In this document: piece after piece, positions 1-64,000 of the stretch | Layout of the letters: every line of letters begins with the position of its first letter | How positions within the stretch are numbered: position 1 is the stretch's first letter | Assembly: GCA_033439255.1 (NCBI GenBank) | Contig: CM065884.1 | Coordinates: forward strand, 1,798,001 to 1,862,000 | DNA: 64,000 bases | Reading direction: 5' to 3' | Source: Hericium rajendrae | Taxonomy: Eukaryota; Basidiomycota; Agaricomycetes; Russulales; Hericiaceae | The notes under the pieces: generated by a model | Databases searched by the model: none | The model's input: the letters and a program-made list of their open reading frames with translations, nothing else | What the model was told of the DNA's origin: nothing | Position numbers and translations under genes: made by a program

Positions 1-1378
1 GAGTGTTTCACATATTCAGTCCGCAAGCCTGCTTTCATCCTGAAGATGGGATCACCTATCTCAGACTCGTGCTTTGGCGAGTGATCTTTTGTAGAAGTGT
101 TCGAAGTCTCTGGTTCTTGTTCAATGACCGGCTTCTTGTCTTGCGGAACGTCTTCAGTTCGGACCTCCTGCGCGGGTGAAGTCGCAGAGTGATCGAAGCA
201 GCAGACAGGGCTGGACTGGGTGCTGCAGTCGATGGGCCCGCCATAGGCTGTGTAGCTTCCAGCGCCATCTGTCTCTCCCGTTCTTCCAGCTGCCGTTCCC
301 GCTCGGCTAGCTGTTTCTTCCGCGCCCTTTTGGAAATTTGACGGGCTGGAGCGGTTCTAATCTTTGGAAGGTCAGCGTCAACTTTGGCATCGGCTGCTAC
401 GGTGGTGGGTGCATCCACATGCGGCCTAGAACTAGGTTGTGCTGCAGGGACAGAGAGTGCTTCTGGCTCCCGCGAGATTACTTCTGGCGATCGCCTAGGC
501 TTGAGATTGCGAGTCTCAGCTTGAGGCGAGGGTGGCCGTTTGAGCGAGCTAGCGAGATTCTGTGCGGCATTCAACACAACAGGCGGCGAAGTGGAAGCCT
601 TTGGATTATGCAAGACATTCGTGTCTGACCCTTCCCTTGATAGCACCTTTCGTTGGTTAAAGATGATGAGCGCGATCCCGCCGTTGAGGAAGCTTTGCTA
701 TTAGCTGAGGTACTTGCACGTTTAACGGTTGTAGCGTCTGAATCCGCTGCCGCCACACGAGCAGTTATTGGAGCAGTGTCATTGAACCAGTCGAAATTGT
801 CCGGGTTCGAGCCCTGTTTGATAAGTTCACTTGGGCGCTGCTGCTTCGAAGGTTTCGCCGTCTTCGCTAAGGTGTCGTTATCTTTCACAAACATCCCAAT
901 TTATAACCTTGGAAAACTCACCTGTCCGGATGTTCCAAATGCGCTCTGCGTCCTGAGGAGCACCGCGTCTCGAAACAAGCTGGATACAAATTCCATGGTT
1001 ATATCTCAGTAATACAGGCAAGACACCCTGTGCCCGCGCCTTCTTCAAATGCTCAACCTCCACCCCCTTGAGCGATACGCGGACCTCGTCGCCTACACGT
1101 AAGTCCAGCCGGTCGAGCCATTTCATGCTCCCTTCGCCAACATCAATGTGCTGCGGCGCTGCTTGTTTCTGGGACTTCTGATCTTTGCTAACTTCCAGAG
1201 TAAACTGCCGCAAACGAGGTGACAGCAAGAAGATCTTGCCCGCGATGAACCCGCCCCCAGAGTCGTCGTCCCTGAGCTCGTCCGGCACCTTCCTTAGCGT
1301 GACAAACAGCGAGTCTTCCGGCACGACGCGCTGTCGCTTTGCGTTCTTGTCGGTATGGACTTCTCCAGGACGTTTCAT
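1..1378 (-). CDS. Unrecognised protein, possible OB-fold-like N-terminus; 3' end outside the window
   Basis: The ATG is at 1378 and the gene reads leftwards off the window. The first exon runs to about 924, where a GTGAGT donor follows codons for IRTG. It encodes a basic start (MKRPGEVHTDKNAKRQR) and then a beta-rich stretch (FIAGKIFLL, QFTLEV, RVGDEVRVSLKGVEV, LPVLLRYNHGICIQLVSR) that could be an OB-fold, as in telomere or single-strand DNA-binding proteins. That assignment is weak. Later parts are low complexity and rich in S, T, P, E and K (about 894-571, 646-200, 190-1), suggesting a disordered tail. The reading frame jumps twice: near 650, at an AAA run, and near 205, at a TT run. In each case one extra base would restore a continuous frame. 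I do not recognise a family and cannot give a function. Confidence 0.45.
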
Positions 1379-1522
1379 GGTAAGTTACACGTAGAAGAGG
1401 TAATGGATAGCGTCGAGGAAGGCGCGAGCGCGACTGACTGACGCGATCGGACGCGTCGGGATGGCCCCCGGGCACAGTCTTAACCGACGCGTTCGCGACG
1501 CAGACCTCGGGCACCTTACGTC

Positions 1523-2944
1523 ATGGACTCTCTTCCATGTGTCTTCCACCGCGCCCTTGCGGCTGCATCCAAGTCGTCCAATCTACCCACCATCCAGGAT
1601 GAGACCCAGGTATATCCGCTCCAGCGAGTGCAGGTGCCAGTTATAACACAATCCCGTGCAGGAACTGGTCGAATCCGCGCTCAAGGACCTGCGGAACGTG
1701 CTCACGCGAGTGGCGGACTTGGCCCTCTTCAGCCCGAATGAATCGCTTGAGGACATTTCGACGCGCGATCTGATCTATCTCTCCGTTCCGTATGTTCTGG
1801 CCGACGTGGAAGGAAGGGTGCTTGTTACCGAGCGCGACGATCGGCTCGAGCATCTGCGTACATCTGAAGTAAGTCATCGGACGAGCCCCTTTATTTCGCT
1901 TGCAATATTGAGCTCAGCTTGCAGCGATACGTCAGGCAATTCATCACCGAACTGGAGATGTATGGGATTATCACTGAATCCGAGCGTGAGCTTTTTCCAA
2001 GAGAGCGTCCTCGATTGCGGACGCGGAGAAACGGAGGGAGACGAAGATCAAGCAGTATCAGAAAGAGAAGGAATTGCGTGTCAAGCTCGAGGTAATGATC
2101 TTCAGCATGAACAAGTTATATTCCGTGAGCTCATCTCCCCACAGGCCATCCGAAAACGCCGACATGTCGCTACTACGTCGTCGGACGAATCTCCCAACGA
2201 TTACGACCTGGTAGCATCCCTCCTTCCCTTGCCATCACTATCCGCGGCCGACGAGGAGAACTCAGAGACGGAGGATATCTTGCGCGATGCGACGCTCCTA
2301 TTACTACGATTGCTCTATACGCAAGCGTGTAGCCAACTGGAGAGCCTGGATCAGGAGTTCGAGCTGCTCGGGAGTGCTCCGCCTCCCGTACTCCAGTCGC
2401 CAGCAGAGGCGGATCGCTCAGCGCAAGAGAGTGAAGAATGGCGGCTAGATGCTCCACGGCTCGATAGGCAGGATGGACCGCTGCTCGATCCTCAAGGAAA
2501 GGTACATTGGACTGCTCATATATTCTCAGGAACGTCGTTGCTGACCGCGTCCTGGCTAGCCCTTACGGCCGTTTACCATTCTGCCTAAGGATGCTGCAGA
2601 CCGTGCACGGCTGCAGTCACAGGTCTTCCAGCCTGGCCACCGTCTGCCTACCATGACCATCGATGAGTACCTTGAGATTGAGCAGGAGCGCGGAAACATC
2701 ATCACCGGAGGCGGGTGAGTTAGCCATGTCAAATCATCTGCGATTCACACCAGCTCATCTCATGATATGCAGAGCGGCATCAGCAGCGCAGCCTACCTCG
2801 AAAGAGCAACTCGCACTGGACGCGGAGTTAGATACGGCATTTGGTCGGGAAAAGGAAGAGGAAAAGAGGCTGCAAGACGAGGCCTGGGCCCGATATACAG
2901 ACGAGAATCCACGAGGCGCAGGCAACACGATGAACAGAGGCTGA
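1523..2944 (+). CDS. TAP42: TAP42-like protein (PP2A-associated, IGBP1/alpha4 family)
   Basis: Tap42 binds catalytic subunits of PP2A-type phosphatases and links them to TOR signalling. Exons: 1523-1609, 1662-1868, 1925-about 2091, from about 2150 to 2501, 2560-2714, 2773-2944. The family's KIKQYQKEKELR helix is encoded near 2046-2080, and the C-terminal signature (PLRPFTILP, then VFQPGHRLPTMTIDEYLEIE and ER-NII-GGG) spans 2560-2714. The last exon is charged (KEQLALDAELD, REKEEEKRLQDEAW), as in other Tap42 tails. The start is the first ATG, giving MDSLPCVFHRAL. One frame break lies at the T5 run at 1992-1996: upstream sequence reads RYVRQFITELEMYGIITESERELF, and the conserved helix resumes in the next frame. 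One missing T explains it, so I regard the gene as intact in the organism. It is divergent from the gene on its left. Confidence 0.9.
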
Positions 2945-3137
2945 ATGTGAATAACTGTATCGATACTTTTTGTGCCAAATTGCACTGCTTCATCGCGGCT
3001 TAGTTGTTTGATGACCAGGAGAAGTTGTCCTAACAATATTATGTCCAGACAGTGAGATGGTATATAGTTTAGTTGAGAATCAGATGCCTAAGGGACTGCC
3101 GAAAGCCACAGACCATCGACAAATAGAAGAAACAGAA

Positions 3138-4135
<998 letters not shown>

Positions 4136-4537
4136 GGCGTCGGTCTTGATGTTGGAATATAGGAAATAAGGAGAAACCAAAGATGGAAAATAAAAGGCAA
4201 AGAAAGAGTCTATGATATGGCGGACAAGTGAAGGTCGGAGACACCTTGCCTCGGAGCAGGTAACTTGTTTGCGCGTATGTACTCCCCGCATGCCGACTTC
4301 CGTCCTCGCATGTGCGTTTGATGGCCAGACCGACCGCAGCCTGGCGCCTCGGTTTTCCTCGAGCGCAGACGAATGCAATTTCTGACCGCCTTGCCCTTCG
4401 TGCTGTTACCATCGTCGCGCTACAGACCGCGTACGCGCAAGTGAAAGCCCCGAGCGCCAGGATCATTCGATCATCCGCCTATCTCTCAAATCGGGAACGG
4501 CTGCTTTCGTTCCCACAACTCCCCGAACACACCTCCG
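4136..4537. promoter_or_regulatory. Divergent promoter region between Rab6 and MTHFR
   Basis: About 400 bases separate two outward-facing start codons (4135 minus, 4538 plus), so the promoters of both genes must lie here or overlap. No clear TATA box or known factor site was recognised. Confidence 0.4.
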
Positions 4538-6916
4538 ATGAAGTTTGCAGAAAAGCTGCAGGGCTCGGAGCGGCCATTCTACACCCTCGAATTTTTCCCT
4601 CCGCGGACGGATCAGGTATGTTGTATTCTGCTGCTGTGCGCAACTCTGGACGACGTTCGTGCAGGGCTTCACCAACCTCATCTCCCGAATATCCCGGCTC
4701 GCGGAGGTCAAACCTCTTGCTGTGAGTATAACATGGGGAGCGGGCGGAACGACAAGGGAACGGTCCCTGGAGCTGGCAGCTGTGACAAGCAAGGAACTTG
4801 GGTTAGAGACCATCTTGCACCTCACATGTACCAATATGGAAAAGGAATGGTGGATGATGCGCTGAAGGTGCGCCTCTTTCGTCGGAAGCGCTCTGAATTT
4901 GTTCCCATCGCTTCACACAGGCAGCGAAAGATCTAGGCGTAAGGACAATCCTTGCACTGAGAGGAGGTAGGCGCCCAGCTGTCAGTGACATGTCCAGGCT
5001 TCATTATCCCTGTAGATCCTCCAAGAGGAAAAGAATCGTGGGTACCTACCGACCCGCGCTTCACGCATGCTATCGACCTCGTTTCCTACATTCGTTCCAA
5101 ACCTGAATACTCGGACTGGTTCTCCATGGCGTGGCAGGTTATCCAGATATTCCAGTCTATTTGTGCACTCGCTCAAAAAGTACCTTTTCTCCCAGCTTAC
5201 CCGGATGGACACAGCGACAGGGTCCTGAGCGAGGACGAGGAGCTCAATTACCTCAAAGCGAAGGTCGATGCGGGCGCTGATTTCATCATGACACAACTCT
5301 TCTATGACGTCGACAATTTCTTGCGATGGAAAGACAAGGTTCGACGGAAGGGTTTGTACAGTCTCTTGAGTTGTCTGCCGTTTTTCTCAACTGAAATATT
5401 GCAGGTATCGACGTACCCATTATACCGGGAATCATGCCCATCCAAACCTACTCGTCATTTCGTCGATTGACGAAGCTCTGCGGAACTCATATTCCCCCTT
5501 CACTTGAGGCTGACCTGGAACATATCAAGGTGAGTCTCGGTTCCTCCCTTTTCTGAGAGGAGACGTTCTAATTTACTCGCATCACAGCACGACGACTCAA
5601 AAGTGAAAGAATACGGCATCACTCTCGCAATAAAGATGATCAAGCGGATGGTCAACGAAGGCGGCATTCGTGGCTTCCACTTCTGCACGCTGAACTTGGA
5701 GAACAGCGTGCAACGGATTTGGAGAGTCTGACTGGATACAGGCTTCCGAGATCACCAAGGTTCCGAACCGACTTATTGCTGTAAGGAAATCCGCCATGAC
5801 TCACGGGTCTGGCTTCATGCGTTTACTTCTAGGACGCGCCGAGAGCAGTTGTCCCCGCCGACGGCGCAGACATAGAGCGCACGGTTACGCCTGTGACTGC
5901 GACGAACACGGCGATGAATGGACTCCAAGCTCAGGTTCCTCGCGACGGGGATGTCGGCAAAGGCGAGGTGAACAATGCTGCAACATGGGACGAGTTCCCC
6001 AACGGTCGTTTCGGAGATGTCAACAGCCCGGCATACGGCACTCAGGACCAGTGGGGTGGTTTCAGCACGCTCGTGCGTCCTGCTGTCCATCCCTTTTGGG
6101 TTTATTAAACACATTTCATAACAGCATTCGGCTACTTCGTCACAATGGCCGCGTCTACAGACAGAAGCTGATATCACAGCCATCTCCTTACGCTTCCTCA
6201 GCTCAGAGACAGACTCATATCCTTTTTCGCCTTCGCCACTTTCTCTCGAGTCCCAGCGGATATTACCGCACCTGAAGCGTCTCGCTCGTCTCGGCTGGTG
6301 GTCGGTAGGTTCGCAGCCTGCAGTCGACGGGGAATCGTCTGAGGATGCGGTCATTGGCTGGGGACCTGCGGGCGGGTATGTATACCAGAAGCCCTTCGTC
6401 GAGTTCTTCGTATCGCAGAGGAGGTGGAGCGCATAGAGAAGAAGATAGAAGAGAAGGGCGACGGGTGGGTTGATTACCTCGCGGGCAATTTCGCGGTACG
6501 TGACACGCTTCCAACACCTGGAAGCATTGCTCATGCCGACATGTCTTAGGGCGAGGTCAGAACGAATATCCAGGACGGCGAGAGGAATGCCGTGACATGG
6601 GGCGTCTTTCCTGGTCAGGAAGTCATCCAGTCTACCATCATCGAACAGGACTCCTTCCTAGCATGGAAGGTACGATATGGTCGCGCTGTTATCCGGGATA
6701 AGTTGCTGAATTCATGATTTGAACGTGCAGGAAGAGGCGTTCTCCATTTGGACGGAGTGGGCCTCTCTTCACCCTCCCAAGTCCCAAGAACGCACGTTGT
6801 TGGAAGCCATCCGGGATAGCAGATGGCTGGTCAACATCACACATCACGATTATAAGGATGCGGATGCGTTGTGGAATTTCCTGTTTGAGGGCACGCCCGA
6901 AGTGCCGTTGGACTGA
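4538..6916 (+). CDS. MTHFR: Methylenetetrahydrofolate reductase (MET12/MET13 type)
   Basis: The enzyme reduces 5,10-methylene-THF to 5-methyl-THF for methionine synthesis, using FAD. The N-terminal catalytic barrel shows YTLEFFPPRTDQ, ITWGAGGTT, HLTCTN, ILALRGDPPRG, a YPDGHSD motif, DAGADFIMTQLFYD, VPIIPGIMPI and GFHFCTLNLE. The C-terminal eukaryotic regulatory half shows WDEFPNGRFGD, SPAYGTQDQWGGF, LARLGWWSVGSQPAVDG, VIGWGPAGGYVYQK, VTWGVFPGQE and ITHHDYKDADALWNFLFEG. At least ten exons; introns start at about 4616, 4869, 4967, 5530, 5780 and 6496, among others. Frame breaks occur near 4841 (A4 run), 5129 (GG), 5718 and 5730, about 6168, and 6417. All but the one at 6168 are cured by one extra base, so they look like sequencing losses. 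The start MKFAEKLQ fits the family. Confidence 0.93.
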
Positions 6917-7232
6917 GGGAAGAGTACTTACTGCTGAAGGGCTGTAACAAATGTAGAAGTACTGTATACCGTAGTTTTGTATAACTATCCAACTTTCTGC
7001 GATATTCGCAACGGGCATCGTGGTCAAACGTCTATTCCCACCGTGAATATCGCCTTGAGATATCAGAAAATCAAGACCACGGGCGATTGAAACATCGAAT
7101 CGGAGGAGAATATGAGCTCAATGCTCATGAGTCATCATATGAGACGCGTCGCGTCGCGAATTGAACGTCGCGACCAAGTCTCAACCTCCTCCCTCATCTT
7201 TTTCGCCACATTCTTCCCCATGTTCTGAACAG

Positions 7233-7821
7233 GAATTTTGCGCCATGTCAACAGCAACGCCAACAGTCCTGCCCCGGCCACAGATCTTCCCCGGCTCCTG
7301 CCCAAGCCTCCCCAGCCGCATCCCATCCCAAAGGCCCAGCCCGGGCGCTGGACGGGGCGGCTGAACGCGACGCGCGACATCGTCCAGGAGATGGACGACC
7401 TCAGCGACGAGGAGGCTGAGCTGGAGGACATCGTGCGTGCACGCCGCGTTCGCGCGCTCGGCAGACTGACTAACCGCTCGCCGCACAGACGATGGAGATC
7501 AAGAACCGTGGGTACATGTTTCTGGTGCCCATCGGGAAGATGTTCACGCAGTACGAGGAGAAGAACGACGTGCGTTTCGCTGCTTTTCGTGCGGGCGTCG
7601 CTTGTGCTGATGGTGGCCATAGGCGGATGAGGGCTCGGAAGGCGACGATTCGCATTCGTCGCATCAGGACTCGCAGGGACCGGGTTCGGAGGAGGATGGC
7701 GGCGACGAGTCGGAGGAGGAAGGCGTGGATCTGGATGCTGAGATGGAGGATATGGACGATGCTGAAGGGGATCCAGACGAGATGGACGACGCCGACGGCT
7801 TTGACGATTCGGAGCCATGAC
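7233..7821 (+). CDS. Anaphase-promoting complex subunit 15-like protein (Apc15/Mnd2)
   Basis: APC15 is a small subunit of the cyclosome ubiquitin ligase; in animals it promotes checkpoint-complex turnover. Three exons are clear. The first holds PGRWTGRLNATRDIVQEMDD followed by LSDEEAELEDI. The second (about 7489-7569) holds TMEIKNRGYMFLVPIGKMF and ends EEKND. The third is a long acidic tail ending GFDDSEP with TGA at 7819-7821. The VPIGK motif followed by a very acidic C-terminus is the mark of this family. The 5' end is unresolved: the frame opens at 7233 behind a possible acceptor (GAACAG) and no convincing ATG precedes it, so the first exon or a lost base is missing from my model. A different acidic protein cannot be excluded. 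Confidence 0.7.
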
Positions 7822-8103
7822 AATAACAGTTTCATCTCTGGAGGTTATCGTTGTCGGGATTCCGGAGGCTCGCATCGAGGTTGCAGAGGCACGTTGTGTA
7901 CCGTACTAGCTGTATACATATTTTTCCGACTCTTCGCTTCATCATTTCAAGGTGCCGCGCAAAATCATACAAAAATTAATATTGTAGCATAGATTACATG
8001 TCCTAGAGCAATAGTGCAATGATCCCAAGGTGACCAGGTCAATGATACATGAGTGCGAGAATTGCCTCTCGGCTTTTGTCAAGGTAATTTTGTGCCCCGT
8101 AAA

Positions 8104-10450
8104 TCAGCCGATATCGTGGGCATCCGTGATGGACATGCTGCGCGGTCCCTGCCCATTCTTCAGGTGGTGCGCACGGACGGCGAGCGGCCGAACCCATAGT
8201 TTGACATGCCCGGATTTATTGGCTGTGACGAGGGCGCGCGGTAGGAATGTGATGGCAGTGAGTAGTTCTCCGTCGTGTTGCTTGACCTGCATTTCTTTAT
8301 CAGATCATGGCAATGAGAGAAGAGATGGGGCCACATACAATGACAGGTTGGACAACTGCGACTTCGTTACGTGATGGTGCGGCATGGTATCGGGGCAACG
8401 GCCCGTCGGCCCCAGGCGGAGGTAGGTGCATTGTGGAACGGTCGGCCGTGCCTTCTCTTCGTCGTAAGCAAGCGAGATCGTCGACGCCATAGATTGCCGT
8501 TGTTGGTGCGTAGCTTGATATTTTGGGCGATGCAAAATACCACTTGAGAAGTCCCACTGCAATAAAATTGAGTCACGAGCACTCGTGGTTGGACTTTGGG
8601 GTACTTACCAGGATGAGCTTGTTGTCTTCGCCAACACTGCCAAACCTGTAGGTGCGTCCGTCACAACGTACGTTGTCAAACGCAACGCCGGAAACAAAAG
8701 ATGAATGGCCTTGACATCGTGCGATCACACGCTGTTCCCAAGGAGAATAGATGTTCACAAGATCGTCTTGACCGCCTGTCTGGAGATCGGGTATGGGCAT
8801 GAAAATGGATCAAGTAAGCGTTCTACACTCACAATGATGAATCGACCATCGGGGGACCACGAAACGCAGGTCAATGAACCAAAATACGCGGCATAACAGT
8901 CGACCAATCTTGTCCAAAATTCAGATGTGACATAGGCAGAGAGCTGGGGACACTTACTGCTCCGCTAACGCGTCGATCACCCGTAAGCAACCATCCTCTG
9001 AGATAGCAGCGACATATTTCACGTCGGGAGAGAACACAAAATCTCCAATGATCCATTCCTCAGTCAAGGACGCACCGTGAATTCGCTTGTACTCACCGAG
9101 AATACTTCTTTTGGATATCTTCCAGTGGCTTACAGGATTTTTTGCAGTCTTATCTTTGTCAGATCGTCCTCCAGAGCCTGCTACCGCAGCATCATTGGCA
9201 GGATGCCATGGTGGCATCGTCACGAAAATGCTATCTAGAGGATTCCAGTCGTCCGATGAGGATGGGATGCTCGGATCGCGCGGGGAGAGCGGAGACGCGG
9301 CATTGTTGTTCGAAGAAGAGTTAGAGGTGGGGTCTTGTGGGGTGAATAAACCGTCTTCGCGTTCTTTATCGTAGACAATGATGGATCCATCGGCATGGGA
9401 AACGAGGAACAGGTTGGGAGATGAGGGCACCCATCGAACGGCGGTACATGCTGAATTGGTGATTCGGCCCTATGCATATAGATTCAATAGGACGTCCGTA
9501 TTTACGAATGAAAACTAGAGCGCCGTACTTGTTTGTTCAGTCGACCATACCGGGACGATATTGGATCTTCGGACGAGCGTTCAAGTAGAGGAAATCTATT
9601 GAGAGGGCAGAGACCTACCGAACCATACAAGGTCGCCGGTGTGGAAACCAATGATAACGTCAATGCGTTCATGAGATAAGGTCGCTTGATTTACATCATG
9701 ACATGTAGGAAAAGCTGAAAAGATATTCGCGACAGGTAATCCTGAATCCAAGTCATATCAGTCCTGCCAAACGTTGCTTGAGAATGGACTCACCTTCGAC
9801 TTGGCGCCGGCCTCCACCCAATAAAAGCTCTTCGCAGAGTTAAAGAATAAATAAGTAGCATCACCCTGTTTTGCCTGCAGGGTTCTGGTCAAGCCTTCCA
9901 CAGTATGCAGCCGCGTGATGAACGTGGAGGACGTGGTCCGCATGTTGTGTTTTGGACGCGAGACGGTCTTTCGTTTTGCGAGCGAGGGACCATGGTGATG
10001 ATTGGCAAAAAGTCCATGATGCTGGTCATGAGCGACGACAGTGGGAGAAGCAGGGATGCCGTCTTGGGTATTCGGGTCGGGCGAGTTGCCTTCATCGGGA
10101 GTCTCGCTGCTCGACACGCTGACCCCGTCCTCTTTTTCCTTGGGCACTAGTCCCCGCTCCTTCCAGAACTCCTTGCTACCACCAAGCAGCTGAGTCAAAC
10201 CTGGGCCGCTGCCAGGGCGCTGTACGGGAAAACGAACGATAGCGGTTGAGAGTCGGGTGGGGTACAGTGGGGGCGGGGCGCTGGCGGTGACGGGGATGGG
10301 TTTGAAGTCTTCGGTGACGGAGTAGACGCCTTCGGGGGCAACGAAGGTTGAGTCGTTCTCCATGGCGGGCGCCGAGCTGGAGCTGCAGGATGAACGGTGA
10401 TGGGAGCCCCAGCGGCTCGAGGTTGATAATGAGGGACATGTCGGCGACAT
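8104..10450 (-). CDS. creC: WD40 protein CreC/WDR20, cofactor of the CreB deubiquitinase
   Basis: CreC proteins partner a USP12/46-type deubiquitinase (CreB) that acts in carbon catabolite repression. From 10450 the N-terminus is Pro/Ser-rich and low complexity up to about 10000. It is followed by [17 protein letters not shown], then WD repeats: [105 protein letters not shown] and [20 protein letters not shown]. The [12 protein letters not shown] and LWDFS blocks are typical of CreC/WDR20. A Ser/Asn-rich insertion sits between two blades at about 9230-9350, also usual for this family. Two starts are possible, 10450 or 10363 ([12 protein letters not shown]). It shares a short divergent promoter with the E1-beta gene. 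Confidence 0.9.
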
Positions 10451-10613
10451 GACAACAACTGCACAAGTCGTCAGGTCCGCCGCATCTGTCCATCAGCGCC
10501 TATTCCCCCGCATCCCGGATCTTGCAGCACTCCCATGTCTGTTCCTCTCGCTCTACAATCTTTACGACCATGTTCACCTCTCATTCATCGGCGGCTGCAC
10601 GTGTAGCAAAGAG

Positions 10614-12276
10614 ATGGCTATTGCGAAGCGTATATATTTCATTTATCCCTTAATCACGTCTCATTTATTTCGGAATCTAGGCAACTGCGCTACGCGTCGC
10701 AAGAAGGGCAGCATCAACCCAGGTAGAGCCTCCGCCTGCTGGCGGACATCTGCCTGGCATAGCTACCTCGAAGTTTCTGCGTACTACGCGCGATGCTGCT
10801 CTGCGCACTTTGGGTATAACCTGGCGCGACGATGAGCACGGTGCGCCGGTCAGAGAGATCATTGGCGGGCGGGAGACCCGCAAGATGAACGTATACCAAG
10901 CAGTTCGCGACGCCATGAGGTGTGTTGTCTTCCGATCCGTATTTCATAAGCCATTTATCATGTCATGGACAAAGCATTGCACTGATGAAAGACGATACCG
11001 CGGTCGTCTTCGGAGAAGATGTCGCATTTGGAGGAGTTTTTCGATGCACCATGGTAGGCATGGCCATTTCTTCCCGAGAGCTTAATTGATTCGAAGATGT
11101 GAACTGATACTTAGGGGCTGGCCGAAGAATTTGGTATGCAGTACATGACTTGCTTGGACTTTCCGAAGCTGAACCTACGCAGGTCGGGAACGCGTGTTCA
11201 ACACACCATTATCGGAGCAAGGTATCGCAGGCTTCGGCATTGGCCTCGCGGCTATGGGTCAGACTGCTATAGCAGAGATCCAATTCGCCGACTACATATT
11301 CCCCGCATTTGACCAGGTGCGCTCATAAGTGCGCAGTAGCGTCTGAATGCTCACTATGCAATAGCTGGTCAATGAAGCCGCCAAATACCGGTATCGGAGC
11401 GGCGGGCAATACAATGTCGGTGGTCTTACAGTTCGGACACCAACCATGTCAGTTGGACATGGTGGTCTTTATCATTCACAAAGCCCTGAAGGCTTCTTCA
11501 TGGGTGCCGCTGGTCTTAAGGTACATAGGTCGTACTCTCCGCATGCCTGTGTACAATTAATCACCATTTGAAAGATCGTGATACCCCGCTCGCCTATACA
11601 AGCTAAAGGCCTACTGCTGTCTTCGATCCGAGACCCAAACCCCGTGATATTCATGGAGCCCAAAATATTATACCGTTCAGCGGGTATGTCTCGGTTTCTG
11701 GAACCATCTAATGATTATCACTCATCTGCGCTGGTAACGTAGTTGAGCAGGTCCCAGTCGACGATTTTGAGCTGCCAATCGGACGGGCCGAGACGCTCAC
11801 TACTGGCACTGACTTGACCTTGCTCACCTGGGGAACACCCGTCTACCACTGCGAGACCGCTCTTTCCATGCTTGCGAACCCGCCACCCTCGCTCGCCAAG
11901 CATGTCCCCACCTCTGTGCGCTCCGCGAAAGTAGAGCTCATCGATCTCCGCACCATCCTGCCGTGGGACGTTGACACCGTGCTGGAAAGCGTCAAGAAGA
12001 CAGGTAGGCTCGTCATCGTGCATGAGGCGTGTCGCACGGCCGGTGTCGGCGCAGAGATTGCAGCGGAGATGCAGAAGAAGGCGTTCCTGAAGCTGAATGC
12101 ACCTGTTCGTAGGGTGACTGCATGGGAGTGAGTACTTGCATTATATGCGTGAAATATTGGAGGGTTGACATGCTGACATGCGTGATAGCGTCCCGACCGG
12201 TTTACAGTACGAGAAGTTCGTGATACCAGATGCGATTCGGATTCTCGATTCTATTGTAGAGACACTGGCATATTGA
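10614..12276 (+). CDS. BCKDHB: Branched-chain 2-oxoacid dehydrogenase E1 beta subunit, mitochondrial
   Basis: With E1 alpha it forms the thiamine-diphosphate decarboxylase of the BCKDH complex, which degrades Leu, Ile and Val keto acids in mitochondria. The conserved order is [153 protein letters not shown] and [20 protein letters not shown], ending [11 protein letters not shown]. About seven introns interrupt it. The region near 10681-10850 encodes a basic, Ala/Arg/Thr-rich leader ([11 protein letters not shown]) suited to mitochondrial import. The exact start is uncertain: the ATG at 10614 is the nearest candidate, but it does not join in frame without an intron I can place. Confidence 0.9.
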
Positions 12277-12447
12277 GTCGGATGGAAGAAGCTATCATAA
12301 TAATTGTACAAAAAGTTGAAGACCACATGAACGGCCTGACGACGAGAGCACTTAGTTTGAAAAGAGGTAAAAGACAACTGCGAAAGCGAAAAAGTGCGAA
12401 GGTTCATCGGCCTACAATAATTTTCCACCTCGTCAACAAGCCGGTCT

Positions 12448-13717
12448 TCAGCAAGGCAGATTCCCAATGAAGATGTAGGCACTCCTTCCGCCATTCCTGG
12501 GAGTTCCACGAGAAAGGAAAGCCGAACGAGTCCCAGAATCGAGCTCAAGCATTGTTGCTTCTTGATCCAGTGCTTCAGACCGAGCGATAGATATGTTTTC
12601 GACAGACAAGATCGTCAGGGGCGCGCTCTTGGACGTAAGCAAGCCGATAACTTCAACCAGAGACACCATCAGAGCCAGCGAGGTACGGTTCTGGTGATTG
12701 CCCTTGTTCTTGGTGCCAGACTTGTGAGTGAGACGGTCAGAGAGGAACGGTACCGCCATCAGGGCAAAGGAAGAATCCAGAACAGACGATGGTAGCATCC
12801 CGGGCGGTGAATTCGATAGAAGCAAAGACATCTTTGGGTAACTTGGCTTGGAGATGGCGAATGAGAGGATGAAGTCCGTTGTACGGCACGGTATCCAAGT
12901 CCAAGCGGATATGATCATTTCAGGTTTTTGAGACGATTTGAGAAGATTTGCTGATAGATGATTGGTGAGGATGCAGCTGGTTGCAGAGACCAGCGCGCAT
13001 ATACGCACCCAGAAAGGCATTCGGCTGGAAGAGAAATGTCAGGTGTGCCCGATCTCTGTACGTAGTAGTCTCGCTCACCATAAAGGTCGGAGGAAAGCAC
13101 TGAGTCTTCATCAACCATAACGAAACCGCAATCTGAAAGACAAGGTCGACATGGAGGCAGACACGACGTCCCTTGACCACAGCTCGACCAGACAAGAGCT
13201 CAGGCAGCGTCCGCTTTGCGTCCCGCAGCTCTACGGATCCGTCTCTGCAGTCGCGCAAGAGCTTGCTCAAGGGAATAGAGAGCACTTTTTCGCGGGATCG
13301 GTGGGTGGATTCAGAGATGGCTCTGTAAAGGAGAGGCCACTGAGACCGTGTAGGAACGAGGACGCCTTGTAGAGCTCGAAGGATGACGTCTGATCCTTGT
13401 TGGATGTCTGTTGCTTGTTTCAAGCCGGATCGAGAGGACGAAACGACGACGAAAGTCAGAAAGAGCACGAAAGATGCGAGGGTTCCAAAAAAGACAGGGC
13501 CATTCTCGTTCACAAGACTTCGAGAGGCGGTCAGGGCGTATTGCAGGAGCGAGTTCGATCGCAATCTGCTGCTGAGCCATAGGTGGCGTTCATGAACTTG
13601 AAGGAAACAGTAGATTTTTTGAGGGACGAAGCCCATCGTAGCTTCAGAATTCAGCTGAGTAGTTGTTGGTGACTGATCTGCAGCTGAGCGGGGTGACGGT
13701 AAGGATGAAAAGAACAC
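12448..13717 (-). CDS. Unrecognised protein with one likely membrane segment
   Basis: A long open frame begins at 13717 (a second ATG gives MGFVPQKIYCFLQVHERHLW). It encodes one hydrophobic segment, GPVFFGTLASFVLFLTFVVV, near residues 70-95, then a soluble region (VPTRSQWPLLYRAISES, REKVLSIPLSKLLRDCRDGS, LPELLSGRAVVKG). A later piece on the same strand, about 12905-12735, reads DLDTVPYNGLHPLIRHLQAK and PKDVFASIEFTARDATIV, probably the same gene after introns. The 3' end is not certain: two frames stay open to 12448. I do not recognise the family. It faces E1 beta tail to tail. Confidence 0.45.
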
Positions 13718-13907
13718 CTACTGTACATCTAGGATAGTGACGCGGTAAAGAATGAAATGTGCTGGCCTAACCGTTTATAGTGTGCTATGATGTCGTAATG
13801 GACCTTACGAAGTGTCTTGACCCTAACGCGAAAGAGCCATCCGCCAAGTGCGGAGAGCACACTGCAGTGACATCAACCGCGTTGCTGAGCGTCGTCTGAA
13901 CAGCAGC

Positions 13908-16900
13908 ATGGACTGGTGAGTGCTAATCTATCTGTAAAACACGTATGGTATGGTTTTGACCGGACTCCAATAGCCTCGAGCTGAATGTGCATCAACTTGT
14001 ACTGTCTGACCTCGCCGCAAACGTTGGTGTATCTCGTCATGACCCCCTGGATGCATCTCTCGAGTCATCCATCGACCTGCTCACATCGAAGGTGACAACT
14101 CGCGCTGTAGATCGTGGGCTGATGAACGGAGACGCGAAGGCAGAGCTGGAGCAGAGAGTATTCATGGTGCGTCGCGTCGCGTGCAGTGTTCTCCTGTGTA
14201 GGGAGCTGACATATGAGCTCAAGTCCGCATCGAGGGTTCGATGTAATGTTGCCTTTGGTGAACTCGCTATCAGTCTTCCGGATTCTCTGGTTCCGAGCGC
14301 AGTACCCGTTCTACTTGATATCCTTCGCGATATACCATTCATTAATTTCGACGATGATTTGTCCTGGGATGGTGAGCTTCACGGTAATCCTTTTGTGATC
14401 CTGTCCTCACACCTGCACCAAGATTGGTCCTTACCGGATAGGCTTGTACACTCCACGGTATCTGCGCTCATCTACCTCGCGAATGCCCATGAAGATTACC
14501 GGAAGACAATCACCAATGCAATCTTCACGTTTGCCTCTGTGCTCATCAACGAGTTGCGGAGTGGCTCCGGTGAGTGTCTCAACTTCAACCCTTATCCTTC
14601 TCTTTTGTAATCAGTCCCTGCAGCTACGGAGGTCATCGCGCTCCATGCTCCTGCTTTTCACGGCTTCTATCGCGCCATCATCTCGACGCCTTACCCTTGG
14701 ACCCTTGACAATTGGCACAACCTATCCGAGATCGTGAACGTTCTGTTTACTCTTGATAGCATCGATCTGCTCAATGGTTTGCTGGTGACTGTCATCCAGT
14801 CCAAAGACTGCGAGCCGGATCATGACAAACTCAGCTACCTGGAGACCCTTCTAGCACGATATGTATCTCGCGGCCGTCCTCTAAACGGCTATTTTGTCAT
14901 CTGCTGCGTAATAGAAACGCAGTGGACGATGTTGGCGCAGACTTTGTGCCCGCCAGAGCGGAGCAGCTTCACGGAAGAGACAGTGGAAGCTGCTGCTGCT
15001 AATAAATCGTGGTGGACATTGTCGCGCCATCCTCCTTTCAAGGCGTCTATGGCAACTTCTCAACAATCTGAAACGCTCAAGCAGACTATGGACATGGCTA
15101 TGCAGTGCTTTACTGATCTCTTGGTACAACTGGAAGATATGGAGACTGAGCCGTCCCTCGATACTTACGTCTGGGAGACCATGGCGGAGAGTCTGGTGAG
15201 CTTTTGCGCTCCTCAGAAAAGCGACGCGGTAATGAACGCGAGGACACTTTTAGAAACTCGGTGCTGTATGCTGTATTACTCGCCACGAATTGGACCAGAG
15301 TCTGTTCTCACGTCTCAAAGTATTGCTGAGCGTGGAGTCCCCAATATCGGATAGCCTGGTTCAAGTGGCTGCTCTGAAGGCGATAACTCTGCTCGTGCAA
15401 CAGTATGTCTGCATATTATTAAGGTTCCGTGCATATTTCATGTTCATCTAGTTTCCCGGAAATCGCCCCAGCGATGGCACATCATCTGCGTCGCTTCGTG
15501 ACTTCGCCTTTACCTGCCTTCGAATATGAGTTCGTCAGTGGGAGCAGGGCCCCCGCCCCTCTCTCTGCCGCGGCCAAATGCTTGGCATTGTGCATCAAGG
15601 TGAACCTCATATCACTCACCGGAAGTCCATATTTACGCCTTCATAGCTCGCTCCAGGGGACGATCTTGTCATGTCCAACATGTATTCTTTGCTCAACTAC
15701 ATAGCTGCGACGAGCAAAGAGACACATGATAACATGGGAAGTACACAAGCCATGCGTAGCAGTTTCTTCGCAGGATCAGATCACACCACGCTGCAGTCGC
15801 TCGACACTAGCCTTGGCGGGTACACTGAAGATGAGAGAAGGCTTATTGGCATAAGCACCATCTCTGTAGTAGCGCGTTTGGCCCTTGAGTTTGATCAGGA
15901 AGAGGTGAACAACTTAATACCTTCGTCATGGAAAATTAAACATGGGCAATTTCTAGGTGACCAAGCTTACAATCGCGATGTTGATACAACGGCTCCGTGC
16001 AGCAGAATCAACAGCGGAAGCTGCCATCGCTCATAGTCTTGTGGATCTGGCATTAACCGCACCGGAGCCCTCGTTCACAGATATCATACGTGCTTTCTCT
16101 GCGCGCAATCTCTCTGCAAATCCCGATGACCCGCGGTTTTCGAACAATACGGTACTTGAGTCTGACTTGCTCTCGTGCCTCCATGGGGCTCACTCCTGGC
16201 TTTTCATAGATCTTGGCAGCTCAAACCCGTCTCGCCCAAGAGTTGCATAAGAGACCGGAGTTTTACGACCTGTATTTGGGCGAACTCTTGTCGTTATTCG
16301 GAGAGAAGGGTGTGGCCATCCAGAACGCTGCCATCCAGAATCATCATGCGAAGGTCTGTCATTTGCTTCACTAGGTGACCGTCGTACTTACTACTCTTTC
16401 TGGAACAGACCGAGGACATGATCGGCCAACTAGTATCACTACTCCTTCCGATTGATGCTCTTCTCAGTCACGCCGACTACAACCCACATGACACACCGTC
16501 CTCCGAACTGGTGGTCCAATTCCGCAACATGTGGTTCCTCTGTACTCTTTTCCAGTTTGCCGTGCCCGAAGAGAAAGGGATGTCTCCAACCGAGTGGCGA
16601 AGACCGGCTTTGTCCCGGATCGCAACAAAGACGCCTTCAGGTGTGTCGGAAGAAGCACACGATTCTTTTGTAAGCGAGGTGGACTACAATTCGTCTATAC
16701 GCCTAGACTACGCGCATACGGTTGGTTCTACTGCTCATTTCATGCCGGCGTATGCTCATCCTGTTCAGGTTTATCGAGGCATCGTTCACTCTTGCAGAAG
16801 CATCTTCCCCATGGTGAAATTCGAGCGCTCTCTCCGGGCCAAACTATTCTGCTCCTTGCCATGCATGACATCGAGAGCATGCGTGCAGCAGCTGGCCTTC

Positions 16901-19900
16901 CGTCCTCTCTAGTTTCATACTTCACAAACAACAGTCTCAATGAACATGTCGCATTGAGTACGTGTATGAGCGCAATGGCAGACAAGGCAAGTTCGTTGGT
17001 AGATTTTGTTAATCATCGCTAACTTGCAAGGCAAGTAGATCATTAATGAGGCTGTCCAGGAGTTGAGCATTCAGGCGCAAGAGCAATCTTTGCCCATGGA
17101 GATATCAAAGGAACTTCAAAATCTCCTAGTGGACAGCACCCATCGCATTCCCAAAGCTCGCGTAGTCGCCTCCAAATACCTCAACTCACTGATCACTTCC
17201 TTCCCGTCGCTGATGTGCGACCCGCCTCTAGTCTTCGCGATCTTGGAAGTTTTGACACTGATGCGTCGAGCATGTGAGAATGAATGGTTGGACGAGGTGC
17301 GTTTCTCAAAACACATGGACGCTTTCTATCCTGACTCATGGACGCTCCAGTTCAATCCGCAATACGAGTTCCACTCGGAACGAGCAGATATCACGTTGTC
17401 GTTGAGCGACGAATACAAAGTACGGGATGAGATCCTCTCGAACTTGCAGCAAAGCGCGAACAAATGGTTCCACCTGGCACTCTCTCGTGCCCCCATGGAG
17501 CTTCAGACTATCTTACAGGTATGGGTCTGACCGGTTCCGTTGCCATTGATCTCAACTATCCTTTTTCCAGAAATACCTTGCCATTAATCAATCCTTTTCA
17601 CCTCTCGATTCGGTGGACCTCGGAGCCTCTGTCGCCGAGAAGTTTGCGAAGGCCATTGGACCAATTGAACGAAAGCTCTGTATGTGTTTACGTTACGCGT
17701 CTAGTCGTTTGCTCAACATTTTGCAGCATCCCTTGCGTCGCTATCAAAGCCTCAACCGGATCGTGCCAAATCTCTGGCTAGTCAGATTGCTGCAAAGAGC
17801 TACTTTTTCGGAGAAATTGCTGGGCTGCGCCTAGCAGGCAGGGGAGGTGCGTATGACTTGAGCATTTATCTGGTAGCGTACCTTGAGCGTACCTGATGTT
17901 TTCTGTTAGGTGAAAAGCTAGAGCAGGCACCGAACGAAGAGGACCCCGTCGCCGCGCTCGAGCTTCTCAGGAGCAAGATGAATACGGCCCTTAAGGGCAT
18001 TCGAGAAAAGCGCAACACTTTGACTGTTCAGGATCTCAAGCGCCTGCTTTTCCGTTGCGGCTCGATCTTGATCTCATTGCCGAAAGTACGTCCCCTGCTT
18101 TCTCGTTGTCTTCCTCGTTCTAATCTCAACATAACAGCTTGATAGCGAACTGATGCATTACGCTGTGACCCTGCCATTTGAAGTGTTTACACCTTCTGCT
18201 ATCCAAGCCGGAATTGAGATCTGGACGTGGTTAATTTCTGAAAAGCCGTCGTTAGAAATTGCGACGATGGCCGAAATCAATTCCGCATGGATAGCAACGG
18301 TGAAGCATGAGAGAGGTATATTCTCGAAGAGCCTGAAGTAAGCTATCCTTACCTTCCAATATGGCCATGGCTCATGCTCTTACCTCAGCTATGATGACCC
18401 CTTCTACCATCCCGTGGAGTACGCGCCCACAGACAAAGAAGCAATCGATCGAGCTGCGAACAATGCGCGACGTATCCTGTCTCCTCATGTACTCATTTTG
18501 CAGATGCTGTTTAGCAGACTACAAGCAGCAAGATATCGCAAACCTGGGCTCATGCTACTCATCCAACGTCTGGTGCTGCGATCTGCTCGTGCATACCGCA
18601 ATCTCAGGTTAGGTTTATCGTGTCGAAATCGAACTAAAGACTAATGTGTCTACTCCTAGCACTCATCCTCTGGCTCGAGAAGCGAGGTTCTCATTCCTCC
18701 TCTTCGGCTTCGAAGCTCTGAAGAGTTCCCGTCCGGATGCATTCTGCGAACACGTACTTCGCGAATCTCTCTACGTCGCTGGGTTTGCTTGGTTCTCAGT
18801 GCGGCCTCTGTAAGTGACGCTTAATATTCACCTTCATCAAGCACTCATGTTGCAGCAGGTGGTCTCACGGAGCCAATCGTCTGCAGATGGACGCGGATGC
18901 TAACCTATTGTCCGAATTCCTGTCTTGCATCCAAAATGACAGCGCTCGATTGGCCCACCACATTTCAAGTCTGTCGCTCACACAAGCATCATCTCAGAAC
19001 TCATGTATGATACAATCTTCGGCTTATTTTGGTGGTATCTAACGGCATCTCTGCAGCACATGTTGCGCGACTCAAGAACATGAGTACGCCGATGAGATTG
19101 CTGATCGAGAACGAGATGTATCGACTATCGGTCTGGGGCAACCCAGTCAACGACCCGAAGCGAGGGCAGGACTATGCCATGGCGCTAGAGCGGACGATGG
19201 TGGAGGTGTGTTTCATTTATTGACACCTACTAGGGCATTACTCAAAACGGATCAGAGCTCCTGGGTCGCCGCAATCCGCACTGTCTGGGAGATGGACCCT
19301 GCCATCGCTATTCACTTCCCTGAGCGCTTCAAGCAGCCCATCGTCTCCAGTGAAGTCTTGCGCGCTGTCCGTTCAAACCCTCGCGATATTCTACATGTAC
19401 CCGAAGGTCTGAAGTTCGTCGTGGGTGATAAATTTGACGCCAGCATGCGTCGAGATATGAAGGTGAGTGACGACCTAGCGCCAAGGACGCAGCTCACACT
19501 GGTGGACAGTATTTGGAAGTATGGGATCCGGTGCCGCCAGTCATCGCCGTGACCTTCTTCGAGCCTCGATATCGGAACGAGCCTTATATCTTGCAATATG
19601 CACACCGAGTGCTGGCGCAGCATCCTGTAGACCTCACGTTCTTCTTCGTGCCGCAGATCGTGCAGGCGCTGCGATACGACGAGCTGGGGTACGTCCGGGA
19701 CTTCATCTTCAAAACGGCAAAGATATCGCAGCACTTCTGCCACCAGATCATATGGAACATGAAGGCGAATTGTTACAAGGACGATGCGGCGGAAGTGGTG
19801 AGCTAGGTTCACTTCGACTTTGGGCGCGTCGGCTTTGCTCACCTGCATCTGTAGGAGGATCCGATGAAGCCCATTCTCGAACAGATGATGCACGACATTG

Positions 19901-21371
19901 TCGCCTCGCTATCTGGTGAGGCCAAAGACTTCTACGACCGCGAGTTCGCATTCTTCAACGAGGTGACGTCCATCTCGGGCAAACTGCGGCCTTACATCAA
20001 GATGTCCAAGCCGGAGAAGAAGGCATGCCATATCGTTTCGTACAGCCTCCGCTGTCCAATTGACAATTCATGTCACAGGTAAAGATCGACGAGTGGATGG
20101 AAAAGATCGACGTCGACGTGGGCGTCTATTTGCCCAGCAACCCCGACGGAGAGGTCGTCGACATCGACAAAAAGTCGGGCAGGCCGCTGCAGAGCCACGC
20201 GAAGGTACGTTGCCTCACCTCGCCTGCGGCCGTGACTGAGCGAGACGATTGCGACAGGCGCCGTTCCTGGCGACGTTCAAGGTTCGCAAGCAGCGGGTGA
20301 TCGTGGATTCGGACCCGGACGAGCTGCTCGCGGAGAGCAGTGAGGAGCGCCGCACGCTGCAGGACGAGTGGCTGCAGGCGATCTTCAAAGTCGGCGACGA
20401 CTGCCGGCAGGACGTGCTCGCGCTGCAGTTGATTGCAATGTTCAAGAACATCTTCACCAGCGTCGGGCTCACACTGTACCTGTACCCCTACCGTGTCACG
20501 GCCACCGCTCCCGGCGTACGTCTCGCCTCTACGGACCGCACCGCCTGTGCATCGCTGACGAAAGCTGCTGCTAGTGTGGTGTCATTGACGTCGTGCCAAA
20601 TGCGACGTCGCGCGACGAGATGGGCCGCGCGAAGGTGAACGACCTGCTCGACTTCTTCGTCGCGCGCTACGGCGGGCAGGACACAGTCGCGTTCCAGAAA
20701 GCGCGGCTGAACTTCATCCAGTCGATGGCGGCGTACTCAGTCGCGTGCTACATCCTGCAGATCAAAGACCGCCACAACGGGAACATCATGATCGACGGCG
20801 AGGGGCACATCGTCCACATCGGTACGCACCCCTTCCTCCCTGCCCACATCTACTAACAGCACTTGCAGACTTCGGCTTCCTGTTCGACATCGGGCCGGGG
20901 GGCGTCAAGTTCGAGCCGAACTCGTTCAAGCTGAACCACGAGATGGTCATGCTGATGGGCGGGCGCGCGTCGCAGGGCTACGCGCTCTTCCAGCAGCTCG
21001 CGGTCAAGGCGTTCCTCGCGCTGCGGCCGCACGCGGACCAGCTCGTGAGCGCGGTGCGGCTCATGCTCGACACGGGTCTCCCGAGCTTCAAGGGCGAGGG
21101 CACGATCCGGCGCCTGCGCGAGCGCTACGCGCTGCACCTCGGCGAGCGCCAGGCCGCGGAGTGGATGGTCGGCGTTGTTCGGAATGCTCATGAGAATGTG
21201 CGGAGCACGGCGTACGATGAGTTCCAGAGGGTGCGTGTGTGCGTTGTGCTGTTGGAGCGTGTGCTGATTGCTTTGTGCGTTTGGTCTACAGCTTCAGAAT
21301 GGTGAGTTTGCTTCATAGCTGAGGCGAAACCGTTTGCTCACTGTTTCACAGGTATCCCATACAGGTATTAA
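13908..21371 (+). CDS. STT4: Phosphatidylinositol 4-kinase STT4 (PI4K type III alpha)
   Basis: Stt4/PI4KIIIalpha makes PI4P at the plasma membrane. The ATG at 13908 starts a tiny exon (MDW, donor GTGAGT at 13916), and the second exon opens LELNVHQLVLSDLAANVGV. More than twenty introns follow through a very long helical-repeat N-terminal region. The kinase domain is unmistakable: GDDCRQDVLALQLI near 20390, a GVIDVVPNATSRDEMGR block near 20580-20630, the catalytic DRHNGN at 20767-20784, an HIDFGFLFDIGPGG activation segment split by an intron at about 20820-20868, then KLNHEMVMLMGG and a C-terminus ending YDEFQRLQNGIPYRY. One frame break near 16807-16810 (C4 run) separates FIEASFTLAEASS from GEIRALSPGQTILLLAMHD and is cured by one extra C. 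Some of the middle exons were not checked base by base. Confidence 0.93.
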
Positions 21372-22131
21372 TCGCATATTTCCGCGCATATATGCGCATT
21401 TCTTTACATGTTTGTCGGCGCACTCTTCTAACCACGGCGCACATAACTATCTGGATACCCACTACTGTATTTCATCCTCTGCATCCGGAACCGACTCAAG
21501 TGGACTATGTCACATCGCATTTTTTTTTCATCCATTCATCGCAAAAAGTGAATTGTAAAGTAAAAATAAACCGACTGTCCAACGGAAGCAAATAAGTCCG
21601 CGAGCAGCAATACATACTAACGTTCAGCCAAAACAGGTGGTATCATCTGCGAAGATATACGGGCCCCGAGTCAGGAGTCCGCGAACGGTCCAGCGCACGT
21701 ACAGTCCGGGGCAGCGAGCGTGGCTAGCAGTGAAGTGACAGGAATGAGAATGCAAAAGTTCATAAATGTGCAGGTTAACGGTCCAGGTCGTCAGCGAACG
21801 CGAACGTGTCGAAGAAGAAACAATGTTCAAATGCAAGGGGGAATCGTTGTGCCGCACGATCGGCACATGGAGGACTGCGCGGCGTGCAGGGGTCGGGAGC
21901 GAGGGTCGGGGCCGGCCCAGCGGTCGATCATCGCAGCTGCGCGGCGCCCAGTCGTCTTTTTCGGTGTCCTCTCGGGCGGGTGCAGGATCGGTCGTGTCGA
22001 AACAACAATCAAATAGCGAATATATATTTATCTGTACCAATCGTTCCGTCGTCATCATCCGTCCATCATGATCTCGTCGTCTCCTTTATGGGCCGAAGTA
22101 CGTGCGCGCGCTAATGACCGGAAGCAAACGG
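21372..22131. other. Convergent 3' intergenic region
   Basis: The region lies between the STT4 stop and the transporter stop, which face each other. It holds 3' UTR-like AT-rich sequence and GC-rich filler. Open frames here overlap in several frames and show no family; I see no gene. Confidence 0.5.
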
Positions 22132-23769
22132 CTATTGCGGCGCGTCGGCCGCGGGCGGGAGCACGATCGACGGCATGCTGTGCGAGCGGTGCGGTGCGGC
22201 AAGGTGCTCGGGGAGGAGCGGCACCGGCGTCGTCGGCGAGCTTTTCGGGCTACCGGAGGGCGTGCGGCGCCCGAGCGACGGCGGGAGGTTGAGCGGATGC
22301 GGGCGCATCGGGTACGGGTGTGCGGTGCCCGCGGCGAAGTTGCTCGTCGGGGACGTGGATGCGGATGCGGCGCTGGAGAGCGACGTTGACGAGGCTGTGG
22401 AGGAGGACGACGTGTATGCGAATGGGAGGTTCACGTTCGACTGCCGCCGCGTGCGGAAGAAGTTGGGGCGCTTGCCGTCGGGCTGAGAGTAGAGCCACGT
22501 CGCAGTGAGGACGACGGTCGAGCCGACGATGAAGGACGCGGTGATGGTGAAGTGGAAGAGCGCGACGCTCGCGAGGAAGGAGATGACGATGCTGAGCGAT
22601 GTGGCGAAGCCCTTCATGATATTGTCCGCGTATTTAATTACAAGGGCCGTGATGAGCCCGCCAAGGACCTGCGTGAGCACGGTCGCCCACGCCCAGGGAG
22701 TGAAGTTGTCGAAGAGGTGCATAATAATAGGCATGGTGTGCGACGCGTCCCCGGCGCGGGGCGTGAGGATGACGGGCACGAGCGCGGGCAGGAGCGAGAA
22801 CAGTGAGAGCTGCACATTGCGGACCCAGAGGTCGCCCGTTGAGTTCTTGAGGACCATCTCGAAGTAGACGCCCGCGAGCCCGGACGTGAAGCACGCTGCG
22901 GCAACGGCGAGGAAGCCCTTGAAGGGGTACATGGTGTGTACGTCATGGGAGAGGGATGTAATGGGGCCCTTTGCAGCGCCGCACTGAATCTGTACGATGC
23001 CCACGCCAAGGGCGAGGAAGAAAAGGGCGAGCCACTTGAGTGGGGAAAGTTTCTTGCGAAGAAGGAAGACGGAAAAGGCCGCGGTGGTGAGGATCTTCAT
23101 CTGGTAGGAGACTTGGAACGTTGCGGCGTCTAGATTAGATGCAGCGACGAACTGCAGATTATTCTGTATGACTGCAGGGGCAGGTGAGCGAGGGCACACG
23201 ACAGGCGCGAGGGGTGCTTACCATAGAGTATGGCCGGGATGGATAGCTTCCAACAGTCAGGCCTGAACACCTCTTTTCCCAGGCGTCTACACCGGGTGAG
23301 AAAGACTTGCGGGAAGAGGATGGAGGGGAGGAGGCTGGGATGGTATATTGAGGTGGGACAGGGTCTAGCCTGGAGAAAGCGATAACAAGCGAAATAAAAC
23401 CCTTGAGGAGTTCGGTGGCAAGGACGGCGGATGCAGCAGAGTAGGCTCGTGATGGTGGTGTGAACACGCGAGAATAGTGCATGAGCAGCGAGAGGGACGC
23501 ATTCTGGATGGCGAGCGTGACGAGTCTGGGAAGAGAAATGTGATGAGCGACGGATCGACACCGAAAGAGGTAAACAGCATGGCCTCCCTCGCCCCAGACG
23601 CGACTCACGATATATACTTGAGCGGCATGCCCCACAGCGCCGGAGAGCTGCTCGGCGCCGTCGTCACAACGTCCGTGAGTGCAGAGTCCTGCTCTTTCAA
23701 ATGGATATCCTCTGGCTGCTTCCCGGACACTGTCCAGAGGCTGCGCTTGTCTGCGGGGTAGAGCGCCAT
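22132..23769 (-). CDS. Nucleotide-sugar transporter, SLC35A (UDP-galactose/UDP-GlcNAc) type
   Basis: These Golgi/ER antiporters import nucleotide sugars in exchange for UMP. The start is at 23769 (MALYPADKRSLWTVSG), and the first membrane helices are in small exons (LVTLAIQNASLSLLMHYSR, SAASAVLATELLKGFISLVI). The long final exon (about 23180-22132) carries the core: NNLQFVAASNLDAATFQVSY, QMKILTTAAFSVFLLRKKLS, KWLALFFLALGVGIVQIQ, YPFKGFLAVAAACFTSGLAG, VYFEMVLKNSTGDLWVRNVQ, GGLITALVIKYADNIMKGFA and SLSIVISFLASVALFHF. LSLF, YFE and ADN-MK-FATS are SLC35A signatures. About 120 C-terminal residues after the last helix are Ser/Pro-rich and probably cytosolic. Which sugar is carried cannot be read from the sequence. 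Confidence 0.88.
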
Positions 23770-24490
23770 GACGAGAGCGGGGAAAGGGAGAGACGGGATG
23801 GAGGGTATGCTGCTAAAGAGAGCGCAGCTCGAGCGACTCCAACGGACAACCAAACTGCAAACACTATCGAGCTCCCCTAGCGGTCACATGTAACGCGTAA
23901 CCCGTGCGACTGTGGCTGTGCCATAGCCCTTGACGTCACCCATCACCGTCTCTCCAATTCTCTCTTCGTTTCTGGTTCCCCACACACGGCGTTACAAACA
24001 CGCAGGCAAAATCGTCCACGACGAAAACATCATTGCAACCACGGCCTACAAATTTACAGTACAGCATGCACGCTGTCGTTCCACGAAGGCTCGCGATGCC
24101 CGCGCAGAATGGCGCAAGGCAGTGTTTAATCGTCAGATAGCCCCTTCAGTACGAGCCAAGTCCAAACGAGAAGCACAGAGAACAGCAGAAAAGCAGCAGA
24201 AAAGACATACAGTAAGAAGAAGTCAGAGCACCATCAGCGCCGTCGGTAACGTGATTGACAAGAATCCATCAGGATCGCAGCAGCTGTTTGAAATTCCTGT
24301 GTTTAATGACTCCAGCAGCATGTTGCAATATCGGACCGCGAACGCCTGCACACCACGCGTCAGCTAGCTCTGCGCGCACTTACGCGCCTGCAAACGCAAC
24401 GCTAGCGCTCACCATCGGGCCCGGGACTCGAGGCCTGCGCCCCGCGCGTCAGCTCGCTCGCACGCGCCAATGTACGGCGAGCACTCACCA

Positions 24491-25491
24491 TCAGCACCGC
24501 AGCAGCTTCTTAAAGTCCCGGATCCACGCCGTCGCGTCCGCGACCACCTGCGTCCACGCATCAACGCACGCGCTGCGCATAGTCCATGGCGACGACGCAC
24601 CTGTTCCTCCTCAATGACCCCGTTCACCTGGTCCCGTGCCGCGCGCAGGAGGCCGCGCAGCTGCGCCTGGCGCTGGCCCTCCATCGTCCGGACTGCATGC
24701 GCGCATATAGTCAGCGCAACGCGAAATGTAAAGAGGAGGCGCGCACAGTTCTCCGTCGCGTCGTCGATGCGCTGCCTGCGCAGCGGCGAGAGCTCGTCGA
24801 CGACGGCCTGCTTCGCGTCGACCGCGGCCATCACGTGGCGCTGTGCGTTGTGAGCGCGCATACTGACACCATATTGGCGAAACGCGTACCAGCGACTCGT
24901 CCCACTCCTGCGCGATCCCGGCCGTCGTCGCGCGCTGCACCTGTGCCGCGCGCATCCAGTCCTCCGTGTCCGCGAGGAGCTGGTCGCTGGGCCAGGAGGT
25001 GAGCAGAAGCGGGGCGGGCGGAAGACCTACATGTATGCGTTGCCCGCGAGAACGAATGCGTCGCTTTCCTCGCGCAGCGCCTTGCCGTGCGCGCCGAGGT
25101 ACTTTTTGCGCGTCGCGGGCGCGGCGGCCTGCGCGACCTTCGCTGTATGCATGTACTCGTCAGTCGTTCATAAGTTTAATGTGGTGAGTGGACACGTACA
25201 TCTTGCGCGTTCTAGGATCGCGCCGATCTGTGCGTCACTATATGCGTAGTAGTTAGTGGAGTCTGTATATTGGATTGAAACTTACTATACCTCGGCTTTG
25301 ACTTGCGCTCCTCGTCCTCCGCGCCGTCCTCCTCGTCTCCGTTGTCTTCCCAGTTGATATCGAAGTCCGTGTCCATGTCGAATTCGAGCTCCGTCGAGGG
25401 CCGGCGCGCGGCTTTCGTACCTGTATTATGCATATGAGCACGTCGGTCACAGTGGGCGGGAAATGTTACCTTTGACTGCGGCTCGCGGCAT
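24491..25491 (-). CDS. Unrecognised intron-rich protein with an acidic N-terminus
   Basis: The start is at 25491 (MPRAAVKG, then an intron with donor GTAACA). The second exon is acidic (TELEFDMDTDFDINWEDNGD, EEDGAEDEERKSKP). Further exons join in frame: DAQIGAILERARS, KVAQAAAPATRKKYLGAHGK, ALREESDAFVLAGNAYI, DQLLADTEDWMRAAQVQRAT, TAGIAQEWDESL, KQAVVDELSPLRRQRIDDAT, ENCARLLFTFRVAL, RTMEGQRQAQLRGLLRAARD and VDAWTQVVADATAWIRDFKK, ending LLRC with TGA at 24491-24493. The consistent splicing argues for a real gene of about 300 residues, mostly helical and charged. I do not recognise it. It sits at the edge of the transposon island and may belong to it or to the host. Confidence 0.55.
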
Positions 25492-26997
25492 TGTGCGATA
25501 CTTGGTTCTATGATACAGTTGGTGGGGAAGGAGAAGTGTGTAGTACGAGTGCGGAGGCAACCGCGGGCACCCGGAGGTTACGCACACTACTGCGGGCCGG
25601 GTGCCGGGCGACGCTCCCACGGGCACTATGGCTCTCGCGGTAGGATACCATGTACTGTAGCGCCCAAACGAGGAAACCCTTGCCCGTTTCGTCTCGCGCT
25701 GTCGCTCTCTCGCTCGACTCGTGCGCGATCCCCGTTCGCTCGTCGAACGAGCTTTTCCTTGCCCTGCTCGCGTGCTTCCCCCCCCAAATCTACTCCGCAC
25801 CCTTCTCTGGACCAAAGCTGACCTACCTGGTGTCCAGTACGAAGCAAATAAGCAAGCGAAAGTGCGTATCCATATTGTTCCTTCAATTGTCCACTGTGTC
25901 TCTGCTAATCTATGCCCTCTCACATTCGCCTCACTGAGCCAGATGTCGACGCGTAGCGTCCTCCACAGTCAAGCGTGCCCCACATGAGATGACGCGCCCG
26001 TGCCTCCGGTAAGAACATGCCCCACCGCGAGGACATGTGTGCCAGAGCTGCAGCACGACTGGCAACACAATCGGAGGGACGAAATGCGACGCGGACCCGC
26101 CGCTGCTGAGCGCGTGTGGCGATCGTCATGCAGCGGATTGGCAGATTTCATGTGCTAGGGCAGGAATTTGGCGACGGGCGACGTTCGCGTCGCTGCGGAC
26201 CTGTTCGGGACCCCCGCCTTCCCTCATGCTACTGTTCACGCTGCGGAGGACTCTCATGAACAGGTACTGAGCACTGACCTTTATGTGCCGCATCTCAGTT
26301 CGTCATTGCCCACCTGGCGCCGAGGAGCGCACGCATCACGATGCATGCGCGATCGCCACATGCGCATGCATGACCACATCGCGGTTGAGACAATACCACG
26401 TGCGATCGTGCGATCGCCATGTCGCCGTCGCCGCCGTTTCGAGTGGCAGGCACTTGTAGACCTCAAGCAGAGCTAGCTCGAGCCCGTCGACCCTTGGCGA
26501 TCTCGCACGGTACCGCATGGCCATCATGGCCCTGATGCCCATGCCTGCGTACTCCAGGCTCCCGCTCACAGCCGCCGTGGCACCGCGCACCTCCGAACAC
26601 CACGCGCCACTCGACGCCGACTGCTATGGTAGCCAAGCCGCTGCTATCTGCCGCTGTTATCAGCACGGTTAGCGAACACCCTGCGGCGCACATATCGACA
26701 AACCACTCGATCAACGATTTGACGAGGCCGAGTGTCAGCGTCGCCGCCGTGTGCAATCTGAGTGCGAGTTCAGATATGTTCAGGTAGTACATGTAGCAGA
26801 TATAGATACATATAGATACAAATTATCAGTAGCATAGAGTTACACAAAGAGTCCGGAAAATACAGACAGAGATAAAGTAGAAAACCGGAAGAGCAAATCC
26901 TGAGATTGACAGAGAGAAGGCACTCTGGAAGCGGACGAATTTGACTGAAGTGCTACAGAAGAAGTGCTGCAGAGGGAGCAGACGGCGCGCGCGGCAC
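25492..26997. other. Intergenic region with no supported gene
   Basis: About 1.5 kb between two unrecognised minus-strand genes. Open frames are present on both strands (for example a hydrophobic one on the minus strand near 26792-26640), but none shows a family, a sensible start and matching splice sites. A short GATACATATAGATACA repeat lies near 26803-26818. Confidence 0.4.
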
Positions 26998-27774
26998 CTA
27001 AAGTAGGTGAATGTCGCTCAAACGTGCCACAAGAAGACCTTTGCCAGGGCCACCACCGCTGTATGGTAGGCTCCCGACGCTGAAGCGCACGCGCGCGCGC
27101 TGTCCGGGAGACAGTTGGTCCAGCAGCTCCGGAATGGAGGCCGGCGCCGGCTGCAGCTGCAAGCCTTGAGCATTGAAGACCGGGAAGACATTGCAGTGCT
27201 GAGGAGAGAGATGTGAGCACTGAGCAGCCAGCAGCAGACATCCTGGCAGTAGCTGAAGCACAGAACTCACCGAGTTGTCGTGCAGGGGCCACCATGTTAA
27301 GATGGAAAGCACCGGCCCGAACATGTGCAGGTCCAGAGAGCGGTCACCCGTGTAGAGCGCTGCGGTAGAGCATTCTTCGCGGGCGAGCCAGCCGACGTCC
27401 GTGAGTTGACGAGCGGTTTGCTTCCACAGCCCGAAGTCGGCGCTCTCGGTAGGCGGCGCCGTGACGCAGAGGTTTGCAATGCGGACTCCGCATCGGTCGC
27501 ATTCAGCGTGGTCGCACATGTTCGGGCGGCCGTTGCTGAAAAGCTGCGAGCAGTTAGCTCGATTCAACGAGCCCAGCCCGCCATCCTCGAGCTTGCCGAT
27601 CACCTCTAATTGGACTGGCTGACGGTAGATTGCACGGGGTGGGCCTGGGACGATGAAAGAGTCGCAGTAGACTCGAGGGCGAGCCGCGCCAGGGAAGCGA
27701 ACCAATTGGCGAGGGATATCATTATCAGGGATATCCTCAACCTCGTTGAGATCTTCGAGGGTAGAGGAATGCAT
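26998..27774 (-). CDS. Unrecognised Cys-containing protein beside Crypton copy 1
   Basis: The ATG at 27774 (MHSSTLEDLNEVEDIPDND) opens a frame that continues to a stop at 26998, with one likely intron near 27270-27198. Visible stretches are PRVYCDSFIVPGPPRAIYRQ, CDHAECDRCGVRIANLCV (a cluster of five Cys and one His that could bind zinc), LWKQTARQLTDVGWLAREEC, LHMFGPVLSILTWWPLHDN and, after the intron, NVFPVFNAQGLQLQPAPA and LSPGQRARVRFSVGSLPY. The last part alternates hydrophobic residues like a small beta barrel. I know no family with this order. It lies about 300 bases beyond the 3' end of the recombinase gene, in the same orientation, so it may travel with it. Confidence 0.5.
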   Translation of the reverse strand: MHSSTLEDLNEVEDIPDNDIPRQLVRFPGAARPRVYCDSFIVPGPPRAIYRQPVQLEVIGKLEDGGLGSLNRANCSQLFSNGRPNMCDHAECDRCGVRIANLCVTAPPTESADFGLWKQTARQLTDVGWLAREECSTAALYTGDRSLDLHMFGPVLSILTWWPLHDNSVSSVLQLLPGCLLLAAQCSHLSPQHCNVFPVFNAQGLQLQPAPASIPELLDQLSPGQRARVRFSVGSLPYSGGGPGKGLLVARLSDIHLL

Positions 27775-28067
27775 GTGGCCTGGGTGCGATATCAACGATG
27801 AGCACATGCAATGAAGTATTTGTTTTCGAATCCGTGTGCTTTCATCCTTGCCAAAACCCGGGTGGATACCTTGGATTTGCATCCGTCGTGCGACACACGG
27901 CGGGGCTTTTATTGGGCCTGCACAGAGCCCTCGGGTTCTCGAATGGGAACAAAACATTTAGGATTGATCATATGTGCTACAGCTAGTTTGACTTGTACAG
28001 TAATCAAATATACTCGATAATTTATGCTACAAAGTCAGCAAGTAAAACGAAACAAAAAAAAACACCG

Positions 28068-31000
28068 CTATGTAAATGACCGCGCCCGCTCGAGGATCTC
28101 TGCCTCCGCGTTCAGCTTCGTGCTCTGCAAGTACTCGCAGAACTTGCGCGAGCCGTACATAGCGTACTCCGTGCGCAGAAAGCGGAGCGCGAGATCCACA
28201 TCCCATCGCGGCTTGCTGGACAGCTTCTGGATCAGCGCGATCGCTTTCTTGCGCCGCCCCCACTCAGTCTTGACGCCCGAGACATTTCCCCTCCACTTCG
28301 GTCCGAATTGCTCCTCGAGTTCGCGCACCGGCAGGTAGCCGTTGAGGCCCACCGTGTACTCCGTCCAGATGTCGTCGATGGTGGCGGCCGTCTGCATGAC
28401 GTACGAGGGCACGTAGATGCCAGACACAAGCTGCCACGGGTGCTGCACGACGGGCCTGTCGCCGTAGCGCTGTCGCAGCTCCTCCCGCTTCTTCCAGCGT
28501 GCATCAGGTGTTGTGGACGGGAGCGGGTTCGACGGCAGCCATGGCGCTGATTGCGCAGGTGCGACAGACGGCGGCGGCGGCATAATGCCGAATGCCGTCG
28601 CAGGTGGGTGTGCAGGGAATGCAGCAGCTGGGAGAGCGGGCTGCTCGGCATGCATCGGGGCAGAAGTGGAGGTGGAGGCGCCAGGCACGATAGCTGCCGT
28701 CGAGGTGGAAGCGGCAGCCGCGGTCGTCGAGACGGTGGCATCAGGGACTGCATGAAAACACAGCTGAGATCAGCAGGGGCCCGCAAGGATCAAGATATAA
28801 TTAAGTAAACCTACCCTGGCGTCGTTTGCGAGACGAACGCGCCCCGTTCTGCATCTGCACCTCAGCCATGAACTGGTGCATGCGCTCGGTCAGGTCGTTG
28901 TGACGCGCGCGGCTCTCCATGCGCTCCTGCTGCAGCTGCAGCGCCCAGTCGGTCGTGATGCCCTGCATTGTCTGTACTATGGCCTGCGGCAGGTTCTGGA
29001 AGGCCACCTGAGCTTCGCGTTCGGCAGCAGCGATCCGCTCACTCGCTCCCTCTGCGAACGTACGGAAGGATTGCGAGTTGAATGGCGGCAGATTGAAGAT
29101 CGGGTAGCTCGAGTTGCGACAGTAAAGGATGGCGGTGTCTTGCAAGAGCACACGGCGAAACCAGAGCATGACCTTCAGGAAGTTCTCGAGGGCGATGTCG
29201 ATCGCAACGCGGGTCTGCTGCACACGAACAGCAAGTGCCCGCTGCTCGTGCTCCACCCACGGGAAGACCAGGCAGAGGAGGTCATCCGGGGGCTCTGTCG
29301 TGATGCCTCGGCTTCAGCAAGCGGCCTCCGCATGAGATGGGAGGGAAGCGGCACTCACCGAGCACGTCGCGCGCAAGAAAGTATGACGATGGCTGCTGGC
29401 CGTTGAACATCGCCGACGCGAGGAGCACGTCCAGCGGCATGGCACGGTCGTAGCAGCCGCGAACGAGCCGGACTCGCTCCAGCCGCCCATCGCCTTCGTG
29501 CTTGCGATCGAGGCCCCATAACTGCAGGTGTTCTGTGCGCCGTAGTGACGAGAGGCATGCGTGACCTTCGAGATTGAGACCTCGTTCTCGAGGTGCATGT
29601 GTTTCATGCGATTGTAGTGGTCTAGCGGCCAAAGGCACAAGGCACCGGTCAGCTCCATTCCTTTCGCACACAGCAGGAGGTGACTGAGGTGCTCACTGTC
29701 GTAGGTCATGGCCTTGCTGATGTCCTTCGCATAGAACAGGTGGTACGAGTACCAGTCGCGGCGCCCGAACTCACCGAACTCCTTGTCATTGAAGTCCGGT
29801 GCGAAATCGGGCACGGGCTTCGACAGGACATGGAAGTGGGCCCAGAAGAGCCAGGCCATTGCCCCGACAGGGCAAAGCTCGACGAGGCGGTGGCGGATGA
29901 GGCCGTGCTCGTCAACACGGCCTTGTTGGTTGTGCTTGGCATTGTCGGAGAGGATGCCGAGCACCTAGACAGGAGCCCGACAGTCAGCAACAAGCAGACA
30001 CACAGCACAGCAGCGGGCAGACTTGCCTGCAGTCGATAGCCTGGCGAGATGTCGGGCACCGGAGCATGCGTGACGAACAGGTCCGACCACTCGACGTTGC
30101 GGGTACTGTCGCCACGGAACGCCGTGCCCGCCGACACGAGCAGCATCGCACGGTCTCGGAGGTGGAGGAAGACTTGGTCTGCCGTTCTCGACGTGGACAG
30201 GCACCAGAGGGAGCATTTCTGGAGCTCCTGCGGCATGTAGGCATCTGCAAAAATGGGCACGGGCATCAGTGTCCGCTATAGCGCTGCCGCTGCCGCTGCT
30301 GCTGAAACGAGCATCGCGAAGGGGAGGGGGAGGGAGGACTGACCGGAGGAGGTGCCGCTCGCCTTGAGGGCATTTGCGGTCTCGTTGCGACGAGGCTCGT
30401 TGTGACGGACGGAGCGTTCGAGCTCCGAGATGCGGGCATCGTCACGCAACTTCTTCTGAGCCTCGGGATCGTCCTTGTACAAGTGAGAGAAGTTCTTGCG
30501 GTACTTCTCCAAGGCGTTGACCACGCCGGAGATGTGGGACGCGCCAAGCGACGAGCCGGCGATCGTCTCGTTGCTGCCATGCTTGCGCTGCGACGAGGGG
30601 AAAAAAAGGGGGGGTCATGTCAGCATACAAAGACGGGCAGCATCCACAGTGCCAGCATGCTTACCTTCTCGCGCGTGGTCTCATGTTGAAGGAAGAAGGA
30701 GACCTTCATGGCCGTGATCGGCAGCGCCGGGATCACGGCCTCGATCTCGTGCTTCGCGAGGAGGTCGGGCACGTTGGCAGCCCACCACTTGACGTAGTTG
30801 TTGTAGATCGCTTGGTACTTTGTGCCCGTCGTGGTGTCGGCATGCAGGCGGGTGCTGAGCTCGAGACGGAGGTCGTGCGACTCCCTCTCGAGGCGCTCGA
30901 ATGCCGCACTCTCGGCCGGCGTGCCAGTGCCAGTCTGTACCACACAGGGCACAGCAGGGGGAAGGGGCGGCACGGCAGGGCTGCCACTGCTGCTCTTGCA

Positions 31001-31405
31001 CTGCAGCAGCGAGGACGGCAGCTGCGGCCGCTGTGGAACCGAGCGCGAGCGCGCGATCGCGACCGGCGCGAGCTGCGATCTGTCGAGCACGTCCGGGAGA
31101 ACAGACGGATGCGGCGCGGGAATGGACATAGACGGATGAGGCGCGGGAACAGTGGGACGCGGCGCAAGGAGCTCGGGAAGCTCGACGGAGGCGCGGCGCG
31201 GCATGGGGAATGCGCGCGCATTGCTCCCCATGCACGTGTCCAAATCCGGCGGTATGTCGGAACCACTGGCAGGCGACGGGCAAAAGGCAGGCCCGCGGGG
31301 GGGGCAGCAGCTGAAACTGCATGCATGCGCAGCAGCGCGTCCGGAGATGGGTCGCAGAAAACGAACTGGATGGGCTGGAACGGGTTGGCCGCCATTGGGG
31401 TGCAA
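28068..31405 (-). CDS. Crypton-type tyrosine recombinase with GCR1-like C-terminal domain, copy 1
   Basis: This is the recombinase of a Crypton-like DNA transposon, which would cut and rejoin DNA through a covalent tyrosine intermediate. Reading leftwards from about 31405: a Pro/Ser-rich N-terminus; a helical core-binding part (TGTKYQAIYNNYVKWWAANV, ITAMKVSFFLQHETTREK); the first catalytic Arg region (RDRAMLLVSAGTAFRGD); SDNAKHNQQGRVDEHGLI; then HASRHYGAQN (the H-x-x-R box), AMGGWSESGSF and CYDRAM with the probable nucleophile Tyr. A helical region (about 29256-28830) and a low-complexity linker lead to a GCR1_C-like domain (DIWTEYTVGLNGYLPVRELE, FGPKWRG, RRKKAIALIQKL). About six introns separate the blocks. 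All blocks read without stops, so the gene may be active. The exact start is unsure; element ends were not identified. Confidence 0.85.
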
Positions 31406-31559
31406 TGCAACGGGCGGGCAGGGGGGCTGAGCGGGCTCGCGGCAAGGAGGGGGAATTGGGCCCTGCCGATTGATAAGTTAGATAGATAAATAAATATGGC
31501 TGGCTGCCAGAGAGCGCGAGCGAGGGAGCGAGTGTGCGTGCATGCACCGTGGTGCGCGC

Positions 31560-32576
31560 TGATGTGTGGACCCTGGGAATGGAGGCGGCAGCCAAAACCA
31601 AAACCAACAGAGTACCGGGGGGTGCGAGGGGACCAAGTATCTCAAGAGGGGAGCGCCGAGACGTGTAGCTGACGGGTGATCGTACTACGGGTAGGGGAGC
31701 AAGGCCGCGGAGGGCGAGCTTGCTGCGCGCGGGCGACTTCCGACACGGCTCTGCTAGGGACGATGACGGTACGACAAGACTCACGGGTCTTAGGTGATAC
31801 GGCTTGTAGATAACGGCACAGCGACGAGTACGACGAATATGATGAGCGACACGAGAAAGTGAGAAGAGCTACGTCTGAGACGTGCTTAGAGACTGGGGTG
31901 AGAACGTCAAACGGCGGGCTTTGTGAGATCTGAGCTCTGAGGGGAAAAAGGCAGATTCCGTTCCCATTCTCTAAGTCAGTAGCTACGGTACAAATGGGCA
32001 AGGCCGCCTCTGGCGGCCCGGCGCGACTCCCTACGACAACCTCCCGCTGACCGACCCAATCTCCAATTCCTTCCTGATCCTGCCTGCTCCGGGTCCCTTG
32101 GCGAGTGGAGTCGTTGCGACTCGGCCCGTGCAGGGCAGAGGGCGTGCGCGTGGTACGAACGAATCAAAGGTGCCGCCTTACAACGTCGCCCGGGCGTGCG
32201 TCAGGAACGGCGGGCACGTCGAGCTGGAATGGCTGGGATGACGTCAGTAGCGCACTGTCGCGGGCGCGCCGTGATCCGGGGGCGTGTGGGCGTTCGAGGG
32301 CGCGTTGATTGAGCCGGCTGGTTCTCTGGGCGCGCTTCTGTTCCTGTGCCGCTGACTCGTCCGGCCGGTTGATCTCCTGCCCGTTCGGTGCATCGGACCA
32401 CGGGACGCCGGCTTTAGTCTGACCCGGTCGGTCCCGAACCCGTGGGGGCGCTTGTCCTGTGCGGGGAGCAACGTCGCGGTGGGCGGACTTGGTGCGGCTG
32501 AGGTGAAGTGAAGCGGGACGGGCAAGGAGGCGGGGAGTGGGCAATGCCGTTGCAAGGCGCGCTAAAGGGCGCATCA
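31560..32576 (-). repeat. 3' LTR of element 1
   Basis: 1017 bases, about 99% identical by eye to 42689-43707. I count about eight small differences, for example in G-run lengths near 31640 and 32190 and around 32266. In element sense it starts TGATGCGCCC and ends ACACATCA. The polypurine tract abuts its inner edge. Confidence 0.92.
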
Positions 32577-32616
32577 TTCTCCCCCTAACTGAAAATTTAG
32601 ACTCTCCGTAGTCTAA
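32577..32616 (-). other. Hairpin plus polypurine tract, copy next to the 3' LTR (element 1)
   Basis: In element sense: a perfect 7-base-pair hairpin (TTAGACT, 6-base loop, AGTCTAA), then AAATTTTCAGTTAGGGGGAGAA cut here by its role: a T run, CAGTTA, and the purine tract GGGGGAGAA, which touches the LTR. This is the normal site for the plus-strand primer of reverse transcription. Confidence 0.8.
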
Positions 32617-32702
32617 TCTGGAGCCCCATGAGGGATTCGGGCGCGGACATGCGTGAAGCCGATTGTGCGACGGCGCCCTGGGCGGGTGTGCTGCAGCGAG
32701 CC

Positions 32703-32710
32703 TATAAAAG
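32703..32710 (+). promoter_or_regulatory. TATA box of the antisense cargo
   Basis: TATAAAAG lies about 65 bases before the ATG at 32774, on the strand of the cargo genes and just inside the 3' LTR and polypurine tract. This is a canonical core promoter spacing and supports separate transcription of the cargo. Confidence 0.65.
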
Positions 32711-32773
32711 GCATCTACGCCCCGGGAGGGCACTCAACTCTGAGCCATCTTCGCGCCCGGCAGTCTTGTCCCG

Positions 32774-33526
32774 ATGAACACCTTCCTTGATCAAGTCTTC
32801 CGCCAGAAAGTGACCTGGCTCCTTTCGGAGCGCTCGTGGACCCCGCTCGATGCGTCCACGCTGTCCAAGCGCGATGCGGTCATCCGGGAACGCGAGATCT
32901 GGGGTCGAGACCTCATGGTCGCCGTAGTACGTCCAAGCTCGTTTGCGGCGTTGTTGCGTACCTGCTAATTCTCGGGACTCCAGAAGGACTACCAGCGCTA
33001 CGCTGGCGCCATCGACGTGGGTCTGCAGGATGACATCACGCAGATGTCGGACCACTTCCTGTCCGAGGCCGCCCGTGCGTCCGGGAAAGTCCGCCGTTGG
33101 CTCGACTGGGGTTGGTACCTCATGCCGTCGCTGAAGCGCGAGTGGCTTGATTCCCTGAAGCACCATCAGGTAGATGCCGCGGACCGCCTGTCCGTGGCCG
33201 AGTCCGAGCTGTGGGAGACGCGCCGCGCGGTGGCCCTGGAGGAAATCGATATCACCTGCCGCAAGTACCAGTATGACGTCATAGACGCGGAGGCCTGCAA
33301 GCGGGCTCTGGAGCCGTTGTTCGCCAGGCTGCATCAAGCGGTCTCCGCGCCGGAGTTGCCGTGGGAAGACGCCGGGGGAGAGGTGAGCGAGGATCCGCAT
33401 GAGCTAGAGACGATGCACCGCCTAGTGGCGGAGGCACTCGACTTGGCCGAGCTGCTGCGGCTTCCGCCCTACCGAGCAGACGAGGAGGGCGCCCGTGACA
33501 GGGTCGCGGGAGGGGCCGCGGATTAG
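32774..33526 (+). CDS. Antisense cargo gene A of element 1, unrecognised helical protein
   Basis: Two exons, 32774-32926 and 32984-33526, joined in phase 0. The intron has donor GTACGT, branch CTAAT and acceptor CCAG, and carries an in-frame stop if not removed. The product is 231 residues: MNTFLDQVFRQKVTWLLSER at the start, then IWGRDLMVAVKDYQRYAG, RRWLDWGWYLMPSLKREWLD, AADRLSVAESELWETRRAVA, ALEPLFARLHQAVSAP and LAEALDLAELL-like helices. It is rich in Arg, Glu and Trp, has no Cys cluster or membrane segment, and ends with an acidic stretch and GGAAD. No family is recognised. It lies within an LTR element on the strand opposite gag-pol, downstream of a TATA box, and is followed 300 bases later by cargo gene B. 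Confidence 0.75.
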
Positions 33527-33831
33527 TATAGTACGATGTACGCCGGTGGCGAGCATGCCTCGCCGCTCAATTGAACTATTCTGGTGCCAAGGCGCACTAT
33601 GCTGTCTGTGGGACTTGCCTGTCGTTGAATAGGCTTCCTGTTCGCGAGACGCGGCTGAAATGACAAATGGGCGCCAATCGGGGCCTGAGATCCTGATTGA
33701 GTCCGAAGCGACAACTGTTTTGGCCGGGTGCCCGCGTCGCGGGCTTCTGCGCGAAGCTGCGAAGCTACCTGTATGCGGGGGCTTCTCCGGAGGCAATTCG
33801 CCAGGCGCTTCCGTCTTGTCGCGGAGTCCTT

Positions 33832-35616
33832 ATGAACACTGAGTTGCGAGGCGACTCGCTCCTCAGCACCTCGTCTCCCATGGCTCGCGCATACGTCGAC
33901 AACCGCCCCAAGGGTATTCAGGCTCTCGAACGCCTCTTCGGGTCAGGCCACCCGCGCGAAGGCGACCCCGGCAATGTCTGGGCAGAGTGGATCACCCAGG
34001 TTGCCAGTTGCTTGGTGAGTCCGCCGGCGCACGTTTTGCTTCCGTCCCCGCTGACCACCACTCCTGACAGGGCCCTCTCTTGAGGTCGTCGACCCACCTC
34101 GACAACGATTTCTTCCGTCGCGGGATCGCCGACGCCCGTGTAGTCTTCAGCCGCCTCGAGCTGAAGTCCGACCGCAAGTGGGGTGCCAAGGTGCTCGACG
34201 TCTTCGAGCCCCCCGAAGACCCGACCGAGACAGAGGACCGGGAGACCGACAAGCTCGAGGAGAGCGACGACGACACCCCGCTCGCGGCCGCGACACCCAA
34301 GGGCAAGGGGCCCGCGCAGGTCGCGCCCGTTTCAACGCGCAAGACAGGGCCCCCTAAGGGCAAAAGGGCGGCCGTGCCAACCAACGAGACCCCGCAGGCC
34401 TCGTCTTCCACGCGCACCAGGGCTCCGTCGCCGCCCCGCTCGCAGACCGGTGAGCAAGACCGCCTCGAAGTCGCCGCCCTGTTGACCGCCACCGGTGTCG
34501 TAGACGCGTCCGCCGAGCGGGACGTAGACCCGGCTCTGGACGCTCCAGTGTCCGCCGCGACTCGCGCGGCCAAGCGCAAGGCCGTAGCACCTGTCGAGGA
34601 GGAGGAGGCGGGGGACGAGATTGTCGAAGTGCCCCCGCCGGCGAAGAGGGCGCGTACGGGGCCGGCTGGCGCCGTCGCTGCGAACGAGGGGAAAGGGAAG
34701 GCCAAGGCCAAGGAGCCCGATGAGAAGTGGGGTCCGGTAAGTACCCATCTCCTCCACCTGTGCTCGACGCTAATTTTCTGTTTGCGTAGTGCCTGCCCGA
34801 GCAGTGGTGCACCGCGTGCATCAACGAGGGCAAGGAGTGCCTCCGCCGGGTCCTCCCTGCGAAGAACGTCGGGCGCGCGAAGCACGAGCGATGCTGCGAG
34901 TGCAGCGAGAAGCGCACTTCCTGCCTCGCCTGTGTCGACCTCAACGCGCATCTGACGCGGATGGGTGCGCCCGTCGTGGATCCCGTTGCCGCGCGCGCCG
35001 CTGTGGCTTCTTCTGGTCGCGACCAGGTGGCCGACTCCCCCGTGGTCTTGCCGGGGATACCAGACTCCGCGGGCGCGCTCCGTAAGTCGCTACCCCACTG
35101 TTGCTACGCGTTTGCTGACCGGGTGACCGTCCTACAGCCCCGTTCGAGGCGCTCGCATCTCGCCTTCCGTTCCCGGTCTCCGACGGCTTCCGTCCAGGGG
35201 CCTGGGACTACGTCGACCCCTACGCGTGCATTCCGCGCGATTCGTCGCTCCGCCGCACCCTGCTCGCGGAGACCGAGCGGCAGCTCGTCGGTTTGTACCT
35301 CCAATGCATGTCGAACCACGGCCAGATCCTCGCCGTCGAGAGGCTCGTCACGGCCCTCTATACGGGCATGCGCGGCGAGTATATCGCAGCGGAGGTGGAT
35401 GAAGAGGGCAAGGTCGCCAAGGACGAGCCTGCGGACGCCGCTAGCGACGCAGAGGAGGAGGCCGCGGCGAGTCCCACCGCGGGTCCGTCTTCGCGCCCGC
35501 TCGCGAGGGAGTCCCCCGTTCCTTCGGTCGAGGGTCCTGGTGAGCCGTTGGAGCCGATGGCGGCTCCTGTCGCTGAGGTGGCCGCGTCAGAGGAAGTCGT
35601 GCCGGCTGACTCCTGA
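33832..35616 (+). CDS. Antisense cargo gene B of element 1, protein with a Zn2Cys6-like cluster
   Basis: Four exons join with correct phase: 33832-34014, 34071-34736, 34790-35081, 35138-35616 (donors GTGAGT, GTAAGT, GTAAGT). The protein has about 539 residues. The N-terminus (MNTELRGDSLLSTSSPMARA, YVDNRPKGIQALERLFGSG) is followed by a long acidic/basic disordered region. Exon 3 has CTACINEGKEC, then 17 residues, then CCECSEKRTSC, i.e. C-x2-C-x6-C ... C-x2-C-x6-C. This is the Zn2Cys6 DNA-binding pattern with a longer linker than the usual 5-12. Exon 4 has FPVSDGFRPGAWDYVDPYAC and a helical stretch RTLLAETERQLVGLYLQCMS, then an acidic tail ending VVPADS. A DNA-binding regulator is the best inference; the target is unknown. 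The frame is fully open, suggesting selection. Confidence 0.78.
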
Positions 35617-35639
35617 CGAGCGGGGCTGTCGCTTTGCGT

Positions 35640-35745
35640 GGGGAGGGAAAGACCCTCCCCTTTTAAATTTGCTATCTTGTTTTGTCGTCGTGGAAGTTGT
35701 CGCATACGTTTTGTGTTGCCCGGGCCTTAGGCCCGGCTTTTTACT
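35640..35745 (+). terminator. Two GC-rich hairpins with T runs after cargo gene B
   Basis: An 8-base-pair hairpin, GGGGAGGG/CCCTCCCC with loop AAAGA (35640-35660), is followed by TTTTAAATTT. A second, CCGGGCC/GGCCCGG with loop TTA (35720-35736), is followed by CTTTTTAC. Both sit between cargo gene B and the end of pol. They could limit read-through between converging transcripts; this is inference. Confidence 0.4.
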
Positions 35746-36044
35746 ATAGGTCGCTCGTAATCGGGACGCTGAGTCCTACTGTATCGTTGCTCCTGCCGAA
35801 TGGGAGCCCATCTTGAAGTCTGAACCTGTGTGAATCTAAAGGGGAAAACCAGAAAGAAACAAAGTCGCCCCAGGCGATCTTGTCAGGGCCTATACGATTG
35901 GTGAAGGTAACATCTGAGTGGTGGATGGTATGAAGATCGCCCAAGGCGAGTTTGTCGAAATGCAAGTAACAATAGATTTATTTCGTGCGTGTGGGTATTG
36001 GTGGGGCGTCCAAGGTCGTCGACACGCTTGACTGACGGCCTCTA

Positions 36045-36079
36045 CTCCCCCTAACTGAAAAATGGACTGCCCTCAGTCC
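36045..36079 (-). other. Hairpin plus polypurine tract, copy at the end of pol (element 1)
   Basis: In element sense: hairpin GGACTG, loop AGGG, CAGTCC, then a T run, CAGTTA and GGGGGAGTA. It is the same module as at the 3' LTR but 3.5 kb away. The pol stop codon TGA (36073-36075) lies inside the hairpin. Confidence 0.75.
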
Positions 36080-39000
36080 TCCTCGCTAGTCGAGTGGTCA
36101 GAGGACGCCGCGGGCGAACTTGGTCGGGACCTGTCGAATTCGCCGAGGTCACTGCCGGCGGTTTCGTCATCCGGGTCTGTGACGGTGGAGGCGAGTAAAC
36201 GTTCAAACTGCTCGATGCCGACATCGAGGAAATCTTCCAATGGCGGGTGATCGAGGATGGTACGGGCGAAATACGGGACAACGCGGTAGGCTGCGGTGGG
36301 CCGGTCGAATAACGTACCGTCGAGCTCACACAAGAGGTAAGCACGCCCCTTGTTGCGGCCGAGGACGAGGTATGGGCCTAGGTAGCGCGGTTTGGTCTTC
36401 CGGGAATGGCTGGTGCTGTACGCGGAATTGCGGACAAGTACCAGTTCGCCGCGGCGAAAGTCAAAGTCGCGGATCGTGCGTTCATGTTCCAGTTCGAATT
36501 TTCGTGCTGCCTGGAGGCGGGCCTCGTAGACGCGGCTGTGAAGTCGCTGAAGGTCCTTTTGACGCTTCTGCAGGGCAAGAGCGTGGGAGGCGATCAGGTC
36601 GGTAGAGGACAAGATTGCCTCGGGCGGCGGTAGCAGGTAGGTGGCTTCCGCGATATCGAGCGGCATCAGGGGGTGCGTACCGGTTACCGCGAAGTATGGG
36701 GAACAGCCCATGCGCCGGCGGATGGTGATACGTTCCGACCAGAACACGGAGTGGGCTGAGTAGCTCCAATTCTTCTCCACGCCGTCGGCGGCCTTGATCA
36801 GGGCTTGGCGTACGTCAAAGTGTGCACGCTCAGCGATGCCGTTGGCTCTCGAGTTATAGCCCGAGATGCAGATATGCCGGACGTGGTACTTCTTTTCCAG
36901 CTGCGTCAAGGCTTTAACGAACGGGCCGCCGTTGTCGGACACGATTTCGGTGAGCATACCCCAGCGGCACAAGATGTCTTGGTAAATCCAATCAGCAATG
37001 TGCTCGCTGCGTTCTTTGCGCAGCATGCGCCATTCGGGAAAGTGGGACACCGAGCAGCGCCCTTGGACCAGGTATTGCATATTGTTGGATTTCGGCAGGT
37101 GCATGGTATCCATGTACATTTTCGCAAATAAAGGCGCGGGCACCGCAACCATTGGCGGGATAAGAACTTTGCGGATCTGGAACGCTTGGCAAATATGGCA
37201 CGAACGGACGAACCAAGCGACATCCGAGCCCATAAAAGGCCACCAGAAATGGACCGCGAGCAGGAGGGCGGTTGCGGCGACGCCACGGTGTCCCGCGGAC
37301 TCGTGAGTCTCAACGAGAGCAGCCCAGCGGCCGGTCGGCAGGAGCACTAGTTTGTGCGCATTTGTCTTGTCGCGCTTCCAGAGGCGGCCACCTTTCATGA
37401 AGAAGTCGCGGCAATAACGCAGGAAGCGAGCGTATTCCCGGTCCGTCAGTCCGTCAGGGCGGATCGGATGGAGCAGGAAGTCGGTGACGGCACGCAGTCG
37501 GGCATCCGTGAGGAGGGATTTTTCGGACCTTGGAACGTCTGCGTAGGACGCCAAGTGGTCTTGCGGAGGAGGCGCGACAAAATCGCCGGCGGCGACATTG
37601 GTCGAGATGAGCTGTTGGGCCAGCTGAGGGCGGTCGTGGCCGATCCGAGGCACATTTATTATGTGTACAAAGCCATAAGCACGGTCGACCCAGTCGTCGA
37701 AGTCGTCGTCGGGTTCGGGCGCATCATCGTCCTGGGGGCGGCGCCGGGAGAGGCCATCCGGCCCATGCTTCTCGCCAGGGACGTGGACCAGGGTAAATTG
37801 AAACATGAGGATGCCGACGATCCACCGGTTCATGGACGCACTAGGGGCGAGATCGGGATTATTCAGCATGCCGGATATATAACGGGCGTCGACTTCGATA
37901 ATCAGGTTGCAAACGCCAATGAGCCAGAGTTTGAGTGCGCGGAGGCTCCGGTATAGGCCATATAATTCCAGCTTTGGTTGGGAGAAGCGCGCCTCACGGT
38001 CGTTCAGGGCGATAGAGCCGAAGCGAGCATACCGGCGAACTTTGGGGTCGTCCACATCCTGTTGACAGAGTAGGTAACCGATGGCAATATAGGAGGTGTC
38101 GACGCCCAGGATCACTGAGGCGGGAGACTCGTAATCTATCGCGCGCAGGGCGGGTGATGCGAGTAGCGCTTGCTTAAGGTCTTCCTGCGCAGCCAACTGG
38201 TCTGGGCCGAACTCGAATGGGGTGTCCTTGCGCGTAAGCCGTACCAGATGGTGAGCACGTTTTGCAAAGTTCTTGATGAAGATGCGGGCCACGCCAATGG
38301 TCCCGAGGAAAGCGCGAACGTCCGAGAGGTCGGTACAAGGTTGCCAGTTGCTGACCTTGGCGAGGTTGCTGAGTTCTGGCAAACGGCCCGCCGGCGTGCA
38401 TCTATGGCCGACGACGATGATTTCCGGCGCGCAAAGGACAGTCTTTTTCCCTGAGAAGGTACCACCGCAATATTTCATGCGTTGGACGACACGGTTCGCG
38501 CCCTGGAAGTGTTCCCAGACAAAGCGACGAATACCTGGGTTCCAGGGTATAGTTTCAAAATTTCCGCCGGGCAACTCGTAACGGGTAGCTGGGCCTTTAA
38601 TGGGGACATCATCGATATAGGGCATGGTGACAGCTGGGATTTCTGGCCGGAGGATTTCGGTAACGTCGTCGTGGAAGATAGGCACGGAGTTCGTCCACCC
38701 CATGGGCAGCGTAACGAGCCGTTTGGGCCCGAACGGGGTTTGGAACGTGGTCATGTCGCGGGACTCCTCCGCCAAGAGTCGCTCGTCGTAACCAACGTAG
38801 AGATCGAGGATGCCGCCGCAAGCACGCCCGGCGAACTGCTCGGCGAGCTGGTCGGTAAAAGGCGGGACGCCCGAGTGAGCGATGGTGACCTTGTTGAGTG
38901 GTTCGAGACTGTGCACAATGCGCAGGCTTGTACCATCCTTTTTGGTGACGCAGAACCAGCGTGAGCGATATGACGACGACGAAGGCTCATATACGCCGGC

Positions 39001-39757
39001 GGCGATCTTGGTACGGATAATCTCGCAGACCTTGTCATGGATGCCTGGCGGGATTGGACGGTTCTTCAAGACCCAGGGGGTGTGCGGTATCACCGGCATA
39101 ACCACTGAGGGGAAGAAGTCTTCGCGGAAATGTCCCCACTCTGAATCGTCCCAGGTGAAGGCGGTATCGTGGAGACACATGAAATGGTGGAGTAGGTCGC
39201 GCTCGGAGGGCCAGAGGAAACCTTCTGGATGGGCGCGATCGATAACCGCTTTTCTTTCTTCGGTATAGCGGGGGTGTGGGAGCGAACGGGGGCGGATTGG
39301 GAGATAACTCCGGCAGGTCTTGGAGAGGGTCGCCTTTGATGTTACGGAGAACCCGAAAACGCTCGGGGAGGTCCGTAAATACTGGGCGGACTTTTTGGGC
39401 AACTGGCTTGTATTTCTTTGCGGCGTAAGAGGCGACAGGAGGACCGGTATCCGTCGCGCCAGGAGGCGGCGGACCCGGGCGACCTTGCTTGGAAGCGGAA
39501 GCGGACTTGCAGGCTGTAGCGGAGAGAAAGGCGGACAACAAATTAGATTTATCGGGGGCATCCGAAAGCGAAGGACCCCCCGGACTAGAGTCGAGAAGCG
39601 GGGCATCACAGGCATAGAGATAAAGAGATTGAAGATGATCTTGGCGTTTTTCTGGGTTTTCGGAACATTCTGGGGGTATAGCGGCATAAGCCGTGATTTG
39701 CGGCGTCTCCGAGTCGAAATCAACGATGAAGGCGACCTCTCCTTGATCTTCGATCAA
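36073..39757 (-). CDS. Element 1 pol: reverse transcriptase, RNase H and integrase
   Basis: An uninterrupted 1216-codon frame ends at 36073. Blocks in order: KKDGTSLRIVHSLEPLNKV, GGILDLYVGYDERLLA, LPMGWTNSVPIFHDDV and the RT active site MPYIDDVP (YIDD); then the Ty3-type RNase H segment VILGVDTSYIAIGYLLCQQD with KLELYGLYRSLRALK. The integrase zinc finger follows (HESAGHRG ... CHICQ, an HHCC set) with the catalytic triad in MYMDTMHLP, SDNGGPF and GIAERAHFD. The tail shows FRRGELVLVRNSA and PRYLGPYLV (GPY-like module). All key residues are present. The N-terminal part, up to about 39280, reads in a neighbouring frame (39035-39757), so one frame break separates protease from RT. Confidence 0.92.
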
Positions 39758-40368
39758 ATCATCGAAGCGCGAAAATCCTCCTTTGCCGCGAGCGTATACT
39801 GAATGTCAGTGCGCAGGTGGGTGGGGATCGTGGCTGCTTCGCCGGTGTTTGGGTCGAAGATGGTGATGGTCTGTGTTTCATTGCGGTAGCTGCGCACGAC
39901 TGACTCGGTAAGCACATCGAAGGGGCGTCCGAGTAGGATATTGTAGGCGGGCGACCGGAGGACGTGTATTTGGAGGTAGAGAACAATGTTGCCGAAGACT
40001 GCAGGCACGTTTCGGCACAGGCCCAGCGAGTCATCAAGTTCGCCGTTGGCGGATTGCATAGTGAGGATAATCGTGGGGTCATACGACAGGCCTAAGGTGT
40101 AGCAAACGCTCTCTGACATGGAGATGACCTGAGAACCTGGGTCCAAGATGCACTCGACCGGTTCTTGATGATCTATGAGTGCTGCAATAGAACGCAGCGC
40201 CGCAGACTCGCGCGAGACGATCAGGGGTTTAGGCTTTTCGTCCGGGCGGAGTTGCTTGAGGTACTGCTCGTAGGGATCCGGGAGGACAACAGCACCTTCC
40301 GGCGGCTCGGCGCACTGGTGCGAAAGGATAGATACTCGTGGATGGGGGCGAGGCCGGGTGCTGCACAC
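39754..40368 (-). CDS. Element 1 protease domain (retropepsin) and flanking region
   Basis: The open frame contains VECILDPGSQVISMSESVCY, an aspartic protease active site written DPGS rather than the usual DTGS or DSGS. It is followed by VFGNIVLYLQIHVLRSPAYN and ILLGRPFDVL, the family's conserved ILG(R/M)PF block. The upstream part (PDPYEQYLKQLRPDEKPKPL) links it to gag. It should be read as part of one Gag-Pol polyprotein, with frame changes on both sides (near 40300 and 39755). Confidence 0.8.
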   Translation of the reverse strand: MCSTRPRPHPRVSILSHQCAEPPEGAVVLPDPYEQYLKQLRPDEKPKPLIVSRESAALRSIAALIDHQEPVECILDPGSQVISMSESVCYTLGLSYDPTIILTMQSANGELDDSLGLCRNVPAVFGNIVLYLQIHVLRSPAYNILLGRPFDVLTESVVRSYRNETQTITIFDPNTGEAATIPTHLRTDIQYTLAAKEDFRASMI

Positions 40369-42258
40369 GGTCGCCTTCGGCGGGCTCGCTCGCGAACTGG
40401 ATACCTGCAGCGAGCTCTACTTGACGCGCTGGCGAGGCCAGCTCCTCGACTGCATCTTCACCTGGCAGCTCGGAGAGCAGGTCAGTCTCGTTAAGGACTT
40501 CCAACAGGTTCTGTCCCGCCACCGGACGCGTGTGACGCCGTGAGACTGCCTCCTTGTATTTCGCGCGTAGTGCAGGAGCCAGGGACCAGAGCTCGCCCTG
40601 GGTGACCTCGATAGGGAGGGACATGGCGCGCGCGAACACGCGGTCCAGTACGTCTTGCCCGACTGAGTCTTGCGCACGACGGGTTGGGCCCGTCTCTTCG
40701 ACTACTTCGATCACTGGGACTTGCGCGGGCCTTGCACCGTCGCGGGCTCTGGCAAATGGGTGGACGGGACCATCAGGGTCGCAGAGGTCGTCGCGTACCG
40801 CAGGTTGAGATAGAAGGTGGGGGGGGACGTCTCGTTCCGGGCCTGGGGCCGGTGAAGCTTGCGGAGGGGGCAGGGACGCCCGCGGCGGCTCTGGTTCGTC
40901 CTCGATGGTCGGGCGCGGTGGCGCACGGGGCAATCGTGGAGGGGCTGGTTGGCGGGCAGGCTCTTCCATCCTGCGAGCTCGTTCCAATGCCCAGTTAGCT
41001 CTATCACGGCTGGCCGCGGCATTGGGTGGGGGCACAACCGAGGCGTCCTTCAACTGGTATAACCGCCGTAGCTCGCCCTCCAGGCTCTCGATCTGCGCGT
41101 CTGTGGTGAGCTGGTACAACCCTGCCTGGACCTGGGTATAGGGGGACGCGGTGGTCTGAGCGTATGCCGGCGCGACGCGATAGCCGTAGGGAGGAGCCCC
41201 GCCCGCGGCGAACTTGCCTGGTGGGTACCGGCTACACCCATCATAAGCTGACCCGTGGCTCGCTGATTGGGGTTCATACGGTGGTATTCGTCGATCCGTT
41301 CGGCCATAGTCGCGCCTGGGGGTCCTTGCGGGAGCCAAGCCCCAGAGGGTAAGACCATCTTGCCTTGGACGTCCTTCTTGCACTTGCCGGCGGCCATGTA
41401 TTCCCGGGCTGTCATGCATTCGCACACGAAATGCCCCACGTTCCCACAGAAGTTGCACTGATCCGACCCCATTCGCCCGCGCATTGGCGCGCCTTGATTA
41501 CCTCCGGAGACCATCGGTTGACGCGACGGCTGCTGCGCGCTCCTCAAGAGGATATCGGCCAGTGACGCTAACTGCTCACTCTTAATCTGGATAGTCATCC
41601 CTGAGCCTGCATCGGCGGTTGATGACGACGCGGTGGCTTGAGTTGACGACGGTCCACGCAGGTACGGGTCGGGGGTGATGGCAGTGCCATACATGCACCA
41701 CTCTGCGGCCCTATAGACGTCGTTGATCGGGTGCGGATCGTCGGGATGGTGATCAGGCTTGGTAAGAGCAAGGCGGTCCTCTACCCGCAGGCGAAGACGT
41801 TCGGGGAGCGCCGCCAAAAACCAGCGTTGTTCCTCGATATCGGAGATGCGGTTCTTGCCTTTCAGGTAGCGCGTGATGACCGTGAACTCGCGCGAGAACG
41901 CACCAAGTTCGCCGACGGAACTGAGGGTGGACTCGGCAGTTCGGTGGACGAGTGACTCCAAATCTTGACGCGAAAAGGTATTCTCCTTAGCCGAGCCCGG
42001 GTAGAGTTCGTGGATAGCTTTCTTGAATTCGTCCCAAGTGCCGGCGGCGTACTTGGCCTCGGACCGCCACAGCTCTTGTGCGTCAACGTCTGAGAGGAGA
42101 CGGACCGCATGACTCTTTTTCTCCGCATCATCTGCCACGGAGGAACGCTGAAAACAAAATTCGAGATCGAGGAAGTAACGGCCCAGCTCGCGGGGGGAGT
42201 TGGTGTCGAACTTGGGAGCACCGCTCTCGCCGCGCATAGGCATGGAGGGGGGCGGCAT
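40369..42258 (-). CDS. Element 1 gag with zinc knuckle
   Basis: The first ATG after the LTR in the open frame is at 42258 (MPPPSMPMRGESGAPKF). The capsid-like part includes ELGRYFLDLEFCFQRSSVAD, EKKSHAVRLLSDVDAQELWR, GTWDEFKKAIHELYPGS, TFSRQDLESLVHRTAES and RWFLAALPERLRLRVEDRL. The nucleocapsid knuckle CNFCGNVGHFVCEC fits C-x2-C-x4-H-x4-C. The frame changes near 41230 into one carrying TDAQIESLEGELRRLYQLKD and a Pro-rich region down to about 40330. The frame is open upstream of 42258 to the LTR, so a non-ATG start or a spliced leader is possible. It is homologous to the gag of element 2. Confidence 0.85.
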
Positions 42259-42667
42259 GACTGGTTGGATACTTGGTGGCCTGGGGAAGGGGAAACGTGC
42301 AGGGGCTAGCGGGCTGTGTTGTTGAGTAGGAGAAGGGGGACGGAGGGTAGCAGGGAAAGTCGCCTGGTGCGGCGTTGTCCTAGGACCCGCGGTAGCAGAG
42401 GGGCTGGCAAGGGGTCGCGGCGCCGGAGTCGGCGATACGGGTGGAGTAGGAACGATGAAGGAACGCTCGAGCTCGGGAATTTCGAACTCTTCGTCGATGG
42501 GAGTAAGGGGACTAGTGGGAGTTGGAACCGGCGGGAAGGGTGACGGTAGGTCGGGGGAAACTTGCTGAGGGTCCTGAGTCGCAACACGGACTTCTTGTTC
42601 GAGGGTACGATCTGGATTCGACCGTGCGCTACTCCTAGTACGACGCGGCTCTATTTTGAGTATGGAA

Positions 42668-42685
42668 CCCTCGCGGTGGGCTCCA
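42668..42685 (-). other. Primer-binding site of element 1
   Basis: In element sense TGGAGCCCACCGCGAGG begins three bases after the LTR. A tRNA 3' end complementary to it would finish GGGCT-CCA with U at the discriminator, a feature of tRNA-Cys. The tRNA identity is only suggested. The same site occurs in element 2. Confidence 0.6.
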
Positions 42686-42688
42686 AAA

Positions 42689-43707
42689 TGATGTGTGGAC
42701 CCTGGGAATGGAGGCGGCAGCCAAAACCAAAACCAACAGAGTACCGGGGGGTGCGAGGGGACCAAGTATCTCAAGAGGGAGCGCCGAGACGTGTAGCTGA
42801 CGGGTGATCGTACTACGGGTAGGGGAGCAAGGCCGCGGAGGGCGAGCTTGCTGCGCGCGGGCGACTTCCGACACGGCTCTGCTAGGGACGATGACGGTAC
42901 GACAAGACTCACGGGTCTTAGGTGATACGGCTTGTAGATAACGGCGCGGCGACGAGTACGACGAATATGATGAGCGACACGAGAAAGTGAGAAGAGCTAC
43001 GTCTGAGACGTGCTTAGAGACTGGGGTGAGAACGTCAAACGGCGGGCTTTGTGAGATCTGAGCTCTGAGGGGAAAAAGGCAGATTCCGTTCCCATTCTCT
43101 AAGTCAGTAGCTATGGTACAAATGGGCAAGGCCGCCTCTGGCGGCCCGGCGCGACTCCCTACGACAACCTCCCGCTGACCGACCCAATCTCCAATTCCTT
43201 CCTGATCCTGCCTGCTCCGGGTCCCTTGGCGAGTGGAGTCGTTGCGACTCGGCCCGTGCAGGGCAGAGGGCGTGCGCGTGGTACGAACGAATCAAAGGTG
43301 CCGCCTTACAACGTCGCCCGGGGCGTGCGTCAGGAACGGCGGGCACGTCGAGCTGGAATGGCTGGGATGACGTCAGTAGCGCACTGTCGCGGGCGCCGCT
43401 CGTGATCCGGGGGCGTGTGGGCGTTCGAGGGCACGTTGATTGAGCCGGCTGGTTCTCTGGGCGCGCTTCTGTTCCTGTGCCGCTGACTCGTCCGGCCGGT
43501 TGATCTCCTGCCCGTTCGGTGCATCGGACCACGGGACGCCGGCTTTAGTCCGACCCGGTCGGTCCCGAACCCGTGGGGGCGCTTGTCCTGTGCGGGGAGC
43601 AACGTCGCGGTGGGCGGACTTGGTGCGGCTGAGGTGAAGTGAAGCGGGACGGGCAAGGAGGCGGGGAGTGGGCAATGCCGTTGCAAGGCGCGCTAAAGGG
43701 CGCATCA
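42689..43707 (-). repeat. 5' LTR of element 1
   Basis: 1019 bases, partner of 31560-32576. Its inner edge (42689) is followed in element sense by TTT and then the primer-binding site. Two direct copies with this level of identity imply recent insertion. Confidence 0.92.
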
Positions 43708-44534
43708 GCGCGATGCGCGACGGCGAACGGAGGCGAATAGAAGTGAAGTAAGGTAATATTAGCTTGCTGATTACTTGAGTTCTACACTAGCGGAGAGAGA
43801 GAAAAGGCGCGGTTGGCAAGAGAGCCAACCGCGGAGCCGCACGATCTGTCAGAAAGAGGGCACGACGAGCACTAAAGTAGTACGGTCAAGCGTCGTTGCC
43901 GAGCCGTGGCTGCCAATCGAGTCCTGTTCGGGCGCAATGGGCGTGGGTGCGAGGGGGGAGGGGAACGAATCGACGTGAATCGACGTGAGCGAGCGACAGA
44001 GCAGGGGGAAATACGACGAAATTTGCACCCGATTGTCGTGAATGGTGGATTGTGACGGGAGGACGGATAGGACGGCAGGTGTGGATCGGGGCAGTCTGTC
44101 GATTGCGCGCTACGCGAGGAATGGTACGTGGCGCGTTCGCGCAGAGTGTGGACCTAGAGTTAGAGTGGACCGAGGGCACGAAAGGCGCGCGCGAGCGCGC
44201 ACAGTGGGGAACGCGATCGAGTTGACGGGGTCGAAACAAACGAAACGGCGAGGGCGGCGGCAGCAGCGACGGAGTCGTCGAAAGCAGGCGTCGGTCGTGT
44301 CGTCGTCGTGGAAGAGGAGAGAGCGCCCAGCGACGCGACACGACAGGTGGCGCCAGGGCGACGCTTAGCCGATCGCTTGGCCGATCGCTTGGCCGATCCG
44401 GTTCGCGATGCGCCGCCGTGCCGAGGCGCGGAGGCAGGCGGGAGGACCGACACGGGCGCAGATGCATCCCGATCCGTCGCCAGTCCTGGCAACGGACCGC
44501 ATCCTCAACCGGTTACGCTTCTCTGCCTACGCGG
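43708..44534. other. Host or Crypton spacer between elements 1 and 2
   Basis: GC-rich and without a supported gene. It holds a perfect 10-base-pair hairpin at 43808-43833 (CGCGGTTGGC, 6-base loop, GCCAACCGCG) and about three copies of GCCGATCGCTTG near 44366-44400. Before the LTR insertions it joined 31559 on the left and 52407 on the right. Confidence 0.55.
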
Positions 44535-45355
44535 TGATACGCCTCAAGCTGTGTTCAGCAACGTCAGACCTCATCTCACCATCTTCCATGCAGTTCCCCT
44601 TCACTCCCATCCAGCTTCCAGCTCCTCACCCACCAACCCCGCTCAGAGCAGTGATGTCCCTCATCTCAGGAGTTGTCAGCTACTGCAGGCCTCACCGAGG
44701 TTTCCTCAAGTTCGCTCCAGGTCGTCCTCAGCGGTTTTGGTGAGCCAATCAGGTTGCTGGCATTATGGTACCGGGTCTGTGTTGTACAGGATGCCTAGAT
44801 GCCACCTTTTGATGGTTTCGGACCATAGATGTACCATAGAGCAGCCGAGTCCAAGATCGCCCGAGACCGCCAAGGGCGAGTTTCTTACTTGTATGGTAGA
44901 CAGAGTCCCAGCTTCGAATAGAACCCCCCAGTGCACCTTTCCCCCTCAGAGCTCAGACCTCAGAAGTCTCTCTCACTGTTGTTCTCATCGTTCTCCGGAC
45001 TTTAGACAAGTCCGCCCTCTTTAGGCCAGTCCGCCCGCAGCGTCGTTCGTCAGATTCAGTCATATCAGCCGCTTTTCAGTCCTTTTCTCTAGGATTAGCC
45101 CGTCATATCGGAGACCCGTGTGTCTCGTCGTTCTCCTTGTCATTCCACAGCCGTTCCTCATCCTTCCCAGCCGCTTATCACCAGATCGCCTCAGACTCGC
45201 CCTTAGCGAACCGGTCGCTCCATTGTTCCCGCTGCAGTGACCCTCAGCTGCCCTCACCTCACTCCTCACTTGAGATACTTGGTCCCCTCGCACCCCCCAG
45301 TACTCTGTTGGTTTTGGTTTTGGCTGCCGCCTCCATTCCCAGGGTCCACACATCA
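44535..45355 (+). repeat. 5' LTR of element 2
   Basis: 821 bases, TGATACGCC to ACACATCA. It differs from 51582-52402 at only about four positions (near 44801, 44850, 44950 and 44989). Its last ~100 bases match the end of the element 1 LTR. Confidence 0.93.
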
Positions 45356-45358
45356 TTT

Positions 45359-45376
45359 TGGAGCCCACCGCGAGGG
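45359..45376 (+). other. Primer-binding site of element 2
   Basis: TGGAGCCCACCGCGAGG starts three bases after the LTR, identical to that of element 1, and the next ~17 bases are also shared. Confidence 0.65.
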
Positions 45377-46299
45377 TTCCATACTCAAAACAGTGAGGGG
45401 TGTACCCAGGCGTAGCCTCTATCGGGTCAAGACTGCCATCGAGGTCAAGACATCGCATTTTTGCTCTCTATCACATTCTCGCTCGCTATCGCCTTAGGCA
45501 GCCTTGGTGCATTCTTCAAGATCGTCCTTGGTTGCAGAGCTTTCCAATCGGTTCTCATCACCATTCATCGCACCTGATTGCCTCCTGTCGCTTTCCACCA
45601 TCCTGCCCCTCCCAGAGTCGCTTTTTGTCGCCCAGGACCATCCTCCATCTCTCCTCAGTGCCCTGTACTGGCTCAGATCGTTCTGAGTCATCTCCTATCA
45701 CCTCTCGTCACCTCCGGCCTTTCTTCGTCGTCTTTAAGTCACTCCAATCGTCTTTAATCGTCCCTTGATCACCTCAGATCGTCTCAGCTCGCCTCAAGGT
45801 TCATCTGAAAAATGTACCAATGCTATGTTGCTCTATATAATTTATATAGATCTCATAGTTCCATAGCAATCCTCTTTTATACATAGGACCCTCATAGTTG
45901 AAAGGCAGTCTATGACAAGCTATATAATCAAATAGGATTGCTATATCTAGCTATGGTAGCTATGGTAGCTATCAGAGCATAAGGTATGACTATGATAATT
46001 ATAGAGGCTATGTTTGTTATGCTATATATGCTCAATATAATATTATATCTAGCTTCATAGGATTGCTATCTACTCTATCTCACCTTTAAGTACTATATTG
46101 CCTAACAATACTAGGAAAATATTTCAAATCTCTTAATTGTTTTATAAGCTTCAAACTATTATATTTTTGAACAAGCAAAACATCGAAAAATTGAAGATTA
46201 TATTATCACTAATACACAAAAGATACCAATACATAACAAAACTACATCATACTATAAAGCTGACAAGTTTATACATATTTACAACTATAAGTTAGATTA

Positions 46300-46530
46300 G
46301 ATCAGATATATAAATATAAATATAACACAAAGACTTATCCAAAGGCAATAAAAAGCGAAAATGAAAGCTTAAGTCAACAACTTATTGTAAGTTAAGAATA
46401 GAAAAAAAGAACAAGATATAAGACTTACCAAAGAGGAGAAAAAGCGAAAATATTCAAGTCTACAAAGAGAATATATAAGCCTAAGTGTTAATTAATAATG
46501 TAACAACATAAGAACTTACCAAACATAGAG
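46300..46530. repeat. Degenerate AT-rich repeats
   Basis: The words AAGACTTA(C/T)CCAAA and AAAAAGCGAAAAT recur two or three times, about 100 bases apart, in the left AT-rich arm of the insertion. Confidence 0.4.
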
Positions 46531-47072
46531 ACTTGGAGAGAGAGAGAGGAGAGAATGGCGAAAGACAGGAGATGGTAGTGGTACGGAAGAGAGAGAGGAC
46601 GCGCGTCGCGCATGCCTTATATAGGCGAGTGCGTCGGAGCCCGAATTACAGCTGGCCCGGTGGTTGCCGGGCGTCGCGGCAGAGGCTGCCGCTTTAGATC
46701 TCACTAAGTTAGCTTGAGTACTGATGAACGTAGACTAGCATAGATACATACATACCTCATTCATCGTGTAGAAATAAAAGATTTATGTGTACTCCTTTTT
46801 TCCTGGATTTATTAGCATTTGATTTGATTTGTTGAGCTCGAAACCGCCGGCCGCGCGAGTCGAATGCTGTGGCTGGCTCGACGCGCGACTTCGTGCGTCT
46901 CCTCTGTCCATCTCCCACTCCATCTCCCCTCGTCTAGCCTGGTCTCCCTCCCCTTTTTCCTTATACAAGTGTTGCACAACGTCGATCGCAGGTCGAGAGG
47001 ATTAGTAGGAGGACCGGGGCCCTCTAGGTAAGTAGAACTATATTCTTTTTATATTGTCTTCGTGCTAATCAG

Positions 47073-47106
47073 ACGAGTATCGTTCGTGCAAACGAACGAT
47101 ACTCGT
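47073..47106. other. Perfect 15-base-pair hairpin
   Basis: ACGAGTATCGTTCGT, loop GCAA, ACGAACGATACTCGT. There are no mismatches. Confidence 0.85.
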
Positions 47107-47211
47107 ATGTCTTCTCGCGACCGCGCCTCGCCTTCGACACCTCGCGGCCAAGGCCATGGCCACGACACAACCCCATCCCACTCCCTCGACAACGCCGTCG
47201 TCGACGTCGAC

Positions 47212-47245
47212 GTCAGGTCTCGTTGCCACGGCAACGAGGCCTGAC
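47212..47245. other. Long near-perfect hairpin
   Basis: GTCAGG-t-CTCGTTGCC, loop AC, GGCAACGAG-g-CCTGAC: 15 paired bases with one T-G opposition. It lies 105 bases from the hairpin at 47073-47106. Confidence 0.8.
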
Positions 47246-47919
47246 TAAATGTCGCACGACGTGCTCTTCCGCCGCCCTCTGCCGCAACACCAACGCGCAA
47301 GCCCAGCCCCCACTTCCACTCCCGCCGCCGACCCGCGCTCGCCCTCGCCCCCATTGCCAGCGGAAACGCGTGCGCGCGCTGGCAAGTCCGCGCATACGGC
47401 CCCGGACGACCGCTGCACGGGCAGCTGCAGGCAGCGCACGCCGGTGGACAACTGCGCCAGCGCACGCAGTCACGTCGGGCAACCCGCGGACGATCCCGCC
47501 AGCCCATGCACGGCATGGTATCGCCCCCGCACGACCAGACGACCGCGCCAGCACGAAAACGCAGGCACGCAGGCCCGCATGGCGAGCGCCGCCACGTCCG
47601 GCCTTGCCAACGTGCGGGTGGTCGCCCGCGTCCCGCGTTCTCGCCGCCGTGCACCGCCTGCACACGACCGTGGAGACCGCGCCAGCACAACCACGCGGAC
47701 GACCGCGCCAGCCCATGCACGGGCAGTCGTGCACCGCCCTGCCGGCGCGTGGGCCGCCACGCGCCACGTACGGCCTCGTCTGCCAACGTAGAGTCACGCA
47801 GGCCGGCGATTGCGCGCACACGCACGGCGTGGGCAGCCGTGCATCGCCCCGTCTGCGCGCGCACGGCCGCACTTACCGTGCCAACGCACGCACGCGACGA
47901 CGGTGCAGGCAGCCACCTA

Positions 47920-48060
47920 CGGCGCCGTCTGCGCGCGCGAGACCACGTACGGCGCCGTCTGCGCGCGCGACCACGCGCGGCGCCGTCTGCGCGCGCGACC
48001 ACGCACGGCGCCGTCTGCGCGCCCGAGGCCACGCACGCCGGCGACGAAGCGCGGAGTCAC
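47920..48060. repeat. GC-rich tandem repeat, unit about 27-30 bases
   Basis: Repeats of GGCGCCGTCTGCGCGCGCGA followed by CCACG(C/T). At least four units are visible. Long open frames on both strands here come from base composition. Confidence 0.7.
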
Positions 48061-49514
48061 GCATGCCGGCGACGGCGCGTGCATGGCGGTCCCGACGACG
48101 GGCGCCGCGTTGTCTGCGCATGCCCTTGTGCGCGCATGCGAGGTCTGTAATTAGGAACTTAGTTACTTTAATAATATAGTAGACTGCTTGTAATTTTAAT
48201 GTCTCATCCCTTAAATTTAAGAAATTTCTTCGGTGTCTATCTCATTGAATATAGCCAGTATAGTAATCATAGGAGTCATAGCTCCCCTTCCTGAGTAGTA
48301 TAGCTCTATGTATTTAATACAACTAGCTATAGAGACTATATAATTTACACTGCCTGCTATGGAGGCTATGGTAGCTATCATAGCTCTATATAGCTTGACA
48401 AGTCAAAGCCATAGACTCCATAGCTCACCTATAGAATCCATAGTTTGACCCTTTGCTATATAAAAATCAGATTTTTCAGATGTTGCCTTAGGCAGACTCG
48501 GTCCCCAGCATCTCTTACTGCCTGGCATCACTTCTCACTTCGTTTGGTCACCCCAGATCGCATTTTGACGGCATTAGTTGGTCTTCAATCGCTCTTGTTT
48601 GCCTTTTTAGCACCCAGGATCATCGCCTAGCGCTGTTGCCACAGAGTCGCCGATAGCGTACTAGGTCGCAGCCAGCTTTCAGCATCTTAGGTCGTCCAGG
48701 ATTGCCCTTATATCCCCTTCGGCGACCTCTTCACACCATTGAGTCATCCCAGCTCCCTTCTGTTGCTCAGACTTGCCTTGGAGGTGCCTCTGTACCCCAT
48801 AGCTTGGATCAGCTCCTCCTCCTATCACCTTCCAGTGCTTTGAGTCACTTTTCTTTGCCCCAGGGTGCCTATCGATCACTCCTATCACTGTCTTTCGTTC
48901 AGGAGCCATCTCCCATCGACTTATCGCATTTTGTCTTAGGCAAGGTCACCCCAGCATCCCTAGCACTCTCCATTGGTTGCAGAGGAGTCTTGTTTCTTTC
49001 AGGTTGAGCCAGTTGTGTCCAGACCACTTACAGTCCATCCCAAAGTCACCATTGACGTTCAGGAGCATCTCAAGTCGCTCTCAGGTCATTTTCTTGGCCC
49101 CTTCTTGCTTTCTTTTGTTTCAGATTTCCGCTGGCGATCTTGACTCGCCGTCGGCGACATTGGTTGCTTTTAGCAGTTTCTCATCGCTTTTCCAGGTCGT
49201 ATCGTCCCAGGAGCACCCCTGGCCCCTTTGGATCATCTCTCCCTATCGCTTGTCATTCTGGTTGCCCCAGAATTGCCTTCTATCGCTTTTGAGCACCTTT
49301 CATCGCTTTTGAGCATTCCAGATCATCGGTTATCATCGCAGGTCGTCGTCCACCACCTTGGATCTTCACTCGTCCCTTCCAATTGTCTCGCATTGCCCTA
49401 GTCATAGCAAGATCGCCTCAAAGTCGCTCCTCATCGCCCCTGATCGCCCCTAGTCCATCTCAGGCTCACTTTCCTCGCATCAGAGTCACCTCCATCGTTC
49501 CTGATTGCTCTAGC

Positions 49515-51443
49515 ATGCCTCCGATCACTACTGCTCACTTTCATCCTCGACATTACCCCCGTCCCGCCGCTTCTGTTACAATGACGCCATCAGCGTTCAT
49601 GCCAATGCGTGGAGAGAGCGGTGCTCCCAGCTTTGCCGGAGACGATCCCTGTGAACTTGGACCATATTTTGCAGATCTGGAGTTTTGTTTTCAGCGCTTT
49701 CAGGTCCAGGATGATTTGGAGAAGAAGGCTCATGCGGTCCGGCTTTTGTCTGAGTTAGATGCCCAGGAGCTCTGGCAGTCTGAACCGAGTTTTGGCACAG
49801 GCACTTGGAACGAGTTCAAGGCTGCGATCCAGAAGTTGTATCCAGGTTCCGAAGCAGGAGGCCTTTGGTCCAGGCAGGATTTGGTGGCTCTCGCTCGAAG
49901 GATGCTTCAGGCGAACTTGTCCTCCTTAGGCGAACTTGGTGCATTTCTTCGCCGGTTTTTGGTCATTTCACGTTGCCTGAAGCACCAGGGACGTCTCTCT
50001 GCTTTCGAGGAGCAGCATTTCTTCCTCTCAGCGCTTCCAGATCGACTCTGCCACCAGATTGAGGCCTATCTCACCCAGAGGCACTCAGACCACCATCCAG
50101 ACGAGTCCTACCCCATTATCGACATCTATCATGCTGCTAAGCGCATTCTGCATGGTACCAGCATCACATTTGGCCCTCATACATGCTGTAATGATCCAGT
50201 TGCCGACGTTTTGGCAAGTTTGCCACCAGCGGTCTTGGGTTCTGCAACCACAATCACTATCAAAAGCGAGTATGTACCCTCATTAGCGAATCTCCTGCTT
50301 AGGACGGTCCAGCCACTGACATTTTCACCTCCTGTCCGGCCAGCGACCTCCTGTACGCCTTCGATGACCTTCAGACAGCCTCGGCGTATTCGGACTGCCC
50401 CTGGGCATTGCAGCTTCTGTGGGGCCCATGGTCACTTCCTTCGTCAGTGCGCAGCAGTTCAGACGTACCTGAAGGCTGGCAAGTGCAAGTTCAATGCCAG
50501 AGGCGAGATCACTTTACCTTCTGGGGCCTGGCTACCTCGAGGTGTCCCAGGTGATCCCATTGCAGTTCGTCTTGACCAGTTCTATCAGCGCACCCCATCC
50601 TGGCATGCCCCAGACCAGTCTTCGCCCAGCACCATCGCTCAAACTGCTCCCTTTGTCCACCGAATGCCTGCTCCGCACAAGTCCGCCCACAGCGACCTTC
50701 CTTCGACCACAGATCAAGTGTCCTTTGATGATCGAGTCTATCTTCTAAGGCGTGGCCTCTCCATTTTGACGCCGATCCAGTCTTGCAGACATCAGCTTGC
50801 TCAGCTCTATCAGATGCAACTCGACTTCACCACCTACCATGCTCAAGGCGAACTTGCTCAGCTCCGTGAGCTAGCAGTGATGCCAGCCCATATGTCGAGG
50901 CCATCCTTCATCGATCGTCATGTGTCATCATCTAGGAGGCCTCTCCTCTCATCCAGAGACCAATGCGAGCAGTTAGAGACTCAAGTTCGCTCTGCGCTCA
51001 ACATCGCCCAAAGCGAACCACCAGCGAACTTGTTTCTATTGAACTTAGAGAAGCACCAAGTCTCGAGCAGCTCATCTACCCTTCCTTCCATCATCTCTAC
51101 CGATGCAGAGTTCCTTTCTCCATGCGCAGACCTGCAGGTGGATCACCAGGGTGTCTCAGAACCCAATCTCAACCCAGGAGTCCTTGTTGGTGGCTCTGAC
51201 CCCACTCCAAGCTCGCCTATAATGTCCAAGCCTATACCTGCCGACTGTCGACCTCCGTTTTCCATCACTCCACTGCTTTCAGTGTCATTTCTCCAGTCGC
51301 TTTTCAGATCCGCATCAAGTTCGCTCAGGGCACCCTTAGTCGACGACAGCGATATCATCTTCCTTGACCATCTCACTTTCCATCAGAACCCACCAGCAGT
51401 GATCCCAGATCGTCCTCCTCTACCACGATGCATTCCCGCTTGA
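49515..51443 (+). CDS. Element 2 gag, intact
   Basis: An open frame of 642 codons from the ATG at 49515 (MPPITTAHFHPRHYPRP), or at 49581 (MTPSAFMPMRGESGAP), to TGA at 51443. The capsid-like part follows element 1 gag closely: FMPMRGESGAPSF, ELGPYFADLEFCFQRFQVQD, EKKAHAVRLLSELDAQELWQ, GTWNEFKAAIQKLYPGSE, LWSRQDLVALARRM and FFLSALPDRLCHQIEAYL. The zinc knuckle CSFCGAHGHFLRQC keeps C-x2-C-x4-H-x4-C, and LPSGAWLPRGVPGDPIAVRL matches the post-knuckle block of element 1. The rest is Ser/Pro-rich and ends RCIPA. The frame is unbroken although pol is absent, so the Gag protein itself is probably useful to the element. Confidence 0.88.
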   Translation: MPPITTAHFHPRHYPRPAASVTMTPSAFMPMRGESGAPSFAGDDPCELGPYFADLEFCFQRFQVQDDLEKKAHAVRLLSELDAQELWQSEPSFGTGTWNEFKAAIQKLYPGSEAGGLWSRQDLVALARRMLQANLSSLGELGAFLRRFLVISRCLKHQGRLSAFEEQHFFLSALPDRLCHQIEAYLTQRHSDHHPDESYPIIDIYHAAKRILHGTSITFGPHTCCNDPVADVLASLPPAVLGSATTITIKSEYVPSLANLLLRTVQPLTFSPPVRPATSCTPSMTFRQPRRIRTAPGHCSFCGAHGHFLRQCAAVQTYLKAGKCKFNARGEITLPSGAWLPRGVPGDPIAVRLDQFYQRTPSWHAPDQSSPSTIAQTAPFVHRMPAPHKSAHSDLPSTTDQVSFDDRVYLLRRGLSILTPIQSCRHQLAQLYQMQLDFTTYHAQGELAQLRELAVMPAHMSRPSFIDRHVSSSRRPLLSSRDQCEQLETQVRSALNIAQSEPPANLFLLNLEKHQVSSSSSTLPSIISTDAEFLSPCADLQVDHQGVSEPNLNPGVLVGGSDPTPSSPIMSKPIPADCRPPFSITPLLSVSFLQSLFRSASSSLRAPLVDDSDIIFLDHLTFHQNPPAVIPDRPPLPRCIPA

Positions 51444-51543
51444 TCGTTGTCACCACCTCCACTCTCCTTCTCAGCTATAGTGAGAACACCGCTCGAAGCG
51501 TATTTGGTGTCTAGCGTCTGAATCCCTCGTGGGGCTCATTGGT

Positions 51544-51581
51544 TAGACTGAGGACAGTCTATTTTTCAGTTGGGGGGAGAA
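51544..51581 (+). other. Hairpin plus polypurine tract of element 2
   Basis: Stem TAGACTG, loop AGGA, CAGTCTA (7 perfect pairs), then TTTTTCAGT and the tract TGGGGGGAGAA touching the 3' LTR at 51582. It lies about 100 bases after the gag stop. Confidence 0.82.
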
Positions 51582-52402
51582 TGATACGCCTCAAGCTGTG
51601 TTCAGCAACGTCAGACCTCATCTCACCATCTTCCATGCAGTTCCCCTTCACTCCCATCCAGCTTCCAGCTCCTCACCCACCAACCCCGCTCAGAGCAGTG
51701 ATGTCCCTCATCTCAGGAGTTGTCAGCTACTGCAGGCCTCACCGAGGTTTCCTCAAGTTCGCTCCAGGTCGTCCTCAGCGGTTTTGGTGAGCCAATCAGG
51801 TTGCTGGCATTATGGTACCGGGTCTGTGTTGTACAGGATGCCTAGATGCCGCCTTTTGATGGTTTCGGACCATAGATGTACCATAGAGCAGCCGAGTCCG
51901 AGATCGCCCGAGACCGCCAAGGGCGAGTTTCTTACTTGTATGGTAGACAGAGTCCCAGCTTCGAATAGAACCCCCCAGTGCACCTTTCCCCCTCAGAGCT
52001 CAGACTTCAGAAGTCTCTCTCACTGTTGTTCTCATCATTCTCCGGACTTTAGACAAGTCCGCCCTCTTTAGGCCAGTCCGCCCGCAGCGTCGTTCGTCAG
52101 ATTCAGTCATATCAGCCGCTTTTCAGTCCTTTTCTCTAGGATTAGCCCGTCATATCGGAGACCCGTGTGTCTCGTCGTTCTCCTTGTCATTCCACAGCCG
52201 TTCCTCATCCTTCCCAGCCGCTTATCACCAGATCGCCTCAGACTCGCCCTTAGCGAACCGGTCGCTCCATTGTTCCCGCTGCAGTGACCCTCAGCTGCCC
52301 TCACCTCACTCCTCACTTGAGATACTTGGTCCCCTCGCACCCCCCAGTACTCTGTTGGTTTTGGTTTTGGCTGCCGCCTCCATTCCCAGGGTCCACACAT
52401 CA
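51582..52402 (+). repeat. 3' LTR of element 2
   Basis: Direct copy of 44535-45355, about 99.5% identical by eye, the same length, preceded by the polypurine tract. Confidence 0.93.
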
Positions 52403-52510
52403 GCGGGGGTCACCGGCGAGGTGCCCCGGTACTGCGGGCACCCTGAGGTATATTGAGCATACTTCGGGTCACCGCTATGAGGCCGTTACCTCGCCGGTGA
52501 CCCCCGCGTA
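52403..52510. repeat. Palindromic repeat split by element 2
   Basis: A 20-base arm at 52403-52422 (GCGGGGGTCACCGGCGAGGT) is the exact reverse complement of 52488-52507. If element 2 and one GCGG copy are removed, TAC at 44528-44530 extends the arm to 23 perfect pairs with 52488-52510. An inner hairpin (GGTGCCC/GGGCACC, about 52420-52443) lies in the loop. Confidence 0.8.
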
Positions 52511-53450
52511 GCGCAAGCGGGGTCACCGCCCGAGTACACGATTTGCCTCCCTCTGCCCAGCGCACCGAGCCTGCATCCGCCTGCCTCCGCGCCCAAACGG
52601 TCCGATCCCTGCCCGAATCCGGCCTTCCGCGCCGCCGGTTCGAACCGACCGGCTACCGGCACAACGGCCCTGCTAGCGTGCGACGCGACGCCAGCGCGCT
52701 TCGCCCCCTGCCTCCTCCTTCCCATCATCGTCTTCGTCGTCGTCGTCGTCTCACCACCACTGCCGTCGGTTGCTGCCCCCACCTGTCCCCTCCCCGCTTG
52801 CCGCGTGCCCCCTCTTGCACGGTCCGTCGCCGCCGCACGCTGGCCGCTATCACTACGACAATCACGCCAATCACGCTCTCAAGTCCGGCGCGCCCTCTCG
52901 AGCCTCTGCCCCCCTGCATCGCTCTTCGCGCGTGCGTCTCGCGCGCCGCGCGCGCACGACGTGCACCGTCAGCCCCACGTACGGACGCGCCGGGCGCAAT
53001 TCGGCCGCCGTTCGCACGTCGTATGTCAATCGGACGGTCTAAACCACCAGCACGCCCCCGATCGCGAGCCCCGTCCATCCTGTCCCGTCGCGCTCGCGCT
53101 CGCTTGCCTCACCCTTCACGACATTCACTCCCCATCCACCCCCCCGGAGTCATCACTGATCGACTGCTGTCCCTGCTGCGTTCGATCCCGCCACCTTGCC
53201 CTCAATCGCATCGCTCCCCGTTATCTCTCGCACCTGTCGGCTTTGGATGCACACTGATATTTACCTGACAGCTCTCATTTTTCGATCCAGGTCGCACGTC
53301 GTCGCTGCAGCGACAACGCCTTAATTCTTACGATAACTCTCTACATTATTCACATCTAATCACTACTGTACGAACTACTTAACTTCCCCCACTGTCTGTG
53401 TGCCCTGCAGCCTCCCCGCGTGCCCCACCTCAAGCACTCTCCCCACAGCA
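52511..53450. other. Region upstream of Crypton copy 2
   Basis: GC-rich, no supported gene. It includes GCGGGGTCACCG at 52517-52528, also found at 57756-57767 beyond the recombinase gene, and a (CGT)n stretch near 52730-52750. Promoter elements of the recombinase gene should be here; none was recognised. Confidence 0.4.
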
Positions 53451-56400
53451 TGATCCCCACTGACGTACCCGACCCACCCGCCGCCCCGGCCATCCTCCGC
53501 ACCGTCCCGTACGAGTCGCCCTCGCCGCACGCCCCGAAGCGGCTGAGGCTCGACTCCGTGGTGCAAGTGGACCCCGGCCTCGTCGAACGCTATGCGACGC
53601 TGCCGCAGGGTCTTCCGCTCGGTGAAGGCGCGTTCCCCGTCGAAAAGCGGGACCCCAGCGACAACCCCCGCATGCCCGACGTCCTCGCCGCTGCGCCGTG
53701 TGTGCCGCGCGCTGAGACGTGCACGCGCGCTGAGGTGTGCGCGCATGTTGAGACGTGCGTGCGCGCTGACGCGAGCAGCGCGAGCACGAGCTCCAGCGGC
53801 ACTGCACCAAGGGACCCTCGCCCGCACCCGCCTTCCAGTGGTACTGAGCCGCTCGAGCCGCTCGTCTCCGCTGCTGCCGTCGGGCAAGGCGGCAGCATCG
53901 TGCCGCCGCCGCCGCCACCGCCGGCCCCTGCGGCTTCCCCGCCGCTGCAGCTGCTCACGAGCGAGGCAGCAGCGGGCGATCCTGCCCTGCAGCAGCTGCT
54001 CTCCTCGGGCCAGCAGCAGCAGCAGCAGCAGCATCCGAGCGCGCGCACGCTGCTCGAGGCTGAATCACACCGCATCCGCACGGAGGTCAAGGCGCGCGCG
54101 CAGGCCCAGACGGCAACGGCGACCAAGTACAATGCCAGCATCGCCAGCTACGAGCGGTGGTGGGCGTCGTACCAGGTCGAGCTCGTGGCGCAAGGAAGGA
54201 TCGGGGAGCCGATTCCGGCCCACCCGATCACGGCGGCCAAGGTGACGCTCTTCCTTGACCATGAGATGACCCGCGAGAAAGTGAGCTCCACCTCCGTCTG
54301 GCATTGCGAGTGTAGCACAGTGCAACTGACATCTCGTCCGCACAGCGCAAGGCCGGCAGCAATGAGACCATCCCAGGCTCGTGCCTCGGGAGGTCTCATA
54401 TTGCGGGCGTCATCAGCGCACTCGAGGGGCGGCGCCGGTCCGACGCTCACCTGTACGAGAGCGACCCCGACGCGCAATGCCCGCTGCGTCAAGACGACCG
54501 CATCCGTACCCTCGAGCGCAACTCCCGGCAGAAGGAGCCCGCCCGCATGGACACAGCAAATGTGCTCAAGGCCAGTGGCACCTCTTCTGGTGAGTGCGCG
54601 TGCAGCCCTTGCGGCCCTCGTGCTCTTTCGGGTCTGCATCGTACAGACTGTGGCTGACTATCCGCACCCGCGCGCGCCACCTTCGCCGGCCGCTGCAGAC
54701 GCTTACACGCCAGAGGACCTGCACCGGTGCTCGCTCTGGTGCCTGTCCCAGTGCAAGACCGGCGAGCAGACGGCACGCAGCGTCCGCGACCGTGCGATGC
54801 TGCTGCTCTCTGCCGGAACGGCCTTCCGCGGGGACAACGCGCGCATGATCCAGTGGTCCGATCTTTTTCTGTCGGAAGTCCCCCTGCCCGAGCTTGGGGC
54901 AGACTTCAAGCTGCCGGTGCGTGTACCCCCTTGTCGAATCTTCAAGGCCATCCTCACATGTTGGGTGGGGGGCAGGTCCTCGGGATCTACTCGGACAATG
55001 CAAAGCACAACCAGCAGGGACGCGTCGACGAGTCTGGTGTCATCCGACACCGGCTCATAGAGCTCTGCCCGGTCGGCGCCGTCGCTTTCCTTTTCTGGGC
55101 ACATTTCCATGTGCAGTCCGCGGCGGTGCCTGCATTCGCACCGGACTTCTCGGACAAAGGCTTCGGGCAGTACGGGCGCCGGGACTGGTACGCGCATCAC
55201 CTGTTCTGGGGCAAGGACATCAACCAGTCCATGAGCTACGACAGTAAGCAGCTCTCCCTTGGTTCGAAAGTGTGCCTTCTCTTGCATCAGCTGACCCTGC
55301 TCCCCACCTTCAACTGTAGATCATTACGAGCGCATCAAGAAGATCCACATCGAAAATGACATCTCGGTCACGAAGGTCACGCACGCGACGCGCCACTACG
55401 GCGCGCAGAACACGCGCAGCCATGGCGCATCTGTCGAGGGCACCAAGGCCATGGGCGGTTGGTGCGACAAAACCGGCTCCTACCGTCCCTGCTACGACCG
55501 GGCATTCCACCTTGATGCCCTGCTCGGTGCTGCCATGTTCAACGGCCGCGACCCGACTTCGTATTCTGTTGCTCGGCAGTCGCTCGGTGCGTGTTTGAGC
55601 TGCAGTCCCTGCGGCCATCGGGCCACCTTCGCTGACTTGCACCTGACGGGCACAGTCCCTCCGCAGGACCTCGTGCAGAACCTGTTCCCCTGGATCGAAG
55701 ACGAGCAGCGTGCGCTTGCCGTGCGCGCCGCAAGTTCCCGTGTGGCCAACGACATCGCCCTCCAGCATTTCCTGCGCCTGCTCACCTGGTTCCGCACTGT
55801 GCTGCTCCAGGATGCGGCCATCCTATATTCGCGCAACGATGCCCTGCAAATCTTCAAGTATGTGCCCTTCAATACGGCAAGATTCCAGGAGTACGCACAG
55901 GATGCCGCCGAGATCGTGGCCCAGGCCGAGATGGAGGCGCTCTGCGCATTTGAGGACCTCCCCGAGCGCATGTCGAAGACCATGCGCGGCATCATGGCTG
56001 AGCAGGCCATCGTGCACAAGCGCGAGATCGTGGAGTCGAGGCGGCAGAACCAGGCCCTCGTGCAGGTGGTCGAGAGGCTGCAGGCCACCGTCGAGATGTC
56101 GCACGGCGCACGGCGCCAGCCATCACGCAAGCGAAAGAAGGATGCTGCCGACGGCGCTGACGGTACGTGCATGCTGCCTGTGGCCTGGGTTTTGCCACTG
56201 CTGATGGCGCTGCTGTGCAGAGCCCGTGCTGCTGCCGTTTGGTGGTATGCTCACCTATGCTCCGCCGCTCGGAGCTGGCGGCCCTGTCGCTGCCGCCACC
56301 ATGCCGCCGCCGCCATCGCTGCTTTATGCCCATGCGGCATCGACGTCGACCCCGACCTTTTCCTCCTCAGCTTCTGCTCCCTCGACAGCACTACCCGGTG

Positions 56401-56912
56401 CCGTGCACACACCCGCACCCACGCCCACGATGCCGTGGCTGCCGTCCAACCCGCTGGTGCTGCACGGTCCGGATCCCCATGCGAAGAAACACGATGTGAT
56501 GCGCACGAAGTACGGCGACGAGCGTGTTGCGAAGCACCCGTGGGTGCTCGTCGGCAGCGAGCTCACGCCGTCGTACCTGATGCAGTCCTGCCAGACCATC
56601 ACGGACATCTGGTCGGAGTACACGGTCGGTCTCAATGGCTTCCTGCCTGTGCGGGAGCTCGAGGAGAACTGGGGACCGAAGTGGAGGGGGAATGTCCCCA
56701 AGGTGAAGACGGCGTGGGGCCGGCGCAAGAAGGTCATCGACCTCGTCACCGAGCTGTCCAAGAAGCCGCGCTGGGACGTCGACCTCGCGCTGCGCTTCCT
56801 GGAGGCCGTCTACGGCGGAAACTACACGGCGGGGACCTTCTGCGCCTACCTGCAGAAGAAGGATGCGGGGGCGCACGAGGCCGTGATGGAGTGCTCGAAT
56901 GCTTACCCATGA
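53451..56912 (+). CDS. Crypton-type tyrosine recombinase with GCR1-like C-terminal domain, copy 2
   Basis: Homologue of 28068-31405 in the opposite direction. The start is MIPTDVPDPPAAPAILRTVP; a low-complexity N-terminus follows, with a Q7 run near 54018-54038. Then: TATATKYNASIASYERWWAS, ITAAKVTLFLDHEMTREK; catalytic Arg block RDRAMLLLSAGTAFRGD; YSDNAKHNQQGRVDESGVI; HATRHYGAQN (H-x-x-R), AMGGWCDKTGSY and CYDRAF with the likely nucleophile. A helical region (about 55670-56150) and a Pro-rich linker precede the GCR1_C-like domain DIWSEYTVGLNGFLPVRELE with WGPKWRG and RRKKVIDLVTEL. It ends ECSNAYP. About six introns sit at the same places as in copy 1. In the SDNAKHNQQ block I count about 40 of 46 identical residues with copy 1. 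No stop interrupts the exons. Confidence 0.86.
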
Positions 56913-57977
56913 TGTGCGGGCAGGACTCCGAGCTTGTCGCAAATGCTATGTTAATGTTATCCCTACGAAGTACCTAACTATTTCTACATATGCTCTTTTG
57001 TCCTCTTAATGCAATTCATGTATTTTAGCTTCGACATTGTGATTATCTGAGCTGAAGAAGCAGGCAGGGAATCTACAGTGGTGCTCAAAAGTATTATTAC
57101 TGTTAGCTACAAGACTTGGGCTCCGAGCAACACCCAACCTTCGCAGATCACATCCTCGTCCGTCGCTGGTGCATTGCGTGCGGCCCGTCTGCCTTTGCAT
57201 TGCATCGATATTGTCGCGCTTTGCGACGCGACGCATCATGTCGTGTCATTTGTCGCGTTTCGTTTGTCATGTCCTCGTCGTGCTTCGCATCGTCTGCATC
57301 ACGTCGTCTGTCCTGCCCCTCATGGCGCATTCGTCTGTCCTGCTCGTCGCATTCTCGTCGTGTTCTCATCGTGTTCTCGTCGCATGTTCTCGTCGCATCA
57401 CGTCGTCTATTGCGCTTCGTGATCCATCACATCCGGCGCAATTTGTCGTCGTCCGTGCGGCCGCGCTTCGCGTTCTCGCGTTCTCGTGCTCTTTCTGCAT
57501 CGTATCCCAGTGATTAACCGAGTTGCCCAGATTGTGGCCTTTCTCGACAGTAACGAGAAGGCAGCAAGGTGGCCAGAAGAGGATAAAGAGAGCCTCAGAG
57601 CAACGGGGCACATCACACAGAAGAATCGAGCGCGAACGAGCGCAACGGTCGGTCGAGAATGCAGTCGATAAACGGATAAGGCAAGCGCTGCCTTGTTTGG
57701 GCGGCTAGAGTACACCGTGTAATCCGCCCGGGGCGCTCGTAACAGGCGCGGTCCCGCGGGGTCACCGGCCCGGCCAAGCGCGGGTCACCGCGCGTTCCCT
57801 CTGTGGCCACAGCGCCCTTTATACATCCTGTGTAGCCAGACACGCAAGGCCTGAAGTCGCGTTTCCGAGTTGCGACGCGCGACGCGTCGTCCCAATGCGG
57901 AAACCGCGTCACGCGATGGGCTCAGCCACAACGCCTGCATATCCACATCAATTTTATTCTCAAAGTTCTTCCAACAA
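56913..57977. other. 3' flank of Crypton copy 2, low complexity
   Basis: No supported gene. 57230-57420 is built of recurring CGTCGCAT, TCGTCGC and CGTGTTCTC words. 57745-57795 has two GGGTCACCG boxes similar to those at 52403-52530, which may mark the border of the Crypton. Confidence 0.4.
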
Positions 57978-58082
57978 GCCCTCTTAGCTCAGTGGTAGAG
58001 CGCATCACTAGTATCCAGTAGCCGATCTCAACGACCTGGAAATGTGATGATGAGGTCAATCGTTCAAGTCGGTTAGAGGGCA
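57978..58082 (+). tRNA. tRNA-Thr (anticodon AGT) with intron
   Basis: Acceptor stem GCCCTCT pairs with AGAGGGC (ending at 58081), with A as discriminator. The D arm is GCTC/GAGC, anticodon stem CATCA/TGATG, loop CTAGTAA with anticodon AGT at 58010-58012. The variable loop is AGGTC and the T arm AATCG-TTCAAGT-CGGTT. An intron of about 33 bases (58014-58046) starts one base after the anticodon, the usual eukaryotic position. The mature tRNA is 72 bases before CCA addition. Confidence 0.9.
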
Positions 58083-58480
58083 ATAATTTTGTGAGGGAAA
58101 TGATTTTTGGGTCTCTTTATCAAACATAAATTCCAGACACCATGTGGTGTTGTGTAGTATTAGAGTGACTGCAAGTTGCTATGTGAAACCACTCAAGTAT
58201 GCAACGAGATGGGAGAGTCCTTCAAATTTCCAGTGCCACCAAGATTTCAAGCCAGGGTCCAGATTACCATGTTCTTTCACAAGTGGTTCATCCACTAAAT
58301 CCACTCAACACCCCATTCCAACACAAATCTAAAATGGCAGATCATAGGTGAGAGACAATTCAAAAGTTACAGCAGAAGAATGACATTGTTTGGCCAGAAC
58401 AAAAATGCATGAGTGAGTAGCTGATATAACCTGACAGAGTGAAGCAGCAATGCAGAATGTGCGAAATTGTGCACCCATCT
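58083..58480. other. Short intergenic region after the tRNA
   Basis: AT-richer sequence including the likely 3' UTR of the CHMP7-like gene. Nothing else is supported. Confidence 0.4.
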
Positions 58481-60128
58481 CTAAGCAGCCTCCGGCTCAG
58501 CAACCCCCTGCTTCTCCACGCCAACCTTCAACGCCTCGATCCTGCTCGCCAGTCCCTCGACCCTTCTGTCCTCTTCCTCCCTCTGGCGCAGTTCCACTGC
58601 CTCTCTCTCCGCCTTCCCCACCTTCTCGCGCTCGCCCTCCGCCACGAGCGCCGCCAGCTCATGCTCCAGCTCATCCTCGTCGATCTCGGTGCCGGCCTCC
58701 GCGCGCGCCATATCGCCCCCGATTTGAAGCGCCTCATCCACCGTACGCGCGTCCGCCGTCGCGGCCGCGAGCGCATCGAACGTGCGGTCCATCGTGTCAC
58801 GCTGCAACGACGGGTCCGCAAGCAGCGCACGCAGCGTCGCGGTCGAGGACTCGTACGTCTTCATTATCTGTATCGCATGCCAAACGTCAAGTTCATCCAG
58901 CAGGAAAGAGAAAAAGGGGGAAGGCCGACCTGGATGTCGCCGGCGGCGGCTTCGACGCGGATGAGCGTGCTCTGGAGTGTCTCGAGCGAGCCGAGGCGCT
59001 GCTTGAGGAGCTCTCGAGCTGCTTGCGCGTGCGGATGCAGCTTAGCGCGAAGCCTTGACGCGTTTGATGCAGAGCGGCAGTTGCGCGGGCGGTTTGTCTG
59101 AGGAAGGCTATATCAGAGACTAATGCGTGACGTGAGATGGCGGAAACTTACGCGTCGATTCTAGACTGGATGGTGTCGACTTGGGCGCTGAGGTTGGCGA
59201 TGGCAGTTTTGAGCTCGAGGATGCCGCGATCTACAGATGTGACTTCGTGGAGATCTGTGGCGTCATCCACAAATTTGATGACCTGCAGATACCCAGCCAC
59301 ATCAGTACGGCAGTAAACCATACAAACACAGCATACACACCTCTTTATCGACCACCACAGCCCGCTTATCCCTCTCCAAGAACCTAATTAGCACCTTCAC
59401 GTCCGCATCCGAAAGCACGACCCCCGCGAGGGCCTTGTCCGCGAATTCCGCGCGGAAAGAGTCCGCGCTATACAGCGCATCCGCAAGCGCCGCGCCTGTA
59501 CGGCTTCTTTGCCGCGTGATGACCGCCTCCGCCGCCTTCTCTACAAGTGACAGCATAACGTAGTCGCCCCGCATACGGCGCCAGCGATCGCTCTCGCGCT
59601 CATCAGACTCGGACGATACCACGCCGGCCTGCTGTAGCGCCCACCAGAGCGGCTTGCCGATAACATACGACGCGATACGGTACGGAAGCCAGCCGGGATC
59701 GTAGACTGACTGCGCGGACGTGAGGAATTGTGAGAGGGGAACTAACGCGCGCGAGCTGTTGAGCTCGGTCTTTGCTAGTGGCATGTGCGTGAGCCGCGTG
59801 CATGGCGTGCAGTGAGAAGGCTTACGATGACGGTGCCGAGGCAGAGTGGCTTGCCCGTGCCCTCATACCGCAGAGCATCTGGCAGGCCTGCATCTGCGTG
59901 CAGGATGAGCTTGTCGGGCGAGGAGGGCTGCCAGCCCCGCGCGACCACAGCCTCGAGGGTGCTGCGCCACCAGGCGACGTTGGAGTGGTACGAGGTCGGG
60001 TTGGACTGCTTCTGCCGCGATATGTCGGAGTAGAGAGATTGTAGACGCGAGGTTGAAGCTCCGGTGTAGGTCGGCAGCGAGGAGAGCTGCGTGAAGGGTA
60101 TGTGCGGCGTAGAGGCCATGGCCGACAT
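58481..60128 (-). CDS. CHMP7-like ESCRT-III protein (Snf7 family)
   Basis: CHMP7-type proteins recruit ESCRT-III, notably at the nuclear envelope. The ATG at 60128 (MSAMASTPHIPFTQL; a second is at 60119) opens an N-terminal winged-helix-like region: ASTSRLQSLYSDISRQKQSN, VAWWRSTLEAVVARGW, LVPLSQFLTSAQSVYDPGWL and LVEKAAEAVITRQRSRTG, with DADVKVLIRFLERDKRAVVV. Then comes the Snf7 core: LELKTAIANLSAQVDTIQSR, TALHQTRQGFALSCIRTRKQ, and MKTYESSTATLRALLADPSL with DRTFDALAAATADARTVDEA. The tail is acidic and coiled (EDELEHELAALVAEGEREK). About five introns. TYESSTATLR with the preceding RK-LE block is diagnostic of the Snf7 fold. The final stop at 58481 follows EPEAA. Confidence 0.82.
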
Positions 60129-60699
60129 GCAGAGCAGGACAAGGAAGGTGGCGCGGCTCGCGAGAGATGATTGCAAGTTAGACGCTCGAGCGCGTCACGG
60201 GCGCTTGCTTCGTCGCTCTCCCTCTCAACATTTTCCGACTGCGTTGCGACTCTTCTTGCATCATGTCAAAGCATCTCCGAAACAAGTACTGGCGCTGATT
60301 CTCTCCGGTAGCTGAGAGGTCAGATCCTTACAATGTCTTAATCGCGGTAAGTGAGTTGACACAGTCAGCATCGATCGTGCACCGACTCTTTGATGGGCTC
60401 GCCTATATCTCCGATCCCGACTCACCCTTATTGTCAAGCTCGCGTCGTATACCCAATCGAACGAGCATCGCAAGGGACGCGTACGCTAAAGGAAGTCAGT
60501 GTGATCTAGGAATGTAGCATGTGCACCTGATATGGGCCACCGAGATTCACAATAAGGACGCCACATAGACGCCTCGTGCTCCCCGTTTCATTCCCTTACA
60601 ACAAAGGGCTGAAAGGGCCGTCACACCTGTCCTGTTGGCTTCCTTTTCCTCCCGCATATCCCAATCTGTATCTGTTTCTTGACATCTACTCAGCCGGCC

Positions 60700-61962
60700 A
60701 TGTTGAAAGTCGCGACCTTTCTTGCTCTGTTGGTCGCGCAGGTGTTTCTAGCATTGCCTGTGCGATCAGGCGCAGTACCGTCATGCAATCCGATTTGGAA
60801 TTGGGTGAGACTTGCATTTCCTCCATCTTGAGGACGAAGCTGATGTATTTCTGGCTGTTAGACATCTAATAGCCTCGGTCAAAACCCATGCCTCATCGGT
60901 GCTCTGCTTCAAGCCTCGTGTAACTCCGGAAGTACGTCCTGCACCCTCTCATCTCCAGTCAGGCTCTGACGCCACTCATGTAGATTTCACCGTCGATCCC
61001 GTAACAGCTCCGCAGGGGGGCTACCCTGGCCCTGAACCAGGCAAAGCGACTGCCTGTTTGTGCAACAGTGTGGCATATTGTCTGTTCAGCGCGTGCGCTG
61101 CATGTCAGGGTGGGAGTCCCAGCACGTATGTTCCGTCTCGCGTCTATAGTGGATTCATCGGGGAGACTGATTGTTGACGACTTAATTTAGGTACAAGATT
61201 TGGAGTTTGAATTGCCCGCTGACCGCACCTATGTCGACGTGAGTCGCACATCCTCTTTACATGGCCTTGGGATGTGCTGACCACTCGTTCTTCAAGGCTT
61301 GGTGTGAACGTTCCTGACGATACGGCCGTTCCTCAATGGGCTTTTTTGAACGTCTCGGTACGTGATTCATTGGCGCTTCGAGATCTGACTGCTCTTATCT
61401 GACTCAATCTTCAGGATACAGTTCCATGGACAAACGTGTCCGCACTAACCGTCGGCGGTAAGTACACCTATCCACGATAACTTGTAAGTAGCTCAGCCTT
61501 GGTCTCTGTGTAGATGGCGTCGAGACGGGCCCGACTTCATCCGCAGAGTCTAGTACCCACAAGTCGCACACAGGTGCCATCGTAGGTGGTGTCGTGGGTG
61601 GTGTAATCGGACTAGGCCTTCTCGTTGGCGCCATCGCGTTCTTCGTGATCCGACGTCGGCGAGCCCAGCGCGCTCCATCTGCGGTATTCTCGGAGAGCAC
61701 TGGCACTAGTGTTCGGCCGTTGGAAAAGGCCCAGCCCAGTGTCTTCGCGGCCATACCGCAGAGATATTACGTGCGTATCGTCTTGATTTACGCACATCCG
61801 GTGCGCTGATGGCGGATGTATATCCAGAACCCGTCAGACCCGAGCACGTTCCCATTGGCGCTTAGCGATGCGACGCCGACGACGCCACTCTCGGGCTACG
61901 TCGAGACGACTATCGGGGATCTCCGACCCAACCGCGCCTATATGGGCTTGCCAGAGGTGTGA
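60700..61962 (+). CDS. Secreted-type Cys-rich protein with one membrane helix, paralogue 1
   Basis: The ATG at 60700 gives a signal peptide (MLKVATFLALLVAQVFLALP). The lumenal part has several Cys: QNPCLIGALLQASCNSG near the second exon, then ACLCNSVAYCLFSACAACQG, IWSLNCP, GVNVPDDTAVPQWAFLNVS. A Gly-rich helix GAIVGGVVGGVIGLGLLVGA followed by IAFFVIRRRRAQR (61580-61670) is a typical stop-transfer. The cytosolic tail ends RPNRAYMGLPEV after an intron at about 61770-61827. Six or so short introns. Proteins of this layout are common in Agaricomycetes and have no known function. Confidence 0.72.
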
Positions 61963-63239
61963 TCGGGGCCTGCTCACTGTGCGAGGATGACGCGACGAAG
62001 ATTATGAATCACGACCTCGGGATGACTTCATTCTATTTTGCAAGCTTTATGATTGTCCTAACTTACTTACTCGTGACTGAAGTGATGGACCTGGTAGGTA
62101 TTCGGACATCTAGTTTTTTTCAGTGACAGCCAAGTGACAATGCATGTACATACTTACAGTAACCGAATGTACCCGCAGGACAGTTCTAGTTCTGGGTAGT
62201 TGTCGAAGACCGTCAAAAAATCGAACACTGCTGTACAATATCAGTGCTGCACATGCAGCTCGACGGTCGCATCACTGCTCGCGGCATGACTTCCCATTCT
62301 CTTTTCTAACGTTCCTTTTCCCTTTGTTTCTTCCTATCCAACAGTACTAGTGATGTCCGTGGAGATGTCGCTATCGTCTTCTGCTTCTAGCTTGCAGACT
62401 GGTGTTTACGACAACGACATCAACGAGGCCACATATTTCCTCTTTGAAGGCGTTTTATGCAAGTGGCTGTGAATTGATTGCAAACATTTTACGCCCCTGC
62501 AAACATCGCTGCACAGCTTGCGTTCGCATCACTTGCAAAATCTCTTGTGCGCGAGTCGATCATGCCGCTTCACTTGCAGGTACTCTCCACAGCTCTATAC
62601 TCCTTCCGACGGGCTCGCTGCTATAACTGAGTCCTATTCAAAGCCATTACACAGCGCCGGTTGGAGCATGTCCCGAGCGTCATGAACTCACAAAGCTGCC
62701 AATTGCACGTGTGGCGATAACAGTAAGCACTGCATCGTTACCTTCTCTTTTGCAGGCCAACACGATTGGTTTCGCCGCCGGCGTTTATTCCAGCTTCGGA
62801 GCTATCAAAAAGACTTTCAGGGAATCCAGGTCTTCGAACCTGGAGCTTCTGAGTGGCTTTATGCGGGCAAGGAAGGAAAGATATCTCACAGGGTCCTGGC
62901 ATTCGAGATGTTCATTGGCTGTGCAAGCGCCGGCACAGGGAGCTGCCCACCTGATCCCGATCCTCCGAGGACCGAAATTGCCTCCCGCTCTCCTTGCACG
63001 GCCCTTTAAGGAGGCTCGCACGAGGAATCCACGATGCAGTCCTCCCGATGCGGTGTGTGTGCGTCTAACGGCGCGATATTCTTAGGTTCCGTCTGTTCCC
63101 CACATGGACTTCGCGTTCGCGCCGTGTATATTTACACTCTTGCCGCAGAATCCGCCGCCCGCTCTGTTTCCCTCGTCGCCTAGCACGTATCTATCTCTTT
63201 CTCGCATCCCCCTTCGGCGCTCGTCGCCTACTCTTGACC
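61963..63239. other. Intergenic region between the two paralogues
   Basis: 1.3 kb. An open stretch near 62760-63030 has no family, no clear start and no matching splice sites, and its alternative frame (EPGASEWLYAGKEGKISH) is equally open. It might be a decayed gene, but I cannot support one. Confidence 0.35.
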
Positions 63240-64000
63240 ATGTCTGCGGTCCTCAGGCCTGCGTCCTTGCTCGTTGCGCTGGTGTTGCAGCTTTCGCTGC
63301 CCCTCGGAACACGCGGCCAGGTTACGGCGCCAGGTTGCCAGCCGGGCTTCGAATGGGTTCGTGGGACCTACATCATTTACTCACGGAAGTCTGAATCTGA
63401 TCATCGCACAGAGCTACAACAGTCTGAACCAGACTCCATGCTTGGTCGGCGCATATCTCGAGTCCGTGTGTGAGGGAGGTGGTGAGTCAAAATGCAGCCT
63501 GAAACTGCGAGTTGCTACTCACAAGTCGACTAGTCTTTCGCCTCGGGGCTCTTTCGCCTGGTAACACATACGCCGGCCCCCTCGCCAGTCAAGCCAATCC
63601 TTGCTTCTGCAATACTGTCACGTACTCACTTCTGGAGGCGTGCGCCGCCTGTCAAGGCAACCCGGTACTTCCGTGCGTGCTCTTCTCATGGATGGCTATC
63701 TGTCGCTTATTCCGCGTTAGCTTGGACGTTTGGACAACGAACTGTAGTGTGCCCGCGCCGGATGGACAGTAAGTATTGTCGACCTGTCGGTTGCAGCGAG
63801 GTTGTATCTGATTATTTGCAGGCTTCCAATTCAGATACCAAGTGGAACGAGGGTCCCACAGTGGGCATTCCAGGAAGTCGGGGTACGTAGACAGTCCCAA
63901 GTCTTATTCTCTTATTCCAACTCTTAACGGTCGATGTTTCCATAGCAATCCGGCACATGGAATGTCACTGTTGCCCGAAGTGTAGGCGGTACGTCATGCC
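63240..64000 (+). CDS. Secreted-type Cys-rich protein, paralogue 2 (cut by the window end)
   Basis: The ATG at 63240 encodes a signal peptide (MSAVLRPASLLVALVLQLSL). The following exons repeat the pattern of the upstream gene: NQTPCLVGAYLESVC, NPCFCNTVTYSLLEACAACQ, a TNCSVPAPDGQ block, LPIQIPSGTRVPQWAFQEVG and SGTWNVTVARSVGG at the window edge. The order and spacing of Cys match paralogue 1, so this is a tandem duplicate. The membrane helix would lie beyond 64000. Introns are short and exon joins were judged by eye. Confidence 0.7.

Follow-up and report, generated by a model that had tools for sequence, protein, structure and literature searches.

Accessory open reading frames (ORFs) that lie between pol and the 3' LTR and run antisense to the element have been described in several plant retrotransposons, namely Grande (gene23), RIRE2, Retand (TRP28) and PvRetro13 (PMC7264820; PMC11963269). 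The antisense gene of Grande was reported to have its own promoter and a nuclear product; most antisense accessory ORFs are said to be of unknown origin, and they are suspected of acting in the nucleus or in regulation (PMC7264820). The text of the Retand paper (PMC11963269) nowhere uses the word "intron". In fungi, the LTR element Boty of Botrytis and Sclerotinia carries an antisense accessory gene, brtn, between pol and the 3' LTR (PMC7264820; PMC8365987; PMC4227169), and in Didymium a nuclear group I intron harbors, on its antisense strand, a homing endonuclease gene that is interrupted by a spliceosomal intron and has been shown to be expressed (PMC9548176). A spliced antisense two-gene module in LTR elements was not recognized among the titles and abstracts that searches of the open PMC literature listed. 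Homing is mobility through DNA break repair. In retrotransposition indicator genes (e.g., of the Ty1 his3-AI type), the marker is antisense but its intron faces the sense RNA and is thus lost.

The element studied here (element 1) occupies positions 31560-43707 of the window, i.e., of the whole stretch of 64,000 nucleotides that was analysed (C7:1798001-1862000 in a genome of 46.8 Mb and 19 contigs). Its gag-pol region lies on the minus strand, together with the following features:

31560-32576, minus strand: 3' LTR (relative to gag-pol), located by local alignment against 42689-43707, with the ends TGATG...CATCA
32577-32613, minus strand: 3' unit of hairpin, U-rich stretch and polypurine tract (PPT), adjoining the 3' LTR
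36045-36078, minus strand: internal unit of hairpin, U-rich stretch and PPT, overlapping the pol stop
36073-39723, minus strand: pol ORF with RNase H and integrase (PF17919, PF17917, PF17921, in Ty3 order)
39754-40368, minus strand: aspartyl protease (PF13975, E 2e-5, falling slightly short of the cut-off)
41050-42750, minus strand: gag region, judged by eye from its likeness to the gag of element 2
42668-42685, minus strand: primer binding site TGGAGCCCACCGCGAGGG, read directly from the sequence and identical in element 2
42689-43707, minus strand: 5' LTR, located by local alignment, with the 4-bp target duplication GCGC

Its sequence identifies element 1 as a Ty3/gypsy LTR retrotransposon with gag-pol on the minus strand: it has a TG...CA pair of LTRs, a target duplication, a primer binding site past the 5' LTR, a PPT ahead of the 3' LTR, and RNase H followed by integrase. 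In the pol ORF, Pfam recognized RNase H and then the integrase zinc-binding domain, the reverse transcriptase was recognized by eye, and the gag region gave no Pfam match; the gag-pol frames of this copy shift along its length. The two LTRs (1017 and 1019 bp) differ by five substitutions and four single-base gaps (counted by eye), and the 16-base core of the primer binding site has 78 exact occurrences in the genome. The near identity of the LTRs and of the copies described below indicates that the family was recently active.

Between pol and the 3' LTR lies a cargo of two predicted plus-strand genes, A (231 aa, two exons, one intron) and B (523 aa, four exons, three introns). Their parts are:

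32701-32712, plus strand: TATA box of gene A, identical in 34 of the 37 rows having letters
32774-32926, plus strand: gene A, exon 1
32927-32983, plus strand: gene A, intron (57 nt, phase 0, branch motif CTAAT)
32984-33526, plus strand: gene A, exon 2 and stop
33880-34014, plus strand: gene B, exon 1
34015-34070, plus strand: gene B, intron 1 (56 nt, phase 0, CTGAC)
34071-34736, plus strand: gene B, exon 2, with an acidic/basic linker and a KR-rich, NLS-like stretch (by eye)
34737-34789, plus strand: gene B, intron 2 (53 nt, phase 0, CTAAT)
34790-35081, plus strand: gene B, exon 3, with an eight-cysteine, Zn2Cys6-like motif
35082-35137, plus strand: gene B, intron 3 (56 nt, phase 1, CTGAC)
35138-35616, plus strand: gene B, exon 4 and stop

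All four introns have a GTRNGT donor, a CTRAY branch motif 15-19 nt from their end and a YAG acceptor. When the 3.5-kb region was scanned on its plus strand for this consensus (GTRNGT ... CTRAY ... YAG, 45-90 nt; limits that were chosen with the introns already known and are thus not blind), exactly the four predicted donors were recovered, compared with a mean of 0.28 donors in first-order Markov sequences of equal composition, of which 2 of 500 reached four. Neither the minus strand across the cargo nor the sense strand over the full length of the element contained a site; chance alone could give the same result, and it was not counted as avoidance. The exon and intron coordinates, the scan and the copy alignment confirm what a preliminary description had proposed, i.e., two genes opposite to gag-pol and four introns with correct donors, acceptors and phases; the TATA box that it had placed 65 bases before the first ATG was found as TATAAAA at 32703-32709, 64 bases ahead of the ATG of gene A.

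When 40 of 66 candidates were scored, the 3503-base region had at least 42 matches in its own genome, of which 25 (the window among them) were full-length, and about 40 copies of the cargo region are present. A complete 3' LTR was joined to the cargo in 24 of 40 copies pieced together from overlapping loci (window included), and the introns were present wherever they were covered. In the copy alignment (40 rows, the window element entered twice, counts over rows having letters), both ends of the intron of gene A were intact in 36 of 38 rows and those of the gene B introns in 40/40 (intron 1), 39/40 (intron 2) and 31/34 (intron 3); the start codons were kept in 36 of 38 (gene A) and 40 of 40 rows (gene B). 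Several of the rows failing the intron check are misaligned past a truncation, and one (on C10) has a genuine change of the acceptor. The flanks beyond the 5' LTR were inspected in eight further copies, six of them readable on both sides, and in the window copy; 4-bp target duplications (GCGC, CCGC, CCGG, GCGG) were exact in six of the seven readable copies, and the seventh matched in three of four bases. Since introns occur in copies that were inserted separately, each with its target duplication, the intron-bearing cargo has been mobilized within the element on at least several occasions; a segmental duplication of one chromosomal locus was rejected because of the target duplications. Survival of the introns through retrotransposition, as the preliminary description had supposed, is thus well supported by the insertion sites.

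The cargo appears to be a regular constituent of the family. An exact core of the PPT unit was found 103-121 nt beyond the end of the integrase match in 35 of 37 places, and in 25 of the 37 integrase matches reaching the end of the query a second core followed at a distance of 3.56-3.64 kb (in one, with a shortened cargo, at 1.26 kb). Five of the remaining 11 matches have gene B sequence adjoining pol (C13:625009, C6:248557, C7:3035822, C11:1724848 and C7:2394492), which brings the integrase ends with adjoining cargo to 31 of 37; in the other six, nested insertions probably obscure the layout. No cargo-free member was demonstrated among the 37 integrase ends, and the next near-full-length integrase relatives had 31-38% identity (among the best 91 of 303 candidates). 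Conversely, in 42 of 45 matches to exon 2 of gene A, the PPT of the family lay no more than 3.2 kb upstream, which, together with the number of genomic matches, rules out a one-off capture. No copy of gene A was clearly outside the family (all 62 own-genome candidates scored), and no host homologue of gene B was found in this genome among the best 82 of 142 candidates. One match to gene A, on C1 (L069), has no recognizable LTR, PPT or pol nearby; it is truncated, lacks exon 1 and shows many CpG-type changes, and was rejected as a separate lineage. The possibility raised in advance that homologues would always be found outside LTR elements is contradicted in this genome.

The unit of hairpin, U-rich stretch and PPT occurs twice and flanks the cargo: read in the sense direction, the end of pol is GACTGAGGGCAGTC-CATTTTTCAGTTAGGGGGAG, and GACTACGGAGAGTC-TAAATTTTCAGTTAGGGGGAGAA precedes the 3' LTR. 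The alignment score of the two units was 40, as opposed to at most 27 for up to 300 random pairs. A neighbouring element (element 2, 44535-52402, with LTRs of 821 bp, a GCGG duplication and a gag-like ORF, but no pol seen) has a single hairpin and PPT unit, which immediately adjoins its 3' LTR without any cargo. The simplest reading of the duplicated unit in element 1 and the single unit in element 2 is that the cargo was inserted, along with a second unit, in between PPT and LTR. The ancestral order would then have been gag(-pol)-PPT-LTR, the arrangement that element 2 shows; one possible route of insertion would be a read-through transcript from a copy without a 3' LTR, crossing two genes of opposite orientation and running on into a second copy at its PPT-LTR end. 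The unit at the end of pol might serve as an internal priming site for plus-strand synthesis.

To evaluate constraint on the reading frames, we compared the copies with each other. Naive dN/dS of the whole genes against eight more distant copies was 0.20-0.57, and naive pN/pS, which was 0.57-0.60 for singletons, decreased to 0.30 for variants present at least four times. Most differences between copies are CpG transitions, which are closer to neutral (omega 0.85 in singletons, 0.77 in shared changes and 0.57 in those of at least four rows), and because they dominate, naive dN/dS overstates the constraint; shared non-CpG changes were used instead. In this test CpG changes were set aside, transitions and transversions were stratified and the kinship of copies was ignored (39 distinct rows; the duplicate of the window copy and the disrupted copy C7:2382237 were left out, and truncated copies were masked past the break). 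For A and B together, shared non-CpG changes comprised 32 nonsynonymous (N) and 36 synonymous (S) changes with 47.9 N expected (z -4.2, omega 0.37; 68 changes, kinship ignored). Omega was 0.26 for non-CpG variants in at least four rows (N8/S13), and in singletons it was 0.63, not 1. The bulk of the signal came from gene B (shared non-CpG changes N28/S31, z -4.1); gene A alone gave a weak one (N4/S5, z -1.7). The frame controls gave 1.62 and 2.22 in the other plus frames and 1.99, 1.32 and 0.45 in the minus frames of gene B, and 3.18 and 1.68 (plus) and 1.50, 0.52 and 1.60 (minus) in gene A, the single low minus frame of each gene being the one that shares wobble positions. When all classes of change were taken in 36 young rows, the result was weak (z -0.5 to -2.3). 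Some copies bear stops or gaps of frameshift length, the lengths of indels were uninformative about constraint, and pol had too few changes to serve as a yardstick (7 non-CpG changes in 1.5 kb of 8 copies). By the shared non-CpG changes, the annotated frames of A and B are constrained; the dN/dS near 1 that the preliminary description had named as the sign of random decay is not what these changes show, although CpG changes come closer to it.

The protein of gene A had no relative in Pfam, PDB or protein database searches. For gene B, protein searches that scored the best 8000 and then 2810 candidates revealed a single relative, the Hericium alpestre protein EWM64_g5559 (Russulales; 77% over 69%), a hit that suggests an agaricomycete host, perhaps near Hericium. 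No Pfam match to gene B was obtained up to E 10, PF00172 (Zn2Cys6) included, and comparison with PDB sequences was unproductive. Exon 3 of gene B encodes the motif C-x5-C-x2-C-x6-C-x17-C-x2-C-x6-C-x2-C, the eight cysteines of which are kept in 19 other rows (including the H. alpestre protein) except for two single losses. The fungal Zn2Cys6 cluster has the spacing C-x2-C-x6-C-x5..12-C-x2-C-x6..8-C. The cysteine blocks of gene B agree with it but the loop of 17 residues is too long, and since the Pfam model was also unmatched we call the protein Zn2Cys6-like and not a member of that family. Structure models of gene A exon 2 and of the H. alpestre relative were of low confidence (pLDDT 46.6 and 36.8).

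We consider it likely that these observations are explained as a whole by a recently active Ty3/gypsy family with an antisense, intron-bearing accessory module of two genes between two PPTs, the products of which help the element. Of this explanation, the genomic copies demonstrate the family-wide presence of the module, the retention of its introns through separate retrotranspositions, the constraint on its frames and the duplication of the PPT unit. That the introns are mis-called, or that the ORFs arose by chance opposite to a former coding region, is highly improbable: GC-rich sequence does give long ORFs by chance on both strands, but the simulated sequences rarely reached four consensus introns, the splice signals are conserved among the copies, and the constraint is specific to the annotated frame, on which grounds this reading was rejected. 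The genes might instead be passive cargo, two host genes captured once and without function for the element, their constraint predating the capture. This would fit the lack of a known role for A or B, the near-neutral CpG changes and the stops in some copies, but we regard it as unlikely because the shared non-CpG changes arose within the family, hence after capture, and have omega 0.26-0.37 in the annotated frame; moreover, the genome searches revealed no host homologue (for B among the candidates scored), and the protein searches none except for the Hericium protein.

Another reading makes the protein irrelevant: plus-strand RNA would pair with gag-pol RNA, the resulting dsRNA acting in copy-number control or silencing. 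The convergent orientation favors it, and RNA roles of this kind have been put forward for antisense ORFs of plants (PMC7264820). An RNA role, however, would require neither constraint on a particular frame nor conservation of the splice signals, and we judge this reading quite unlikely. Under the preferred explanation of a module that encodes proteins useful to the element, gag-pol RNA would start in the 5' LTR and carry the module as antisense sequence, so that the spliceosome would leave its introns alone, and the mRNAs of A and B would start at internal promoters of the inserted DNA (for A, with the TATA box at 32701) and then be spliced. The proteins may act to the benefit of the element: given its Zn2Cys6-like cysteines and NLS-like stretch, B would most likely be a regulator that binds DNA in the nucleus, and A perhaps its helical partner. 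A broader synthesis, which we offer tentatively and hold to be rather doubtful, is that the antisense strand forms a spliceosome-safe compartment in which introns are kept indefinitely while sense genes are necessarily intronless, that the module came in as one piece while the PPT unit was duplicated, that it encodes a Zn-cluster-like nuclear regulator and a partner controlling the element, and that its introns possibly let host surveillance take the transcript for that of a normal gene.

In another gypsy family of this genome (e.g., C9:1194641-1208634), a sense ORF of 423 aa, without introns, lies inside both LTRs. According to the strand rule, sense genes should be intronless and antisense genes spliced, as in these two gypsy families, although two families make no statistic.

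The interpretation given in the preliminary description holds for the family-wide cargo, the passage of introns through independent insertions and the constrained frames; its precedents, which it had sought in plants, have to be extended to the fungal Boty. Antisense accessory ORFs as such are already known, and what appears to be new, as judged from the sequence, is that they are spliced, two in number and in a basidiomycete. The arrangement would provide a natural route by which a retrotransposon can carry, amplify and keep selected intron-bearing genes, against the usual loss of introns during passage through RNA, and the duplicated PPT unit is a testable clue to the acquisition of the module, a matter called unknown for most antisense accessory ORFs (PMC7264820).

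Compared with the described systems, the plant antisense ORFs resemble those of the element 1 family in position, orientation and presence in most copies, but their proteins differ, and element 1 is fungal, with two genes, four introns and duplicated PPT units around them. Boty, also an LTR element of fungi, has its antisense accessory gene at the same place, but its hosts are ascomycetes and a single gene (brtn) is named, whereas element 1 has two. The group I intron of Didymium is likewise a mobile element with an antisense gene containing a spliceosomal intron, although, unlike element 1, it is not an LTR element. The indicator genes of the Ty1 his3-AI type exploit strand-dependent splicing as element 1 does, but they are artificial and their intron is lost, whereas in element 1 the introns face the genes and are kept. 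The poorly understood class of antisense accessory genes (aORF-3R), known from plants and one ascomycete family, would thus extend to a further fungus, with a spliced module of two genes.

The LTRs of a second gypsy family in the host's own genome, whose integrase shows about 38% identity to that of element 1 (the cargo-bearing Ty3/gypsy retrotransposon), are, as read from their sequence, coding LTRs. They are about 2.2 kb long, start with TGTC (by eye) and end with GACA (aligned), and each contains a 423-aa sense ORF without intron, for which no match above the cut-off was found in the Pfam search. An example is:

G000:C9:1207174-1209402, LTR; its 5' partner ends at C9:1196680

In at least six places two copies of the ORF, 12.7-15.4 kb apart, stand on either side of a primer binding site (PBS) and integrase. 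Its homologues (28-44%) in further gypsy families are also paired, at a spacing of about 11.6-12 kb.

The window holds another LTR element:

44535-52402, element 2; LTRs of 821 bp with 4 differences between them; target duplication GCGG

It has a gag-like ORF similar by eye to that of element 1 and shares with it the PBS and the type of polypurine tract; no pol was seen within 44535-52402. Element 2 is perhaps non-autonomous and mobilised by element 1 proteins. Its LTR has at least 40 matches in the genome (40 of the 182 candidates scored). Overlapping 28-30-bp repeats lie within the element, upstream of gag (47894-48065).

At the target duplications, the left flank is a GC-only 4-mer (GCGC, CCGC, CCGG or GCGG) both in element 2 and in each of the seven element 1 insertions that could be read, which hints at a GC-rich target preference. 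The cargo copies differ mostly by changes of the C-to-T/G-to-A type at CpG, which suggests cytosine methylation of the inserted copies.

Two multi-exon genes, similar to each other by eye, bracket the elements:

28068-31405, minus strand, left gene
53420-56912, plus strand, right gene

An ORF of the right gene contains an NDC10_II domain (PF16787), of the family of Ndc10, a protein related to tyrosine recombinases.
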